64,000 nucleotides of DNA from Closterium sp. NIES-65 (lineage: Eukaryota; Streptophyta; Zygnematophyceae; Desmidiales; Closteriaceae): positions 1,116,001 through 1,180,000 of the forward strand of contig CANXME010000213.1 of the NCBI GenBank assembly GCA_948144175.1, given 5' to 3'. Shown one piece after another: positions 1 to 64,000 of the stretch. Made by a program: the position numbers and the translations under genes. Below the pieces are notes generated by a model. That model had not been told where the DNA came from. It was given only the letters and a program-made list of their open reading frames with translations, and ran no database searches. The first letter of the stretch is position 1. Every line of letters starts with the position of its first letter.

Positions 1-3000
1 ACAGCACCGGAGGAGAACGAGGCGGCTCTCCGAGGTCAGTCAGCAGGTAAGTAAGCCAGCGAAGTTCCTTTGCAGCCATGGCCCCGGCGTAGATCTCAGC
101 CTCACAACTGGAGCCGAGAACAGAAGACGAGCGAGTAGCCCGCCATGAAACAGAGCCGGAACCAAGGCTGAAGGTTTAACCCTGTGACGACCGCTGCGTA
201 GCCTGGTCGTCTGCCCAAGAAGCGTCCGCGTGCCCAGTGAGGACCACTGGACTCCGCCCTCCAAGCACTAGCCCCATGCCCGACGTACTGCACAAGTAGC
301 GCAACACCCTTTTCGCTGCAGCCATGTGCTCTGGTCTGTGTCTCCCATGAGCAACATAGCGTGCAAGAATGCTAAGAGGGTATGCAAGGTCAGGTCGTGT
401 GCAGGTCATCAGGTACATGAGGCAGCCAACAAGCTCTGGGTACGGGCCACTCGACTCTACGGACTCATCCGAAGGCAGAGCTGAGAGCGAGTGGCGAGTA
501 GACAGAGGAGTGGCCTGAGGCGAGGAGTACGTGAAGCCGAAGCGCTGAAGGACCTGCTGCACCATGTGTAACTGAGTCAGGATAATGGTGCGGCGTGCTC
601 TGTCCCGGGTGATCTGCAAGCCAAGGTAGCTGCGCAGTTCACCCAGGTCTGTGCACGTGTGTATCTTCTGCAGCTCGGACTTCACGTGGGCGAGTCCAGC
701 AGTGTCTGCTGTGGCAAAGACCAAGTCGTCGACGTACACGAGGATGTAGAACGGCGGCAGAGAGGTGTCGGTGCGTAGAAACAGCGACGGGTCAGCAGTA
801 GAGGGAGCAAACCCAAGAGCCACAAGTGTAGTCCTCAGTGTGTCGTGCCACTCGCGCGGTGCCTGGCGGAGACCGTAGACTGGCCGTCGGAGGCTCCACT
901 GGGTGCCAGGAGGGAAAGTCCCAGTGAAGCCAGGTGGACGGCGCAACCAGATCTCCTCGTGCAGGCTACCCTGTAGGAAAGCAGTGCTGAAGTCAAGGGA
1001 GTGAAGCTCGTAGTCACGCTGAGCGGCTATGTGCAGCAGCACCCGAAGAGTGGTCATCTTCGGGGTGGGAGAGAAGGTCTGAAAGTAGTCAACTCCCTGC
1101 CGTTGACTGAAGCCACGAGCCACGTACCGCGCCTTGAAGACAGGTGGAGAGCCCGGCGGCCGCTTCACCCTGAAGATCCACATGCCACTTACGATGTTCG
1201 CCCCAGGAGGGGGAATCGCGTCAACGTAGGTGCCTGTGGACTTCCAGGAAGCCATCTCTGCATCCATGGCTGCCTGCCACTGAGAGGAGTAGGGACCCTC
1301 TACGGCCTCCGCGTAAGAGCGCAGAGTCGGGATGTCTAGTGCATCCGGGTCTCCCTCAGGGGTAAGCAGTACGGACGCGAGATGAGGTGAAGCAGCAGCC
1401 AGACACTGGAACTCCTCCTGCCTGTCCTCAAGGACGTCCGTGCCAAGAGCACACTCACCCCCGACGGACGGAGGACAGACAGACGCAGACTCAGCAACAA
1501 AACTAGCAGCGTAGTCTAGACGACAACGAGCAGCAAAGTCGACGAGCTTAGCAACAAGAGCAGACGCAGCAGTGGACTCAAAGGAGGGGTCAGTGACGAC
1601 AGTAGCAAGGAGACGCGTGACAGTAGGACTGGCAGCACGAAGAGAGTCCGACTCACGGTCGGCAAGCACAGGAAGAGAGGACTCAGGAGGAGAGGGCAAG
1701 GGGACACGCAGAGGAGCAGTGGACGGACGCAGAGACATCCGGTGCGTGCCAGGGACAGGAGGAGGACGCTGACGCGAACTGCGACCACTAGTGCGAGCAG
1801 CACGAACAGGCGACGCAGGACGAGACGCAGGCTCACGACGCTCAGCAAGACCTCCAGTAGGACCAGTGTACGGAGAAGGAGAAGGCAGTGGGGAGGCCGG
1901 CGGTAACTGTGACTGCGGCTGGACAGGCGGTGGACACTCTAAGGGAGGAGGAAGACCAAGAACCTGCTGAAGGAGCGGAACAAAGTACGGCCAAGGCCGC
2001 GCGGCGACTCCAGACACAGTAGGGACAGCACCAGCACCCCCAGCGGCAGCACCAGCGTCAACAGCACCTCCAGCTCCAGTACCTCTAGCAGCACCAGTAG
2101 CACCCGCAGCAGGACCGCCGCCAGGACTGACAGCAGTAGCCTCAGCGCCAACACCCTCAGTAGCTCCGACTCCAGTAGCACTCGCAGGACTAGCACCTCC
2201 GAGACCGGCGGCACCAGCACCCTCAGTAGCCAAAGAAGCACCAGCTCCAGTAGTACGCCTCCAGCGCCGGGCAAACCACTCGCGCAGCTCCTGTGGAGAG
2301 AGTGGCTCCCGCCGAGACGAAGCACCCGGAGAACCAGCAGGCCCAGCACTGCCAGACGCCACACGAGCAGGTCCAGCGGCCGCGGGCTCCGCACCCCCAG
2401 GCTCAGTAGCTCCAGACTCAGCACCCCCAGGCTTAGCAGCTCCAGACGCAGCACCCCCAGGCGAAGGACCCCCAAGCTCAGCACCCCCAGTCGTAGCACC
2501 CCCAGGCTCAGCACCCCTAGTCGTAGCACCCCCAGTCGCAGCACCCCCAGACGCAGCACCCCCAGGCTCAGCACCCACGCGCGCAGCACCCCCAGAGTGA
2601 GCACCCCCAGGCTCAGCACCCGCAGTAGTACCAGAGTCACCAGCAACCTCGACCGGCTCAACTGCATCTACCTGGGACACACCTGAAGGGGCAGGACCCT
2701 GAGGGGGGAAGGGGTCTACCGAGGGGGGACCTTGCACAAGGAAGTGCGGTGGCGGGGGGAGGGAAGGAGTGCGGTAGGGGAAGAGGCGGTAGTAGGGTAC
2801 TGACTCGTCGAGCATGACGTCCTGGGAGGACAAAACACGACGAGAGGTGGGGTGGTAGAACTGCCACCCAGGCGCGTCAGGGGGGAAGCCAAGGAAGACA
2901 CAGGGAGCAGCACGAGGGGACAGCTTGTCCGCAGACAAGTCGCGGACAAACGCCCGAGATCCCTAGACACGGAACGCAGATGCATCGCCGACCTTCCCCG

Positions 3001-5849
3001 TCCACAGCAAGGCTGGGGAGGTCTCCGGTCTGGAGACCCTGGGGTGAAGGTTGATCTGATGCGCCGCGTACCGAACCGCAAACGGCCACAGAAAATGGGG
3101 GGTAGCCGCATGCATCATGGACGTACGAGCGACGTCCATGACCATGCCAATGCGGCGCTCAGCAATCCCATTTTGCTGTGGAGAGTCCGGAAGCGTAAAG
3201 GTCTGGCGGATGCCTCGCGCACGGCAGTAGGCTCGCAGAAGGCCAGAGGAGAACTCTCCGCCTCGGTAAGAGTGCAGACGCACAAACAGGAGAGTCCGAG
3301 CCGAAGCTCCTCCTGAGCTGGAGACGAGCTGCGCGGATCCAGTCGATCAACACCTCAGCGACATCACCCTTGCTGCGCAAGGGGAAGACTGTGGTGTAAC
3401 GCGAGTAGTCGTCAACCACCAGCAGGAAGTAGCGCTCGTGACCCTGTCCACGGACGCGGGCCGGGCCCCACACGTCCATGTGAAGCGTCTGCAGTGGGGC
3501 CTCTGTCGGGGGAAACTGAGAGGAGTGAGGGGCAGCTCGGAGCCGCCCCTCGACACAGGGGACACAGGAAGGACCAGGCCCCGGAGGAAGGGGAGGGAGG
3601 GACCGGGGAAGACCAGAGACAAGGACACGGGAAGCCATGCCTTCGAGACGTGGCAGGGAGGGGTGACCAAGACGGTGGTGCCAGAGGAGAGTCTCGTGAG
3701 ACAGGAGGCGACACGAGCAGGGGGCAGACTCAGGACCAGACCTGGACGCTGCAGCTAACACCTGACCCGACGCAGCTACCTGACCAGACGCAGTGACTAG
3801 AGGAGACTCCGTGGTCAGTGTGTACAGGCTCGACCCCGGCCGACGTGTAAACGTGGCCAGGTGTCGGCCTGTCCGAGCGTCCGTGCAGTGGGTCACCCGC
3901 TGAATCGCAGGAGTGAACTGGTGAACCCCCGTATCCTGCAGGTCAGCACCACTCACCAAGTTCATAGAGAACGAGGGGAGGTAAAGACCAGACAAGGTGC
4001 TAGAGGGGCCAGCCGGACACGGGAGGACATTGGGGAAGTGAGAGAGGAGAGGACCCCCAGAGGGGTCTGCCAAGGGGACTGCAACTGGCCGACCAAGCGG
4101 CGTGAGAGTGGTGCGGTCTCGAAAGAAGGAGCGAGAAGCCCCTGAGTCAAGTGTAAAGGTGAGGGAGGCCGAAGCCGACGTGGTACCTGAGAGCGCAGAC
4201 TCACCAGCACCTGAGGGTGCGGACGCACTGGCACCTAGAGCAGCAGCCTCACCAGTACCTAGAGCAGCAGTACCAATGCCCGGGTCGGGCGGGAAACACC
4301 GGTAACAGTCACCCTCATCACTAATAGTCACAGCATACATGGCAGCAAGGATAGCATCAAAGTCAAGATCAAAGATAGCTACGCCTGCCCTAGACAGCTC
4401 TCCCCAGCGGGGGATCTCACTAGCCTCCGGGAACTGCTGACGCTAAGCGTCCGTCAGGCGGCCAAAGCAGCGCTGGATGGGGTGAGCACCCCCACACTGC
4501 TCACCCGCGCGGTCGCCGGAGAGGAGGACGTAGGTGCACGGGCCAAAACCCCCACCACGCTGACGCTGCGTGTACCACTCACGGAGCTGCTGAGGAGGGG
4601 GGATGTCCCGAGAACGCTGCTGCTGCTGCTGCTGCTGCTGGGGCTGACCACTCCCAGAGCCGCTCCGCTGAGAAGTACCACCCCGACCAGCTCCACCTCC
4701 TCCACCACCGCCGCCTCCACCTCCGCCGCCACCGCCGCCTCCGCTCCCACCGCTACCGCCACCGCCGCCTCCGCCTCCGCCGCTGCCACCGCCACCTCCA
4801 CCCCCGCCACCACTCCCACCGTCACCCCCACTCCCCCCGCCGCCCCCACCGCCACCTCCACCACCCCCGCTAGCCCCACCCGCGCCCTTGCCCCCCTTGC
4901 CCTTGCCAGGGCGGCGTCTCCCGCTAGGGGCAGACGTCGCACCGACCGACTCAAGACCAACGAGGTCGGCCGCAGCAGCAGAGGCGACAGAGGGCAACAG
5001 GGGGGAAGGGGAACACCCCTCAAAGATGGGGGTGCGAGGGTCACCACGAGAGGCTCCTACAGCGACTATGCTCTTCTCCGATGCTAGGAGGGCCTTCTCT
5101 AGGAGGTCAACAGTGAGAGTGGTGGGACAGACTGAGAGGAAGTGGTCCCTGACTACGCGAAGGGATTCAGGGAGGTGAGTGACTATATAATAGAGAGTGA
5201 TGTACATGGGGGGGGGATTTTTGGCGCAGAACTCAGCAGGAAGTGCGGCGCGGTAGCGAGTGTCACTAGTGCGGAGGTGCGTAACGAGGTCAGCGACTGT
5301 GGGAAAGGCAGCAAGGTCAGGAAAGAGGTACGGTAGCATGAGGCGGCTCAGTGCAGCAGTGGCAGGGGAAGAGTAGCGCGCAACTACAGCGTCGTATAAG
5401 GTATGAGCACTCTTGTACTGACTAAAGTGCGCGCGCTCAGAGGTAGGCAGGTGGCGACGCACAGCAAGACGTGCAGCACCATCGCGCGTGGCCCACTGGG
5501 AGCGATCAGTGGGGTCAGCATCAGCAGCAGGGGCAGGAGAGGCGCCAGAGGTGAGGTCAAAGAGGGAGAGACCGTCTGCCTTATCGCACTGTAAGAAGAG
5601 CTGCAGGTCATCTACCCAAACCTCAAAGTCAATGGCTCGACCCTCAGCGTCAAAAGCGAGAACACTAGGGGAAGCCATGACAGCAGTAGACTAGCGAGAC
5701 CAACTATAGGACAGGGGCAGTGTAGTGACAGAAGCACTGGTCTCACCAGACAGGGCAAGTCGGGCAGCTCAGTAGTGCAGGAACACGGCAACACGGCTGC
5801 TCGGACGGCTCAGTAGCGACTGCGGCTCCGCGGCACCGGCGACTCGGCT

Positions 5850-6650
5850 GATCAGGCAGCTCGGGCGGCTCGGGTGACTCGGGCGGCTCGGGCGGCTCGG
5901 GTGGCTCAGGCGGCTCGGGCGGCTCGGGTGTCTCGGGCTGTTTTGGCAGCTTGGGCGGCGCGGGCGGTGTAGGGCGGTAGGGCCGCTGGTGAACGGTGGC
6001 GGGGCCGCTGAGTAGGGCGGCGGGGCCGCAGAAGTAGGGCGGCGGGGCCGTAGGAGGAGGGCGGCGGGGCCGCAGGAGTAGGGCGGCGGGGCCGCAGGAG
6101 TAGGGCGGCGGGGCCGCAGGAGTAGGGCGGCGGAGCCGCTGAGTAGGGCGGCGGGGCCGCAGGAGTAGGGCGGCGGGGCCGTAGGAGTAGGGCGGCGGGG
6201 CCGCAGGAGTAGGGCGGCGGGGCCGCAGAAGTAGGGCGGCGAGGCCGCAGGAGTAGGGCGGCGGGGCCGCACGAGTAGGGCGGCGGGGCCGCAGGAGTAG
6301 GGCGGCGGGGCCGCAAGAGTAGGGCGGCGGGTCCGTAGGAGTAGGGCGGCGGGGCCGCTGCAGAAGGGCGGCGAGGCCGCTGAGCAGGGCGGCGGGGCCG
6401 CGAGGTAGGGCGACGGGGCCGCGAGGTAGGGCGGCGGGGCCGCGAGGTAGGGCGACGGGGCCGCGAGGTAGGGCGGCGGGGCCGAGAGGTAGGGCGGCGG
6501 GGCCGCGAGGTAGGGCGGCGGGGCCGCGAGGTAGGGCGGCGGGGCCGCGAGGTAGGGCGACGGGGCCGCGAGGTAGGGCGGCGGGGCCTCGAGGCGACGT
6601 GCGGCGGGGCCGCTAGGGGAAAGGGGGGCCGCTAGGGCGGCTCGACGAGG
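5850..6650 (-). repeat. GC-rich tandem arrays in the leader of copia A
   Basis: Between the primer site and gag lie two arrays. The outer one (about 5985-6590) has a 21-22 bp unit built on GGCGGCGGGGCCGC. The inner one (about 5860-5935) has a 9-bp GGCGGCTCG-type unit nearest gag. On the minus strand the outer array is open in one frame and would read as a PPPYLAA heptapeptide repeat. I cannot say whether that frame is translated. Confidence 0.85.
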
Positions 6651-6758
6651 TGAGAGCCCAAAGTGCGACTCGGGCGGAGCGCGCTTCGGGCAGGAAAAAA
6701 AAAGGTCGATCTGGTGGGCCCTAGGCACAGTTCCCACGGGGGAACCTGCTCGATACCA

Positions 6759-6891
6759 TGAGAAAATGTGAACGAGAAAATGAATGAACTATGAAACAGT
6801 TGGGTACAAGTACTAACCCTAATTGGGTTGTACCCCATATGGGCTACCCCACTATAGCCTACACAAAAGCATAAGCTATAATGTTCTGACA
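6759..6891 (-). repeat. 5' LTR of copia A
   Basis: 133 bp, TGTCAGAAC...TCTCA on the minus strand. It is followed at once by TGGTATCGAGC, a near match to the initiator-Met tRNA primer site (TGGTATCAGAGC) usual for copia. It is closely similar to the 3' LTR of B at 7495-7625, so A and B are the same subfamily. Confidence 0.88.
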
Positions 6892-7625
6892 GGGCTACCC
6901 GCTCGTCTTCTGTTCTCGGCTCCAGTTGTGAGGCTGAGATCTACGCCGGGGCCATGGCTGCACAAGAGCTTCGCTGGCTCACCTACCTGCTGACTGACCT
7001 CGGAGAGCCGCCTCGTTCTCCTCCAGTGCTGTACGTAGACAACAAGGCCATGCTGGCCTTGTGTCGAGAGCAGAGACTGGAGCACAGAACGAAGCATATT
7101 GCTCTTCGCTACTTCCTTGCTCGTGAGCTGCAGCAGCGTGGTCAGCTGCGTCTTGCGTACGTGGCCTCTGAGCCCAACACTGCTGATATCTTCACCAAGG
7201 CGCTTGCGCCTTGTGATCATCAGCGCTTCTGTACTCAGCTGGGTCTTGTGCCTGCCTTGCCTCACTTGCTCACCTCTTGACCTTGCTTGTACTGTTACAT
7301 ATATATATACACCTGCTCTTGCTTGTCTAGCCTTTTATATATATTTGTACTCCTGCATGTGAACTGGCCTTGTGGCCTTGACCTTGTACTCGGAATGTGT
7401 GGTGACTTTGTGATCCACCCTGAGCTTGCTTTGTTTTGCTTTGCTTGACTGGTCTTGTGACCCCTTGTACTCCCCCACTTTGCCTATGGGGGTGTGTCAG
7501 AACATTATAGCTTATGCTTTTGTGTAGGCTGTAGTGGGGTAGCCCATATGGGGTACAACCCAATTAGGGTTAGTACTTGTACCCAACTCTTTCATAGTGC
7601 ATTCATTCTCGTTCTAGTTTTCTCA
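6892..7625 (+). mobile_element. Copia element B, 3' part (RNase H and 3' LTR)
   Basis: The visible piece encodes the end of RNase H: EAEIYAGAMAAQELRW, the YVDNKAML box and the C-terminal region ending near 7280. Then come a 3' untranslated stretch, a polypurine-type tract GCCTATGGGGGTG at about 7482-7494, and the 3' LTR. The 5' bulk of B must lie left of element A, outside the window, because A is inserted into B at 6891/6892. B in turn lies in gypsy C, whose RNase H picks up at 7626. Same family as A, opposite orientation. Confidence 0.88.
7495..7625 (+). repeat. 3' LTR of copia B
   Basis: 131 bp, TGTCAGAACATT...TTTTCTCA. The next five bases TTTTG (7626-7630) are the expected right copy of the target duplication in gypsy C; the left copy is outside the window. 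Confidence 0.85.
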
Positions 7626-7639
7626 TTTTGCTCACCGCC

Positions 7640-9208
7640 CGTGCTTCACATCGCAAATCCACACCGTCCGTTCGAGCTTGTCACTAACGCAAGTGACATC
7701 GATGTGGGAGCAGTACTGTTGCAGGATTTCGGGAACGGCCTCCAACCAATCGCGCACGAGTCCCGCAAGCTGCACCCGCCCGAACACAACTACCCAATAC
7801 ACGACCGCGAAATGTTGGCGATCGTGCACGCATTCAAGGTTTGGCGGTGTTACCTGACGGGCGCTGATGTGACACTACGGACAGACCACCGATCACTACA
7901 GTACCTACGCGCCCAACAAAATCTCAATGCGCGACAGACCCGCTAGTTGGACTACCTCGAGTCCAACTTCCACTACACGGTTACGTACAAGAAAGGCGCC
8001 TCCAACATCGCCGACGCACTCACTCGCCCTACCGCCCAACTCCATGCCATCCTACTCGCCCAAACAGGCCTATTCACCCACGGATACCGCACCGAGCCGT
8101 TTTTCACGGCCGGAAATTCACAGCAGCTGGCAGAAGCTCAAGGAGTTTATTACGTAAAAACAGGCACCAACCGCATCTGGGTACCCGCGTACTCACTACT
8201 GAGGGAGCTGCTACTGCAGGAGGCACACGACGGAATTACCTCGGGACATTTTGGGGTAGAAAAAATGCGACAGCAACTTTAGAGGTATTACTACTGGCCG
8301 GAGCTGTTGACCGACGTGCAGCAACACGTGGGCTCGTGCCCCACGTGTTAGGTGATGAAGAGCTCGAGGAAGCGGAAGGCGGGTCAATTGCAGCCGATAC
8401 CACCGCCCAAGCGCGCCTGGCAGCAGGTTACCATGGACTTCGTCACAGGGTTACCTTCGAACCCTGGGGGTAACGACGCGGTGATGGTCGTCGTTGACAG
8501 GTTGACGAAGATGGCACACTTCACTGCGTGCAAGAAGTCGATCTCAGCTGAGGAGACCGCTCGTCTGTTCATCGCAGCCGTTGTTCGCCTGCACGGGATA
8601 CCAGCAGCGATTATCAGCGACAGGGACACGAAGTTCAACAGCAACTTCTGGAAGAACCTCTGGGAGCAGTTTGGAACCAGGCTGCAGTTCAGTTCGTCGT
8701 ACCACCCCGATACCGACGGTCAAACGGAGCGGACAAATCAGACGATGGAGCAGTTGATTCGTGCCACATGCGACGACCCCACGACTTGGGAGCAGCAGTC
8801 CCCCTTCTATCTGAACTACGGGCAAAATCCTACAGTGCCCATGACGCCGAGTCCGGACAACCCAACACCACGCGCACAGCAATTCGCCGAAATTCTGCAA
8901 GCTGCTCGCACCAGAGCCGCAGAAGCAATTAAAAAAACAAACGTCATTGCTAAGCGCAACGCTGAGCGCCACCGCCGCCTAGTCACATACCAGTCAGGGG
9001 ATTACGTACTGCTCGACACGCAAAATCTGCGACTGCCCGACGTACCAAAACTTCGGCCGCGCTACTGTGGCCCATTCCAAATCAGCCACATGATCACGCC
9101 AGTAACCGCGCACCTACTATTACCAACCGACTGGTACATCAGCCCTTCGTTCCACGTCAGCTTGCTTCGCCCATACATCCCAACCACAAGTTAACTGCCT
9201 CGCCACCG
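7640..9208 (+). pseudogene. Gypsy C pol remnant: RNase H and integrase
   Basis: Parts in order: RNase H about 7640-8030, a short linker, the integrase zinc-binding H2C2 region about 8210-8350, and the integrase catalytic core about 8420-8780. After that comes the C-terminal beta-rich part ending in the LLRPY motif near 9175. It is alignable by eye with the same parts of gypsy D (14.3-16.0 kb, minus strand). Broken fossil copy. The frame is cut downstream by the hAT insertion, with the chromodomain on its far side. Confidence 0.85.
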
Positions 9209-9216
9209 CCCGCCAT
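9209..9216 (+). repeat. Target-site duplication, left copy (CCCGCCAT) of the hAT
   Basis: CCCGCCAT immediately before the left inverted terminus. An identical 8-mer follows the right terminus at 13155-13162. Eight bases is the hallmark length for hAT insertions. Confidence 0.93.
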
Positions 9217-9230
9217 CAGGCCTCTCGATA
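9217..9230 (+). repeat. hAT left terminal inverted repeat
   Basis: CAGGCCTCTCGATA. It matches the inverted right end at 13 of 14 positions. The CAG start is typical of hAT termini. Confidence 0.9.
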
Positions 9231-9240
9231 TCAGGGTAAA

Positions 9241-9320
9241 ACACCCTTATGGCCCTTACTATAAGGGTGGGTTTAGGTGATCACCCTTGTTTTTAAAACT
9301 TGTTTTTTGAGGCACCCTTA
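9241..9320. promoter_or_regulatory. Subterminal ACCCTTA motif cluster of the hAT, left side
   Basis: CCCTTA/TAAGGGT-type heptamers recur at about 9243, 9253, 9262 (inverted), 9283 and 9314. Further copies near the right end are at about 12998 (inverted) and 13081. hAT transposases are known to bind short subterminal repeats, so these are candidate transposase sites. The function is inferred. Confidence 0.5.
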
Positions 9321-9848
9321 GCCGAAAAAGTGTTCATTTTGTTAACACTGATTTTTAAGACAGGCCTGGTGTACTCGCCCTGATGACAAAGACTAGTGTC
9401 GCGTACCACCCTGATGCGATTTCACGCGGCGGGGGGGGGGGGGGGGGTGGTACTGACGAGATTTGGGCCGTGATTAGCGGCGTTTTGCTTGAGTCAGCAG
9501 ATGTGCGCGTCGCCTTGACGGCTCGCGTCGCCACTGCTACAGGCTCATCAACTGTACCTGGCTCACCTGCAATCTTCCTAGCTGCCAATGACGCGCAGCG
9601 CCACACACACCTGCTTTGTGCAGGAGGTGTGTCCACCAGTGAAGCTTCTTCTTCCCTCCCCAGCAGGCCCCCACCCACCGACCAGTCTCTCCCACACACC
9701 CAACCCAGTCCTCCTCGTCTCATTTCTCAATTCTGCCTCCTCGCTATCTCGTCTGGTCTAGAGTTTGCTTTGCACACCACCCCACCACCACGCTCTCCCA
9801 ACAGCTAGCGTAGGCCCAGCTCCTGCAACCACCCCTCTGGCCCTCGTC

Positions 9849-12784
9849 ATGGCTGCTGACGAAACCACCGATGGTGACGACGAGGCGGGCCGTGAACTCC
9901 AAAAATCACCCCCGCGAACGGGCCTCAGCTTTCTACGAACCCCCACTAAGAAGCTGTCAGATCCGGAGCCCGTAGTTGCTTCAACCGAGGACGAAACCCG
10001 CGCAGATGATTCAGGGCCTGACCTGCGCTCACCTGAAGTTTGCACTACCACGGCGGAACCCTCACCTCCAGAAGCGACGGCTCCTGAAACGGAGATAGGC
10101 GATGCGGCTGGCGACTCTGCGAACAAGAAGCGCAAAGAGTCAAGCGGTGGCAGTGCTACGCAGTGGTGGCGACAACCGAAGCCCTCTGTGAAGCGGGCGG
10201 CATGTCCAATCCGACGAGTGGAGGACGAGGGAAGTGATGACGACGAGGAAGAAGACGGCCTGCCAACTGTCGAAGAGATGGCCCGTTACCCCGAGGTCGC
10301 TTTCGCTAAAGCGCATAAGCGGTTTAAGACTTCATGGGAGTCTTTGTTTCCGTGGCTAATTCTAACTCGTGATGACGTTGGCTTCCCCATTTTGAGATGC
10401 AGCACGTGCTTGGAACATGGAGCTGAAGGCGCGAAAACGGCTTATGGCAAGGGAGGCAGTGGAGGGCGTGACATGCAGAAGGGGAGCATCCGGACGCACC
10501 AGCGCTCCACCGCACACCACGATGCACACGCCGAGATGAAGTCGAAGGAGAGCCGGAAGCTTCGTCAAACGCTGCTGAGCGAGTTCGAGGGGTTGGATCG
10601 CAGCACTCTTCACATCATCACTGCTCTCAAGACTACCGTGTACATCTGCAAGTCGGAGGCGCCAATCACCTCCTACGTGGGCACCATCAAGTTCATGGCC
10701 GAGCTCGGAGTCCCGAACCTTCCCTTGGATTCCAAGGGAAACTACTTTTCGGAGTAAGTTTCGGGGTACTTGGTGTCGTTGTACTGGTTCCGTTACAACT
10801 GTCTTGATTGATCACGTGCTAACCTCTGTGCTTGTATCATACAGGTACGGTTTCGGGGAGCTGCTAGAAGCTGCAGCGAAGTACATGCGGCAAGAGCAAC
10901 TGAAGCAGATCGAGGCGAGCCCGTACATCTCCATTCAGCTCGATGAGAGTACTGACAAGGCGCGCGGCAAGCACATGATAGTCTACGTCCACTTCATGAA
11001 GGAGGGAGCGAGCGTCTGCGAGTTCCTCACGCTGCTGACAGTTGACAAGTGTGACGCGGCAAGTCTAGTCGACGTGCTACTGACCCACCTTGACGCCGTG
11101 GGCATGGACTTGTCCAAGATTGTTGGAATCAGCACCGACGGCGCCAGAGTAATGACGGGCACCAGCAATGGTGTTGTGGCACGACTCCGGTAGCGGAATC
11201 CCTATCTCGTGTCGTGCCACTGCATCGCACATCGGTAAGTCCGTCATTGTTACTGGCTGTATGGCAGGTGTGTGTTGATCATGTACTGCCCACTCACTTC
11301 AATCGCTCGTTTCCTCCGTTCTACCTTGAGCAGGGAGGCGTTGGCCGCGAAGGATGCCGCTGAGAAGGTGACGGAGTTCAACATTATAGACCAGGCGGTG
11401 CGCAACGTGGCGGAGCAGCTTTCTAGGTCGAGCAACTGGCACCGGCGATTCGAGCACCTTCAGGAGTACATCTGCAAAACCAACCTGGAGCTGCAGGGGA
11501 TCCACGACGTGCGATGGCTCTCTAGAGGAGAGGCAGTCAAGCGGTTTGCCAAGGTTCTGCTGGCGACAATCGTCCTGCTGCACGATTTCAAGCACGCGCT
11601 ATACGAAACGGTCACCTCTTTCAAATTCCACTTCATGCTTTTCTTCCTTGCAGACATTCTTGCCGTGCTCAACGAGCTCAACGCCAAGTTCCAGAAGCAG
11701 CAGGTGACATGTGGAGTGTTTTGGTTGTACATATAGGCGTTTGTGTCACTGCCATGTTCCTGGTTGGTGTGCGCCGTTGAGACCCATTGTACATCAACCT
11801 CTGGCAGCAACTATTCATCCCACGCCCACTCACAGGTTGACATCACCGTGGTCGCGGGGGAGGTGTCACTCGCTTGCCGGACGATCGAGGTGCGTTACGT
11901 GGACTGCGAGGATCGTTTCAGCAACGATCAGTCGCCCCTGCTCTGCGCGTTCCTGAAGAAACACGGCAACCCCCAGCACCGCGAAGTCACCGTCCAAGGC
12001 GTGGACCAGAACGGCGAAGCTGCAGAGCACGAGTTCGTGCTTCACGAGCGCAAGATCCCAGGCCATAAGACTGGCGGGGACTACTATTCTTGCAAGGCGG
12101 TGTGCCAGGAGTTTGCGAGGGTTTGCGTTGCGCGACTGGAGTTCCGCCTAGAAGACCTCAAGAACCTGGCCGGCTCCAAGCTTTTCCGGCCATCGTGCTA
12201 TCCCGACGACAACGCGCAGCGGATGAAGAAGTGCCGCGAGTGGTTGGGCATGCTAGACCACATGTTTCACCACCGCCTCTTTGGTACGCCACCTGGTTGT
12301 GCCTGCAATGTGCTGTCTGTTGTGTGTGTGTGTGTACCTTGGTGTGCTATTAAACACCTCCTATACGCCCCGACCGCCCCTCTCACTGCTCTGCTCTCCC
12401 ATCCTGGCAGGTGTGTGCTTCAAGGCGTGCGAGAGGGAGCTACCGTTGTTTCTCCACACCATGGATACCAACCACGGGAACATGAGCTTCCACAAGTCGC
12501 TCTCGCTCATGCTCCAGTCAACTGACTACGTGGCAGCGTACCCGAACCTTGTGCAGTTGTGGCAGGCCGTAGCTGTGCTCCCCCTCAGCACGGTGGAGTG
12601 CGAGCGGGGCTTCAGTCGCCAGAACCGTATCAAGACGTGGAAGCGGACCTGCCTGGGCGACGCCAAACTGGGCGATCTGATGACTGCAGCGCTCCTGCCC
12701 AGTGATGGTCTGAACTGGGTGAATGTGGTAGCCGTGTTCAATGCTAGCAAGAAGCGCCGTCCTGCCCAGGAGTTTTTGTATTGA
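9849..12784 (+). pseudogene. hAT transposase, five exons, one in-frame stop
   Basis: Coding exons by GT-AG junctions: 9849-10753, 10845-11234, 11334-11703, 11836-12283 and 12411-12784. The phases match at each join, giving about 828 codons plus the stop. Residues about 1-170 are acidic and low-complexity. A BED-like zinc finger follows (CSTC near residue 184, His near 216 and 222). The RNase H-fold core has QLDESTD near 332 and GISTDGARVMTG near 396, then CHCIAHR at the end of exon 2. The C-terminal hAT dimerisation region has LSTVECERGFSRQNRIKT near 764. A TAG at 11191-11193 (about codon 418) interrupts exon 2 just before the conserved CHCIAHR. A donor-like GT at that point could remove the stop but would lose this motif. 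An upstream ATG at 9765 is an alternative start. Confidence 0.85.
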
Positions 12785-13140
12785 TTTTGCTACTCTGCTC
12801 CCTGCTAGGAGTATTCTGCTGGAACCAGACCAGGCCAGACCATCCTATATGTAGGTCCTGTTGTTGTTCTAGTTCTAGTCATATATTTTATTGTTCTTTG
12901 CACGTCATGTCATGTCAACCTAAACATTAAGCGTTGGTTAAAAAAGATTGGTACAACTAACCGAGGGTACATAATGTAACGCTTTAATCTAAACATGAAA
13001 GGGTGAAAACAATGTGTACACTGAAGAGTAAGAGTACCTTTCCAGCTGACACTGATAAAAAAGACTGACATGGTTGACGCACCCTTACTGAAAGACCAAC
13101 TCCAGCTAACTGGTCTTACGAGTAAGAGTGCCCCAAATCC

Positions 13141-13154
13141 TATCCAGAGGCCTG
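13141..13154 (-). repeat. hAT right terminal inverted repeat
   Basis: Inverted copy of the left terminus, CAGGCCTCTGGATA when read on the minus strand. Confidence 0.9.
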
Positions 13155-13162
13155 CCCGCCAT
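13155..13162 (+). repeat. Target-site duplication, right copy (CCCGCCAT) of the hAT
   Basis: Identical to 9209-9216. Gypsy C coding sequence resumes directly after it with the chromodomain segment. Confidence 0.93.
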
Positions 13163-13386
13163 CCATGACTCGCCCTGCATCAGAGCCGATCATTGAACCC
13201 GAAAAAAATCTGAGCCATCGGATTCGCCACCCCACGGGAATCAGGAGGATTGAATTCCTCGTTCGCTGGAAGGACCGCACGCCAACTGAAGATAGCTGGG
13301 TGCCCCTGGCCAACATTAAAAACCACCCTGCCCTGCAAGTGTACCTGAGGAGCCGGGGATTCCGCGATATACATGCACTCGCGTAG
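13163..13386 (+). pseudogene. Gypsy C chromodomain segment
   Basis: Encodes the C-terminal tail of a chromovirus integrase ending ...FRDIHALA. It includes the chromodomain core (EFLVRWKDRTPTEDSW, then NHPALQVYLRSRGF). The same module ends the gypsy D polyprotein. Chromodomains of this class tether integrase to chromatin marks (family knowledge). It is separated from the rest of C pol by the hAT. Confidence 0.85.
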
Positions 13387-13418
13387 CGGAGGGGGCTTCT
13401 TGAGGGGGGGGGGGGTAG

Positions 13419-13693
13419 TGTAAGGAATTTTCTCGGCATTCCTTACGGAGCCCGACTACATCGCGTACAGCAACATCCGTTGTTCGCCCGTTACTGCTAA
13501 CAGGACATCGCCAACTTCGCGCGCACTGTTTTGCCAAACCTCGCACTGCTGGCCCGGCCGTGTCGGCCTACGCTTCGGGACTAGCCCGAGCCTCGCTGCC
13601 AGCATAGCACTAGCTAGCTTGCACGCACCGCGTTACCGTTTGCATGTTTCGCGTATAAATGTTCGCTCATGCCTTTGCTCACATCTTTGTACT
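13419..13693 (+). repeat. 3' LTR of gypsy C, first 275 bp
   Basis: Begins TGTAAGGAATTTTC after a G-rich polypurine tract (about 13402-13418). A TATA-like box TATAAAT lies at 13654-13660. The LTR is split by gypsy D and resumes at 26721, ending CCCGTAACA at 26773. Together about 328 bp, close to the 332-bp LTR of D. Confidence 0.88.
13689..13693 (+). repeat. Target-site duplication GTACT, left copy, of gypsy D
   Basis: GTACT directly before the D terminus at 13694. The identical pentamer is at 26716-26720. Confidence 0.92.
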
Positions 13694-14025
13694 TGTTACG
13701 AGTGCAATTGAGTGAACGAACGAGAATTGCACTATCGAAGCAAGAATACAATTGAGCGAAGGCATGAGCGAACATTATATAGCAAAACTATAGTGGTAAC
13801 GGTAATGGTCGCGCGACGAGCCTGGGACTGAGGTTGGGAAAGTGTCGAAGCGTAGGCCCGGAGCGCGGGTTACCAGCCGAGCCGTGAGGTCGGGATGCGA
13901 TGTGCGAAAAGGGCGGGATGATGAATGATGCGATGGTCGTGAGTGGTAACGGTGCTGACTGAGGTGCTACAGTGATGTACGCGTTGAGCAGGGACGCGAA
14001 GTAAGGAAAAGGGAATTTCCTTACA
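13694..14025 (-). repeat. 3' LTR of gypsy D
   Basis: 332 bp, TGTAAGGAAATTC...CTCGTAACA on the minus strand. A TATA-like box TATATAA lies at 13775-13781 (minus). It differs from the 5' LTR at about 3 sites. Confidence 0.92.
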
Positions 14026-14052
14026 CTACCCCCCCTCCTAAGGAGGTCCTCC

Positions 14053-17015
14053 TTATGAAAGCGCGTGGATGTCTCGGAAATTGCGGCTACGCAGGTAGTC
14101 GGTGACGACGGGGTGATTTTCAACTTTCTCCAGGGGAACCCAATTGTCCTCGGTGGGGGTACGATCTTTCCAGCGGATCAGAAACTCCACTTTTCGGGCT
14201 CCTCGAGGGTCGCGAACTCTGTGGCTCAGGATCTTGTCGGGGGTGATGACTGGTTCGGTTGGTGGTCGTGTCATGCTGGTGGGTCGATATCGTGGGAGTT
14301 GGCTGGTGGATGGCACGTAAGGGCGAAGTAAGCTGACGTGGAACGAGGGGCTGACGTACCAGTCAGCAGGGAGGAGGAGGTGCGCGGTGACTGGCGTAAC
14401 CATGTGACTGATTCGAAATGGCCCACAGTATCGAGGGCGGAGTTTTGGAGTGATGGGCAGGCGGAGGTTCTGAGTGTCGAGTAAAACGAGGTCGTCAGGC
14501 TGATAAGTAACGGGTCTGCGATGGCGATCGGCGTTGCGTTTAGCGATGATGTTTGATTTTTTTATTGCTTCTGCTGCCCTGGTCCGTGCTGCTTGCAGAA
14601 TCTCGGCGAACTGTTGTGCTCGTGGGACGGGGTTGTCGGGATTCGGTGTCATGGGCACTGTTGGGTCCTGTCCGTAATTCAAGTAAAATGGCGACTGTTG
14701 CGTCGTGGTTGATGGTGCGTTATTGTATGCGAACTCGATGAGTGGCAGCTGCTGTTCCCACGTATTCGGATCGTCGCATGTGGCTCGAATCAGCTGCTCC
14801 ATGGTCTGATTTGTCCGTTCCGTCTGTCCGTCGGTTTCGGGGTGATAGGATGAACTGAACTGTAAGCGTGTGCCGAACTGCTGCCACAGGTTCCGCCAGA
14901 AGTTGCTTGTAAATTTCGTGTCCCTGTCGCTGATGATCGATGCGGGTATCCCGTGCAGTCGAACGACGGTGGTGATGAAGAGTCGGGCGGTTTCCTCGGC
15001 TGTGATTGATTTCCTGCATGCTGCGAAATGAGCCATCTTCGTTAGTCGATCGACGACGACCAGGATCGCGTCATTCCCACTCGCCCCAGCTGGTAACCCC
15101 GTGACGAAATCCATCGTCACCTGCTGCCAAGCACGCTCTGGGGGCGGGATGGGTTGTAATTGTCCCGCCGGCCGCTTCCTACTTGACTTCATGAGCTGGC
15201 AAGTGGGGCACGATGCCACGTGTCGTTGCACATCGGTCAACATTTCTGGCCAGTAGTAGTACCGCTGCAGCTGCTGCCGTGTTTTTTCTACCCCGAAATG
15301 TCCCGAGGTAACTCCGTTGTGTGCTTCCTGTAACAGTAGTTCCCGTAGTAGCGTGTATCCTGGTACCCAGATGCGGTCGGTTCCAGCTTTTACGTAATAG
15401 ACTCCTTTTGTCGCTGCGAATTGCTGTGAGTTGCCTCCTGTAAAGAACGGGTCTGTTTGATATCCGTGGGTAAATAGGTCTGTCAGTAGCGGGCTGGTCT
15501 GGGCGAGTAGTATCGCGTGGATCTGGGTAGTGGGGCGGGTCAGTGCGTCGGCGATATTCGAGGCTCCTTTTTTGTATGTGACCGTATAGTGAAAATTCGA
15601 CTCGAGGAAATCGAGCCATCGAATCTGTCGTGGGTTGAGGTGGGGCTGTGCGCGGAGGTACTGTAGAGATCGATGGTCTGTCCGTACTGTCACGTCTGCG
15701 CCGGTCAAGTAGCAGCGCCACACTTTGAATGCGTGCACGATCGCGAGCATTTCGCGGTCGTGTATCGGGTAATTTCGCTCAGGCGGATGTAGTTTGCGTG
15801 ATTCGTAGGCGATGGGTTGGAGGCCGTCGCCGAAGTCCTGTAACAGTACAGCTCCGATGGCGATGTCACTTGCGTCGGTAACCACTTCGAAAGGGCGGTG
15901 GGGATCAGCGATGCGTAGAACGGGTGGTGAACAGAGAACGTTTTTCAGGGCAGAGAAGGCAGCATGCTCTTTCTCCCCCCACGTAAAAGCGACCCCCTTA
16001 CGCAGTAAATCAGTGAGTGGGGCTGTTAAACGTGCCATGTCGGGTACGAACCGTCGAACGTAATTAACAAAACCTAAAAAACTCTGCAGTTCCGTGATGT
16101 TCGTTGGGGGGCGCCACGCTTTTACCGTATCCAGCTTCTTTGGGTCAATCTCAACCCCAGCCTCCGAAGTGACGTGACCCAAAAACTCTAGCCTGTCCCG
16201 AAAAAACTCGCACTTGGAGCCCTTGGTGAGTAGCCGATATTCCTCCAAAACCTTAAAAACTGCTTCAAGATCCACTAAGTGCTGCTGCTTATCCCGGCTG
16301 TAAACTAGAATATCGTCCAGGTAAACTATCACGCATTTATCTAAAAGTGGTCTAAATGCCTCGTTCATGGTCATCTGAAATGTCGCAGGCGCGTTCGTCA
16401 GCCCGAATGGCATTACTGTATACTCGAATGACCCGTACCTAGTCCTAAATGTTGTTTTGGTGCAGTCCGATGGTTCGACCCGAATCTGATGGTAACCTCC
16501 CCGTAAATCTATTTTCGAAAAGACTCGTGCTGTTCGCAGTTGGTCGATCAGTTCGTCGGCGCGGGGGATGGGGTATCGCGATTTGACGGTTACCCTGTTA
16601 AGCGCTCGGTAGTCGATGCACATGCGGAACCCTCCGTCTTTTTTCGGTGTGAACAGTATCGGTGCGGCGAACGGTGACGAGCTCGGTCGGATAAACTGCT
16701 TTTCTAACAGGTAATCTAACTGCTTCCTTAACTCGTCGAGCTCGGGCTGTGTCAGTCGAAATTGCCGCTGTACAGTTGGCTGTGCCCCCGGTTCTAACTC
16801 GATCCTATGGTCGTGCGCCCGCTGAGGTGGCAGTCCCTGTGGTAAATCATCCGGAAATATCCCCGGGAACCGTTTCAGTAGTGCCTGTAGTTCGGTCGGT
16901 ACAGCTGCCAGCAGTTTCTCCAAATCACTCGGCTGCTCATCTTTTTCTACGAGTGCGATATCCACTGCGTACACGTCAGCTCCAGCAGCGACAGCCCGTT
17001 TCATCGTGATGGCGT
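14053..17015 (-). CDS. Gypsy D pol: reverse transcriptase, RNase H, integrase, chromodomain
   Basis: One long open frame on the minus strand. In order: RT (FRMCIDYRALN and YLDDILVYSRD, about 16.85-16.1 kb), RNase H (VVTDASDIAIGAVLLQDFG, about 15.9-15.6 kb), integrase H2C2 (HFGVEKTRQQLQRYY, CPTCQLM, near 15.3-15.2 kb) and integrase core (MDFVTGLP, DRDTKFTSNFW, HPETDGQTERTN, about 15.1-14.7 kb). The chromodomain ends at the stop (about 14.27-14.05 kb). It would act in the cytoplasmic particle and then in the nucleus during integration. The frame begins at the right in the LTR of E because E split D upstream of RT. RT-RH-IN order plus chromodomain identifies a chromovirus. Confidence 0.9.
17011..17015 (+). 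repeat. Target-site duplication GGCGT, left copy, of copia E
   Basis: GGCGT before the LTR terminus at 17016. The identical pentamer follows the other end at 24499-24503. Confidence 0.92.
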
Positions 17016-17151
17016 TGTGAAATGAGTAAGCAGGAATGAATGAACTATGAATGAAAGCAGTACAAATATGAAACCCTAACTTGGTTGTACCCCCTATGGG
17101 ATACCCCACTACAGCCTACACAGCAGTATAAGCTATAGATATGTTCTGACA
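17016..17151 (-). repeat. 3' LTR of copia E
   Basis: 136 bp, TGTCAGAACATATC...TTTCACA on the minus strand. One difference from the 5' LTR. Confidence 0.93.
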
Positions 17152-17358
17152 CACCCCCATAGGCAAAGTGGGGGAGAACAAGGGGTCACAAGACCAGTCA
17201 AGCAAGACAAAGCAAAGCTCAGGGTGGATCACAAAGTCACCACACAGTCCGAGCACAAGAGCAAGGCCAAAGGCCAGTTCACAAGCAAGAGTACAGACAT
17301 ATATATAAAGCTAGACAAGCAAGAGCAGGTATATATATATGTCACAGTACAAGTGAAG

Positions 17359-20300
17359 TCAAGAGGAGAGCAAGTGAGGCAAGACAGGCACAAGACCCAG
17401 CTGGGTGCAGAAGCGCTGATGGTCACAAGGCGCAAGTGCCTTGGTGAACACATCAGCAGTGTTGGCCTCAGAGGCCACGTACGCAAGTCGCAACTGACCA
17501 CGCTGCTGCAGCTCACGAGCAAGGAAGTAGCTGAGAGCAATGTGCTTCGTTCTGTGCTCTAAGCGCTGCTCTCGACACAAGGCCAGCATAGCCTTGTTGT
17601 CTACGTACAGCACTGGAGGAGAACGAGGCGGCTCTCCAAGGTCAGTCAGCAGGTAGGTGAGCCAGCGAAGCTCCTGTGCAGCCATGGCCCCGGCGTAGAT
17701 CTCAGCCTCACAACTGGAGCCGAGAACCGAAGACGAGCGAGTAGACCGCCACGAGACAGAGCCGGAACCAAGGCTGAAGGTGTAACCCTGTGACGACCGC
17801 TGCGTAGCCTGGTCGTCAGCCCAAGACGCGTCCGCGTGGCCGGTAAGGACCACTGGACCCCGCCCTCCAAGCACTAGCCCCATGCCTAACGTACTGCACA
17901 GGTAGCGCAATACCCTCTTCGCTGCAGCCATGTGCTCCGGTCTGTGTCTCCCAGGAGCAACATAGCGTGCAAGAATGCTCAGAGGGTATGCAAGGTCAGG
18001 TCGTGTGCAGGTCATCAGGTACATGAGGCAGCCAACAAGCTCTGCATACGGACCACTCGACTCTACGGACTCATCCGAAGGCAGAGCTGAGAGTGAGTGG
18101 CGAGTAGGCAGAGGAGTGGCCTGAGGCGAGGAGTACGTGAAGCCGAAGCGCTGAAGGACCTGCTGCACCATGTGTGAATGAGTCAAGGTAATGGTGCGGC
18201 GTGCTCTGTCCCGAGTGATCTGCAAGCCAAGGTAGCTGCGCAGTTCACCCAGGTCTGTGCACGTGTGTCTCTTCAGCAGCTCGGACTTCACGTAGGCGAG
18301 TCCAGCAGTGTCCGCTGTGGCAAAGACCAAGTCGTCGACGTACACGAGGATGTAGAACGGCGGCAGGGAAGTGTCGGTGCGAAGAAACAGCGACGGGTCA
18401 GCAGTAGAAGGAGCAAACCCAAAAGCCGCAAGCGTAGTCCTCAGTGTGTCGTGCCACTCACGCGGTGCCTGGCGGAGACCGTAGACTGGCCGTCGGAGGC
18501 TCCACTGGGTGCCAGGAGGGAAAGTCCCAGTGAAGCCAGGTGGACGGCGAAGCCAGATCTCCTCGTGCAGGCTACCCTGCAAGAACGCAGTGCTGAAGTC
18601 GAGAGAGTGAAGCTCGTAGTCGCGCTGAGCGGCTATGTGCAGCAGCACCCGAAGAGTAGTCATCTTCGGGGTGGGAGAGAAGGTCTGAAAGTAGTCAACT
18701 CCCTGCCGCTGACTGAAGCCACGAGCAACGTACCGTGCCTTGAAGACAGGTGGAGAGCCCGGCGGCCGCTTCACCCTGAAGATCCACATGCCACTGACGA
18801 TGTTCGCCCCAGGAGGGGGAACCGCGTCAACGTAGGTGCCTGTGGACTTCCAGGAAGCCATCTCTGCATCCATAGCTGCCTGCCACTGAGAGGAGTAGGG
18901 ACCCTCTACGGCCTCCGCGTAAGAACGCGGAGTCGGGATGTCTAGTGCATCCGGGTCTCCCTCAGGGGCAAGCAGTACAGACGCGAGATGAGGTGAAGCA
19001 GCCGCTAGACACTGTAACTCCTCCTGCCTGTCCTCTAGGACGTCTGTGCCAAGAGCACACTCACCCCCGACGGACGGAGGACAGACAGACGCAGACTCAG
19101 CAACAAGACTAGCAGCGTAGTCGAGACGACAGCGAGCAGCAAAGTCGACGAGCTCAGTGACTAGAGCAGACGCAGCAGTGGACTCAAAAGAGGGGTCACT
19201 GACGACAGTAGCAAGCAGACGCGTGACAGTGGGACTGGCAGCACGAAGAGAGTCCGACTCAGGGTCCGCAAGCGCAGGAAGAGAGGACTCAGGAGGAGAA
19301 GGCAAAGGGGCACGCAGAGGAGCAGTGGACGGACGTAAAGACATCCGGTGCGTGCCAGGGACAGGAGGAGGACGCTGACGCGAACTGCGACCACTAGCGC
19401 GAGCAGCACGAACAGGCGACGCGGGACGAGACGCAGGCTCACGACGCTCAGCAAGACCTCCAGTAGGACCAGTGTAAGGAGAGGGAGCAGGCAGCGGAGA
19501 GGAAGGCTCCAGTAGGGGCTGCGACTGGACAGGCGGTGGACCCTCTACTGGAGGAGAAAGACCAAGAACCTGCTGAAGGAGCGGAACGAAGTACGGCCGA
19601 GGCCGCGCGGCAGCTCCAGACTCAGCAGGGACAGCACCAGCACCCTCAGCGACAGCACCAGCGCCACCCACACCTCCAGCGGCAGGACCAACAGCAGTAG
19701 GCTCAGCACGAACGCCCTCAGCAGCTCCAGCTCCAGGAGGACCTGCAGGGCCAGCAGCTCCGGGACCGGCTGCACCCGCACCCTCGACGGTCGAAGAAGC
19801 TCCAGCTCCAGCTCCAGCAGCAGCACCTCCAGACTCAGCAGCACGCCTCCAGCGGCGAGCGAACCACTCGCGCAGCTCCTGTGGGGAGAGGGGCTCCCGG
19901 CGAGACGCAGCAGCAGGAGAAACCCCAGGCTCAGCAGCTCCAGACGCAGCACCCCCAGGCTCAGCAGCTCCCAGCTCAGCACCCCCAGGCTCAGCAGCTC
20001 CCGACCCAGCACCCCCAGACCCAGCACCTCCAGGCACAGCACCCCCCGGCTCAGCACCCCCAGGCTCCGCACCCTCCGCAGTAGCACCCTCAGGCCCAGC
20101 ACCCCCAGCAGTAGCACCCCCAGGCTCAGCACCCCCGCGCACAGCACCCCCAGAGTCAGCACCCCCAGGCTCAGCACCCGCAGCAGCACCAGAGTCACCA
20201 GTAACCTCGACCGGGTCAACGGCGTCTACCTGGGACACACCTGAGGGGGCAGGAACCTGAGGGGGGAGGGGGTCTACCGGGGGGGGAACCGGCACAAGGA

Positions 20301-23271
20301 AGTCCGGGGGAGGGGGGAGGGAAGGAGTGCGGTAGGGGAAGAGACGGTAGAAGGGGACTGACTCGTCGAACGTGACGTCCTGGGAGGACAGAACGCGACG
20401 AGAGGAGGGGTGGTAAAACTGCCACCCTGGGGCGTCAGTGGGGAAGCCAAGGAAGACACAGGGAGCAGCACGAGGGGACAGCTTGTCCGCAGACAAGTCG
20501 CGGACAAACGCCCGAGATCCCCAGACACGGAACACAGACGCATCGCCAACCTTCCCCGTCCACAGCAAGGCTGGGGACATCGCTGGCCGAGAGACCCGGG
20601 GGTGAAGGTTGAGCTGATGCGCCGCGTACTGAACCGCAAACGGCCACAGAAAATGGGGGGCAGCCGCATGCATCATGGACGTACGAGCGACATCCATGAC
20701 CATGCCAATGCGGCGCTCAGCAATCCCATTTTGCTGTGGTGAGTCCGGAAGCGTGAAGGTCTGGCGGATCCCCCGTGCACGACAGTAGTCTCGCAGAAGG
20801 CGAGAAGAGAACTCTCCGCCTCTGTCAGAGTGCAGACGCAGAACAGGAAAGTCCGAGCCGAAGCTCTTCCTGAGCTGGAGACGAGCCTCGCGGATCCAGT
20901 CGATCAGCACCTCAGTGACCGCACCCTTGCTGCGCAAGGGGAGGACTGTGGTGTAACGCGAGTAGTCGTCAACCACCAACAGGAAGTAGCGCTCGTAACC
21001 CTGCCCACGGATGGGGGCTGGGCCCCACACATCCATGTGAAGCGTCTGCAGGGGAGCCTCTGTCGGGGGGAAGTGGGAGGAGTGAGGAGTAGCCCGGAGG
21101 CGACCCTCGACACAGGGGACACAGGAAGGTCCTGGCCCGGAGGGGAGAGGAGGGAGAGACTGGGGAAGACCAGAGACAAGGACACGGGAAGCCATGCTCC
21201 GAAGACGGGGCAAGGAGGGGTGGCCAAGACGGTGGTGCCACAGGAGAGTCTCGTGAGACAGGAGGCGACAAGAACAGGGGGCAGACTCAGGACCTGACCG
21301 GGACGAAGCAGCAAGTACCTGACCCGACGCAGCCACCTGACCAGACGCAGGGACAGGAGGAGACTCAACGGTCAGGGTGTAGAGACTCGACCCCGGCCGA
21401 CGTGAGAACGTGGCCAGGTGTCGGCCTGTGCGAGCCTCCGTGCAGTGGGTCACCCTCTGACGCGCAGGAGTGAACTGGTGAACACCCCCATCCTGCAGGT
21501 CCGCTCCACTCACCAAGTTCGTAGAGAACGAGGGAAGGTACAGATCCGACAGGGTGCCCGAAGGGGCAGCCGGACACGGGAGGACAGTGGAGAAGTGAGA
21601 CAGGACAGGACCCCCAGAGGGGTCAGCAAGGGAGACCGCAACCGGCCTGGCGAGCGGCGAAAGGGTAGTGCGGTCTCGAAAGAAGGAGCGAGAAGCTCCG
21701 GAGTCAAGTGTGAAAGTGAGGGAGGACGAGGACGACTCAGTACCTGAGAGCGCAGTCTCACCAGTACCTGAGAGCGCAGACGCACTGGCACCTAGAGCAG
21801 CAGCCTCACAAGCACCTAGCGCAGCAGTACCAATGCCCGGGTCGGGCTGAAAACACCGGTAACCCTCATTCTCCTCACTATAATCCACAACATACATAGC
21901 AGTAAGGATAGCATCAAAATCAAGATCAAAGATCGCTACACCAGCCCTGAGAAGCTCATCCCAGCGAGGGATCTCACTAGCCCCAGGGAACTGCTGACGC
22001 CAAGCGTCCGTCAGGCGGCCAAAGCAGCGCTGGGTGGCGTGGGCACCCCCACACTGCTCACCCGCGCGGTCGCCGGAACGAAGAACGTAGGTGCAGGGAC
22101 CAGTACCCCCACCCCTCTGACGCCCAGCGTACCACTCACGAAGCTGCTGAGGCGAAGGGATGTCCCGCGAGCGCTGCTGCTGCTGCTGCCGGTGCGAGCG
22201 CTGGCCACCACCACCGCCGCTACGCTGCTGGGTACCACCCCGACCAGCTCCACCTCCTCCACCACTACTGCCTCCTCCGCTGCCGCCTCCACTGCCTCCA
22301 ACTCCGCCGCCTCCACCTCCGCCGCTGCCTCCACCACCACCGCTGGCACCACCACCACCGTCTCCGCCGCTGCTGCCGCCACCACCACCACCACCCCCGC
22401 CACTAGCCCCGCCGCCACCCCCACTCCCTCCGCCGCCACCGCCGCCACCGCCACCGCCCCCTCCAGCTCCACCCGCGCCCTTGCCCCCCTTGCCCTTGCT
22501 GGAGCGACGTCTCCCACTAGGGGCAGACGCCGCGCCGACCGACTCAAGACCAAGCAGGTCGGCAGCAGCAGCAGAGGCAACAGAGGGCAGCAAGGGGGAA
22601 GGAGAGCACCCCTCAAAGATGGGGGTGCGAGGGTCACCACGAGAAGCACCTACAGCGACTATGCTCTTCTCCGCTGCAAGGAGGGCCTTCTCGAGGAGGT
22701 CGACGGTGAGAGTGGTGGGACAGACTGCGAGAAAGTGGTCCCTGACGACGCGAAGGGAGTCAGGGAGGCGTGCGACTACGTAGTAGAGAGCGATGTACAT
22801 GGGGGGGGGGTTCTTAGCGCAGAACTCAGCAGGAAGGGCGGCGCGGTAGCGAGTGTCACTAGTGCGGAGGTGCGTAATGAGGTCAGCGACAGTGGGAAAG
22901 GCAGAGAGGTCAGGAAAGAGGTAGGGAAGCATGAGACGGCTCAGTGCAGCAGTGGCAGGGGAGGAGTAGCGCGCAACTACAGCGTCGTACAAGGTCTGAG
23001 CACTCTTGTACTGACTAAAGTGCGCACGCTCAGAGGTAGGGAGGTGGCGACGCACAGCAAGACGTGCAGCAGCATCGCGGGTGGCCCACTTAGAGCGGAC
23101 AGCGGGATCAGCATCAGCAGCAGGAGCAGGAGAGGCGCCAGAGGTGAGGTCAAAGAGAGAAAGGTTGTCAGCCCTGTCGCACTGTAAGAACAGCTGCAGG
23201 TCGTCTAACCAGACCTCAAAATCAATGGCGCGACCCTCAGCGTCAAAAGCTAGGACACTAGGGGTAGCCAT
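17359..23271 (-). CDS. Copia E gag-pol polyprotein
   Basis: About 1970 residues in a single frame. The start MATPSVLAFDAEG at 23271 was chosen because the sibling elements begin at the same ATG; an in-frame ATG eight codons earlier exists. Parts: gag about 1-260, poly-Gly/Ser linker about 265-365, PQQLREWYA motif then zinc knuckle C-X13-C-X3-H-X4-C near 400, and protease LDSGAS near 520. GAG-pre-integrase HHRLGHPS is near 680, and the integrase core near 745-850 has VVDDYSRY, HSDRGGEF and QQNGIAERR. An IN-RT spacer follows with EPGGA-type repeats and a second motif PQELREWFA. RT is about 1465-1720 (YVDDLVFA) and RNase H about 1810-1960. A single gag-pol frame without frameshift is common in copia. 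The GC-rich third positions match the siblings. Confidence 0.93.
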   Translation of the reverse strand: MATPSVLAFDAEGRAIDFEVWLDDLQLFLQCDRADNLSLFDLTSGASPAPAADADPAVRSKWATRDAAARLAVRRHLPTSERAHFSQYKSAQTLYDAVVARYSSPATAALSRLMLPYLFPDLSAFPTVADLITHLRTSDTRYRAALPAEFCAKNPPPMYIALYYVVARLPDSLRVVRDHFLAVCPTTLTVDLLEKALLAAEKSIVAVGASRGDPRTPIFEGCSPSPLLPSVASAAAADLLGLESVGAASAPSGRRRSSKGKGGKGAGGAGGGGGGGGGGGGGSGGGGGASGGGGGGGGGSSGGDGGGGASGGGGGSGGGGGGGVGGSGGGSGGGSSGGGGGAGRGGTQQRSGGGGGQRSHRQQQQQRSRDIPSPQQLREWYAGRQRGGGTGPCTYVLRSGDRAGEQCGGAHATQRCFGRLTDAWRQQFPGASEIPRWDELLRAGVAIFDLDFDAILTAMYVVDYSEENEGYRCFQPDPGIGTAALGACEAAALGASASALSGTGETALSGTESSSSSLTFTLDSGASRSFFRDRTTLSPLARPVAVSLADPSGGPVLSHFSTVLPCPAAPSGTLSDLYLPSFSTNLVSGADLQDGGVHQFTPARQRVTHCTEARTGRHLATFSRRPGSSLYTLTVESPPVPASGQVAASGQVLAASSRSGPESAPCSCRLLSHETLLWHHRLGHPSLPRLRSMASRVLVSGLPQSLPPLPSGPGPSCVPCVEGRLRATPHSSHFPPTEAPLQTLHMDVWGPAPIRGQGYERYFLLVVDDYSRYTTVLPLRSKGAVTEVLIDWIREARLQLRKSFGSDFPVLRLHSDRGGEFSSRLLRDYCRARGIRQTFTLPDSPQQNGIAERRIGMVMDVARTSMMHAAAPHFLWPFAVQYAAHQLNLHPRVSRPAMSPALLWTGKVGDASVFRVWGSRAFVRDLSADKLSPRAAPCVFLGFPTDAPGWQFYHPSSRRVLSSQDVTFDESVPFYRLFPYRTPSLPPPPDFLVPVPPPVDPLPPQVPAPSGVSQVDAVDPVEVTGDSGAAAGAEPGGADSGGAVRGGAEPGGATAGGAGPEGATAEGAEPGGAEPGGAVPGGAGSGGAGSGAAEPGGAELGAAEPGGAASGAAEPGVSPAAASRREPLSPQELREWFARRWRRAAESGGAAAGAGAGASSTVEGAGAAGPGAAGPAGPPGAGAAEGVRAEPTAVGPAAGGVGGAGAVAEGAGAVPAESGAAARPRPYFVPLLQQVLGLSPPVEGPPPVQSQPLLEPSSPLPAPSPYTGPTGGLAERREPASRPASPVRAARASGRSSRQRPPPVPGTHRMSLRPSTAPLRAPLPSPPESSLPALADPESDSLRAASPTVTRLLATVVSDPSFESTAASALVTELVDFAARCRLDYAASLVAESASVCPPSVGGECALGTDVLEDRQEELQCLAAASPHLASVLLAPEGDPDALDIPTPRSYAEAVEGPYSSQWQAAMDAEMASWKSTGTYVDAVPPPGANIVSGMWIFRVKRPPGSPPVFKARYVARGFSQRQGVDYFQTFSPTPKMTTLRVLLHIAAQRDYELHSLDFSTAFLQGSLHEEIWLRRPPGFTGTFPPGTQWSLRRPVYGLRQAPREWHDTLRTTLAAFGFAPSTADPSLFLRTDTSLPPFYILVYVDDLVFATADTAGLAYVKSELLKRHTCTDLGELRSYLGLQITRDRARRTITLTHSHMVQQVLQRFGFTYSSPQATPLPTRHSLSALPSDESVESSGPYAELVGCLMYLMTCTRPDLAYPLSILARYVAPGRHRPEHMAAAKRVLRYLCSTLGMGLVLGGRGPVVLTGHADASWADDQATQRSSQGYTFSLGSGSVSWRSTRSSSVLGSSCEAEIYAGAMAAQELRWLTYLLTDLGEPPRSPPVLYVDNKAMLALCREQRLEHRTKHIALSYFLARELQQRGQLRLAYVASEANTADVFTKALAPCDHQRFCTQLGLVPVLPHLLSS

Positions 23272-23369
23272 GGCGACGACAGCGACGCAGTGCAAGCAGT
23301 AGGGAAAGAGCTCGCAGTGGCAGTGGGACTGTGCTCACCAGGCAGGGCAGGTCGAGTAGGTATGCAGAA

Positions 23370-23566
23370 AGGCGGCTCAGCGACCTGGCGGCTCGGGTGC
23401 TGGGCGGCTCGGGCGCAGGGCGGCTCGGCTCCCGGGCGGCTCGGCGGTAGGGCAGCTCGGGGGCAGGGCGGCTCGGCTCCTGGGCGGCTCGGCGACAGGG
23501 CGGCTCGGGTGCAGGGCGGCTCGGCTCCCGGGCGGCTCGGCTGCAGGGCGGCTCGGCTCCCGGTAG

Positions 23567-23597
<31 letters not shown>

Positions 23598-24250
23598 CGC
23601 GGTCGAGCAGGCGGCCGGGGCCGCGGTAGTAGCGGGCGGCGAGGCCGTGCGAGCAGGCAGCCGGGGCCGCGACAGGAGCGGGCGGCGGGGCCGCGGTCGA
23701 ACAGGCGGCTGGGGCCGCGGTCGTAGCAGGCGGCCGGGGCCGCGATCGTAGTGGGCGGCGGCCGCGGCGTAGCGGGCGGCAGGGCCGCGTCGAGCAGGCG
23801 GCCGGGGGCTGCGTCGAGCAGGCGGCTGGGGGCCGCGACAGGAGCGGGCGGCGGGGCCGCGGTCGAACAGGCGGCTGGGGCCGCGGTCGTAGCAGGCGGC
23901 CGGGGCCGCGGTCGTAGCAGGCGGCGGCCGCGGCGTAGCGGGCGGCAGGGCCGCGTCAAGCAGGCGGCTGGGGGCCGCGTCGAGTAGGCGGCTGGGGGCC
24001 GCGACAGGAGCGGGCGGCGGGGCCGCGGTCGAACAGGCGGCTGGGGGGCCGCGGTCGTAGCAGGCGGCCGGGGCCGCGGTCGTAGTAGGCGGCAGCCGCG
24101 GCGTAGCGGGCGGCAGGGCCGCGTCGAGCAGGCGGCTGGGGGCCGTGTCGAGCAGGCGGCTGGGGGGGCCGCGTCGAGCAGGCGGCTGGGGCCGCGATCG
24201 TAGCGGGCGGCTGGGGCCGCGACTTAGCGGGCGGCTGGGCCGCGTGTGGG
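23370..24250 (-). repeat. Leader arrays of copia E, including a G28 run
   Basis: The outer array is built from about 24-bp GGCGGCTGGGGCCGCG-type units. They are organised in a higher-order repeat of about 166 bp: GACAGGAGCGGGCGG recurs at about 23671, 23837 and 24003. A run of 28 G lies at 23569-23596. The inner part (23375-23560) repeats GGCGGCTCGG just upstream of gag. No function is known to me. Confidence 0.85.
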
Positions 24251-24362
24251 AGGGAGGCGACACGGAGGGTCGCTCGATAGCGGAAAAAAAAGTTGAGCGC
24301 GCCTCGGGGCGCGCTTCGGTGGGCCCTAGGCAGAGTTCCACAGGGAACCCGCTCTGATACCA

Positions 24363-24498
24363 TGTGAAATGAGTAAGCAGGAATGAATGAACTATGAATG
24401 AAAGCAGTACAAATATGAAACCCTAACTGGGTTGTACCCCCTATGGGATACCCCACTACAGCCTACACAGCAGTATAAGCTATAGATATGTTCTGACA
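24363..24498 (-). repeat. 5' LTR of copia E
   Basis: 136 bp. The duplication GGCGT follows at 24499-24503, where the gypsy D sequence resumes. Confidence 0.93.
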
Positions 24499-24539
24499 GG
24501 CGTTGACCTGGACTGTCGAAGATTCAGGTGGCTGCCAGC

Positions 24540-26210
24540 GAGGTAGAACGACCCAGTTACCACTACTTCACACTGTGCAGCTCCCCGTCGTCCAGTCGAT
24601 CCGTAGATTGTACCGTCGTAGCCAATCACGTCCCAATAAAATGCCGTGCCCATCCAGTGTCGTCGCGAGCATTTCCTGTGTAAACCCGAAGTTCCCCCCG
24701 CAGCGGACTTTTACGCGCTCCACCTTTTCCCGTATGGCCAGGGGCGTGCCGTCGACTAAGCGTGCATCTATCTCAGGTAAACATCGGTTAAGCGTTAATT
24801 GTAATTTTCGTGCGGTTGCGGTATTAACTAAGCTGTGGCTTGCTCCTCCGTCAATGAAGATCTTCACTGCTGCTCCCTGTATTTTCCCGTAGATCAGTAC
24901 CGGGCAATCCGTCGCTGTACCCTCCTTATTCATCCGAGCCCTATCGATGGCGTGAATCGGTACTGTGACTCGGTGAGGGTCGGTGTGGTTGGGCGAGCAG
25001 GCAGTCTCGTCAGTAGTTGGCCCAACTTCTACTGACTGCTGGCGTTTCCCTGCCTCCGAGACTCCCTCCCCTGCTCTGCTCCCCGACGCCTCAGCTCCTC
25101 TAGACATTCGCTCTTGCGATGGCCCGGCCGGTTGCAAGCAAAGCAGCGCCCTCTAAACGGCGCGGCAGCTGCATTTGCTGCGACGGCATGTACAGTGGCG
25201 TGCTCGGTCGGTCCCCGAGGACGATGTCCGTAATAGGACCCCGGTCTCGGTCGGCGTAGGATATCGATTTTCTCGGCGAGCGCGAGGATCTCGTTGAAAT
25301 TCGAGAGCCCGCGTAGCATTATCTCGTGCGAGATGTCCGGCTTCAGCCCTCCGACGTAACGGTCCACCCGCTCCGCCTCGTGCATGTAGCCGACCTGTTC
25401 GCAAAGTGCGAGAAACCCGCTGGTGTAGTCTTGAACTGACCCGAGCTGGCGCCAAGTGCGCAGTTTCTGACGCGCCGAAATCGAGGCCGCGATCGGCTCA
25501 AAGCGCGCCCGAAGCCCTGCGCACCACGCATCCCACGTGCTGTATTGGGCGGTTTCGCAGAACGAACTCCAGGTAACAGCTGGACCCGAGGGCCCTTCCT
25601 CGTGCGACAGTGGCCTGTAGGCGCGCGGCGACGTCACAATGACTCGCCACCAGTCCATGGCGGGGCCCCTGAGTAGTGAAACCGCATACCGGATCTTGGC
25701 GGCGTCCGACTCGACGTAGTTGGCGTCGAAAAACACATTCATCGTGAAGACCCACGATTGAACTGTCGGGCCGCCGCGTTGGCTTGGGTCGAAGCAGGGC
25801 GGGCGTTGCGGCTTGAGTGGCATTGGGGCCATCATGGCGTTCTCGCCACTTGTCGCCGCAAACTCCACGTGCCGACGGGCTTCTCGGGGCTCCCGTGGGC
25901 TTAATGCGCTCCTGTTCCCTCCCATGCCGGGCATCGGTTGGGCTGCGCCGTCACTGGCTGCGCCTGAGCGCTGTCCCGTGCTGTTGTGTTGCGTTGGTGT
26001 GCCGGATGAGATGACGATGGGCTCCTCCGAATGTGCAGATGCATTGGTTGGTGCGTGTGATGGCGTCGGTACGTTCACCGTTGACGGGCGGAGTCACGTT
26101 CCGCCGTGAGAGTCGCGATTTCGAGCGCCGAATCCTCCAATTGACGCACGAGACGATCGAGTTGCTCCTGCGTCAACGTGGCGAGATTGAAATCGGCCAT
26201 GGCGGGGGGT
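24540..26210 (-). CDS. Gypsy D gag and protease region
   Basis: The minus strand encodes a gypsy gag (capsid-like stretch with VQSWVFTMNVFFDA and LRTWRQLGSVQDYTSGFLALCEQ). A CCHC zinc knuckle CFACNRPGHRKSEC follows near 25.13 kb. Then comes an aspartic protease (KIFIDGGASHSLVNTATA near 24.85 kb, followed by ILLGRDWL). An MADFNLATLTQEQLDRL-type N terminus near 26.2 kb may be the true gag start. Gag and protease lie in overlapping frames, which in this group can be joined by programmed frameshift (family knowledge). The downstream pol is displaced by copia E. Confidence 0.8.
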
Positions 26211-26383
26211 GTCGGGCAAGCTAAGCGAGAGCCTCGGTCGTGGCCGTGCGTGCTTTCGAGAGAGCACTACGAGCGGCAGTGCTGTGTCGCTGAGAGACGT
26301 CTACCCCCCCCCAAAAAATTGAGATAGTGGGAAGCGAAGGTGTGGATGCGGTCCGAGATGAGATCGTAGGCTCTGATACCAAG

Positions 26384-26715
26384 TGTTACGAGTGCAATTG
26401 AGTGAACGAACGAGAATTGCACTATCGAAGCAAGAATACAATTGAGCGAAGGCATGAGCGAACATTATATAGCGAAACTATAGTGGTAATGGTAATGGTC
26501 GCGCGACGAGCCTGGGACTGAGGTTGGGAAAGTGTCGAAGCGTAGGCCCGGAGCGCGGGTTACCAGCCGAGCCGTGAGGTCGGGATGCGATGTGCGAAAA
26601 GGGCGGGATGATGAATGATGCGATGGTCGTGAGTGGTAACGGTGCTGACTGAGGTGCTACAGTGATGTACGCGTTGAGCAGGGACGCGAAGTAAGGAAAA
26701 GGGAATTTCCTTAGA
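26384..26715 (-). repeat. 5' LTR of gypsy D
   Basis: 332 bp, with TATA-like TATATAA at 26465-26471 (minus). Its outer terminus is followed by GTACT (26716-26720), pairing with 13689-13693. Confidence 0.92.
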
Positions 26716-26773
26716 GTACTCGTTTGACACCTTAGTGCAATTCTAGCTACTTAGATTCATTGCACCCGTAACA
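26716..26773 (+). repeat. End of the 3' LTR of gypsy C (right copy of GTACT, then 53 bp)
   Basis: Starts with the duplicated GTACT of D and continues to the LTR end ...GCACCCGTAACA at 26773. The last base of the left retroelement nest is therefore 26773. The 5-bp host duplication of C would be GGAAC (26774-26778), its partner being off-window. Confidence 0.85.
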
Positions 26774-27888
26774 GGAACACATGTTTTTGTGCCTTTCCAG
26801 CAGGCTCGACTCGGCCCACCAACCTTGGTGCTGCTGTTCGCAGCGGCAAAGAAAAGCTAGCATACATCTCCCCTTCCCTTCCCCTTCTCCCCTCCCAATT
26901 TCACCGCAAACCTATTTCCCGCGCGCGCGGCCCCTCAGCCCACCACGTCCTCCCCCCTCTCCGTTCCGCCACCCAAATTTCTTGCGCTACAGTTCCATTC
27001 CGCCACGACCCAAGCGCATTCGCTCCCCCTCCTCCGCTCCACCTCCCCCACTCCCCTTCCCCCCGCTACACCTCAGTGGACCAATCAGCCCATCATGCTG
27101 CCGCATCCATGGCAGCCATGGCGACTTTTTTCACCCACATCATGTCATGTGCACGCCCTCCAGTCCAGTATCTCCACCCACCCCACCCACCTCTGCTCCG
27201 CGCCCTGTTGCATGAGCAAGTTCAACCTTGACTACCTCCCTAATTACTCTGTTCCGCCTTTGCAGTGTGTGGCCTTGATTGTCCCAACCACAGGGATCTA
27301 AAAACGTCCCGTCAGTTCTCGTATACGTAGTAAGGGGACTGGCTTTTGCACAAGACGACGTGCAGGTGTGAGCCTGAGGTTGTCGGTCTGGACGTTAACA
27401 GTGCGTTTTTGTGAGTAAAATCAGACGGGCGTAAACACGACCGAGTGCGTGGCCAAGGTCGCAGTAGCCCGCCTCTCCCCGATGCGCGTGCTCCACGAGC
27501 GACGCTCCCAGCAGCTTAGTACCGGCGTCGTCCCAGTTGGCCGTGCAAAGCCGTTTTTTGACCGGGCGAGCCGAATGTGGGCTGGTGCGTTTCGGCATCA
27601 CCGTTAGCCGCTTATCCTCACCGGTTTCCCGCCAATGGCAGTGCGTTAAATCCACCGTGCTTCGTCAGCGCAGCTATATCGCCAGTTCGCGCCCCACATT
27701 GCGCGGCCGGACGTGTGACATGGCTGCCAGCTGGCGTCCACGTCATCATATTCAGACGGTGACGATTCGGGCGTTCTCTGCTGCTGTCTCTGCCTAGTAA
27801 TCCCTTTCCGTTTGTTCCTCTCGTCTCTTGAATTCTCCATTATCCCTGCGTTGCTTAAGGACGAGGAACACGAAGCCGACGAGGGCCG
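26774..27888. other. Host upstream region of the MKP1-type gene
   Basis: About 1.1 kb with no supported gene. A pyrimidine-rich stretch (about 26860-27075) rich in CCCCTTCCC lies upstream. I see no clear TATA box. It presumably contains the promoter and 5' untranslated region of the phosphatase gene. Short frames on both strands here look incidental. Confidence 0.6.
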
Positions 27889-30800
27889 ATGGCGAATGCA
27901 GGCGAGAGTACGATGAAAGAAGGATCGGCTCGTAGATTGACGGAGCGCAGGGATGCCGTAAGCGCAGCTGCTAACGGTATTATCGATGCCCATGCGAAGG
28001 CTTTGGAGACTAGCGAACGCGCCGACGAGTTGGCAAGCGACGGCAGCAACAGCAACGGCAACGGTAACGGTAACAGGAATACCGACGTCGATACCGCAAG
28101 CACCAGCAGCGGCGATAGCGGTATCAAGGGCAAGCCGAGAGAGCACGGGGGAAGGCAATCGGGCGCAGGCCCCGCCTTCCGCCCGAACCAGCAACTCCCC
28201 ATGCCCACGCTCAACCGCGCCCGCTTCGGCCTCCCCGCCATCTGCCTCGATCTCGCCGTGCTCCCCAGCGGCTCCGCCGGCAGCCCCAGCAGCGGCAGCA
28301 AGGCGGCGCACGCCCGCGCGGGCGCGGACGGGCGGTTCGCGCGGAGCGCGAGCAGCGGAAGCAACGCGGAGGAGGAGACGGGGGAGATCGTGGGGACGGA
28401 GGAGGAGCCGATGGACGTGCGCGCGCGCAAGCAAAAGTTCCTCTTCTTCGAGAAGGAGTGCTCGCAGATCATGGCGCACGTGTTCGTGGGCAGCGACGCC
28501 GTGGCGCGCGACAGGGAGATCCTGCGCAAGTCGGGCATCACGCACGTGCTCAACTGCGTGGGGTTCGTGTGCCCCGAGTACTTCCCCGGCGACATCACGT
28601 ACAAGACGCTCTGGCTGCAGGTGTGCCGCCGCCGCCGCCTTGTTGCCTCCTCCGTCCCCCTCCCCCCCTTCCGCCCGATCTGACGGAATGGTTGTTAGAT
28701 TATTTTTCTCTTATTTTATATTATTTCTTATCCTGGCGGGTCGGGGGAGAGGTGAGGTGGGGAGGCAAGTAAGTCACGTTTACTAAGATACGCCAGGCAT
28801 TTCGCTCCGTGTGCAACGTCGATCGTACTGGGTGGGAGCGCAGCTACGTGCGTGTCCCCCAGGATCGAAGCGACGTCACCGCTGCCCCGCTGTCGTGTGG
28901 CAGCGTCACTCTGGCGCGCGCTGCGATCCGCTGCTCCACTGCCATTCCTGCTGCTCTCCCTACTCCCCCCTCGGCCGCTCTCCCCTGTGTCTCCCCCCTC
29001 CATCCGCCCAACTCCCGTCCCCCCATCACAACCCCCCAACGCCGGAAATCATAGGATGCGTGCGACTATCGAATCGACTCGAAAATCCTTCCCCAAATCC
29101 ACCCTTCCCCTCCGCCCCCCTGCGCCCATATCCTCCCCCCAACCAGGACAACACGTCGGACGACATAGGTGCGTGCGACTCTCGAATCGACTCAGAACTC
29201 CCCCATCCCATCCCGCCACCCTCTCCCCTTCGCCCCCATGCGCGCATGTCCATCCCCACCAACCCACCCATCCAGGACAACCCGTCGGTTGACGTCGCGT
29301 GCGTGCTGTGCGACGTGTTCGACTTCATTGGGGCAGTTCGGGCGGGTGAGAGTGCTAGTCATTACACCCGCAAACCTCTCCAACCACCCATCTCCACCCA
29401 TTGCTACTACCTTCATCTTTCCTCCCCCGCCTCCCCTCAGGACAACACGTCGGAGGACATATCGTGTGTGCTGTACGACGTGTTGGACTCAAAACTCCCC
29501 CATGCCCGCATGTACCCTTCCCCCCGCCCCCCTTGCGCCCATGTCCGCACCCTTCCCCACCCCTCCCCCACCTCCCCACAGGACAACACGTCGGAGGACA
29601 TATCGTGCGTGCTGTACGACGTGTTCGACTTCATCGAGGTGGTGCGCGAGGAGGCGGGCCGCGTGTTCGTGCACTGCTGCCAGGGCGTCTCGCGCTCCAC
29701 CTCACTCGTCATCGCATACCTCATGTGGACCGAGGTATGCCGCCTCTGCCCTCCGCTATGCTGCCCTCCCCTGCCATGCCCTGCCATGCCATGCCATGCC
29801 ATGCCATGCCATGCTAATTCACGCGATGCCTCGTGCCACGCCATGAGACGCCGTATCATAGCATGCATGCCATGGCACCTGCCCATCCATCGCATGTCAC
29901 GCCATCGCCATGCGATCCCATGCGCATGCCGCGCGCCATGACACCCTATGTCGCGATGCTTCATGCTGCCACTGCGCCAACTGCTGGAGATGTGCATGGG
30001 TGGAAGGGGAAGTGAATCTAGGGGGGGCGAGGTGATGTGCAAGAGACTGGGGGTATGCACCCGTTCCTAATGGCGAGAGGGTCAAATGATCTCCACCCGT
30101 TCCTAACGCGCGTCCAGCGTGAGATTATGGCATAAGCGTACGCGCGCTGCTGCTGATGCGCCACTGCGCATCTCTTCTAACTGCTCGCCGTCTTGCCCTC
30201 GCCCCCTTTCCGTTCGCGTCCCTCGCCCTTCTTCAAACCCTTCAACTCTCCCTTCTTCCCCCTCCCCGCCCACTTTTTCCCTCCCGTCCAACCCCTTTTT
30301 CCTTCCTCCGCCCTTCCCCTCCGCCTCTCCCCGTCCCCCGTCGTCGCCCTCCACGCGCGCGCTTCGGCGAGCGCAGAAGCGCGGGTTCGAGGACGCGTTC
30401 CGGTTCGTGAAGGCGATCCGCGGCGTGGCGAGCCCCAACATGGGCTTCGCGTGCCAGCTGCTGCAGTGGCAGGAGCGCGTGCTCCCGCCCTCCGCGCTCC
30501 CCCCCGCGCACCAGCCGCTGCTAGACGACGGCCACGACGACGACGCCGCGGGGGGCAGCAGGCAGGACGGGGAGGACAGCCAGGCAGCGAAAGAGGAGCA
30601 AGAGAGGGAGAGGGAACGGGAGAGGGAGAGGGAGCGGGAGCGGGAGAGCGTGGTGCGCGTGTACCGCATGGCACCGCACTCGCCGTACGATGGCGTGCAT
30701 CTGGTGCCCAAGGCCGTGCTGGACGTGGGGCCCCGCTGCCTCGACCCCCGCGGAGCCTTCGTCATCCAGGTATATGCCTCTCCCTCCCCCTCCCTCGTTC

Positions 30801-33248
30801 TCACCCTCTCCCTCTTCTCTTTCTCTTGTCTTTCTTTTGAAGTTCCGCCGTGGCTGCTCGTCTATGTGCCTCTCGTTCTCGCCTGCCACAGCGCCCTCCC
30901 TTTGCCGCCTTGCTCCTCGGGCTCAGCTCAGCCCTCCGCTGTGAACTATCCGTCGCTTGTCAGTCGTCAGCTTTGTCACCACCAAGAGCCTTTTCGGCTT
31001 CCCTTCCCGCCCTCTCTTCCTCCCTTCAAACCCCATCTACCCGCCTGGCATCCCCCCTAATCTCCTCCCCCCGTTCTCCCTGTCTTCCCACTCCGCGCCC
31101 TCCCTCCCTCCACTCTCCTTCCCCTGCCACTCCGCCTGCACTCCTCATTTCCTTCTCCCCCCATCCCCTCCCCTCTCCCCCTCCACCTTTCTATCCCCCT
31201 CCCCTTCCCTTTCCCCTTCCACCTCCCCTTCCCCCATCCCCACGCCCGCGCCCGTTCCGCAGGTGGGGCGCACTGTGTACACGTGGAAGGGAAGCCAGTG
31301 CCACCCGCTCATGGCGGAGCAGGCGGAGCGGGCAGCGCGCCAGCTCGTCACATACGAGGGCCTTTCCCCCCACTCCCCCTCCCCCGTGCTGCAAGGCGCG
31401 GAGCCCGCGCCCCTGCTCTCCGCGCTCCACTCCCACGCCTCCCGCGCTGGCAGGCGGGCGGGCGCGGGCGGCAGCGGGGGCGGCAGCAGCAGCAGTGAGT
31501 GGGCGGCGGTGATAGAGAGAGAGGGGCTCACGTATATGGGGCAGGACGCGCATATGCTCGCGGGCGCAGGGAGCAAGTCTCTTGCTGTCAAACCCACGAT
31601 TCCCAAACTGGCCTCCATCCCTGGGAGTCAGAGCGCTAGGAATAGCAGCAGCAGCGGCAGCAGCGGCAGTTCAAGTAATAGCAGTAGTAGTAGCGGCAGT
31701 AGCGGCAGCAACGGCAGCAGTGGGAGTAGCGGCAGCAGCAGCAGCAGCGGGAGCAGCGGGAGTGGGAGCAGCAGCAGCAGCGGGGATGCAGCGGGGTGGG
31801 CCCCAGTGGCGGAGCAGCAGAGCGAGTACGACTATGACTACGAGTGCTTCCTGCGGGCGCTCGAGGGCGGCACGCCCAAGCCCATCGCGGGCCTCGCTTC
31901 CCCCAACGCCAAGGTGCTGCCGCACCACGGCAGGGGGTGGCTGGGCGCCACGCTCGATGACTGCTGGGCCGCACTCGCTGCAGGGGGAGGGGGAGGGGGA
32001 GGGGGAGGGGGAGGGGGAGGGGGAGGGGGAGGGGGAGGGGTTGGGGAGGGTGAGAGTGGGGGTGGCGGAGACAGCAGTGAGGGTTCCGCCGTTCGTCTGC
32101 ACAGCCGGTCGTTTTCCGTTGGGCACGCCACCCTCCCCTCGCTGTTCCCTGTTCCGCCTGCCTCCGCCTCCGCCTCTGCCGCCTCCGCGTCATCCAAGCC
32201 TTCTAAGCCGGGGGCGTTGTCCCTGGGCGCAGACTCAGGAGGAGGGGGAGGCGCTGCCTCGAGCAAGCTCCTCTTCGCGCCTGTGCTGCGCAAGCCTCTG
32301 CCGTCGCTGCCGTCACCGTCGTCCTTCTCCCCGCGCTCCCTGGGCTTCTTCCCGCCCTCGGGCGTGGGCGCGTACGGGGCTGCGCTGCAGAAGTATAGTC
32401 CCGAGAAGAAGGGCGAGGGGGGCGTTGCGGGTGCTGCTGCAGGGGCAGCAGGCACGTTGGCGGGCAGTGGAGGCAGCAGCAGCAGTAGCGGTAGCAGCAG
32501 CGGGGGCAGCAGCAGTATTAGCAGCAGCAGCAGCAGCAATACCAGCAGCAGCGGTAGTGGTCAAGCGTCGTCTAGGCTGGGGGGCGCAGGGAAGGCTCCT
32601 CGAGGTAGCAGGCTGCAAATGTCCACAGGGGGGCTCGCAGGCTTGCAGGGCACGGGCGGAGCCAGTGGCGCGGGCGATGGGGACGGGGTGGCGGGCGGGC
32701 AGGTGGGCGCGGAAGCGAGAGGCGCGGGGGAAGCGGAGGTGCACGCGCTGGGCGGATCCGCGCTGAGTGACATGAATACCGCCGCAGTGCAGGGGGCGGG
32801 GATGGGGGCGGAGGAAGAGGACGAGAGTTCGGGAAGCGGGGGTGGCGTTGGGAGGGTGTCTAAAGGGGGAGGGGAAGCGGGCAGCTGGATGCTGTCGCCG
32901 CGTGGGCCTAGGAACACGCCCAGCAAGCTGTGGGAGGCGGAGGAGGCAGGGCAGGGTGCAGCAGTGCAGGAGGAGCGGAGAGAGAGGGAGGCGCGGACAC
33001 GGGGAACCCGAGGAGAGGGGTCAGGGACTAGGGAGCGATCAGGTGCAGCGTCTGCTCGGCCGCTCCCTCCCAAGCCTTCGCTTCCCTCTGGCATGGTCCC
33101 TGTAGGCAATGCAGTCCCCTCCGCTGCCTCCTCCTCTGGCGCTTCCCGCGCCACCCTCCCGCCCAAAGGCCGGTCCGCGTCCCCTCTGCGCCCCCCCCCG
33201 CCCCCAGCAAACCACTGGTGGTGCTGCTGCCCCCAGAGGAGGGAGTAG
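27889..33248 (+). CDS. MKP1: MKP1-type dual-specificity MAP kinase phosphatase
   Basis: Coding exons 27889-28620, 29582-29734, 30377-30769 and 31263-33248, all joined in phase 0 at GT-AG introns of 961, 642 and 493 bp; about 1087 residues. Residues 1-185 are low-complexity. The phosphatase domain spans about 185-345 (ITHVLNCVGFVCPEYF, then DNTSEDISCVLYDVFDF). Its active site HCCQGVSRS has the Cys nucleophile near 276 and Arg near 282. A gelsolin-like region follows (RMAPHSPYD, LDPRGAFVIQ, then VGRTVYTWKG across the exon 3/4 join). Land-plant MKP1 has the same DSP plus gelsolin-like layout and dephosphorylates stress MAP kinases in the cytosol. The Ser/Gly-rich tail (about 450-1087) is longer than I recall for land plants. 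The ATG was chosen as the first in a long GC-rich frame. The exact stop is uncertain. Confidence 0.87.
29147..29581 (+). repeat. Three partial copies of exon 2 in MKP1 intron 1
   Basis: The start of exon 2 (GACAACACGTCGGAGGACAT at 29582) is repeated at 29147, 29276 and 29441. Each copy is preceded by a pyrimidine-rich tract and CAG, i.e. an acceptor-like context. Spacings are 129, 165 and 141 bp. The copy at 29276 runs furthest (reads like CVLCDVFDFIGAVRA) and ends at a GGTGAGAG donor-like site at 29346. A still weaker copy of the segment lies near 29050. None reaches the catalytic HCCQGVSRS, which only the exon at 29582 encodes. Confidence 0.85.
29774..29815 (+). repeat. CCATG pentanucleotide repeat in MKP1 intron 2
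   Basis: Tandem CCATG units just after the exon 2 donor (29735), with more scattered CATG-rich sequence to about 29940. Confidence 0.85.
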
Positions 33249-33266
33249 AGGGGTTGGTGTGGGTGG

Positions 33267-33681
33267 GATGGCTGATGGGTTCATGGATGGCGGAGGGTGG
33301 AGGGAGGAAGAGGATGATGAGGACGGGAGTGGGGATGGGGGAGGGAGGAACATGTATGGAGCGCTGCTGACGCCTAGAAGGAAGCCTCCTGTGTCGGCCT
33401 TTGGAAGGGAGAGGGGGGCGCGGAAAGGGAGAGAGGGAGGGGAGGGTGGTGGGAGGAGAGGGCAAGGGGGTTTGGAGGAGGACAAGTGGGGAGGTGATGG
33501 GGGCGAGAAGGGGGTTGGCGGTGGGGGCTTTGGTGGGGAGGATGGTGGGTTTGGTGTGCCTGGGATGGAAGATGACGGGGAGAGTGCGGGGATGGGGAGT
33601 GATGATGAGAGTGGTGGTGGAATGGCGTTTAATCTGCCCACGCCTAGGAGGGGCGGACCACAGATAAAGAAGATGTTTTGA
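33267..33681 (+). other. Possible alternative C-terminal coding stretch of the MKP1-type gene
   Basis: Right after the stop of the main frame, another frame stays open for over 400 bp. It encodes a Gly/Glu/Asp-rich sequence with two TPRR motifs (GALLTPRRKPP and NLPTPRRGGPQ), ending IKKMF at 33681. It resembles the disordered tail upstream in composition. It could be a real 3' exon reached by an unrecognised intron, a separate frame, or chance in GC-rich DNA. No convincing intron was found. Confidence 0.4.
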
Positions 33682-35151
33682 AGGGAGTGGAGCGTTGGAG
33701 AGTCGGGGAAGGGCAGGAACAAAAGAAGACCTCTTTATTTTAATCTTATGTGATGCAGGAGAAGTGTGCGAAGTGCTGCAACGGCGGTAGCAGGCCCGAA
33801 TTAGCTCGTTGCAGTCTGGGTTGGTGCGGTGTGGAGGGGTGGGCGCTTGTTAGAGGTGTTGTTGTGAGCAGTAGAGGGATCAGCAACAGAGAGGTGCTGT
33901 GGTGTTGCACCCACTCTTTGGGACCAGATAGCCATGCAAGTAAGAAAGCGAGAGAGTCCAGGCAACACGAGGAGCCCTGCACGAATGGATGCATATGGAG
34001 CAGAGGGGATGGGGCCGAAATCCACAAGTTGACAAGGGAGACTTGGTCATCTACCGGACGACCCCCAAGGGAGAGCCCGTGGTGGTTGTGCAGAGCAATC
34101 GCTTGGCATGGTAGTTGATTTGTGCAGAGCAATTGCTCGCGAGTCGCGTACGAGTACCTGTAGCTTGGTGTGTACTGCTCGTAGACCTGCTCTGCATGTG
34201 TTTACGGTAGGTATTTATATGGGATTGGTTGGTGTCCTCCTTTAGCTTGTTTGCTAGTATAATAATAGCAGCTTTTTTATTTCAACCGGCTCTGCGTGTG
34301 CCTGCCTGGTGGTTAGTCAGATGAAACCAACGAGGTGTTGCAAAATGAAAATTTTCTAAGCGTTAATCGCTTTCAAATTTGCGTATTGTGAATGCGAAGC
34401 TGACTGTAACGCAATTTCGCGCATCGTCGAAGCGCGGTATTCGCCTTCTCCGAATATATAATGTGGGCTGGGTTGGGGTGATTCTTCCCCCACCCACGTC
34501 TCTCATTTTTACAATCTCTCAAGTTCAATTCCCACCCACCCTCCCCATGCTAGTCATCTTCAGAGAGAAGTAGTTCTTAGACATTTTGGATGTGATAGTA
34601 TATTATTATTATTGCTAGGAACCATTGTACTTGAGCACCATTGTAATGAGAACGATGCCAATTGCTACAGAAGCAAACTTTCTCAATTGACTGGTTTTGT
34701 GCCATTAGAAGGGGGGGGGGGGGGGGGGGGGGGGGGGTCACTATTCTAGCTGCTGGCTTTAAACATCATGACAGACAGTACAGTATGGGTGGAAGATAAT
34801 CCACCACACTGCCCTAGTCATTCCCCTCTGGTAGAGGGGAAGAGGGGGGGGGGGGGAGGGGGGATGTATTTACACTTTTACACTGTCTCATTGTTTATCT
34901 CATGTTATATACAAAACCCCAAATGCCCATCGTACGGCCTGAGCACATGTTGGCTCGTTATCCAATGAAACCATAATGCTCTCACCACCACATTCAGCTA
35001 GTACTCATCATTTTGCTTTGCCGGCCATCTTCACCAGTACCACAGCTCAGTACCTCAGGTAGCAGCAACGCCAGCCACTCATACAGGAACATGCTGTACC
35101 ACATTGCTTCTTCTACCGGTAACGAACGAGCATCCTCTACTCTCACGGCAA
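33682..35151. other. Intergenic region between the convergent 3' ends
   Basis: About 1.5 kb with no supported gene. It presumably holds the 3' untranslated ends of both genes. It contains a run of 27 G (34711-34737) and a second G-rich tract (about 34844-34863). The first 500 bp are unique-looking, and AT content rises after about 34200. Confidence 0.6.
34711..34737 (+). repeat. Homopolymer run of 27 G
   Basis: Uninterrupted G from 34711 to 34737. The length is likely to be assembly- and polymerase-sensitive, and the tract is capable of quadruplex formation. Confidence 0.9.
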
Positions 35152-37926
35152 CTAGGCAGCACCAGGCTTGTTAAGCCCCCGGAGCATCATGGCAGCACGC
35201 ACAACCACCCACTTCTTCTTGCCCTGCAGCACCGGGTACGGCATCATGGGCATCTGCACATCCCCCTGCACCTCCAGCTCCTTCTGAATGAGCGCCGCCC
35301 TCGCCTCCTCTCCCAGCTCCACTCCCTCACTCCTTACACTCCGCACACTCACCCCACTATCCACTGCGGCCACTGCATCAGCTGCTGCTGCGGCTGCGTC
35401 TGCTCCGGTGACCGAATCAAAGGAAGAGGCTGTGAGGTGTGCGAGGTGCGCAGCGCGCTTGCGCACGGACTGCTGCACAAACTCGACAAAGAATTGAGGG
35501 AACCCGGGGATGCGCTCGTACCCAGGCATGTAGTTGATGTCCACCACAAAGTACCTGCATGCAAAACCACAAGAGACGTGCCGGTTGACAACACAACGGA
35601 CAACTCGAGTAGGCCTAGGGCCAGATGACGGTGCAATAAAAATACACACATCTCGTTGTCTTTCTCCAAGAAACACCTAGGAAATGACAAGGACAAAGCA
35701 ACCCTATGCACACAGAACTGCGCTTGGCACAGATTCCTCCTCCCCACCTCTCTAGCCCCTGAGCTGACCTGTCAGCGTGGCCGCCTTGTCTTAGAATGTC
35801 CACGTTGAAAGCATGCAGGCGCAGGTGCTTGCGCAGCGTGAGTCCAAGATCGTGCATGAGGGCGGGCGGGGGGTCGGTGACCCTGGTGTCCTGCAGCTCC
35901 TCCTCGCTCATGTGTACGTTGGAGATGCGGTTGAACTCCACCACGCCCACTCCCTGCGAGCAAACAGATGCCATGCATGCATGCATGCATGCATGCACCA
36001 CACATTGTGCACACAGCAAATGCCATACGGAACCCACAGATGGAAGAATGAGCCTGGCTGTGTGCACTTAGCGATGCTTGTGAAGCGAGGCCAGAGAGGG
36101 TGCGGGGTGCAGGAGATGCACTGAGGATCTCCAAGGACGAGCAAAGCATGCGAGTGAATGAGTGAGAGGGTGGGTGAGTGAGTGAGTGGATGGGTGGGTG
36201 GGTGAGTGATTGCTTGAGTGAAAACCGTTGGCTACTAAGTCAAAGGAACCAGATGAAACGAGTTTTGAGCAAGCAGAAGGCACGGCGGTCCCTCCCACAT
36301 AGGCCGCATTTCCTTCCCTGGAATTAGGGTTCCCACCACCAACCTTGCGCAGGAAGTCCCATTTCCCCGCCTTGGGGCTCGGAACCTCCATGGGCAGCGG
36401 CGCCACGTCAGAATCGTCCGCAGCGGGCGCCCAGAGTTCAGGCGGGGGGATATCAGGCAGGGACTGACGGCGGAAGACCATGATCTTGTCGCCCAGCACG
36501 TAGAGCTTGAAGAGGATGCCGCCGTGGTTCACAAACTCCTGCAGCAGCACGGGCGCCTGCACCTGCAGCAGCGACTGCTCGTCCAGCACGAGCCCCAGTG
36601 TGTGCGAGCTCGTTGTTCCGTTCGCCTCCAGGGGCTTCGCTACCGCCGGCAGGGAGAAACCCGCGTCTGACAGGAGGAGCGGGCGGGGGCGGGGCAGGAG
36701 AGGCAGGGTGAGGTGGGCAGGCGGGGCAGGGGGGGAATGGGCAAGAGGGGCAGGGACAGGCAAGGTGCACAGAATAGCAAGAGCAGTGCAAGGGGGGCGG
36801 GTGCTACTATGGTTCAGTTTCAGCCGTCGTGTCCTTCCTCTCCGCCTTTACAACCGAAGTCTCTCGCGCAACTGCAGTGAACTCAACAGTTTGCTGCTAA
36901 GAATAATGAACGGCGCGGAACCGCCATCATTCCCATGGTGAGCCTGGACCTAGTGTCTCACCCAAGGTGAAAAGACAATCTTAACCCTCGCCTCGCCCCT
37001 CAGTAGAGTTGAGGCACCTCAAAACTAAACACAGTTTTAATCTTCGTTTCGTCTCTCACCTTGTAATATCTTGGCGATGTCCTGGGACGGCGTGCCGCGC
37101 TCGATGATGATCTGATTGGGCACGTGCACCTGCGCGCCGTGCTCGGACGCGTCCACGTGGCTAACGGCCGCGAGCATCTCGCGGCGGTCGTCCAGCTTGT
37201 GCACGTTCTCGTACTCGTCGATCACCACCACCTCCGGGTGCTGCCGCTCGTACGCCCCTAGATTCGCCGCCCACTCCTCGCCCTGAAAGGAACGCGGAGA
37301 AGAGGAAGGGAAGGAGGGAAAGGGGGTAAGAGAGAGGGAGAGAGGAGGAGACGGGAGAGATTTTTGGGGAGAGCGGAGGGGTTGTGGTGGTTCAAGGAAG
37401 AGGGTGGTTGGGGGAGATGGGGGGTGGAATAGTGGGTGCGTAAGAAATCCCATACTTCGGTGTGCCTTACTCTTTCTTGTTTTCACATAAGACGCGGTTA
37501 CATGCAGTCAGCCTTCAAGTTCTTGAATAGTTCTTATGACGGAAATGAACGCAATAGTTCTTTCGAAGCGAACGAACTAGTAGTTCTTCGCATTTGGACA
37601 CAAGAAGCTCGTAAAATGCCGTTGGCGTCCCGAGGAGCGCATGAGTTCTGAGGCGTCTCAAAGCTCGATGTCGTCAGCATAAAGAAGCAGCAAAGGCGAG
37701 ACGATAAAGCAGATCTTACGTCAAGTTTGTGCAGGATCATGTTGAAAGGCCCTTGATCAACCAACGGACGGCTCGGATCAATCTCCACAAATTCGACACC
37801 GCATGTCTGAGCGTGTGCTAGTAGCTCGGGTTGCATGAAACTCGCTATTCTCTTGGGCCGTAGCGCGTATCCCACCATAATTCGCTCGCCCACCACGCCA
37901 TTCCCAGCAGCAATCTCCTCTGTCAT
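35152..37926 (-). CDS. ITPK1: Inositol-tetrakisphosphate 1-kinase (ITPK)
   Basis: Minus-strand coding exons 37926-37720, 37282-37060, 36666-36344, 35953-35769 and 35554-35152, with matching phases at GT-AG introns of 437, 393, 390 and 214 bp; 446 residues. The N terminus VGYALRPKRIASFMQPEL...GPFNMILHKLD is the ITPK inositol-phosphate-binding lobe. VAKPLEANG (about 152-160) and LQEFVNHGGILFKLYVLGD (about 185-203) are the ATP-grasp parts. FNVDILR (300-306) and YFVVDINYMPGY (314-325) supply the likely metal-binding Asp303, Asp318 and Asn320. ITPKs phosphorylate inositol tris/tetrakisphosphates toward InsP6, and some plant forms make InsP7. It is longer than typical plant ITPK1 (roughly 320 residues) because of inserts: one after the SLPD motif and an Ala-rich C-terminal one (about 350-370). 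The paralogue number is not assignable by eye. Confidence 0.9.
35973..35996 (-). repeat. (ATGC)6 in ITPK intron 3 close to the acceptor
   Basis: Six ATGC units ending about 18 bp from the intron 3 acceptor (exon 4 starts at 35953). They occupy the place where a branch point and pyrimidine tract would normally lie. Confidence 0.9.
36150..36215 (-). repeat. Degenerate tetranucleotide repeat in ITPK intron 3
   Basis: GAGT/GGGT-type tetramers in near-tandem across about 65 bp, fully intronic. Confidence 0.8.
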
Positions 37927-39126
37927 TGTAATGCGTATTTTCAGAACCAGCTGATTTTCTCGGGTGTAGGGACAGTGGGTACGCGCTTATTGCGTTTCGA
38001 CGCCTGTGTCCGTGCTCGAGAGAGTGACGGGAAGAAGGATGTGATGCGAGAAATAAGAGCTGTGTTGGAAAGGCTAACTCTCTTGGCAGCTTTGTGGGAA
38101 TGCTCGAGGTTTCCTGCTACAAATTTGGAAAGAAATAGATTACTTATTTGAAAGTTCAGGACATTATATGTACAGTTTGAGCAAATCCCTTGGACAGCCA
38201 AGTGAGTCAGCATGGAAGGTTAGACAGGTCAGTCAAAGCGCAGGGTGATCCCAGAATTCCGTTCATCCAATCCGATCCGACGACGGTGTTGGTAACCTGG
38301 GAACCGTGGAAGGTGGTGCTGACTGCTGTGAAGGTCCTCCTTCCGTTGCTCTCCAAGGCACAGCATGCGTCGGGTCGCGCGGAACCATGCCATAGACTGC
38401 CCGCTTCGCTGTGGTGGAACGATCGAACGGTACGCTTCCTTTGCGGTGCCATGCGGTGTGGGCGAGGGAAAATCTTGCGAAAGAACTGATTCGTTCACGA
38501 CACGACACGACACGACACGACACGACACGACAGGACGACGAATGAAACGGGTGAGCTGAGGTACTGACAGTTCCTGGAAGCAACCCTGTGCCCCCCGGGA
38601 TTTTGATGCACACCTAAATTCTCGGGCTATTTTCAGGTGGATGCAACTTAATCTAGCAACTGCACTCAACTGCATACCATGTTATTGGGCAGGTGTGTAC
38701 ACTTTACGCAGCTTAGAAATGTGTCATCTTAAAATTACACGCCACCCAAGATTCGTTTCAAATCAGCACAAACAGTCGAGAATAGATGCGAGTTCGGATT
38801 ACGCAAAGCAAAATCGGAATGACTGACTCTCGATTCTGCATTTTCTGACGTCACCAGAAGCCATCATTGCATGTTTGCCCAATTTCAACACGATTTTTTG
38901 CTTTGCCCCAATTCTTCTTGAAAAACAAAATGCTAGATCAGCTGTAGTGTTGACGCGGATGACGAACGTTGCGCATGGCAAATCAACATTTTCTTCTTCG
39001 GCGTGCAGAAATTTGGAAATGATATTCCCAAACGTGTGAATGCTGCCCGGCCGAATGCATTTCCTCTACAAAAAATAATGTTCATACGGTACATGTATAT
39101 TCTAATAATTGGAATACCTTAGCTTT
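37927..39126. other. Host upstream region of the ITPK gene
   Basis: About 1.2 kb between the ITPK start codon and the edge of retroelement G. It contains seven CACGA units (38496-38530). No supported gene, no clear TATA box. It should hold the ITPK promoter and 5' untranslated region. Confidence 0.6.
38496..38530 (+). repeat. (CACGA)7 microsatellite
   Basis: Seven perfect CACGA units upstream of ITPK. Confidence 0.92.
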
Positions 39127-39150
39127 TATTATAATCCCAAGTAGGACTTG
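39127..39150 (-). repeat. Outermost 24 bp of the 3' LTR of G, with the ACTTG duplication of F
   Basis: ATAATCCCAAGTAGGACTTG matches the LTR start at 60554 onward. ACTTG at 39146-39150 is the left target duplication of F. This is the first base pair block of the right nest. Confidence 0.85.
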
Positions 39151-39275
39151 TGTCAAACTTATATGCTATAGTCTGTATAGGCTATAGTGGGGTAGACTAT
39201 ATGGGGTACAACATTTCTAGGTTTTCCTACTTGTACCCACCTCTTTCCTAGTTCATTCATTGCTCATTCTTAACA
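39151..39275 (+). repeat. 5' LTR of copia F
   Basis: 125 bp, TGTCAAACTTATATGC...CTTAACA, followed at once by the primer site. Confidence 0.92.
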
Positions 39276-39369
39276 TGGTATAGAGCAGGTTCCCTCGTGG
39301 GAACGCTTCTCAGGGCCCACCACCTAACTCGATCTTTTTTTTCTTGCCCGAGGCGAGCCCCGTAGGCCG

Positions 39370-40190
39370 CCCTCACGTCGCATCCTCCTAGAGGCCCCTC
39401 GCGCCACCCTTAGCGGCCCCGTCGCCGTCCTTTCCGGCCCCGTCGCCGCCCCTCTAGGCCCCTCACGGCCCCTTCGCGGCCCCGTCGCCGCCCCTCTAGG
39501 CCCCATCGCCGCCCCTCTAGGCCCCTCGCGGCCCCTTCGCGGCCCCATCGCCGCCCCTAGCGGCCCCGTCGCCGCCCCTCTAGGCCCCTTACGGCCCCTT
39601 CGCGGCCTCGTCGCCGCCCCTCTAGGCCCCGTCGCCACCCCTCTAGGCCCCTTGCGGCCCCTCTGCTGCCCCGTCGCCGCCCCTAGCGGCCCCGTCGCAG
39701 CCCCTGGAGGCCCCGTCGCCGCCCTTCGCGGCCACCTCGCCGCCCTTCGCGGCCCCGTCGCCGCCTCTAGCGGCCCCGTCGCCACTCTTCGCGGCCCCGT
39801 CGCCACCTCTAGCGGCCCCGTCGCCGCCCTTCGCGGCCCCGTCGCCGCCTCTACCGGCCCCGTCGCCCCCCTTCGCGGCCCCATCGCCGCCTCTACCGGC
39901 CCCGTCGCCACCTCTACCGGCCCCGTCGCCGCCTCTACCGGCCCCGTCCCCACCTCTACCGGCCCCTTCACCGCTGAGCCGCCCGGCAGATGAGCAGCCG
40001 AGCCACCACGCCGCCGAGCCGCCAAGCCGCCCAGCAGCCGAGCCGCCCAGCAGCCGAGCCGCCCAGCAGCCGAGCCGCCCAGCAGCCGAGCCGCCCGACA
40101 GCCGAGCCGCCGAGACGCCCAGCAGCCGAGCCGCCGAGCCCCCCAGCAACCGAGCCGCCGAGCCGCCGAGCAGCCGAGCCGCCCTGCCAT
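39370..40190 (+). repeat. GC-rich leader arrays of copia F
   Basis: The outer array (about 39384-39970) is made of CCCCGTCGCCGCCnCT-type units of about 20-24 bp. The inner array (about 40005-40190) of GAGCCGCC/CAGCAGC units abuts gag at 40274. Same two-part plan as in A, E, H and I, but with a different unit sequence. Confidence 0.85.
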
Positions 40191-43100
40191 CGAGCCGCTA
40201 CTGTTCCTCCCGGCGCGCCCCGGCTCTACCCACCCAGACTGGTGAGAGCCCTCCCTGCTAGGCCACTGCAGTCATGGCTACCCCCAGTGTCCTTACTTTT
40301 TGATGCTGAGGGTCGTGCTGTTAACTTCGAGGTCTGTGTCTATGACCTGCAGCTTTTCCTACAGTGCGATAGGGCAGACGGTCTCTCCCAGTTTGATCTC
40401 ACCTCTTGTGCCTCTCCTGCCCCGCCTACTACTGCTGACAGCACCGTTCGCTCACAGTGGGCCACACGCAATGCTGCTGCCCGTCTTGCTGTGCGTCGCC
40501 ACTTACCGACCGCTGAGCGTGCGCACTTTAGTCAGTACAAGAGTGCTAAGACCTTGTACGACGCTGTAGTTGCACACTACTCTTCCCCTGCCACTGCTGC
40601 TCTTAGCCGCCTCATGCTGCCGTACCTGTTCCCTGACCTTGCTGCCTTTCCCACAGTCGCTGACCTCATTACGCACCTTCGCACTAGTGACACTCGCTAC
40701 CGCGCTGCGCTTCCTGCTGAGTTCTGTGCCAAGAACCCCCCCCCCCCCCATGTACATCACCCTCTACTACATAGTCACCCGGCTCCCTGACTCCCTTCGC
40801 TCAGTCAGGGACCACATCCTCTCAGTTTGCCCCACCACACTCACCGTTGACCTCCTCGAGGAGCGCCTCCTAGCAGCAGAGAAGAGCATAGTCGTTGTAG
40901 GAGCCTCTCGTGGTGACCCTCGCATCCCCGTCTTTGAGGGGTGTTCCCCTTCCCCCCTCTTGCCCTCTGTTGCTTCTACTACTGCGACCGACCTCGTTGG
41001 TTTCGAGTCGGTCGGCGCTGCGTCTGCCCCTAGTGGGAGACGCCGCACAGGCAAGGGCAAGGGGGGCAAGGGCGCTGGAGGGGCTGGCGGGGGCGGTGGA
41101 GGTGGTGGTGGAGTCAGTGGAGGGGGTGGGGGTGGTGGTGCGAGTGGTGGCGGAGGTGGAGGTGTCGGTGGCAGCAGTGGAGGCGGAGGAGGTGGCGGCG
41201 GTGGCGGAGGGAGCGGAGGCGGCGGAGGTGACGGAGGCAGCAGAGGTGGCGGAGGCGGCGGAGGTGGCGGAGGCGGCGGAGGTGGCGGAGGCGGCGGCGG
41301 CAGCGGTGGAGGTTGTCGCGGCTCTGCGCAGAGGAGTGGGTCCGGTGGTGGTCCGCGCGAGTAGCAGCAGCGCAGTCGTGAGACCCTGTCCCCTCAACAG
41401 CTTCGTGAGTGGTACGCTGGGCGTCAGCGAGGTGGGGGTACTGGTCCCTGCACCTACGTCCTCCGTACCGGCGACCGCGCTGGTGAGCAGTGCGGGGGCC
41501 TGCACTCCACCCAGCGCTGCTTCGGCCGCCTGACGGACGCATGGCGTCACCAGTTCCCTGACGTCACTGAGATCCCTCGCTGGGGAGAGCTGTCTAGGGC
41601 GGGGGTTGCTATCTTTGATCTTGATTATGATGCTATTCTTGCTGCCATGTATGCTGTGTCTGATAGTGTTGAGGGTGACTGTTACCTGTGTGTTCCGCCT
41701 GACCCGGGCGTTGAGGTTGCTGCTCTAGGTGCTAGTGCGTCTGCTGCCCCAGGTGCTGGTGAGTCTGCCCTCTCAGGTACCACGTCGGCTCAGGCCTTAC
41801 ACACCTTCACCCTTGACTCGGGTGCTTCCCGCTCCTTCTTTCGAGACCGCACCACGCTTACGCCGCTTAGTCAGTCGGTTGCAATCTCCCTGGCGAACCC
41901 CTCTGGGGGTCCTGTCCTTGCTAGCTTCTCCACTGTCTTACCGTGTCCGGCAGCCCCCTCTGGCACCCTGTCAGGTCTCTACCTCCCCTCGTTCTCTACA
42001 AACTTGGTGAGTGGAGCTGATCTACAGGATAAGGGGGTTGACCAGTTCACTCCTGCGAGTCAGCGAGTGACCCACTGCACGTGTGCTCGCACGGGCCGAC
42101 ACTTGGCCACGTTTACCCGCCGGCCGGGGTCGAGCCTGTACACACTGACTACTGAGTCTACTCCGGTTGCTGATTCTGGTCACGTAGCTACGTTGAGTCA
42201 GGTGTTTGCTGCAGCGTCCAGGTCTGGTCCTGAGTCTGCTCCCTGCTCGTGTCGTCTCCTGTCCCACCAGACTCTCCTTTGGCACCACCGTCTTGGTCAC
42301 CCCTCCCTGCCTCGTCTCCGAGGTATGGCCTCCCGTGTCCTTGTCTGTGGTCTTCCCCGGTCCCTCCCTCCCCTACCTCCGGGGCCTGCCCCTACCTGGG
42401 TTCCCTGCGTCGAGGGGCGGCAGCGTGCCGCCCCTCACTCCTCTGAGTTTCCTCCGACAGAGGCTCCGCTGCAGACTCTTCACATGGATGTGTGGGGACC
42501 CGCCCGCGTCCGTGGCCAGGGTCACGAGCGTTACTTCCTGTTGGTGGTTGACGACTACTCGCGTTACACCACAGTCTTCCCCTTGCGCAGCAAGGGTGAT
42601 GTCACTGAGGTGTTGATCAACTGGATCCACGCAGCTCGTCTCCAGCTCATAGAGAGTTTCGGCTCGGACTTTCCTGTTCTACGTCTGCACTCTGACAGAG
42701 GTGGGGAGTTTTCCTCTGCGCGTCTGGGAGCCTTCTGTCGTGCACAGGGCATCCGCCAGACCTTCACGCATCCGGCCTCTCCACAGCAAAATGGGATTGT
42801 TGAGCGCCGCATTGGCATGGTCATGGACGTCGCTCGTACGTCCATGATCCATGCGGCTGCCCCCCATTCTCTGTGGCCGTTTGCGGTTCAGTACGCAGCG
42901 CATCAGCTCAACCTTTAGCCCCGGGTCTCCTTGCCAGAGACCTCCCCAACCTTGCGGTGGACGGGGAAGGTTGGCGATGCGTCTGCGTTTCGGGTTTGGG
43001 GATCTTGGGCGTTTGTCCGCGACTTGTCTGCGGACAAGCTGTCCCCCCGTGCTGTTACCTGCGTCTTCCTTGGCTTCCCCCCTGACGCGCCTGGTTGGCA

Positions 43101-46100
43101 GTTTTACCACCCCACCTCGCGCCGCGTTCTGTCCTCCCAGGACGTCACCTTTGACAAGTCGGTGCCTTACTACCGTCTCTTCCCCTACCGCGCTGCGCCC
43201 CTCCCCGCGCCGCCGCTCTTCCTTGCGCCCGGTCCTCCACCGTTAGACCCCCTCCCCCCTCAGGGTCCTGCCCCGTCTGGTGTGTCCCAGGTAGATGAAG
43301 TCGAGCCTTTCGAGGTAGCTGTTGACTCTGGTGCTGCTAGAGGTGCTGAGCCTGGAGGTGCCGGGTCTGGGGGTGCTGAGCCTGGGGGTGCTGAGTCTGG
43401 GGGTGCTGAGCCTAGGGGTGCTGAGCCTGGGGGTGCGGAGCCTGGGGGTGCTGGGTCTGCTCGTGTGGCCTCTCGCGGTGCTTCGTCGAGGCGGGGGCTA
43501 CTCTCTCCGCAGGAGCTGCGCGAGTGCTTTGCCCGGCGCTGGAGCCGTGCCGCTAGAGCTGGAGGTAGTACTGTTGCTGCTGGTCCTGGAGGTGCTCGTA
43601 CTGGCGGTACTGGAGCTGCTGGGACTGGGGGTGCTGCTGGGGCTGCTGGAGTTAGCCCTGCTGGAGGTAGTGCGGGAGTTGTTGGCGGTGCTGGAGCTGA
43701 CGGTCCTGCTGGAGTTGGTGCTGCTGGAGCTTCTGCAGCTGGAGCTGCTGGGGGTGTTGGTGACGGTGTTTCTGCTGGCGCTGGTGCTTCTGAGGGTACT
43801 GGAGTTGGCGTTGTTGGAGCTGGAGGTGCTGCTGGCGTTGGTGCTGCCGCTGGGGGTACTAGTGCTGTCCCTGCTGGTTCTAGAGGCGCTGCGCGGCCGC
43901 GGCCGTACTTCGTTCCGCTCCTTGAGCAGGTTCTTGGTCTCCCGCCCTCTACTGGTCCTCCTCCTCCCTTAGAGTGTCCAAAGCCTGTCCAGTCGCGGTC
44001 ACAATTACAGCCCGCCTCCCCCCTGCCTGTTTCTTCTCCCTACACTGGTCCTACTCGAGGTCTTGGTGAGCTTCGCGAGCCTGCGTCTCGTCCTGCGTCG
44101 CCTGTTTGTGCTGCTCGCACTAGTGGTCGTGCTCCGCGTCCGCGTCCTCCTGCGGTCCCAGGCACACACCAGATGGCACTGCATCCTTCCACTGCTCCTC
44201 TGCGTGTCCCGTTGCCGTCTCCTCCAGAGTCCTCTCTTCCTGTCCTTGCTGACCCGGAGTCTAACTCTCTTCGTGGTGCCAGTCCTACTTTCACGCGTCT
44301 CCTGGCTACTGTTGTCACTGACCCTTCCTTTCAGTCCACTGCTGCGTCTGCCTTGGTTGCTGAGCTTGTGGACTTTGCTGCTCGCTGTCGTCTAGACTAC
44401 GCTGCTAGTCTTGTTGCTGAGTCTGAGTTTGTCGGTCCTCCGTCCGTCGGGGGTGAGTGTGCTCTTAGCACGGACGTCCTTGAGGACAGGCAGGAGGAGT
44501 TCCAGTGTTTTGCTGCTGCTTTGCCTCATCTCGTGTCCACGGTGATTGCCCCCGAGGGAGACCCGGATGCACCAGACATCCCGACTCCTCGATCGTACGC
44601 TGAGGCGATCGAGGGTCCCTACTCCTCACAGTGGCAGTCAGCCATGGACGCAAAGATGGCTTCCTGGAAGTCCACAGGCACCTACGTCGACGAGGTTCCC
44701 CCACCTGGGGCGAACATCGTCAGTGGCATGTGGATTTTCAGGGTGAAGCGGCCGCCGGGTTCTCTGCCTGTCTTCAAGGCGCGTTACGTGGCTCGAGGCT
44801 TCAGTCAGCGGCAGGGAGTTGACTACTTTCAGACCTTCTCTCCCACCCCGAAGATGACCACTCTTCGGGTGGTGCTACACATAGCCGCTCAGCGCGACTA
44901 CGAGCTTCACTCTCTTGACTTCAGCACAGCTTTCCTGCAAGGCAGCCTGCACGAGGAGATCTGGCTGCGCCGCCCACATGGCTTCACTGGGTTGTTTCCT
45001 CCTGGTACCCAGTGGAGCCTCCGGCGGCCAGTCTACGGTCTCCGCCAGGCGCCCGGTGAGTGGCACGACACACTGAGGACTACACTTGCGGCTCTTGGGT
45101 TTGCTCCTTCTACAACCGACCCGTCGCTGTTTCTGCGCACTGACACCTCTTTGCCGCCGTTCTACATCCTCGTGTACGTTGACGACTTGGTCTTTGCCAC
45201 TGCTGGACTCGCCCACGTGAAGTCCGAGCTGCAGAAGAGACACACGTGCACAGACCTGGGTGAACTGCGCTGCTACCTTGGCTTGCAGATCACCCGGGAC
45301 AGAGCACAGCGCACCATCACCCTGACTAAGTCACACATGGTGCAGCACGTCCTTCAGCGCTTCAACTTCACGTACTCCTTGCCTCAGGCCACTCCTCTGT
45401 CTACTCGCCACTCTCTCTCAGCTCTGCCTTCGGATAAGGCCGTAGAGCCGAGTGGCCCGTACCCAGAGCTTGTTGGCTACCTCATGTACCTGATGACCTG
45501 CACACGACCTGACCTTGCATACCCTCTTAGCATCTTGGCACGCTATGTTGCTCCTCGGAGACACCGACCAGAGCACATGGCTGCAGCGAAGAGGGTGTTG
45601 CGCTACTTGTGCAGTACGTTGAGCATGGGGCTAGTGCTTGGAGGGCGACGTCGAGTGGTCCTCACTGGTCACGCAGACGGTTCTTTGGCTGACGACCAGG
45701 CTACGGAGCGGTCGTCATAGGGTTACACCTTCAGCCTTGGCTCCGGCTCTGTTTCGTGGCGGTCTACCGCTCGTCTTCTGTTCTTGGCTCCAGCTGTGAG
45801 GCTGAGATCTACGCGGGGGCCATGGCTGCACAGGAGCTACGCTGGCTCACCTACCTGCTGACTGACCTCGGAGAGCCGCCTCGTTCTCCTCCAGTTCTGT
45901 ACGTAGACAACAAGGCCACGCTGGCCTTGTGTCGGGAGCACAGACTGGAGCACAGAACGAAGCACATTGCTCTCCGCTACTTCCTTGCTCGTGAGCTGCA
46001 GCAGCATGGTCAGCTGCGCCTTACTTACGTGGCCTCTGAGGCCAACACTGCTGATATCTTTACCAAGGCACTTCCGCCTGGTGATCATCAGAGCATCTGT

Positions 46101-46343
46101 ACGATGCTAGATCTTGTGCCTACTTGGCCTCACTTGCTCACTTCTTGACCTTGCTTGTACTGTGATCTTTCTATACCTGCACTTGCTTGTTTACCTTTAT
46201 ATATGATATTGCATGTGGACTGGCCTTTTGGCCTTTTCTCTTGTGCTCGGATTGTGTGGTGACATTGTGATCCACCCTGAGCTTGCTTTGCTTTGCTTGA
46301 CTGGTGTGACCTCTTGTTCTCCCCCACTTTGCCTATGGGGGTG

Positions 46344-46468
46344 TGTCAAACTTATATGCTATAGTCTGTATAGGCTGTAGTGGGGTAGACTATATGGGGT
46401 ACAACATTTCTATGTTTTCCTACTTGTACCCACCTCTTTCCTAGTTCATTCATTCCTCATTCTTCACA
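46344..46468 (+). repeat. 3' LTR of copia F
   Basis: 125 bp, TGTCAAACTTATATGC...CTTCACA, followed by ACTTG (46469-46473). Confidence 0.92.
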
Positions 46469-46858
46469 ACTTGGCAAAGGATCATTCAGGGTTGATCGCA
46501 GGGCAGTATTGTAGCTGAAGTAGTGAATTCAGGTCGGAGTGAATGTAAATGACTGAGATGATAAAAACATGCATACATCGGTTTTATATAAGAAAACAAG
46601 GGAATACGAAAATATCTAGACCAGCCATGTACTTTAAGGCGTACATTCCCTTATTGCAACGAATTCAAACCGTGCGGCGCGGGAACCCGTTTCAAACCTG
46701 TTCGCGCTCTTTTCACTTCAAATGTGTCTGCCTGCATCGGTCTTGGTTAAACGGTTGCTACGTCGCTTCGACTCTTATGACTCCTCGACTTCATACTCGG
46801 CAAAGTCGGCTCGTGCAGCATACTGGAATGCCTTCTCATATGATTTGATATCGTAACA
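46469..46858 (-). repeat. Main part of the 3' LTR of G
   Basis: Matches the 5' LTR at 60578-60752 over the shared part and ends TGATATCGTAACA at 46858. The first five bases are the ACTTG duplication of F. Confidence 0.85.
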
Positions 46859-46872
46859 CTCCCCTTTTTTCC

Positions 46873-49800
46873 TAGGCGCACAAGGGGGTGACTCGCTTGA
46901 CTACTCCGGTGAGGTCAGAGCAATGTTTGTACTGCTGACGTGGCAGACGCTTGGTAAGGAAGTCAGCTGCCACTTTGGTGGTTGGGCAGTACGCGAGGTC
47001 AACTTTCCCCTTGTCAATTTCGTCATTGACGAAAAAGTACCGAAGTGCAATGTGCTTCGTGCGGTTCATGAAACCCGGCTTGTTCGCGATCCTGATGGCG
47101 CTCTGGTTGTCGCAGTGGAGACGAAAGGTTGGCGAAGTTGGGATTTTCGCTTCCTGCAACAGTTCCTGCAGGTACATGCCTTCGCGAACTGCTGCTGTTG
47201 CAGCGATGTTTTCTGTTTCAGCCAATGACAGGGCAACCAGCTCTTGCTTCTTTGAGTTCCAGGAGATTGGTCCGGTTGGTTCCAAACGGAAAACAAAGCC
47301 GGTTCGGGACGGTCGATTCGCAAGATCAGCGGCATGATCTGTTAAGACTAGCAGTAGAAAGTAAGAATGAAGAAAGGAGAGGTGCCTGCTTGATCCCGTA
47401 GAGGGACTTCTTCAGCTGAAAGACCATGGAGTCTCCTTCCCCGTAGGTGTGTGGCTGTTCCACGAAGATGGTTGCGTCCACTAGTGCATATAGAAACGCG
47501 TTCTTCACGTCGATCTGCCGCAGTGGTAGATGCTTAGCGGCGGCAATGGCGAGTAGAATCGTGACGGAGGTGTGACGGCTGACGGGAGCGAAGGTTTGAT
47601 CGAAGTCAATGCCGTGGCGCTGATCGTACCCGCGTACAACCCATTGTGCTGTGAAGCGTTCAATTGTGCCGTCGGCGTTAGTTTTCAGGTGAAAAGCCCA
47701 TTTTCCGCTTAGCACCCTCCTCCCCTTCACTGCTGCACGATCGACTAGGACCCATGTGTCTCGAGATTCCAGCGCTTTTAGCTCCGCATCCATCGCGGCA
47801 CGCCACTCCTTGGCGCGAGGGCCAGTGAGGGCCTGGTGCGGGTTCTCGGGTTCGACAGGGCGCGCGAGAGTAGTGATGGAAGTGTGCAGGCCGAGTAGTT
47901 GCAGGCCGGACACGTTGGTAGTGGTGTCTATGGTGACTTCCACCACACCGTCATCACTACTCTCGTAGCCAGGTAAGGTGGTGCTTGGTCTGGCTTGGCG
48001 CCGCGATGGCCCTGGCGCGGGAACGTCGTCACTGCCATCGTCGTCGTCGTCGTTGCGTGGGCGAGGCGGTACGCTCGGATGATGGTCGGTGCCGCTGCTG
48101 TTGGCACGTCTTCGGAAGATGTTAAGTTGCGGCCGCTGTCGACGTAGCCCCGTGCCTCGTTGCGACGTTCGTCGTTGATCCACTGCTTCAAGGTGAGTCG
48201 TTCGTAGAAAAGAACGTCACGCGCGGGAACAATTTCCTTGCTGTCGATGTTGAGGATGAGCCAACCTTTGTACTCGTTACTGAGTCCCAAATGAACTCCC
48301 CAGCACGCACGGTGAACGAACTTGCCAATTGTGGCTGAGGTCGGTCGATAATGCACCATGCACCCCCAAACCCTCAGCATGGAGGGGTCTCCCCTTGAGC
48401 CGGTCCACTTCATGTGCGGGGAAAGGTTGTCTCTGTTGGCTGTGGTGGAGAGGAGGTTGTGCAGGCGCACCACGTGATTCATGGCGTAGGGCGCGCACTT
48501 TCGTCATAAGGGTGCGATTAACCCTCTCTGCGACGCCTTGCTGCTGGTGAGCGTAGGGGAGAGAGATCTCATGCTTGATCCCCTTCTCAGTTAGAACGCT
48601 CTCCAGTTCGTAGCTGTGAAATTCCTTGGCCCCGTCGCTCTGCCAGATTTTCAGCTTCCTCCCCGATTGTCGTTGCGCATGTGTGAGCCAGATGCGGAAG
48701 ACTTATGGAGCCTTGGAGCGAGCGTCGACGTTGGCGACCCAGACGTGGCGTGAGTAGGCATTGATGAAGGTGGGCGTGCATTTTTTGCTGTTGATGCCGT
48801 CGCAGGTGAGGACGATGTAGTCGTTGTACACCTTCTACAGCTTCTTATGCGATTGGTGCTTGGTTACAGGGAGGGGTAGGCGCTGTGTGAAAGAGCGGCT
48901 GTGGGGCAAACGGTGCAAGTGACCAGATGTGGGGTGTTGTGAGGTTCTGTGCCATAAGGGCGCAACAGTGCTCCTGGGAGAAAGACCTTGGCGGGGTGAC
49001 AGTTGGCAAGAGTCTGGCGCGAGGGGTGGCCGAGCCTCTGGTGCCAGAGATCGTCTTCGGCGCGAATGCCGCTGGTGCGCATGTAGCGAGCATGAAGCTC
49101 TGCTGCTTCCGCCTTCGTCTCTTGCGAAATCTGGAGTGGGGGTTCTTCCTCTTCTCCTGGTTCTGCTTCGTTGTCCGTCTCCTCTGTTTCTGCTTCTGCT
49201 GCTGTTTCTCTTCTTGCTGGTGCCGTTGTGAGGTAGAGTGCGAGGAATTCGCGGTCGGGGATGATGCTGAGCGGTGTCCTCGTCCGTTCGATGAAGCGGG
49301 CGAAATGATCTGGGCGGGAGATTGGACCAAGTGAGTCACGCGGAGGAGTTGGCGGCACGTTCCCCTCCTCAATATCTGACCAAGGATCGTTCCATCGATA
49401 AGGTGAACGGGGAGGTGAGCGAGTGCTTGGGGGTCGTCCGAGTGCTTGGGGGTCGTCCGAGTGGAACGGCGACACGTGGAGATTCCTCTCCTTTTTTAGC
49501 TTTCATCTCCCGCTCTGCCTCCTCCAGTTTTTCTTGTGTTAGTTCTCCTTCCTCAGTTTCCGTGCTGCCCCATACTCCTATGGTAACCATGCCGCTGGCG
49601 CTGGATCACCATCTTTGAACAGTGCCTGAAGCGCCAGTGGCGGATCCCCAGGTTGCGCCTTCTTCTGGCGTGTAGTCTTCGTCTCCCCACGCGCCACATC
49701 GTGGTGATTCCTCGTCCCATCCGGCCGCTACGCGTTCCTCGTACAGTTTGTGCTTCTTCTCTGCCTTTACCTTATCTTCCTCTTCCTTGACACTCAGCTC

Positions 49801-52800
49801 TTACTCTACGTCAGGATCTTTCCATTTTTTGTCCATCTCCTTGCGGTAGGTGTCGCAGGAATAGGGACGCGCACGTCCTGCTTGGTCGAGGGTGCCGGTG
49901 TTGGCTGTGAGGACGAAGCGAAGTGTGTCCAAACGCAGCGTTGGGCGTTCCTGCGGCGTGAAGCCGAGTTCGTCGTCGCCTTCACCGAAGATGTGGTTAG
50001 TGGTAACTACGAGTTCAATTTCTGTCATGCCCGTGGGTTCTGCCTCGGCACTTTCCACTTCCTGGATTGCCGCATAATCTCTCTCCACTTGTTCTGTGCG
50101 ACTTGCCGTGGGTGTGTGGTAGGTGGTGCAGAAACCGTTAATGTCGGGCTCGTGCAGGTTGATCTCTCGGGGATGAGGACTGCGGCGAACCCACGGCCGT
50201 CCATCTGGGTGCTGCCATGACTCCTTGCTCATGAAGGGGAAGTTGAGGGGGATGAGGTCCACGAGCTCGTCGGATGAAGCCGGACAGCTCGGTATGTCGA
50301 AGTCCAGAACGTAGATGCCATTGATTGAGTGAGCCCGTCCCAAGTACTTGTGTGATTCGAGAGGAGCGTCCGGAGGAGCGTAGGTGAGGATGAGGTCGCG
50401 TGTGTCTGGGTCCGTGGCGAGCATGACTCCGCAGTCTCGGAGTTGTCCTACTGATAGCAAGCTGGAGCGGAGATCCGAGACGTAGAGCACGTCATTAAAC
50501 GAGATGTGAGTTTTGCTATCTCGTGCTTGCAGCACCACGATGCCTTGCGCGCTAGCCCGCAGCTGCTCATTGTTGGCGACGGTGACACAGGAGGCGGGAG
50601 CGCGGCTTAGGTTCAAAACGTATCGAACAGATCCCACCATGTGCTGTCCGCAACAGGTGTCCAGGTACCAAGTGTTGTAGTTGTCGGTGTTGTTATTGCG
50701 CAGCAGTAGCGCGAGTCGCGGAGTCACCAGTGTCGCCTTGTAGCGTCTGTGGAAGAAGGGGTCTTCTTCCTCTTTCCATCCCACAGGTACGTAGCGCTGG
50801 CGTTCGTGTGGCGGGCTTTCTTGCAAATGCCAATCTTGCTCCTCTTCGTCATACAGGTAGTAATGGTCTTCTGTGAGGGGATTGTTACTCCCTTCTTCAG
50901 ATTCAATGAGCTCACCGTGGAGTTCGTCCTCTTCGTCTGGTTCAGCAGTGCGACGATGCTGTGTCGCCATGTTTGCTATCACGTTTCTGGGAGCTCTTGC
51001 TTGAGGGCCTTGTGTCTATTGTTGTTGTTGCTGTGCAGGGGGACGAGCGGTCCGATGTTGAAGCTGAGAATGACGAGCGTCTTGTCGGCCGACCCAATTG
51101 TTGTGGTGAGTGGAATTCGGGTGGCGATAGTTGGATTGAAATTTGCATCGATCCGTTGAATGTCCGAAGACTTTGCATGTTTTGCAATAGTGGCGCCTTG
51201 GTTGTCGTCGCTCTTCACGGTTGTCTGCGTAGAAGGCGAGGCGCTCTCGGCGCGGCGCGGGGCTTGTTCTGCTCGAATCCATGTCCTTCTGTTCAGCCAG
51301 GAGAGCGGCGCATAGCGCGGCTTCAGAGATTGTCGGAGTAGCGCTTTACAGGGCTTCCACTCTGACCCGAGTCCTTGAAGGACTATATTGACGAAGATCT
51401 CTTCCGAGATTGCGCTCCCATGCTTCGTGATCTGGTCATGGATGTTCTGACAGCGGTTAATATAAGAGTTTGCTTTCTCCTTGTGCCCCATCTTTATCTC
51501 CATGAGTTGCTGCAGGAGCCTGCTAGCGGTGACCGAATCCTTTGGTTGATATACCTCAACGAGGTGCTTCCAGGCTTCCAAGGCTGGAGCGGCGCTCTCT
51601 TTGTAGGAGCGAATGCTAAGTTGTTCCGCAGGCGTCATATTTCGTAGCAGCACACTATACACCATGAGGGACTCGCTGTAGTACCGAGCCTTGGCGTCGT
51701 CACTGTCTTCCACCGGTTTTGGGTAGGAGCCGTCGAAACAATGGTAGATTTGCGCTGTCTGTAGGAGGAGCTCAAGCTCGAAACTCCATGAATAGAAATC
51801 TTTGCCATCAAACGTGGCAGTAGTCTTGATTTTTAGAACGCTGAGGAAGCGTGCTTGCGCAGAGTTGACAATTTTATCACTTGGATGGGGGGCTGTCAAT
51901 GGGAGTTGTTGTTGGCCCCGTCCTCGCTTGGGCGAAGCCGACTTCGTGGTTGGGTGTACGGGAGGTACAGCCGATTTGCAACAGTGGGCGACGCCGACTT
52001 GGGCGAACTGGTTGACGGGGTTGGTTGGCTTGCACGGGGCCACTGCAATGCCGCCGACTTGGGAAGCCGGCGGCCGACTTCAACTGGTGGTCGGCGATGT
52101 GGCGCGTCGACCTGGAAGTCGGCGCCGACTTGCAAGGTCGCCGAATTCAAAAGGTCGGCCTGGAAGAGGTCGCCGGCTTGCGAGGTTGCCGACTTGCGAG
52201 GTTGCCGACTTGCGAGGTCGCCGACTTGCGAGGTCGTCGACTTGCGAAGTCACCGACTTCAAGAGGTCAGCCTAGAAGTCGGCGCCGACTCGGTGACGCC
52301 GACTTCAGGTAGCCGACTTGGGTGGTCGGCTGACAACTGCGCTGGTCGACATGGAGCTGGTCGACCAGGAGTGACGTTGACCTGGAGCTGGTCGACCAAG
52401 GGTGTGGTCGACCTGGTGAGGCCGACCTTGAGTGGTCGTCGACTTGGGAGGTCAACAGGCACATACAAGAGCAGCTGGTCGATGTAGTTGCACGGTTGAC
52501 CAGGTTACCTGGGTGACGAGGCTCTGCGGAAGAGTGCGACGGTCTCCCAGGCGATGTTGGCGATGCTGACCTCGGGGGTGGTATCCCGAGGTCGACATGG
52601 CGGATCAAGTGGAGTCGTTAGCACGAGGATAACACGGTGTGTGCGTTGTGCAGGTGACGAGGCTTAGCTTGCCAGTAATCTGCGAGCACCTGCGAAGTAG
52701 GTGCGCTGCTTCTCTACGAGAACAACGCTGGCACGCCGACAACCTGCAGCGTTGGCACGCCGTCGACTTTGCACCGCTGGAGCGCGGTCAACCAAGTCGT

Positions 52801-53328
52801 GCTGGAACGCGGTCGACCATGCTGCGTTGGCAGTCGACCAACCTGAATGCTAGCTCTAATGTAGTCTTGTCATGCCAACTTCATTGTACCATTGTTGTCA
52901 ACTTTCTCTAGTGAAACTCTTGCCAAATTGCCCCGTGACCTAGCAAGCAGTGTGTGCACTAGGAAAACAACTAAGGAACAGAGAACGCAGAGATCACACG
53001 AGCATCCGTGCCTAGCCCGTAGTCTAGCTCCCGTTGTAGTAGTTATCTCCGCAGGGGCAGTAGTTGTTCATTTGTCTGTGTCGAGAGAGAAGGTGTGCAC
53101 GGCAGTATCACGACTTTTCGAAGACGGTTGTCCAGATTGAGCTGGTTGGGAAGATATTCCCGCATCGCCTTTGCGCAGTTCTTGGAGATCTTTCTCCATA
53201 CTTGATAGTCGCGAAAATAACTGCTCGAGTGTGGCAGTGCTGATCGTGGTTGTCGCCTCATTTGTCACAGCTGGATTGGTTTGTCTTTCGGCCGTCATAT
53301 TTTTTTGGCCTCCGGATCCTCCGGCCAT
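46873..53328 (-). pseudogene. Gag-pol remnant of copia G
   Basis: Minus strand, right to left. The gag start MAGGSGGQKN is at 53328, and the gag body is near 51.8-51.25 kb (FDGKDFYSWSFELELLLQ, LLQQLMEIKMGHKEKANSYI). The protease region is near 50.7 kb (WYLDTCC), followed by LYVSDLRSSLLSVGQL. GAG-pre-integrase WHQRLGHPSRQTL lies near 49.05 kb and integrase remnants near 48.8-48.3 kb. RT start pieces are at about 47.9-47.4 kb (WRAAMDAELKALESRDTW, VDVKNAFL-like) and RNase H near 47.28-46.87 kb (LHCDNQSAIRIANKPGF, RTKHIALRYFFV). The style is Tnt1-like copia. Broken, with many breaks. Copia H lies in its leader just upstream of the gag start. Confidence 0.82.
51890..53060. repeat. Repeat-rich unexplained stretch inside copia G
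   Basis: Between the gag start and the gag body of G lies about 1.1 kb that resembles no gag. It contains five near-tandem 16-bp units CGACTTGCGAGGTCGC (about 52180-52255). After that come many spaced GTCGACC/CTGGTCGACC boxes to about 52480, and CGTTGGCACGCCGnC-type repeats at about 52720-52830. It could be an inserted non-coding element or a local expansion. I found no convincing terminal repeats. Confidence 0.55.
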
Positions 53329-53348
53329 CTTGGTCTTGGAGCGTGTGC

Positions 53349-53353
53349 CGCTC
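53349..53353 (+). repeat. Target-site duplication CGCTC, left copy, of copia H
   Basis: CGCTC before the H terminus at 53354. The identical pentamer is at 60480-60484. Confidence 0.92.
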
Positions 53354-53484
53354 TGTCAGAACATATAGCTTGTGCTTATTGTGTAGGCTATAGTGGGGTA
53401 GCCCATAAGGGGTACAACCCAATTAGGGTTAGTACTTGTACTCAATTCATTCATAGTTCATTCATTCTCGTTTCAATCTTCTCA
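53354..53484 (+). repeat. 5' LTR of copia H
   Basis: 131 bp, TGTCAGAACATATAGC...ATCTTCTCA, with the primer site directly after it. Confidence 0.92.
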
Positions 53485-53584
53485 TGGTATCAGAGCAGGT
53501 TCCCTCGTGGGAACTGTGCCTAGGGCCCACCAACTCGAAATATTTTTTTTTCCTGCCCGGAGCGCGCGCACCCCGAGTCGCGCT

Positions 53585-54330
53585 CCCCTTTCCTAGCTGC
53601 GCCCCGGCCCCGTCGCCCTACCTGCGCCCCGGCCCCGTCGCCCTACCTGCGCCTCGGCCCCGTCGCCCTACCTGCGCCCCGGCCCCGTCGCCCTACCTGC
53701 GACCCCGGCCCCGTCGCCCCCCCCCTTGCGACCCCGGCCTAGTCGCCCTACTTGCGGCCCGGCCCCGGCCCCGTCGCCCTACTTGCGCACTGTCCCTGTC
53801 GCCCTACCGTCGACCCGGCCCCGTCGCCCTACCTACGACCCGGCCCCGGCCCCGTCGCCCTACCTGCGCATCGGCCCCGTCGCCCTACCGTCGACCCGGC
53901 CCCGTCGCCCTACCTACGACCCGGCCCCGGCCCCGTCTCCCTACCTAAGACCCGGCCCCGGCCCCGTAGCCCTACCTGCGCACCGGCACCGTCGCCCTAC
54001 CTTCGACCCGGCCCCGTCGCACTCCCTACGGCACGGCCCCGGCCCCGTCGCCCTACCTACGGCCCGGCCCCGGCCCCGTCGCCCTACCTACGACCCGGCC
54101 CCGCCGCCCTACCTACGGCCCCGCCCGCACGCCTCCGCAGCCGAGCCGCCCGCGCCGCTACGCTGCCCGAGCCGCCCGAGCCGCCCGAGCCGCCCGAGCC
54201 GCCCAAGCCGCCCGAGCCGACCGAGCCACCCGCGCCGCCCGAGCCGCCGGAGCCGCCCGAGCCGCCTGAGCAGCTGAGGAGCCGAGCCGCTGGTGCCGCC
54301 GAGCTGCAGTTGCTGCCGAGCCGCCCGAGC
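53585..54330 (+). repeat. GC-rich leader arrays of copia H
   Basis: The outer array (about 53590-54120) has units of about 25 bp built on CCCCGTCGCCCTACCTGCG. The inner array (about 54165-54330) has 9-bp CCGCCCGAG units next to gag. It follows the family's two-part leader plan. Confidence 0.87.
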
Positions 54331-57300
54331 TGGCCGAACCGCCCTGTCTGGTGAGCGCCGCGCCTCTGTCACCGCACTGCCCTTGCTCTACAGTTAGCGC
54401 TGCTAGTCTACTGCTGTCATGGCTACCCCCAGTGTTCTCACTTTTGACGCTGAGGGTCGGGCCATTGACTTTGACGTCTGGGTAGATGACCTGCAGCTTT
54501 TCCTACAGTGCGATAGGGCAGACGGTCTCTCCCTCTTTGACCTCACCTCTGGTGCTTCCCCTGCCCCTGCTGCCGATGCCGACGCCACCGTTCGCTCACA
54601 GTGGGCCACTCGTGATGCTGCTGCACGTCTTGCTGTGCGTCGCCACCTCCCTACCACTGAGGTGCGCACTTTAGTCAGTACAAGAGTGCTCAGACCTTGT
54701 ACGACGCTGTAGTTGCGCGCTACTCTTCCCCTGCCACTGCTGCACTGAGCCGCCTCATGCTACCGTACCTCTTTCCTGACCTTGCTGCCTTTCCCACAGT
54801 CGCTGACCTCATTACGCACCTCCGCACTAGTGACACTCGCTACCGCGCTGCGCTTCCTGCTGACTTCTGCGCCAAGAACCCCCCCCCCATGTACATCACT
54901 CTCTACTACGTAGTCACTCGCCTCCCTGACTCCCTTTGTGTAGTCAGGGACCACTTCCTCTCAGTCTGTCCCACCACTCTCACTGTTGACCTCCTCGAGA
55001 AGTCCCTCCTAGCGACCGACAAGAGCATAGTCGCTGTAGGGGCCTCTCGTGGTGACCCGCACACCCCCATCTTTGAGGGGTGTTCCCCCTCCCCCCGTCT
55101 GCCCTCTGTTGCCTCTGCTGCTGCGGCCGACCTCCTTGGTCTTGAGTCGGTCGGTGCGGCGTCTGCCCCTAGCGGGAGACGTCGCTCTGGCAAGGGCAAG
55201 GGGGGCAGGGGCACTGGAGGGGCGAGCGGGGGCGGTGGAGGTGGAGGTGGAGGCGGCGGGGGGAGTGGGGGTGGCGGTGGTAGTGGTGGTGGGGGTGGAG
55301 GTGTCGGTGGCGGCAGTGGAGGCGGAGGCGGCGGCGGCGGTGGCGGTGGGAGCGGAGGTGGCGGAGGTCGCGGCGGTGGAGGAGGCGGCGGAGGCGGCGG
55401 TAGTAGCGGCGGCGACGGAGGCGGCGGAGGCGGCGGGGGTGGTGGTGGAGCTGGTCGCGGGTCTACTCAGAGGAGTGGCTCCGGTGGTGGTCTGCGCCAG
55501 CAGCAGCAGCGCGGTCGTGAGACCCCGTCCCCTCAGCAGCTCCGTGAGTGGTACACTGCACGCCAGCGGGGTGGGGGTTTTGGTCCGTGCACCTACGTCC
55601 TGCGCACCAGCGACCGTGCGGGTGAGCAGTGTGGGGGTGCGCACCCCACTCAGCGCTGCTTTGGCCGCCTGACGGACGCGTGGCGTCACCAGTTCCCGGA
55701 GGCCACAGAGATCCCTCGCTGGGGTGAGCTGTCTAGGGCGGGTGTTACCATCAATGATCTTGATTTTGATGCTATTCTTTTTGCCATGTATGCTGTGTCT
55801 ATTAGTGATGAGGGTGGCTGTTACCGGTGTTTCCCGCCCGATCCGGGCATTGAGACTGCTGCTCTAGGTACTGGTGAGGCGGCTGCCCTAGGTGCTTGCG
55901 ACGCTGCTACTCTAGGTGCTAGTGCGTCCGCGTCCTCAGGTACTGGTGAGTCTGCGCTCTCAGGTACTACGTCGGCTTCGGCCTCCCTCACCTTCACCCT
56001 TGACTCTCGGGCTTCTCGCTCCTTCTTTCGGGACCGCACCACACTTACGCCGCTTATTCGGCCGGGTGCGGTGTCTCTTGCTGACCCCTCTGGGGGTCCT
56101 GTCCTGTCTCACTTCTCCACAGTCCTCTCGTGTCCGGCGGCTCCCTCTGGCACCCTGTCTGGTCTCTACCTCCCCTCGTTCTCTACGAACGTGGTGAGTG
56201 GTGCTGACCTACAGGATGGGGGAGTACACCAGTTCACTCCTGCGCGTCAGCGGGTGACGCACTGCACAGAGGCTAGTACAGGCCGACACCTGGCTACGTT
56301 TACCCGTCAGCCGGGGTCGAGCCTGTACACACTGACCACTGCGTCTCCTCCAGTTGTTGAGTCTGGTAGGGTCGCTGCGTCGGGTCAGGCGTTTGCTGCA
56401 GCGTCCAAGTCTGGTCCTGAGTCTGCCCCCCTGTTCGTGTTGTCTCCTGTCTCACGAGACTCTCCTCTGGCACCACCGCCTTGGTCACCCCTCTCTGCTT
56501 CGGCTCAGAGGCATGGCCTCCCGTCTTCTTGTTTCTGGTCTCCCTCGGTCCCTCCCCCCCCTTCCTCAGGGCCGTGGCCCTACCTGTGTCCCCTGTGTCG
56601 AGGGGCGCCAGCGGGCTACCCCTCACTCCTCCCAGTTTCCTCCGACAGAGGCTCCGTTGCAGACGCTTCACATGGACGTGTGGGGCCCAGCCCGCGTCCG
56701 TGGAAAGGGTCACGAGCGCTACTTCCTGCTCGTTGTTGACGACTACTCGCGTTACACCGCAGTCTTCCCCTTGCGCAGCAAGGGTGATGTCACTGAGGTG
56801 CTGATCGACTGGATCCGCGCAGCTCGTCTCCAGCTCAGACAGAGCTTTGGCTCGGACTTTCCTGTTCTGCGTCTGCACTCGGACAGAGGCGGAGAGTTTT
56901 CTTCTGGCCTTCTGAGAGCCTACTGTCGCGCACGAGGAATCCGTCAGACCTTCACGCTTCCGGACTCCCCGCAGCAAAATGGGATTGCTGAGCGCCGCAT
57001 TGGCATGGTCATGGACGTCGCTCGTACGTCTATGATGCATGCGGCTGCTCCCCATTTTCTGTGGCCGTTTGCGGTGAGGTACGCGGCGCATCAGATCAAC
57101 CTACACCCTAGGGTCTCTAGGCCGGAGACCTCCCCAGCCTTGCTGTGGACGGGGAAGGTTGGCGATGCGTCGGCGTTCCGGGTCTGGGGATCTCGGGCGT
57201 TTGTCCGCGACTTGTCTGCAGACAAGCTGTCCCCTCGTGCTGCTCCTTGCGTCTTCCTGAGGTTCCCCCCTGACGCGCCTGGGTGGCAGTTCTACCACCC

Positions 57301-60300
57301 CACCTCTCGCCGTGTTCTGTCCTCCCAGGACGTCACCTTTGACGAGTCGGTCCCCTACTACCGCCTCTTCCCCTACCGCACTCCGTCCCTCCCCCCGCCG
57401 CTGCTCTTCCTTGTACCAGGTCCCCCTCCGGTAGACCCCCTCCCCCCTCAGGGTCCGTCCCCTTCAGGTGTGTCCCAGGTAGACGCAGTCGAGCCTGTCG
57501 AGGTCACTGGTGACTCTGGTGCTGCTGAGGGTGCTGAGCCTGGGGGTGCTGACTCTGGGGGTGCTGAGCCTGGGGGTGCTGCGACTGGGGGTGCTGAGCC
57601 TGGGGGTGCTGAGTCTGGGGGTGCTGAGCCTGGGGGTGCTGAGCTTGGGTGTGCTGCGACTAGGGGTGCTGAGCCTGGGGGTGCTGAGTCTGGGGGTGCT
57701 GCGCCTGGGGGTGTTGAGCCTGGGGGTGCTGAGCCTGGGGGTGCTGAGCCAGGGTGTGCTGAGCCTGGGGGTGCTGAGCTCGGAGGTGCTCCGATTGGAG
57801 GTTCTCCGGGTGCTTCGTCTCTGCGGGAGCCACTCTCTCCACGGGAGCTACGCGAGTGGTTTGCCTGGCGCTGGAGGCGTGCTGCTGGTGCTGGAGGTTC
57901 TTCGGCTACTGAGGGTGCTGCTGTCGCGGGTCCCGGAGGTGCTTGTACTGGGAGTACTGGAGCTGCTGTGCCTGCGGGTTCGACTCGAGCTGGTGCTGCT
58001 GAGGGTGTTGGAGCTGAGACTACTGTTGGCGGTCCTGCTGCGGGTACTCCTGGTACTGCTGGAGGTTCTGGCGCTGCTGGAGGTGCATCTGGAGCGGGTC
58101 TCCTACTAGGGGTTCTGGTGCTGTACCTGCTGTGTCTGGCGTCGCCGCGCGGCCTCGACCGTACTTCGTTCCACTCCTGCGGAAGGTTCTTGGTCTTCCG
58201 CCTTCTACTGGTCCTCCTCCTTCTTAAGGGTGTCCACAGCCAGTCCCTTTGCCTTCTCCTCCTGAGTCCTCTCTTCCTGCTTTTGCCGACCCGGAGTCGG
58301 ACTCTCTTCGTGCTGCGAGTCCTATTGTCACGCGTCTCCTGGCTACTGTCGTCACTGACCCTTCTTTCGAGTCCACTGCTGCGTCTGCCCTAGTTGCTGA
58401 GCTCGTCGACTAGACTACGCTGCTAGTCTTGTCGCTGAGTCTGAGTCCGTCTGTCCTCCGTCCATCGGGGGTGAGTGTGCCCTTGGCACGGACGTCCTTG
58501 AGGACAGGCAGGAGGAGTTCCAGTGCTTGGCCGCTGCTTCACCTCATCTCGTGTCCGTAATGCTTACCCCTGAGGGAGACCCGGATGCACTTGACATCCC
58601 GACTCCGCGCTCTTACGCGGAGGCGATAGAGGGTCCCTACTCTTCTCAGTGGCAGGCAGCTATGGATGCAGAGATGGCTTCCTGGAAGTCCAAAGGCACC
58701 TACGTTGACGCTGTCCCCCCTCCTGGGGTGAACATCGTCAGTGGCATGTGGATCTTCAGGGTGAAGCGGCCGCCGGGTTCTCCCCCTGTCTTCAAGGCTC
58801 GTTACGTGGCTCCTGGCTTCAGTCAGCGGCAGGGAGTTGACTACTTCGAGTACTGCTGCACGTTGCTGCTCACCGTGACTACGAGCTGCACTCTCTCGAC
58901 TTCAGCACAGCTTTCTTGCCGGGCAGCCTGCACGAGGAGATCTGGCTGCGCCGCCCACCTGGCTTCACTGGGCCTTTCCCTCCTGGTACCCAGTGGAGTC
59001 TCCGGCGTCCAGTCTACGGTCTCCGCCAGGCGCCACGTGAGTGGCACGACACATTGAGGACTACGCTTGCGGCTCTTGGGTTTGCTCCTTCTACAGCCGA
59101 CTCGTCGCTGTTTCTGCGCACCGACACTTCTCTGCCGCCGTTCTACATCCTCGTGTACGTCGACGACTTCGTCTTTGCTACAGCTGACACTGCTGGACTC
59201 GCCTACGTGAAGTCCGAGCTGCTGAAGAGACACACGTGCACTGACCTGGGTGAACTGCGCAGCTACCTTGGCTTGCAGATCACCCGAGATAGAGCACGCC
59301 GCACCATTACCCTGACTCAGTCACACATGGTGCAGCAGGTCCTTCAGCGCTTCGGCTTCACGTACTCCTCGCCTCAGGCCACTCCTCTGCCTACTCGCCA
59401 CTCGCTCTCACCTCTGCCTTCGGATGAGTCCGTAGAGTCGAGTGGCCCGTATCCAGAGCTTGTTGGCTGCCTCATGTACCTGATGACCTGCACACGACCT
59501 GACCTTGCATACCCTCTTAGCATTCTCGCACGCTATGTTGCTCCTGGGAGACACCGACCAGAGCACATGGCTGCAGCGAAGAGGGTGTTGCGCTACTTGT
59601 GCAGTACGTCGGGCATGGGGCTAGTGCTTGGAGGGCGGAGTCCAGTAGTCCTCACTGGGCACGCGGACGCTTCTTGGGCTGACGACCAGGCTACGCAGCG
59701 GTCGTCATAGGGTTACACCTTCAGCCTTGGTTCCGGCTCTGTTTCGTGGCGGGCTACTCGCTCGTCTTCTGTTCTCGGCTCCAGTTGTGAGGCTGAGATC
59801 TACGCCGGGGCCATGGCTGCACAGGAGCTTCGCTGGCTCACCTACCTGCTGACCGACCTTGGAGAGTCGCCTCGTTCTCCTCCAGTGCTGTACGTGGACA
59901 ACAAGGCCATGCTTGCCTTGTGTCGAGAGCAGAGACTGGAGCACAGAACAAAGCACATTGCTATTTGCTACTTCCTTGCTCGTGAGCTACAGCAGCGTGG
60001 TCAGTTGCGGCTTGCGTACGTGGCCTCTGAGGCCAACACTGCTGATGTCTTCACCAAGGCACTTGCGCCTTGTGATCATCAACGCTTCTGCACACAGCTG
60101 GGTCTTGTGCCTGTCTTGCCTCACTTGCTCACCTCTTGACCTTGCTGTACTGTTGCATATATATACACCTGCTCTTGCTTGTCTAGTCCTTTATATATAT
60201 GTACTCCTGCATGTGAACTGGCCTTGTGGCCTTGAACTTGTGCTCAGAATGTGTGGTGACTTTGTGATCCACCCTGAGCTTGCTTTGCTTTGCTTTGCTT

Positions 60301-60348
60301 GACTGGTCTTGTTACCCCTTGGTCTCCCCCACTTTGCCTATGGGGGTG

Positions 60349-60479
60349 TGTCAGAACATATAGCTTGTGCTTATTGTGTAGGCTATAGTGGGGTAGCCCA
60401 TAAGGGGTACAACCCAATTAGGGTTAGTACTTGTACTCAGTTCATTCATAGTTCATTCATTCTCGTTTCAATCTTCTCA
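60349..60479 (+). repeat. 3' LTR of copia H
   Basis: 131 bp, one difference from the 5' LTR. CGCTC follows at 60480-60484, after which the leader of G resumes. Confidence 0.92.
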
Positions 60480-60553
60480 CGCTCGCCAGATCTTGGTTCG
60501 GCAAATTTTACGGAAGTGAAGCTGCGAAGAATCCTTGAGTAGCTCTCATACCA

Positions 60554-60752
60554 TGTTACAATCCCAAGTAGGACTTAGCGAAGGATCGTTCAGGGTTGAT
60601 AGCAGGGTAGTATTGCAGCGGAAGTAGTGAACTCGGGTCAGAGTGAATGTAAATGACCGAGATGATAAAAACATGCATACATCGGGTTTATGTAAGAAAA
60701 CAAGGGAATGCAAAAATTCCTAGACTAGCCATGTACTCTAAGGGGTACATTC
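60554..60752 (-). repeat. 5' LTR of G, inner 199 bp
   Basis: Starts TGTTACAATCCCAAG at 60554, next to the primer site of G. It is cut at 60752 by copia I and is about 11% different from the 3' LTR. Confidence 0.87.
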
Positions 60753-60884
60753 TGTCAAACATTATATATGTTATACTTGTGTAGGCTACAGTGGGTTAGC
60801 CCATAGGGGGTACACAATTCTAGGGTTTACTACTTGTACTCTTTTCACTTCTAGTTGATCCATTCCTGTTCGTTTATTCTCACA
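60753..60884 (+). repeat. 5' LTR of copia I
   Basis: 132 bp with the family box GTGGGTTAGCCCATAGGGGG. The primer site starts at 60885. Confidence 0.9.
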
Positions 60885-60989
60885 TGGTATAGAGCGGGTC
60901 CTTCTACGGACCGTTTTTTTTGGGCCCACCGAAGCGCCCCCCGAGGCGCGATCTTTTTTTTTTGCGACCCCTCGGGTCGCCATTTCCCT

Positions 60990-61680
60990 TGCGGCCCCGC
61001 CGCCTTCACTGACGCGGCCCCGCCGCCCTCTCTGTCGCGGCCCCGCCGCCTGCTCTCACGCGGCCCCGCCCCGGCTCCTTCGCGGCCCCGCCGCCTGCTC
61101 TCGCGCGGCCCCGCCCCGGCTTCTACGCGGCCCCGCCCCGGCTTTCACGCGGCCCCGCCGACGGCTTTGTCGCGGCCCCGCCCAGGCCCTTACGCGGCCC
61201 CGCCGCCTGCCCCCGTCGCGGCCCGGTCACCTCCTGACGGCCCCGCCGTCCCCTCCTGACGGCTCCTGCCGTCCCCTTCTACCGGCCCCGCAACTGCACC
61301 TGCTGGCCCCGCCGCTGCACCTACCGGCCCCCACCACCCACCCCCCCTTTTCCCGTCGCCTGTCGAGGCGACCTGAGAGGCCTGCAGAGGGGTGGCAGGT
61401 GTGTGGCCTCCCCTGCTTCTCCTCCTCCTTCCTCTCCCACTGCAGCAGCCGAGCCGCTCACCTGCAGCAGCCGAGCCGCCCCACAGCCGAGCCGCCCTGC
61501 CGCCGAGCCGCCGGGTCGCTGAGCTGCTGAGCTGCAGTTGCTGCCGAGCCGCCCTGCCGCCGAGCCGCCGAGTCACCGAGCTGCTGAGCTGCAGTTGCTG
61601 CTGAGCCGCCTTGCCGCCGAGCCGCCCGAGTCGCCCGAGCCGCCGAGCCGCCGAGCTGCCGAGCCGCTGAGTCGCCGAGC
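60990..61680 (+). repeat. GC-rich leader arrays of copia I
   Basis: The outer array (about 60990-61220) is based on GCGGCCCCGCCGCC units. The inner array (about 61440-61680) is based on GAGCCGCC units, interleaved with a longer repeated block (GAGCTGCTGAGCTGCAGTTG occurs twice, at about 61518 and 61578). Confidence 0.8.
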
Positions 61681-61821
61681 CTACTCTTCCCACCACTGGT
61701 GAGCTCTTGCCCTGCTAGCACGCTGCGCGTCGCCTGCTTGCCTGCCTGCCTGCCTTTTGGCTTGCCTGGCTGCCTGCCTCCCTGCTGCTAGTCCTGCTCC
61801 AGCTTCTACTTGCGGAGCCAA

Positions 61822-64000
61822 ATGCAGCCCCAGCGACGCCGGCGTGAGTCCCTCACGCCCCAGCAGCTGCGTGAGTGGTACGCTGGTTGGGGCTGTAGGG
61901 GTGGCGACGCTACTCCTACTACCACTCCTGCTGCTTCTACTCGTGGTGGCGGCCAGATGCAGCTCCCGCGACCCTCTCGCGTGTCTCTCACGCCTCGCCA
62001 GCTTCGTGAGTGGTACGCTCAGAGTGGAGGGTCTCTCAGTGCTGTTCGCTGCTCTTACGTGATTCGCACTGGTACTCGGACTGGTCAGCCTTGTGGGACA
62101 CGTAGTCATACACCGTCCCGCTGCTTCGCCCGTCTAAGCGACGCCTGGCGTACCGTGTTTGGCGACGAGGCTGAGCTTCCCGACTGGGTGGAGTTGCTTA
62201 GGCAGAGGGTAGATATATATGCTCTTGACTATGATGCTATTCTCACTGCCATCTATGCATTGCCTACTAGTGCTGACCGTGCCGGTCACCTGTGCGTCCC
62301 GCCTGACCCAGGTATAGGACCTGCTGCTCTAGCTACTGGTGAGGCTGCTGCTCTGGGTGCTAGTGAGTCTCCTGCTCCAGGTACAGGTGCGGCTGCTGCT
62401 CTAGGTGCTAGTGAGTCTGCTTCCTCAGGTGCGGGTGAGGCTGCGCTCTCAGGTACCGCGTTGGCTTCGGCCTCCCTCACCTTTACACTTGACTCTGGGG
62501 CTTCTCGCTCCTTCTTTCGGGACCGCACCACACTCACGCCGCTTGGTCGGCCGGTTGCAGTCTCCCTGGCTGACCCCTCTGGGGGTCCTGTCCTCGCTCA
62601 CTTCTCCACTGTCCTCCCGTGTCCGGCTGCCCCCTCGGGCACCCTGTCTGGCCTGTACCTCCCCTCGTTCTCGACGAACTTGGTGAGTGGTGCAGACCTA
62701 CAGGATGCGGGGGTTCACCAGTTCACTCCTGCGAGTCAGCGGGTGACCCACTGCACGGACGCACGCACAGGCCGGCACCTGGCCACGTTCTCGCGTCGGC
62801 CGGGGTCGAGCCTCTACACCCTGACCACTGAGTCTCCTCCTGTCCCCGCGTCCGGTCAGGTAGCAGCGTCGGGTCAGGTGTTTGCTGCTGCGTCTAGGTC
62901 TGGTCCTGAGTCTGCCCCCTGTACTTGTCGCCTCCTGTCTCACGAGACTCTCCTGTGGCACCACCGTCTTGGCCACCCCTCCTTGCCCCGTCTTCGGAGC
63001 ATGGCTTCCCGTGTCCTTGTCTCTGGTCTTCCCCAGTCTCTCCCTCCTCTCCCCTCCGGGCCAGGACCTTCCTGTGTCCCCTGTGTTGAGGGTCGCCTCC
63101 GGGCTACTCCTCACTCCTCCCACTTCCCCCCGACAGAGGCTCCCCTGCAGACGCTTCACATGGATGTGTGGGGCCCAGCCCCCGTCCGTGGGCAGGGTTA
63201 CGAGCGCTACTTCCTGTTGGTGGTTGACGACTACTCGCGTTACACCACAGTCCTCCCCTTGCGCAGCAAGGGTGAGGTCACTGAGGTGCTGATCGACTGG
63301 ATCCGCGAGGCTCGTCTCCAGCTCAGGCAGAGCTTCGGCTCGGACTTTCCTGTTCTGCGTCTGCACTCGGACAGAGGCGGAGAGTTCTCCTCTGGCCTTC
63401 TGCGTGCCTACTGTCGTGCGCGAGGCATCCGCCAGTCCTTCACGCTTCCGGACTCACCACAGCAAAATGGGATTGCTGAGCGCCGCATTGGCATGGTCAT
63501 GGATGTCGCTCGTACGTCCATGATGCATGCGGCTGCCCCCCATTTTCTGTGGCCGTTTGCGGTGAGGTACGCGGCGCATCAGCTCAACCTTCACCCCCGG
63601 GTCTCTCGGCCTGCGATGTCCCCAGCCTTGCTGTGGACAGGGAAGGTTGGCGATGCGTCTGTGTTCCGTGTCTGGGGATCTCGGGCGTTTGTCCGCGACT
63701 TGTCTGCGGACAAGCTGTCCCCTCGTGCTGCTCCCTGTGTCTTCCTTGGCTTCCCCACTGACGCCCCAGGGTGGCAGTTTTATCACCCCTCCTCTCGTCG
63801 TGTTCTGTCCTCCCAGGACGTCACGTTCGACGAGTCAGTCCCCTTCTACCGTCTCGCGTCTGTACTGCTTGCCCCTGAGGGAGACCCGGATGCACTAGAC
63901 ATCCCGACTCCGCGTTCTTACGCGGAGGCCGTAGAGGGTCCCTACTCCTCTCAGTGGCAGGCAGCTATGGATGCAGAGATGGCTTCCTGGAAGTCCACAG
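61822..64000 (+). CDS. Copia I gag-pol frame, 5' part, open to the window edge
   Basis: From the ATG at 61822 (MQPQRRRRESLTPQQLREWYA) one frame stays open to the right edge. It begins with two copies of the LTPxQLREWYA motif (about 61850 and 61990). Then come a zinc knuckle C-X13-C-X4-H-X4-C near 62045-62125, protease LDSGASRSFF near 62490, GAG-pre-integrase WHHRLGHPS near 62960, integrase catalytic region (HMDVWGP, VVDDYSRYTT, HSDRGGEF, QQNGIAERR) at about 63155-63490, and sequence leading into RT. The start codon is uncertain. The siblings have a roughly 260-residue gag domain before the first motif, which is not recognisable here. Confidence 0.75.
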   Translation, partial: MQPQRRRRESLTPQQLREWYAGWGCRGGDATPTTTPAASTRGGGQMQLPRPSRVSLTPRQLREWYAQSGGSLSAVRCSYVIRTGTRTGQPCGTRSHTPSRCFARLSDAWRTVFGDEAELPDWVELLRQRVDIYALDYDAILTAIYALPTSADRAGHLCVPPDPGIGPAALATGEAAALGASESPAPGTGAAAALGASESASSGAGEAALSGTALASASLTFTLDSGASRSFFRDRTTLTPLGRPVAVSLADPSGGPVLAHFSTVLPCPAAPSGTLSGLYLPSFSTNLVSGADLQDAGVHQFTPASQRVTHCTDARTGRHLATFSRRPGSSLYTLTTESPPVPASGQVAASGQVFAAASRSGPESAPCTCRLLSHETLLWHHRLGHPSLPRLRSMASRVLVSGLPQSLPPLPSGPGPSCVPCVEGRLRATPHSSHFPPTEAPLQTLHMDVWGPAPVRGQGYERYFLLVVDDYSRYTTVLPLRSKGEVTEVLIDWIREARLQLRQSFGSDFPVLRLHSDRGGEFSSGLLRAYCRARGIRQSFTLPDSPQQNGIAERRIGMVMDVARTSMMHAAAPHFLWPFAVRYAAHQLNLHPRVSRPAMSPALLWTGKVGDASVFRVWGSRAFVRDLSADKLSPRAAPCVFLGFPTDAPGWQFYHPSSRRVLSSQDVTFDESVPFYRLASVLLAPEGDPDALDIPTPRSYAEAVEGPYSSQWQAAMDAEMASWKST

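What the first reader, a model, noticed from the sequence alone, without database searches (positions are those of the whole stretch)
29147..29734. MKP1 intron 1 carries three partial copies of the catalytic exon's start, each with an acceptor-like CAG
The first bases of exon 2 (GACAACACGTCGGAGGACAT) occur at 29147, 29276, 29441 and, as the real exon, 29582, each after a pyrimidine tract and CAG. The copy at 29276 also ends at a GGTGAGAG donor-like site (29346). It would make a 70-nt cassette exon that shifts the frame ahead of the active site. This looks like repeated local duplication of an intron/exon boundary and could act as decoy acceptors or a poison exon limiting phosphatase output.
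Basis: partly seen in the sequence, partly recalled or inferred. Interest (0 to 1): 0.75.

Follow-up and report, generated by a model that had tools for sequence, protein, structure and literature searches.

The report
Duplicated intron-exon edge in phosphatase gene
The intron just before the catalytic exon of a plant-type MAP-kinase phosphatase gene holds several old, partial copies of its own end plus the start of the next exon, which look like leftovers of repeated local DNA duplication and could at most add an in-frame insert if the splicing machinery ever used them.

Summary
Intron 1 (28621-29581) carries three clear partial copies of the boundary "pyrimidine tract-CAG|GACAAC..." at 29147 (c1), 29276 (c2) and 29441 (c3), plus a decayed copy (c0, about 29050-29080) without an acceptor. 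Self-similarity is 107 bits against at most 31 in 200 shuffles. Of ten exon edges at five introns tested, only this one is copied. Homology places the true acceptor at 29582.

The interpretation needs correcting. Spacings of 129, 165 and 141 are all multiples of three and the frame is open, so using c1, c2 or c3 as an acceptor would add 145, 102 or 47 residues IN FRAME. The 70-nt cassette does shift the frame, but alone its stop falls 233 nt inside the last recognised coding exon, so an ordinary poison exon is not shown; only forms with both small cassettes, or c1 spliced into c2, stop early. Selection tests were inconclusive. No RNA or relatives could be examined.

Most likely these are relics of repeated tandem duplication across an intron/exon boundary, the kind of event described in potato RdRp (PMC4974935), now inert or leaky.

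The parts
27859..28620 (+). Open frame of exon 1 (start codon not fixed), N-terminal part of the phosphatase domain, ending ...TYKTLWLQ at donor CAG|GTGTGC
   Evidence: spliced product matches DSPc over 131 residues
28621..29581 (+). Intron 1, 961 nt, phase 0, GTGTGC...CCACAG
   Evidence: junction supported by alignment to solved DUSPs with no gap at the junction
29050..29080 (+). c0: decayed copy (CATAGGATGCGTGCGACTATCGAATCGACTC), no CAG acceptor
   Evidence: 29057-29113 is 74% identical, ungapped, to 29170-29226 in and after c1 (D4)
29147..29168 (+). c1: copy of exon 2 start after ...AACCAG; followed by donor-like GTGCGT (22-nt potential cassette)
   Evidence: 1 difference in 21 nt
29276..29345 (+). 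c2: copy of exon 2 start after ...CATCCAG; followed by donor-like GTGAGA (70-nt potential cassette)
   Evidence: 13 differences in 66 nt
29441..29489 (+). c3: copy of exon 2 start after ...CCCCTCAG; no donor seen after it by eye
   Evidence: 2 differences in 49 nt; 69-nt block 29421-29489 at 94% identity to 29562-29630
29582..29734 (+). Exon 2, 153 nt, true start of the second half of the DSP domain, including VHCCQGVSRS
   Evidence: DSPc 51.7 bits on its own; no gap across the junction in alignments to DUSP2, DUSP4, DUSP1
30377..30769 (+). Exon 3, 393 nt (K R G F E D A F ... F V I Q)
31263..33248 (+). Exon 4 as read here (VGRTVYTWKGSQ...), 3' end uncertain
   Evidence: no Pfam match up to E 0.1

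Best explanation
Several rounds of local tandem duplication copied segments of roughly 110-165 nt that straddle the boundary between intron 1 and exon 2 of an MKP1-like phosphatase gene (the copies are shown; the rounds are inferred from how they align). They left three recognisable partial copies and one decayed copy of 'intron end + exon start' inside the intron. Each clear copy has its own pyrimidine-rich tract and CAG (shown). The copies are now mainly inert intron sequence, with at most leaky use (inferred). If one is used, c3 at 29441 is the best candidate, because its pyrimidine tract is as good as the true one and it differs from exon 2 by only 2 of 49 nt (sequence shown, use inferred). 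The product would be in frame and carry 47 extra residues between TYKTLWLQ and DNTSED, interrupting the catalytic domain at the loop that in DUSPs holds the general-acid aspartate (frame shown; residue role recalled; loss of activity inferred).
For: Self-similarity 107/101/82.4 bits against a maximum of 31 in 200 shuffles. The [c1-tail-c2] block aligns with [c3-tail-exon 2] over 202 columns (73%) and [c0-tail-c1] with [c1-tail-c2] over 207 columns (71%), as expected of nested tandem duplication. Copies are truncated at different points. An open frame has a chance of 0.064 (whole 435 nt shuffled) or 0.28 (only the stretches between copies shuffled), 4000 trials each, so it needs no selection. 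c2 against c3 shows near-equal change at both kinds of site (0.174 non-synonymous, 0.234 synonymous). The true junction is fixed by homology. Published precedent of the same duplication type: potato RdRp (PMC4974935; passages). Internal direct repeats in introns are not rare in another genome: 16.2% of established introns examined in Daphnia (PMC4202315; passages).
Against: All three spacings being multiples of 3 has a chance of 1/27 if independent; with an open frame that is about 0.002-0.01, though noticed after the fact. c2 against exon 2 has proportionally less non-synonymous than synonymous change (0.148 against 0.359, ratio about 0.41, 13 differences); constraint on the exon side alone may explain this, but it leans towards constraint. 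c1 keeps 20 of 21 exon bases while the blocks it lies in align at only 71-73%, which could mean constraint or conversion on the acceptor core. c3's similar block is flanked by unlike sequence, so a simple head-to-tail duplication does not explain it without later conversion or deletion.
Confidence: 0.72

Rival explanations
1. The array is a set of working alternative acceptors. Choice among 29147, 29276, 29441 and 29582 yields in-frame isoforms with 145, 102, 47 or 0 extra residues, tuning or disabling the phosphatase.
For: All three acceptors are in frame and open into exon 2; c3's tract is 19/20 pyrimidine with 5 T, the true site's 18/20 with 2 T; CAG is kept in all three clear copies. The whole-protein DSPc score falls only from 104 to 96.6 (c3 form) and 97.9 bits (c2 form). 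c2 against exon 2 has a non-synonymous to synonymous ratio of about 0.41.
Against: The inserts interrupt the domain: the best DSPc stretch shrinks from 131 to 85 residues in the two forms scanned. An open frame is not unlikely by chance. c0 has no acceptor. No conservation or transcript data.
Confidence: 0.12
2. c2 (29276-29345, 70 nt) is a poison cassette exon that limits phosphatase output; c1 (22 nt) could act likewise or together with it.
For: Both cassettes shift the frame. The scanned part of the c2-cassette product has no DSPc match at E 0.001. A donor assigned by eye in the neighbouring gene has the same GTGAGA. Both cassettes together, or c1 joined to the c2 acceptor, stop 602 and 838 nt before the last junction.
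Against: With c2 alone, or c1 alone joined to exon 2 or c3, the stop falls 233 nt into the last recognised coding exon, with no known junction downstream. No conservation or transcript data.
Confidence: 0.06
3. The copies act only as decoy 3' splice sites that bind splicing factors and slow or reduce removal of intron 1, lowering output without stable alternative mRNAs.
For: Three CAG|GACAAC signals lie within 435 nt upstream of the true one; c3 is at least as rich in pyrimidines as the true site.
Against: Nothing here distinguishes it from inert sequence; no conservation or expression data.
Confidence: 0.08

Closest known systems
Tandem duplication across an intron/exon boundary in the potato RdRp gene PGSC0003DMG402000361.L (PMC4974935; passages seen)
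   Same: [quoted passage not shown] a cryptic donor is available.
   Different: The potato passages describe one duplication that produced a new intron. Here there are three clear copies plus a decayed one, the copies are short and partly diverged, and no new intron or exon is shown.
Intron gain by tandem duplication of exonic segments carrying a proto-splice site (Lehmann et al. 2010, PMC2891723; review PMC3443670; passages seen)
   Same: Local duplication supplies ready-made splice signals.
   Different: The classical model duplicates exonic AGGT; here the pre-existing acceptor with flanking intron and exon is copied, and the copies lie within the old intron.
Duplicated exons under alternative splicing, e.g. 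U2AF1 exons Ab/3 (PMC5224494; only the abstract start in a search listing)
   Same: Homologous splice units side by side that could compete.
   Different: Here the copies are partial, lack the catalytic part and, for c3, no donor was seen, so they are unlikely to be mutually exclusive substitutes.

Membership tests
MKP1-type dual-specificity phosphatase gene | DSPc catalytic domain with HCxxGxSRS signature | tested here: met
   DSPc 104 bits, residues 15-145 of the spliced piece; VHCCQGVSRS in the translation; DUSP2/4/1 structures aligned
MKP1-type dual-specificity phosphatase gene | Plant MKP1 C-terminal part (gelsolin-like segment) | tested here: inconclusive
   Exons 3 and 4 resemble plant MKP1 from recall only; no gelsolin match up to E 0.1 in exon 3, exon 4 or the ORF 33106-33681
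Tandem duplication spanning an intron/exon boundary | Copies contain contiguous intron end and exon start | tested here: met
   69-nt block 29421-29489 against 29562-29630 crosses the boundary at 94%; 202-column alignment at 73%
Tandem duplication spanning an intron/exon boundary | Absent from orthologues that lack the event | not testable with these tools
   No genome held for the window; the collections offered hold prokaryotes, viruses, plasmids and metagenomes, of which only IMG/VR was scanned
Intron gain by tandem duplication | A new intron is spliced from the duplicated region | not testable with these tools
   No RNA data; the homology-supported model removes the whole array inside one old intron
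Poison (NMD-triggering) exon | Inclusion creates a stop well upstream of a later exon junction | tested here: inconclusive
   c2 inclusion alone puts the stop 233 nt into the last recognised exon; both cassettes together stop 602 nt before the last junction; the 3' end of the gene is uncertain
Poison (NMD-triggering) exon | Conservation of the exon and its splice sites in relatives | not testable with these tools
   No relatives available; an IMG/VR scan with exon 2 confirmed none

The most novel reading that the evidence does not exclude
A serially duplicated acceptor kept in register with the reading frame lets one gene make phosphatases with 0, 47, 102 or 145 extra residues inserted exactly at the catalytic-acid loop. 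It would be a splice-site 'ladder' that switches MAP-kinase phosphatase activity off by in-frame insertion rather than by decay.
Probability: 0.1. Interest if true: 0.6.

Novelty: new member of a known kind. Interest (0 to 1): 0.3.

Why it matters
It is a clear snapshot of how splice signals multiply: one intron/exon boundary copied several times, with copies in successive states of decay. That makes it a natural test of what a spliceosome does with near-identical acceptors in series. If the in-frame acceptors were used, it would be a simple route to regulated phosphatase isoforms with an interrupted catalytic domain.

Tried and rejected
Chance or low complexity: rejected (no match in 100 shuffles; maximum 31 bits in 200 shuffles). 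General property of introns in this window: not so for the five introns tested; 1 of 10 exon edges is copied (60-nt edges; the two introns of the neighbouring gene were placed by eye). Other local repeats in 26200-39200 (14 families at up to 700 nt and at least 26 nt, 4 of them this array) are simple-sequence, G-rich or pyrimidine repeats. Assembly duplication artefact: unlikely, because copies differ by about 4-20% in their exon part and by 27-29% over whole blocks, and are truncated differently. The lack of relation of the tail after c2 to the other tails rests on low local scores without a shuffle control. RNA hairpins masking acceptors: the c3 region folds somewhat better than shuffles (z -2.17, 8 of 200 as good), the other three acceptor regions do not (z -0.41 true, 0.62 c2, 0.79 c1), the 53-nt exon start alone has z -1.23 and 29000-29734 has z -1.47 (2 of 20 shuffles as good); not pursued. 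No branch-point test was made.

Relatives: no genome held for the window; a scan of IMG/VR with exon 2 had 17 pattern matches, none confirmed. Literature: searches with MKP1 terms (10 of 11 papers listed, 8 of 204 listed) and for duplicated acceptors, exons or tandem arrays (15 of 50 listed, 5 of 6, 4 of 5, 8 of 20, 3 of 3) showed no paper that, from its title and abstract start, describes this array; unlisted papers were not seen. Passages also seen, without bearing on the verdict: PMC3488318 and PMC7605655. A search for Closterium (10 of 21 listed; passages of PMC10407611) was a guess at the organism and confirmed nothing.

Full report
Gene and true junction. The window carries a dual-specificity phosphatase gene on the + strand: exon 1 open frame 27859-28620, exon 2 29582-29734, exon 3 30377-30769, exon 4 from 31263. 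Exon 2 alone matches Pfam DSPc at 51.7 bits. Joined across 28620|29582 the domain matches DSPc as one stretch of 131 residues at 104 bits and, in the three alignments shown, aligns to DUSP2, DUSP4 and DUSP1 structures with no gap at the junction. This fixes 29582 as the main acceptor by homology. The name MKP1 (plant type) rests on my recall of the exon 2-4 sequence; no gelsolin match was found in exons 3-4 up to E 0.1.

The array. The boundary CAG|GACAACACGTCGGAGGACAT is repeated at 29441 (c3, exact), 29147 (c1, one mismatch) and, more diverged, 29276 (c2). Over the exon-homologous stretch differences are 1 of 21 (c1), 13 of 66 (c2) and 2 of 49 (c3). A further unit without acceptor (c0) lies at about 29050-29080 and shares with c1 the piece TGCGTGCGACT.TCGAATCGACTC. 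Self-blastn scores of 107, 101 and 82.4 bits compare with a maximum of 31 in 200 dinucleotide shuffles. Among ten exon edges at five introns (three of this gene; two of the neighbouring ITPK-like gene, placed by eye), only the 3' edge of intron 1 has a copy in its intron (score 88, none of 200 shuffles as high; each of the other nine is reached by at least 77 of 200 shuffles).

How it arose. Blocks [c1-tail-c2] and [c3-tail-exon 2] align over 202 columns at 73%, and [c0-tail-c1] and [c1-tail-c2] over 207 columns at 71%. The tails after c0, c1 and c3 align with each other; the tail after c2 gives only low scores with them, without a shuffle control. I infer nested tandem duplications of boundary-spanning segments. 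c3 is closest to exon 2 (69 nt at 94%) but flanked by unlike sequence, which suggests a later conversion or partial loss; this is inference.

What the copies would do in splicing. Spacings 129, 165 and 141 are multiples of three. From c1 to exon 2 the three frames have 0, 1 and 3 stops, the frame of exon 2 being the one with none. Acceptor use at c3, c2 or c1 thus adds 47, 102 or 145 residues and keeps the rest of the protein. For the c3 and c2 forms, which were scanned, the best DSPc stretch shrinks from 131 to 85 residues, while the whole-protein score falls only from 104 to 96.6 and 97.9 bits; the c1 form was not scanned. The insert falls directly before the Asp aligned with the E-D-N motif of DUSPs, the general-acid position by recall. 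Shuffling gives an open frame in 6.4% (all 435 nt) or 28% (only the stretches between copies) of 4000 trials each. With 1 in 27 for the spacings this makes about 0.002-0.01, suggestive at most, and it was noticed after the fact.

Selection. c2 against exon 2 has 7.5 non-synonymous differences at 50.7 sites (0.148) and 5.5 synonymous at 15.3 sites (0.359), a ratio of about 0.41; c3 against exon 2 has 1 and 1 (0.026 and 0.098); c1 has 1 and 0; c2 against c3 has 0.174 and 0.234. The numbers are small, and exon 2 itself is presumably constrained, so they decide nothing; they lean slightly towards constraint for c2 against the exon and towards neutrality for c2 against c3.

The poison-exon idea. 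c2 with its GTGAGA donor is a 70-nt cassette. Its inclusion shifts the frame, yet the shifted frame runs open through exons 2 and 3 and stops 233 nt into exon 4 (31496-31498). The 178 residues scanned, from within exon 1 on, have no DSPc match at E 0.001. With no known later junction, junction-dependent decay is not predicted; decay through a long 3' UTR or an unseen later intron remains open. c1 as a 22-nt cassette behaves the same when joined to exon 2 or c3. Joined to the c2 acceptor, or with both cassettes included, the stop comes 838 or 602 nt before the last junction, and full intron retention stops 1447 nt before it: these forms would be expected decay targets. The 3' end of the gene is uncertain: exon 4's frame ends at 33248 while another frame stays open to 33681.

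Signal strength. In the 20 nt before the AG, pyrimidines number 16 (c1), 15 (c2), 19 (c3) and 18 (true site). c3 is therefore a credible competitor on local sequence. No branch-point test was made.

Comparison with print. The closest case seen is potato RdRp, where a duplication crossing the boundary of intron 1 and exon 2 produced a new intron (PMC4974935; passages). Tandem duplication as a source of splice signals is reviewed in PMC3443670 (passages) and proposed for some Drosophila introns in PMC2891723 (passages). In Daphnia 61.1% of new and 16.2% of established introns examined had significant internal direct repeats (PMC4202315; passages), so repeats within introns are not in themselves strange. 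A review of plant MKPs (PMC6255987; passages) reports alternative splicing for IBR5 and calls MKP1 mainly post-translationally regulated. The array here is a new member of a known kind, with more copies than the single potato duplication described in those passages and no evidence yet of use.

Limits. No RNA data, no eukaryotic relatives and no named organism were available. Statements about use, activity and decay are inference.

Noticed in passing
33190-33681: Exon 4's frame ends at 33248 after a run of nine C (33191-33199), while another frame stays open to 33681 (ending FNLPTPRRGGPQIKKMF): an unrecognised intron, an indel or a sequencing error in the C run.
   Followed up: partly
about 36071-37930, - strand: Neighbouring gene with an inositol 1,3,4-trisphosphate 5/6-kinase ATP-grasp match in the ORF 36071-36847 (PF05770); two introns placed by eye served as controls. 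Its extent is not settled.
   Followed up: partly
179-4442, 17362-23334, 41365-45717, 47329-52079, 56336-59707, 61792-63999: Several Ty1/copia-type elements or pieces (RVT_2, rve, gag_pre-integrs, Retrotran_gag_2), with sizeable minisatellites in or near several of them.
   Followed up: no
14056-17115, - strand: Ty3-type polyprotein with reverse transcriptase, RNase H, integrase and a chromodomain; a separate gag-like ORF lies at 25032-26093.
   Followed up: no
29772-29814: TGCCA microsatellite (8.6 copies) near the start of intron 2 of the phosphatase gene.
   Followed up: no
29585-29625: The exon 2 start AACACGTCG is complementary to CGACGTGTT 23 nt further on, so c1, c3 and exon 2 could pair with the same downstream segment (inverted repeats; folds).
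   Followed up: partly
9762-10754: ORF with a match to the C17orf113 probable zinc finger (PF25431).
   Followed up: no
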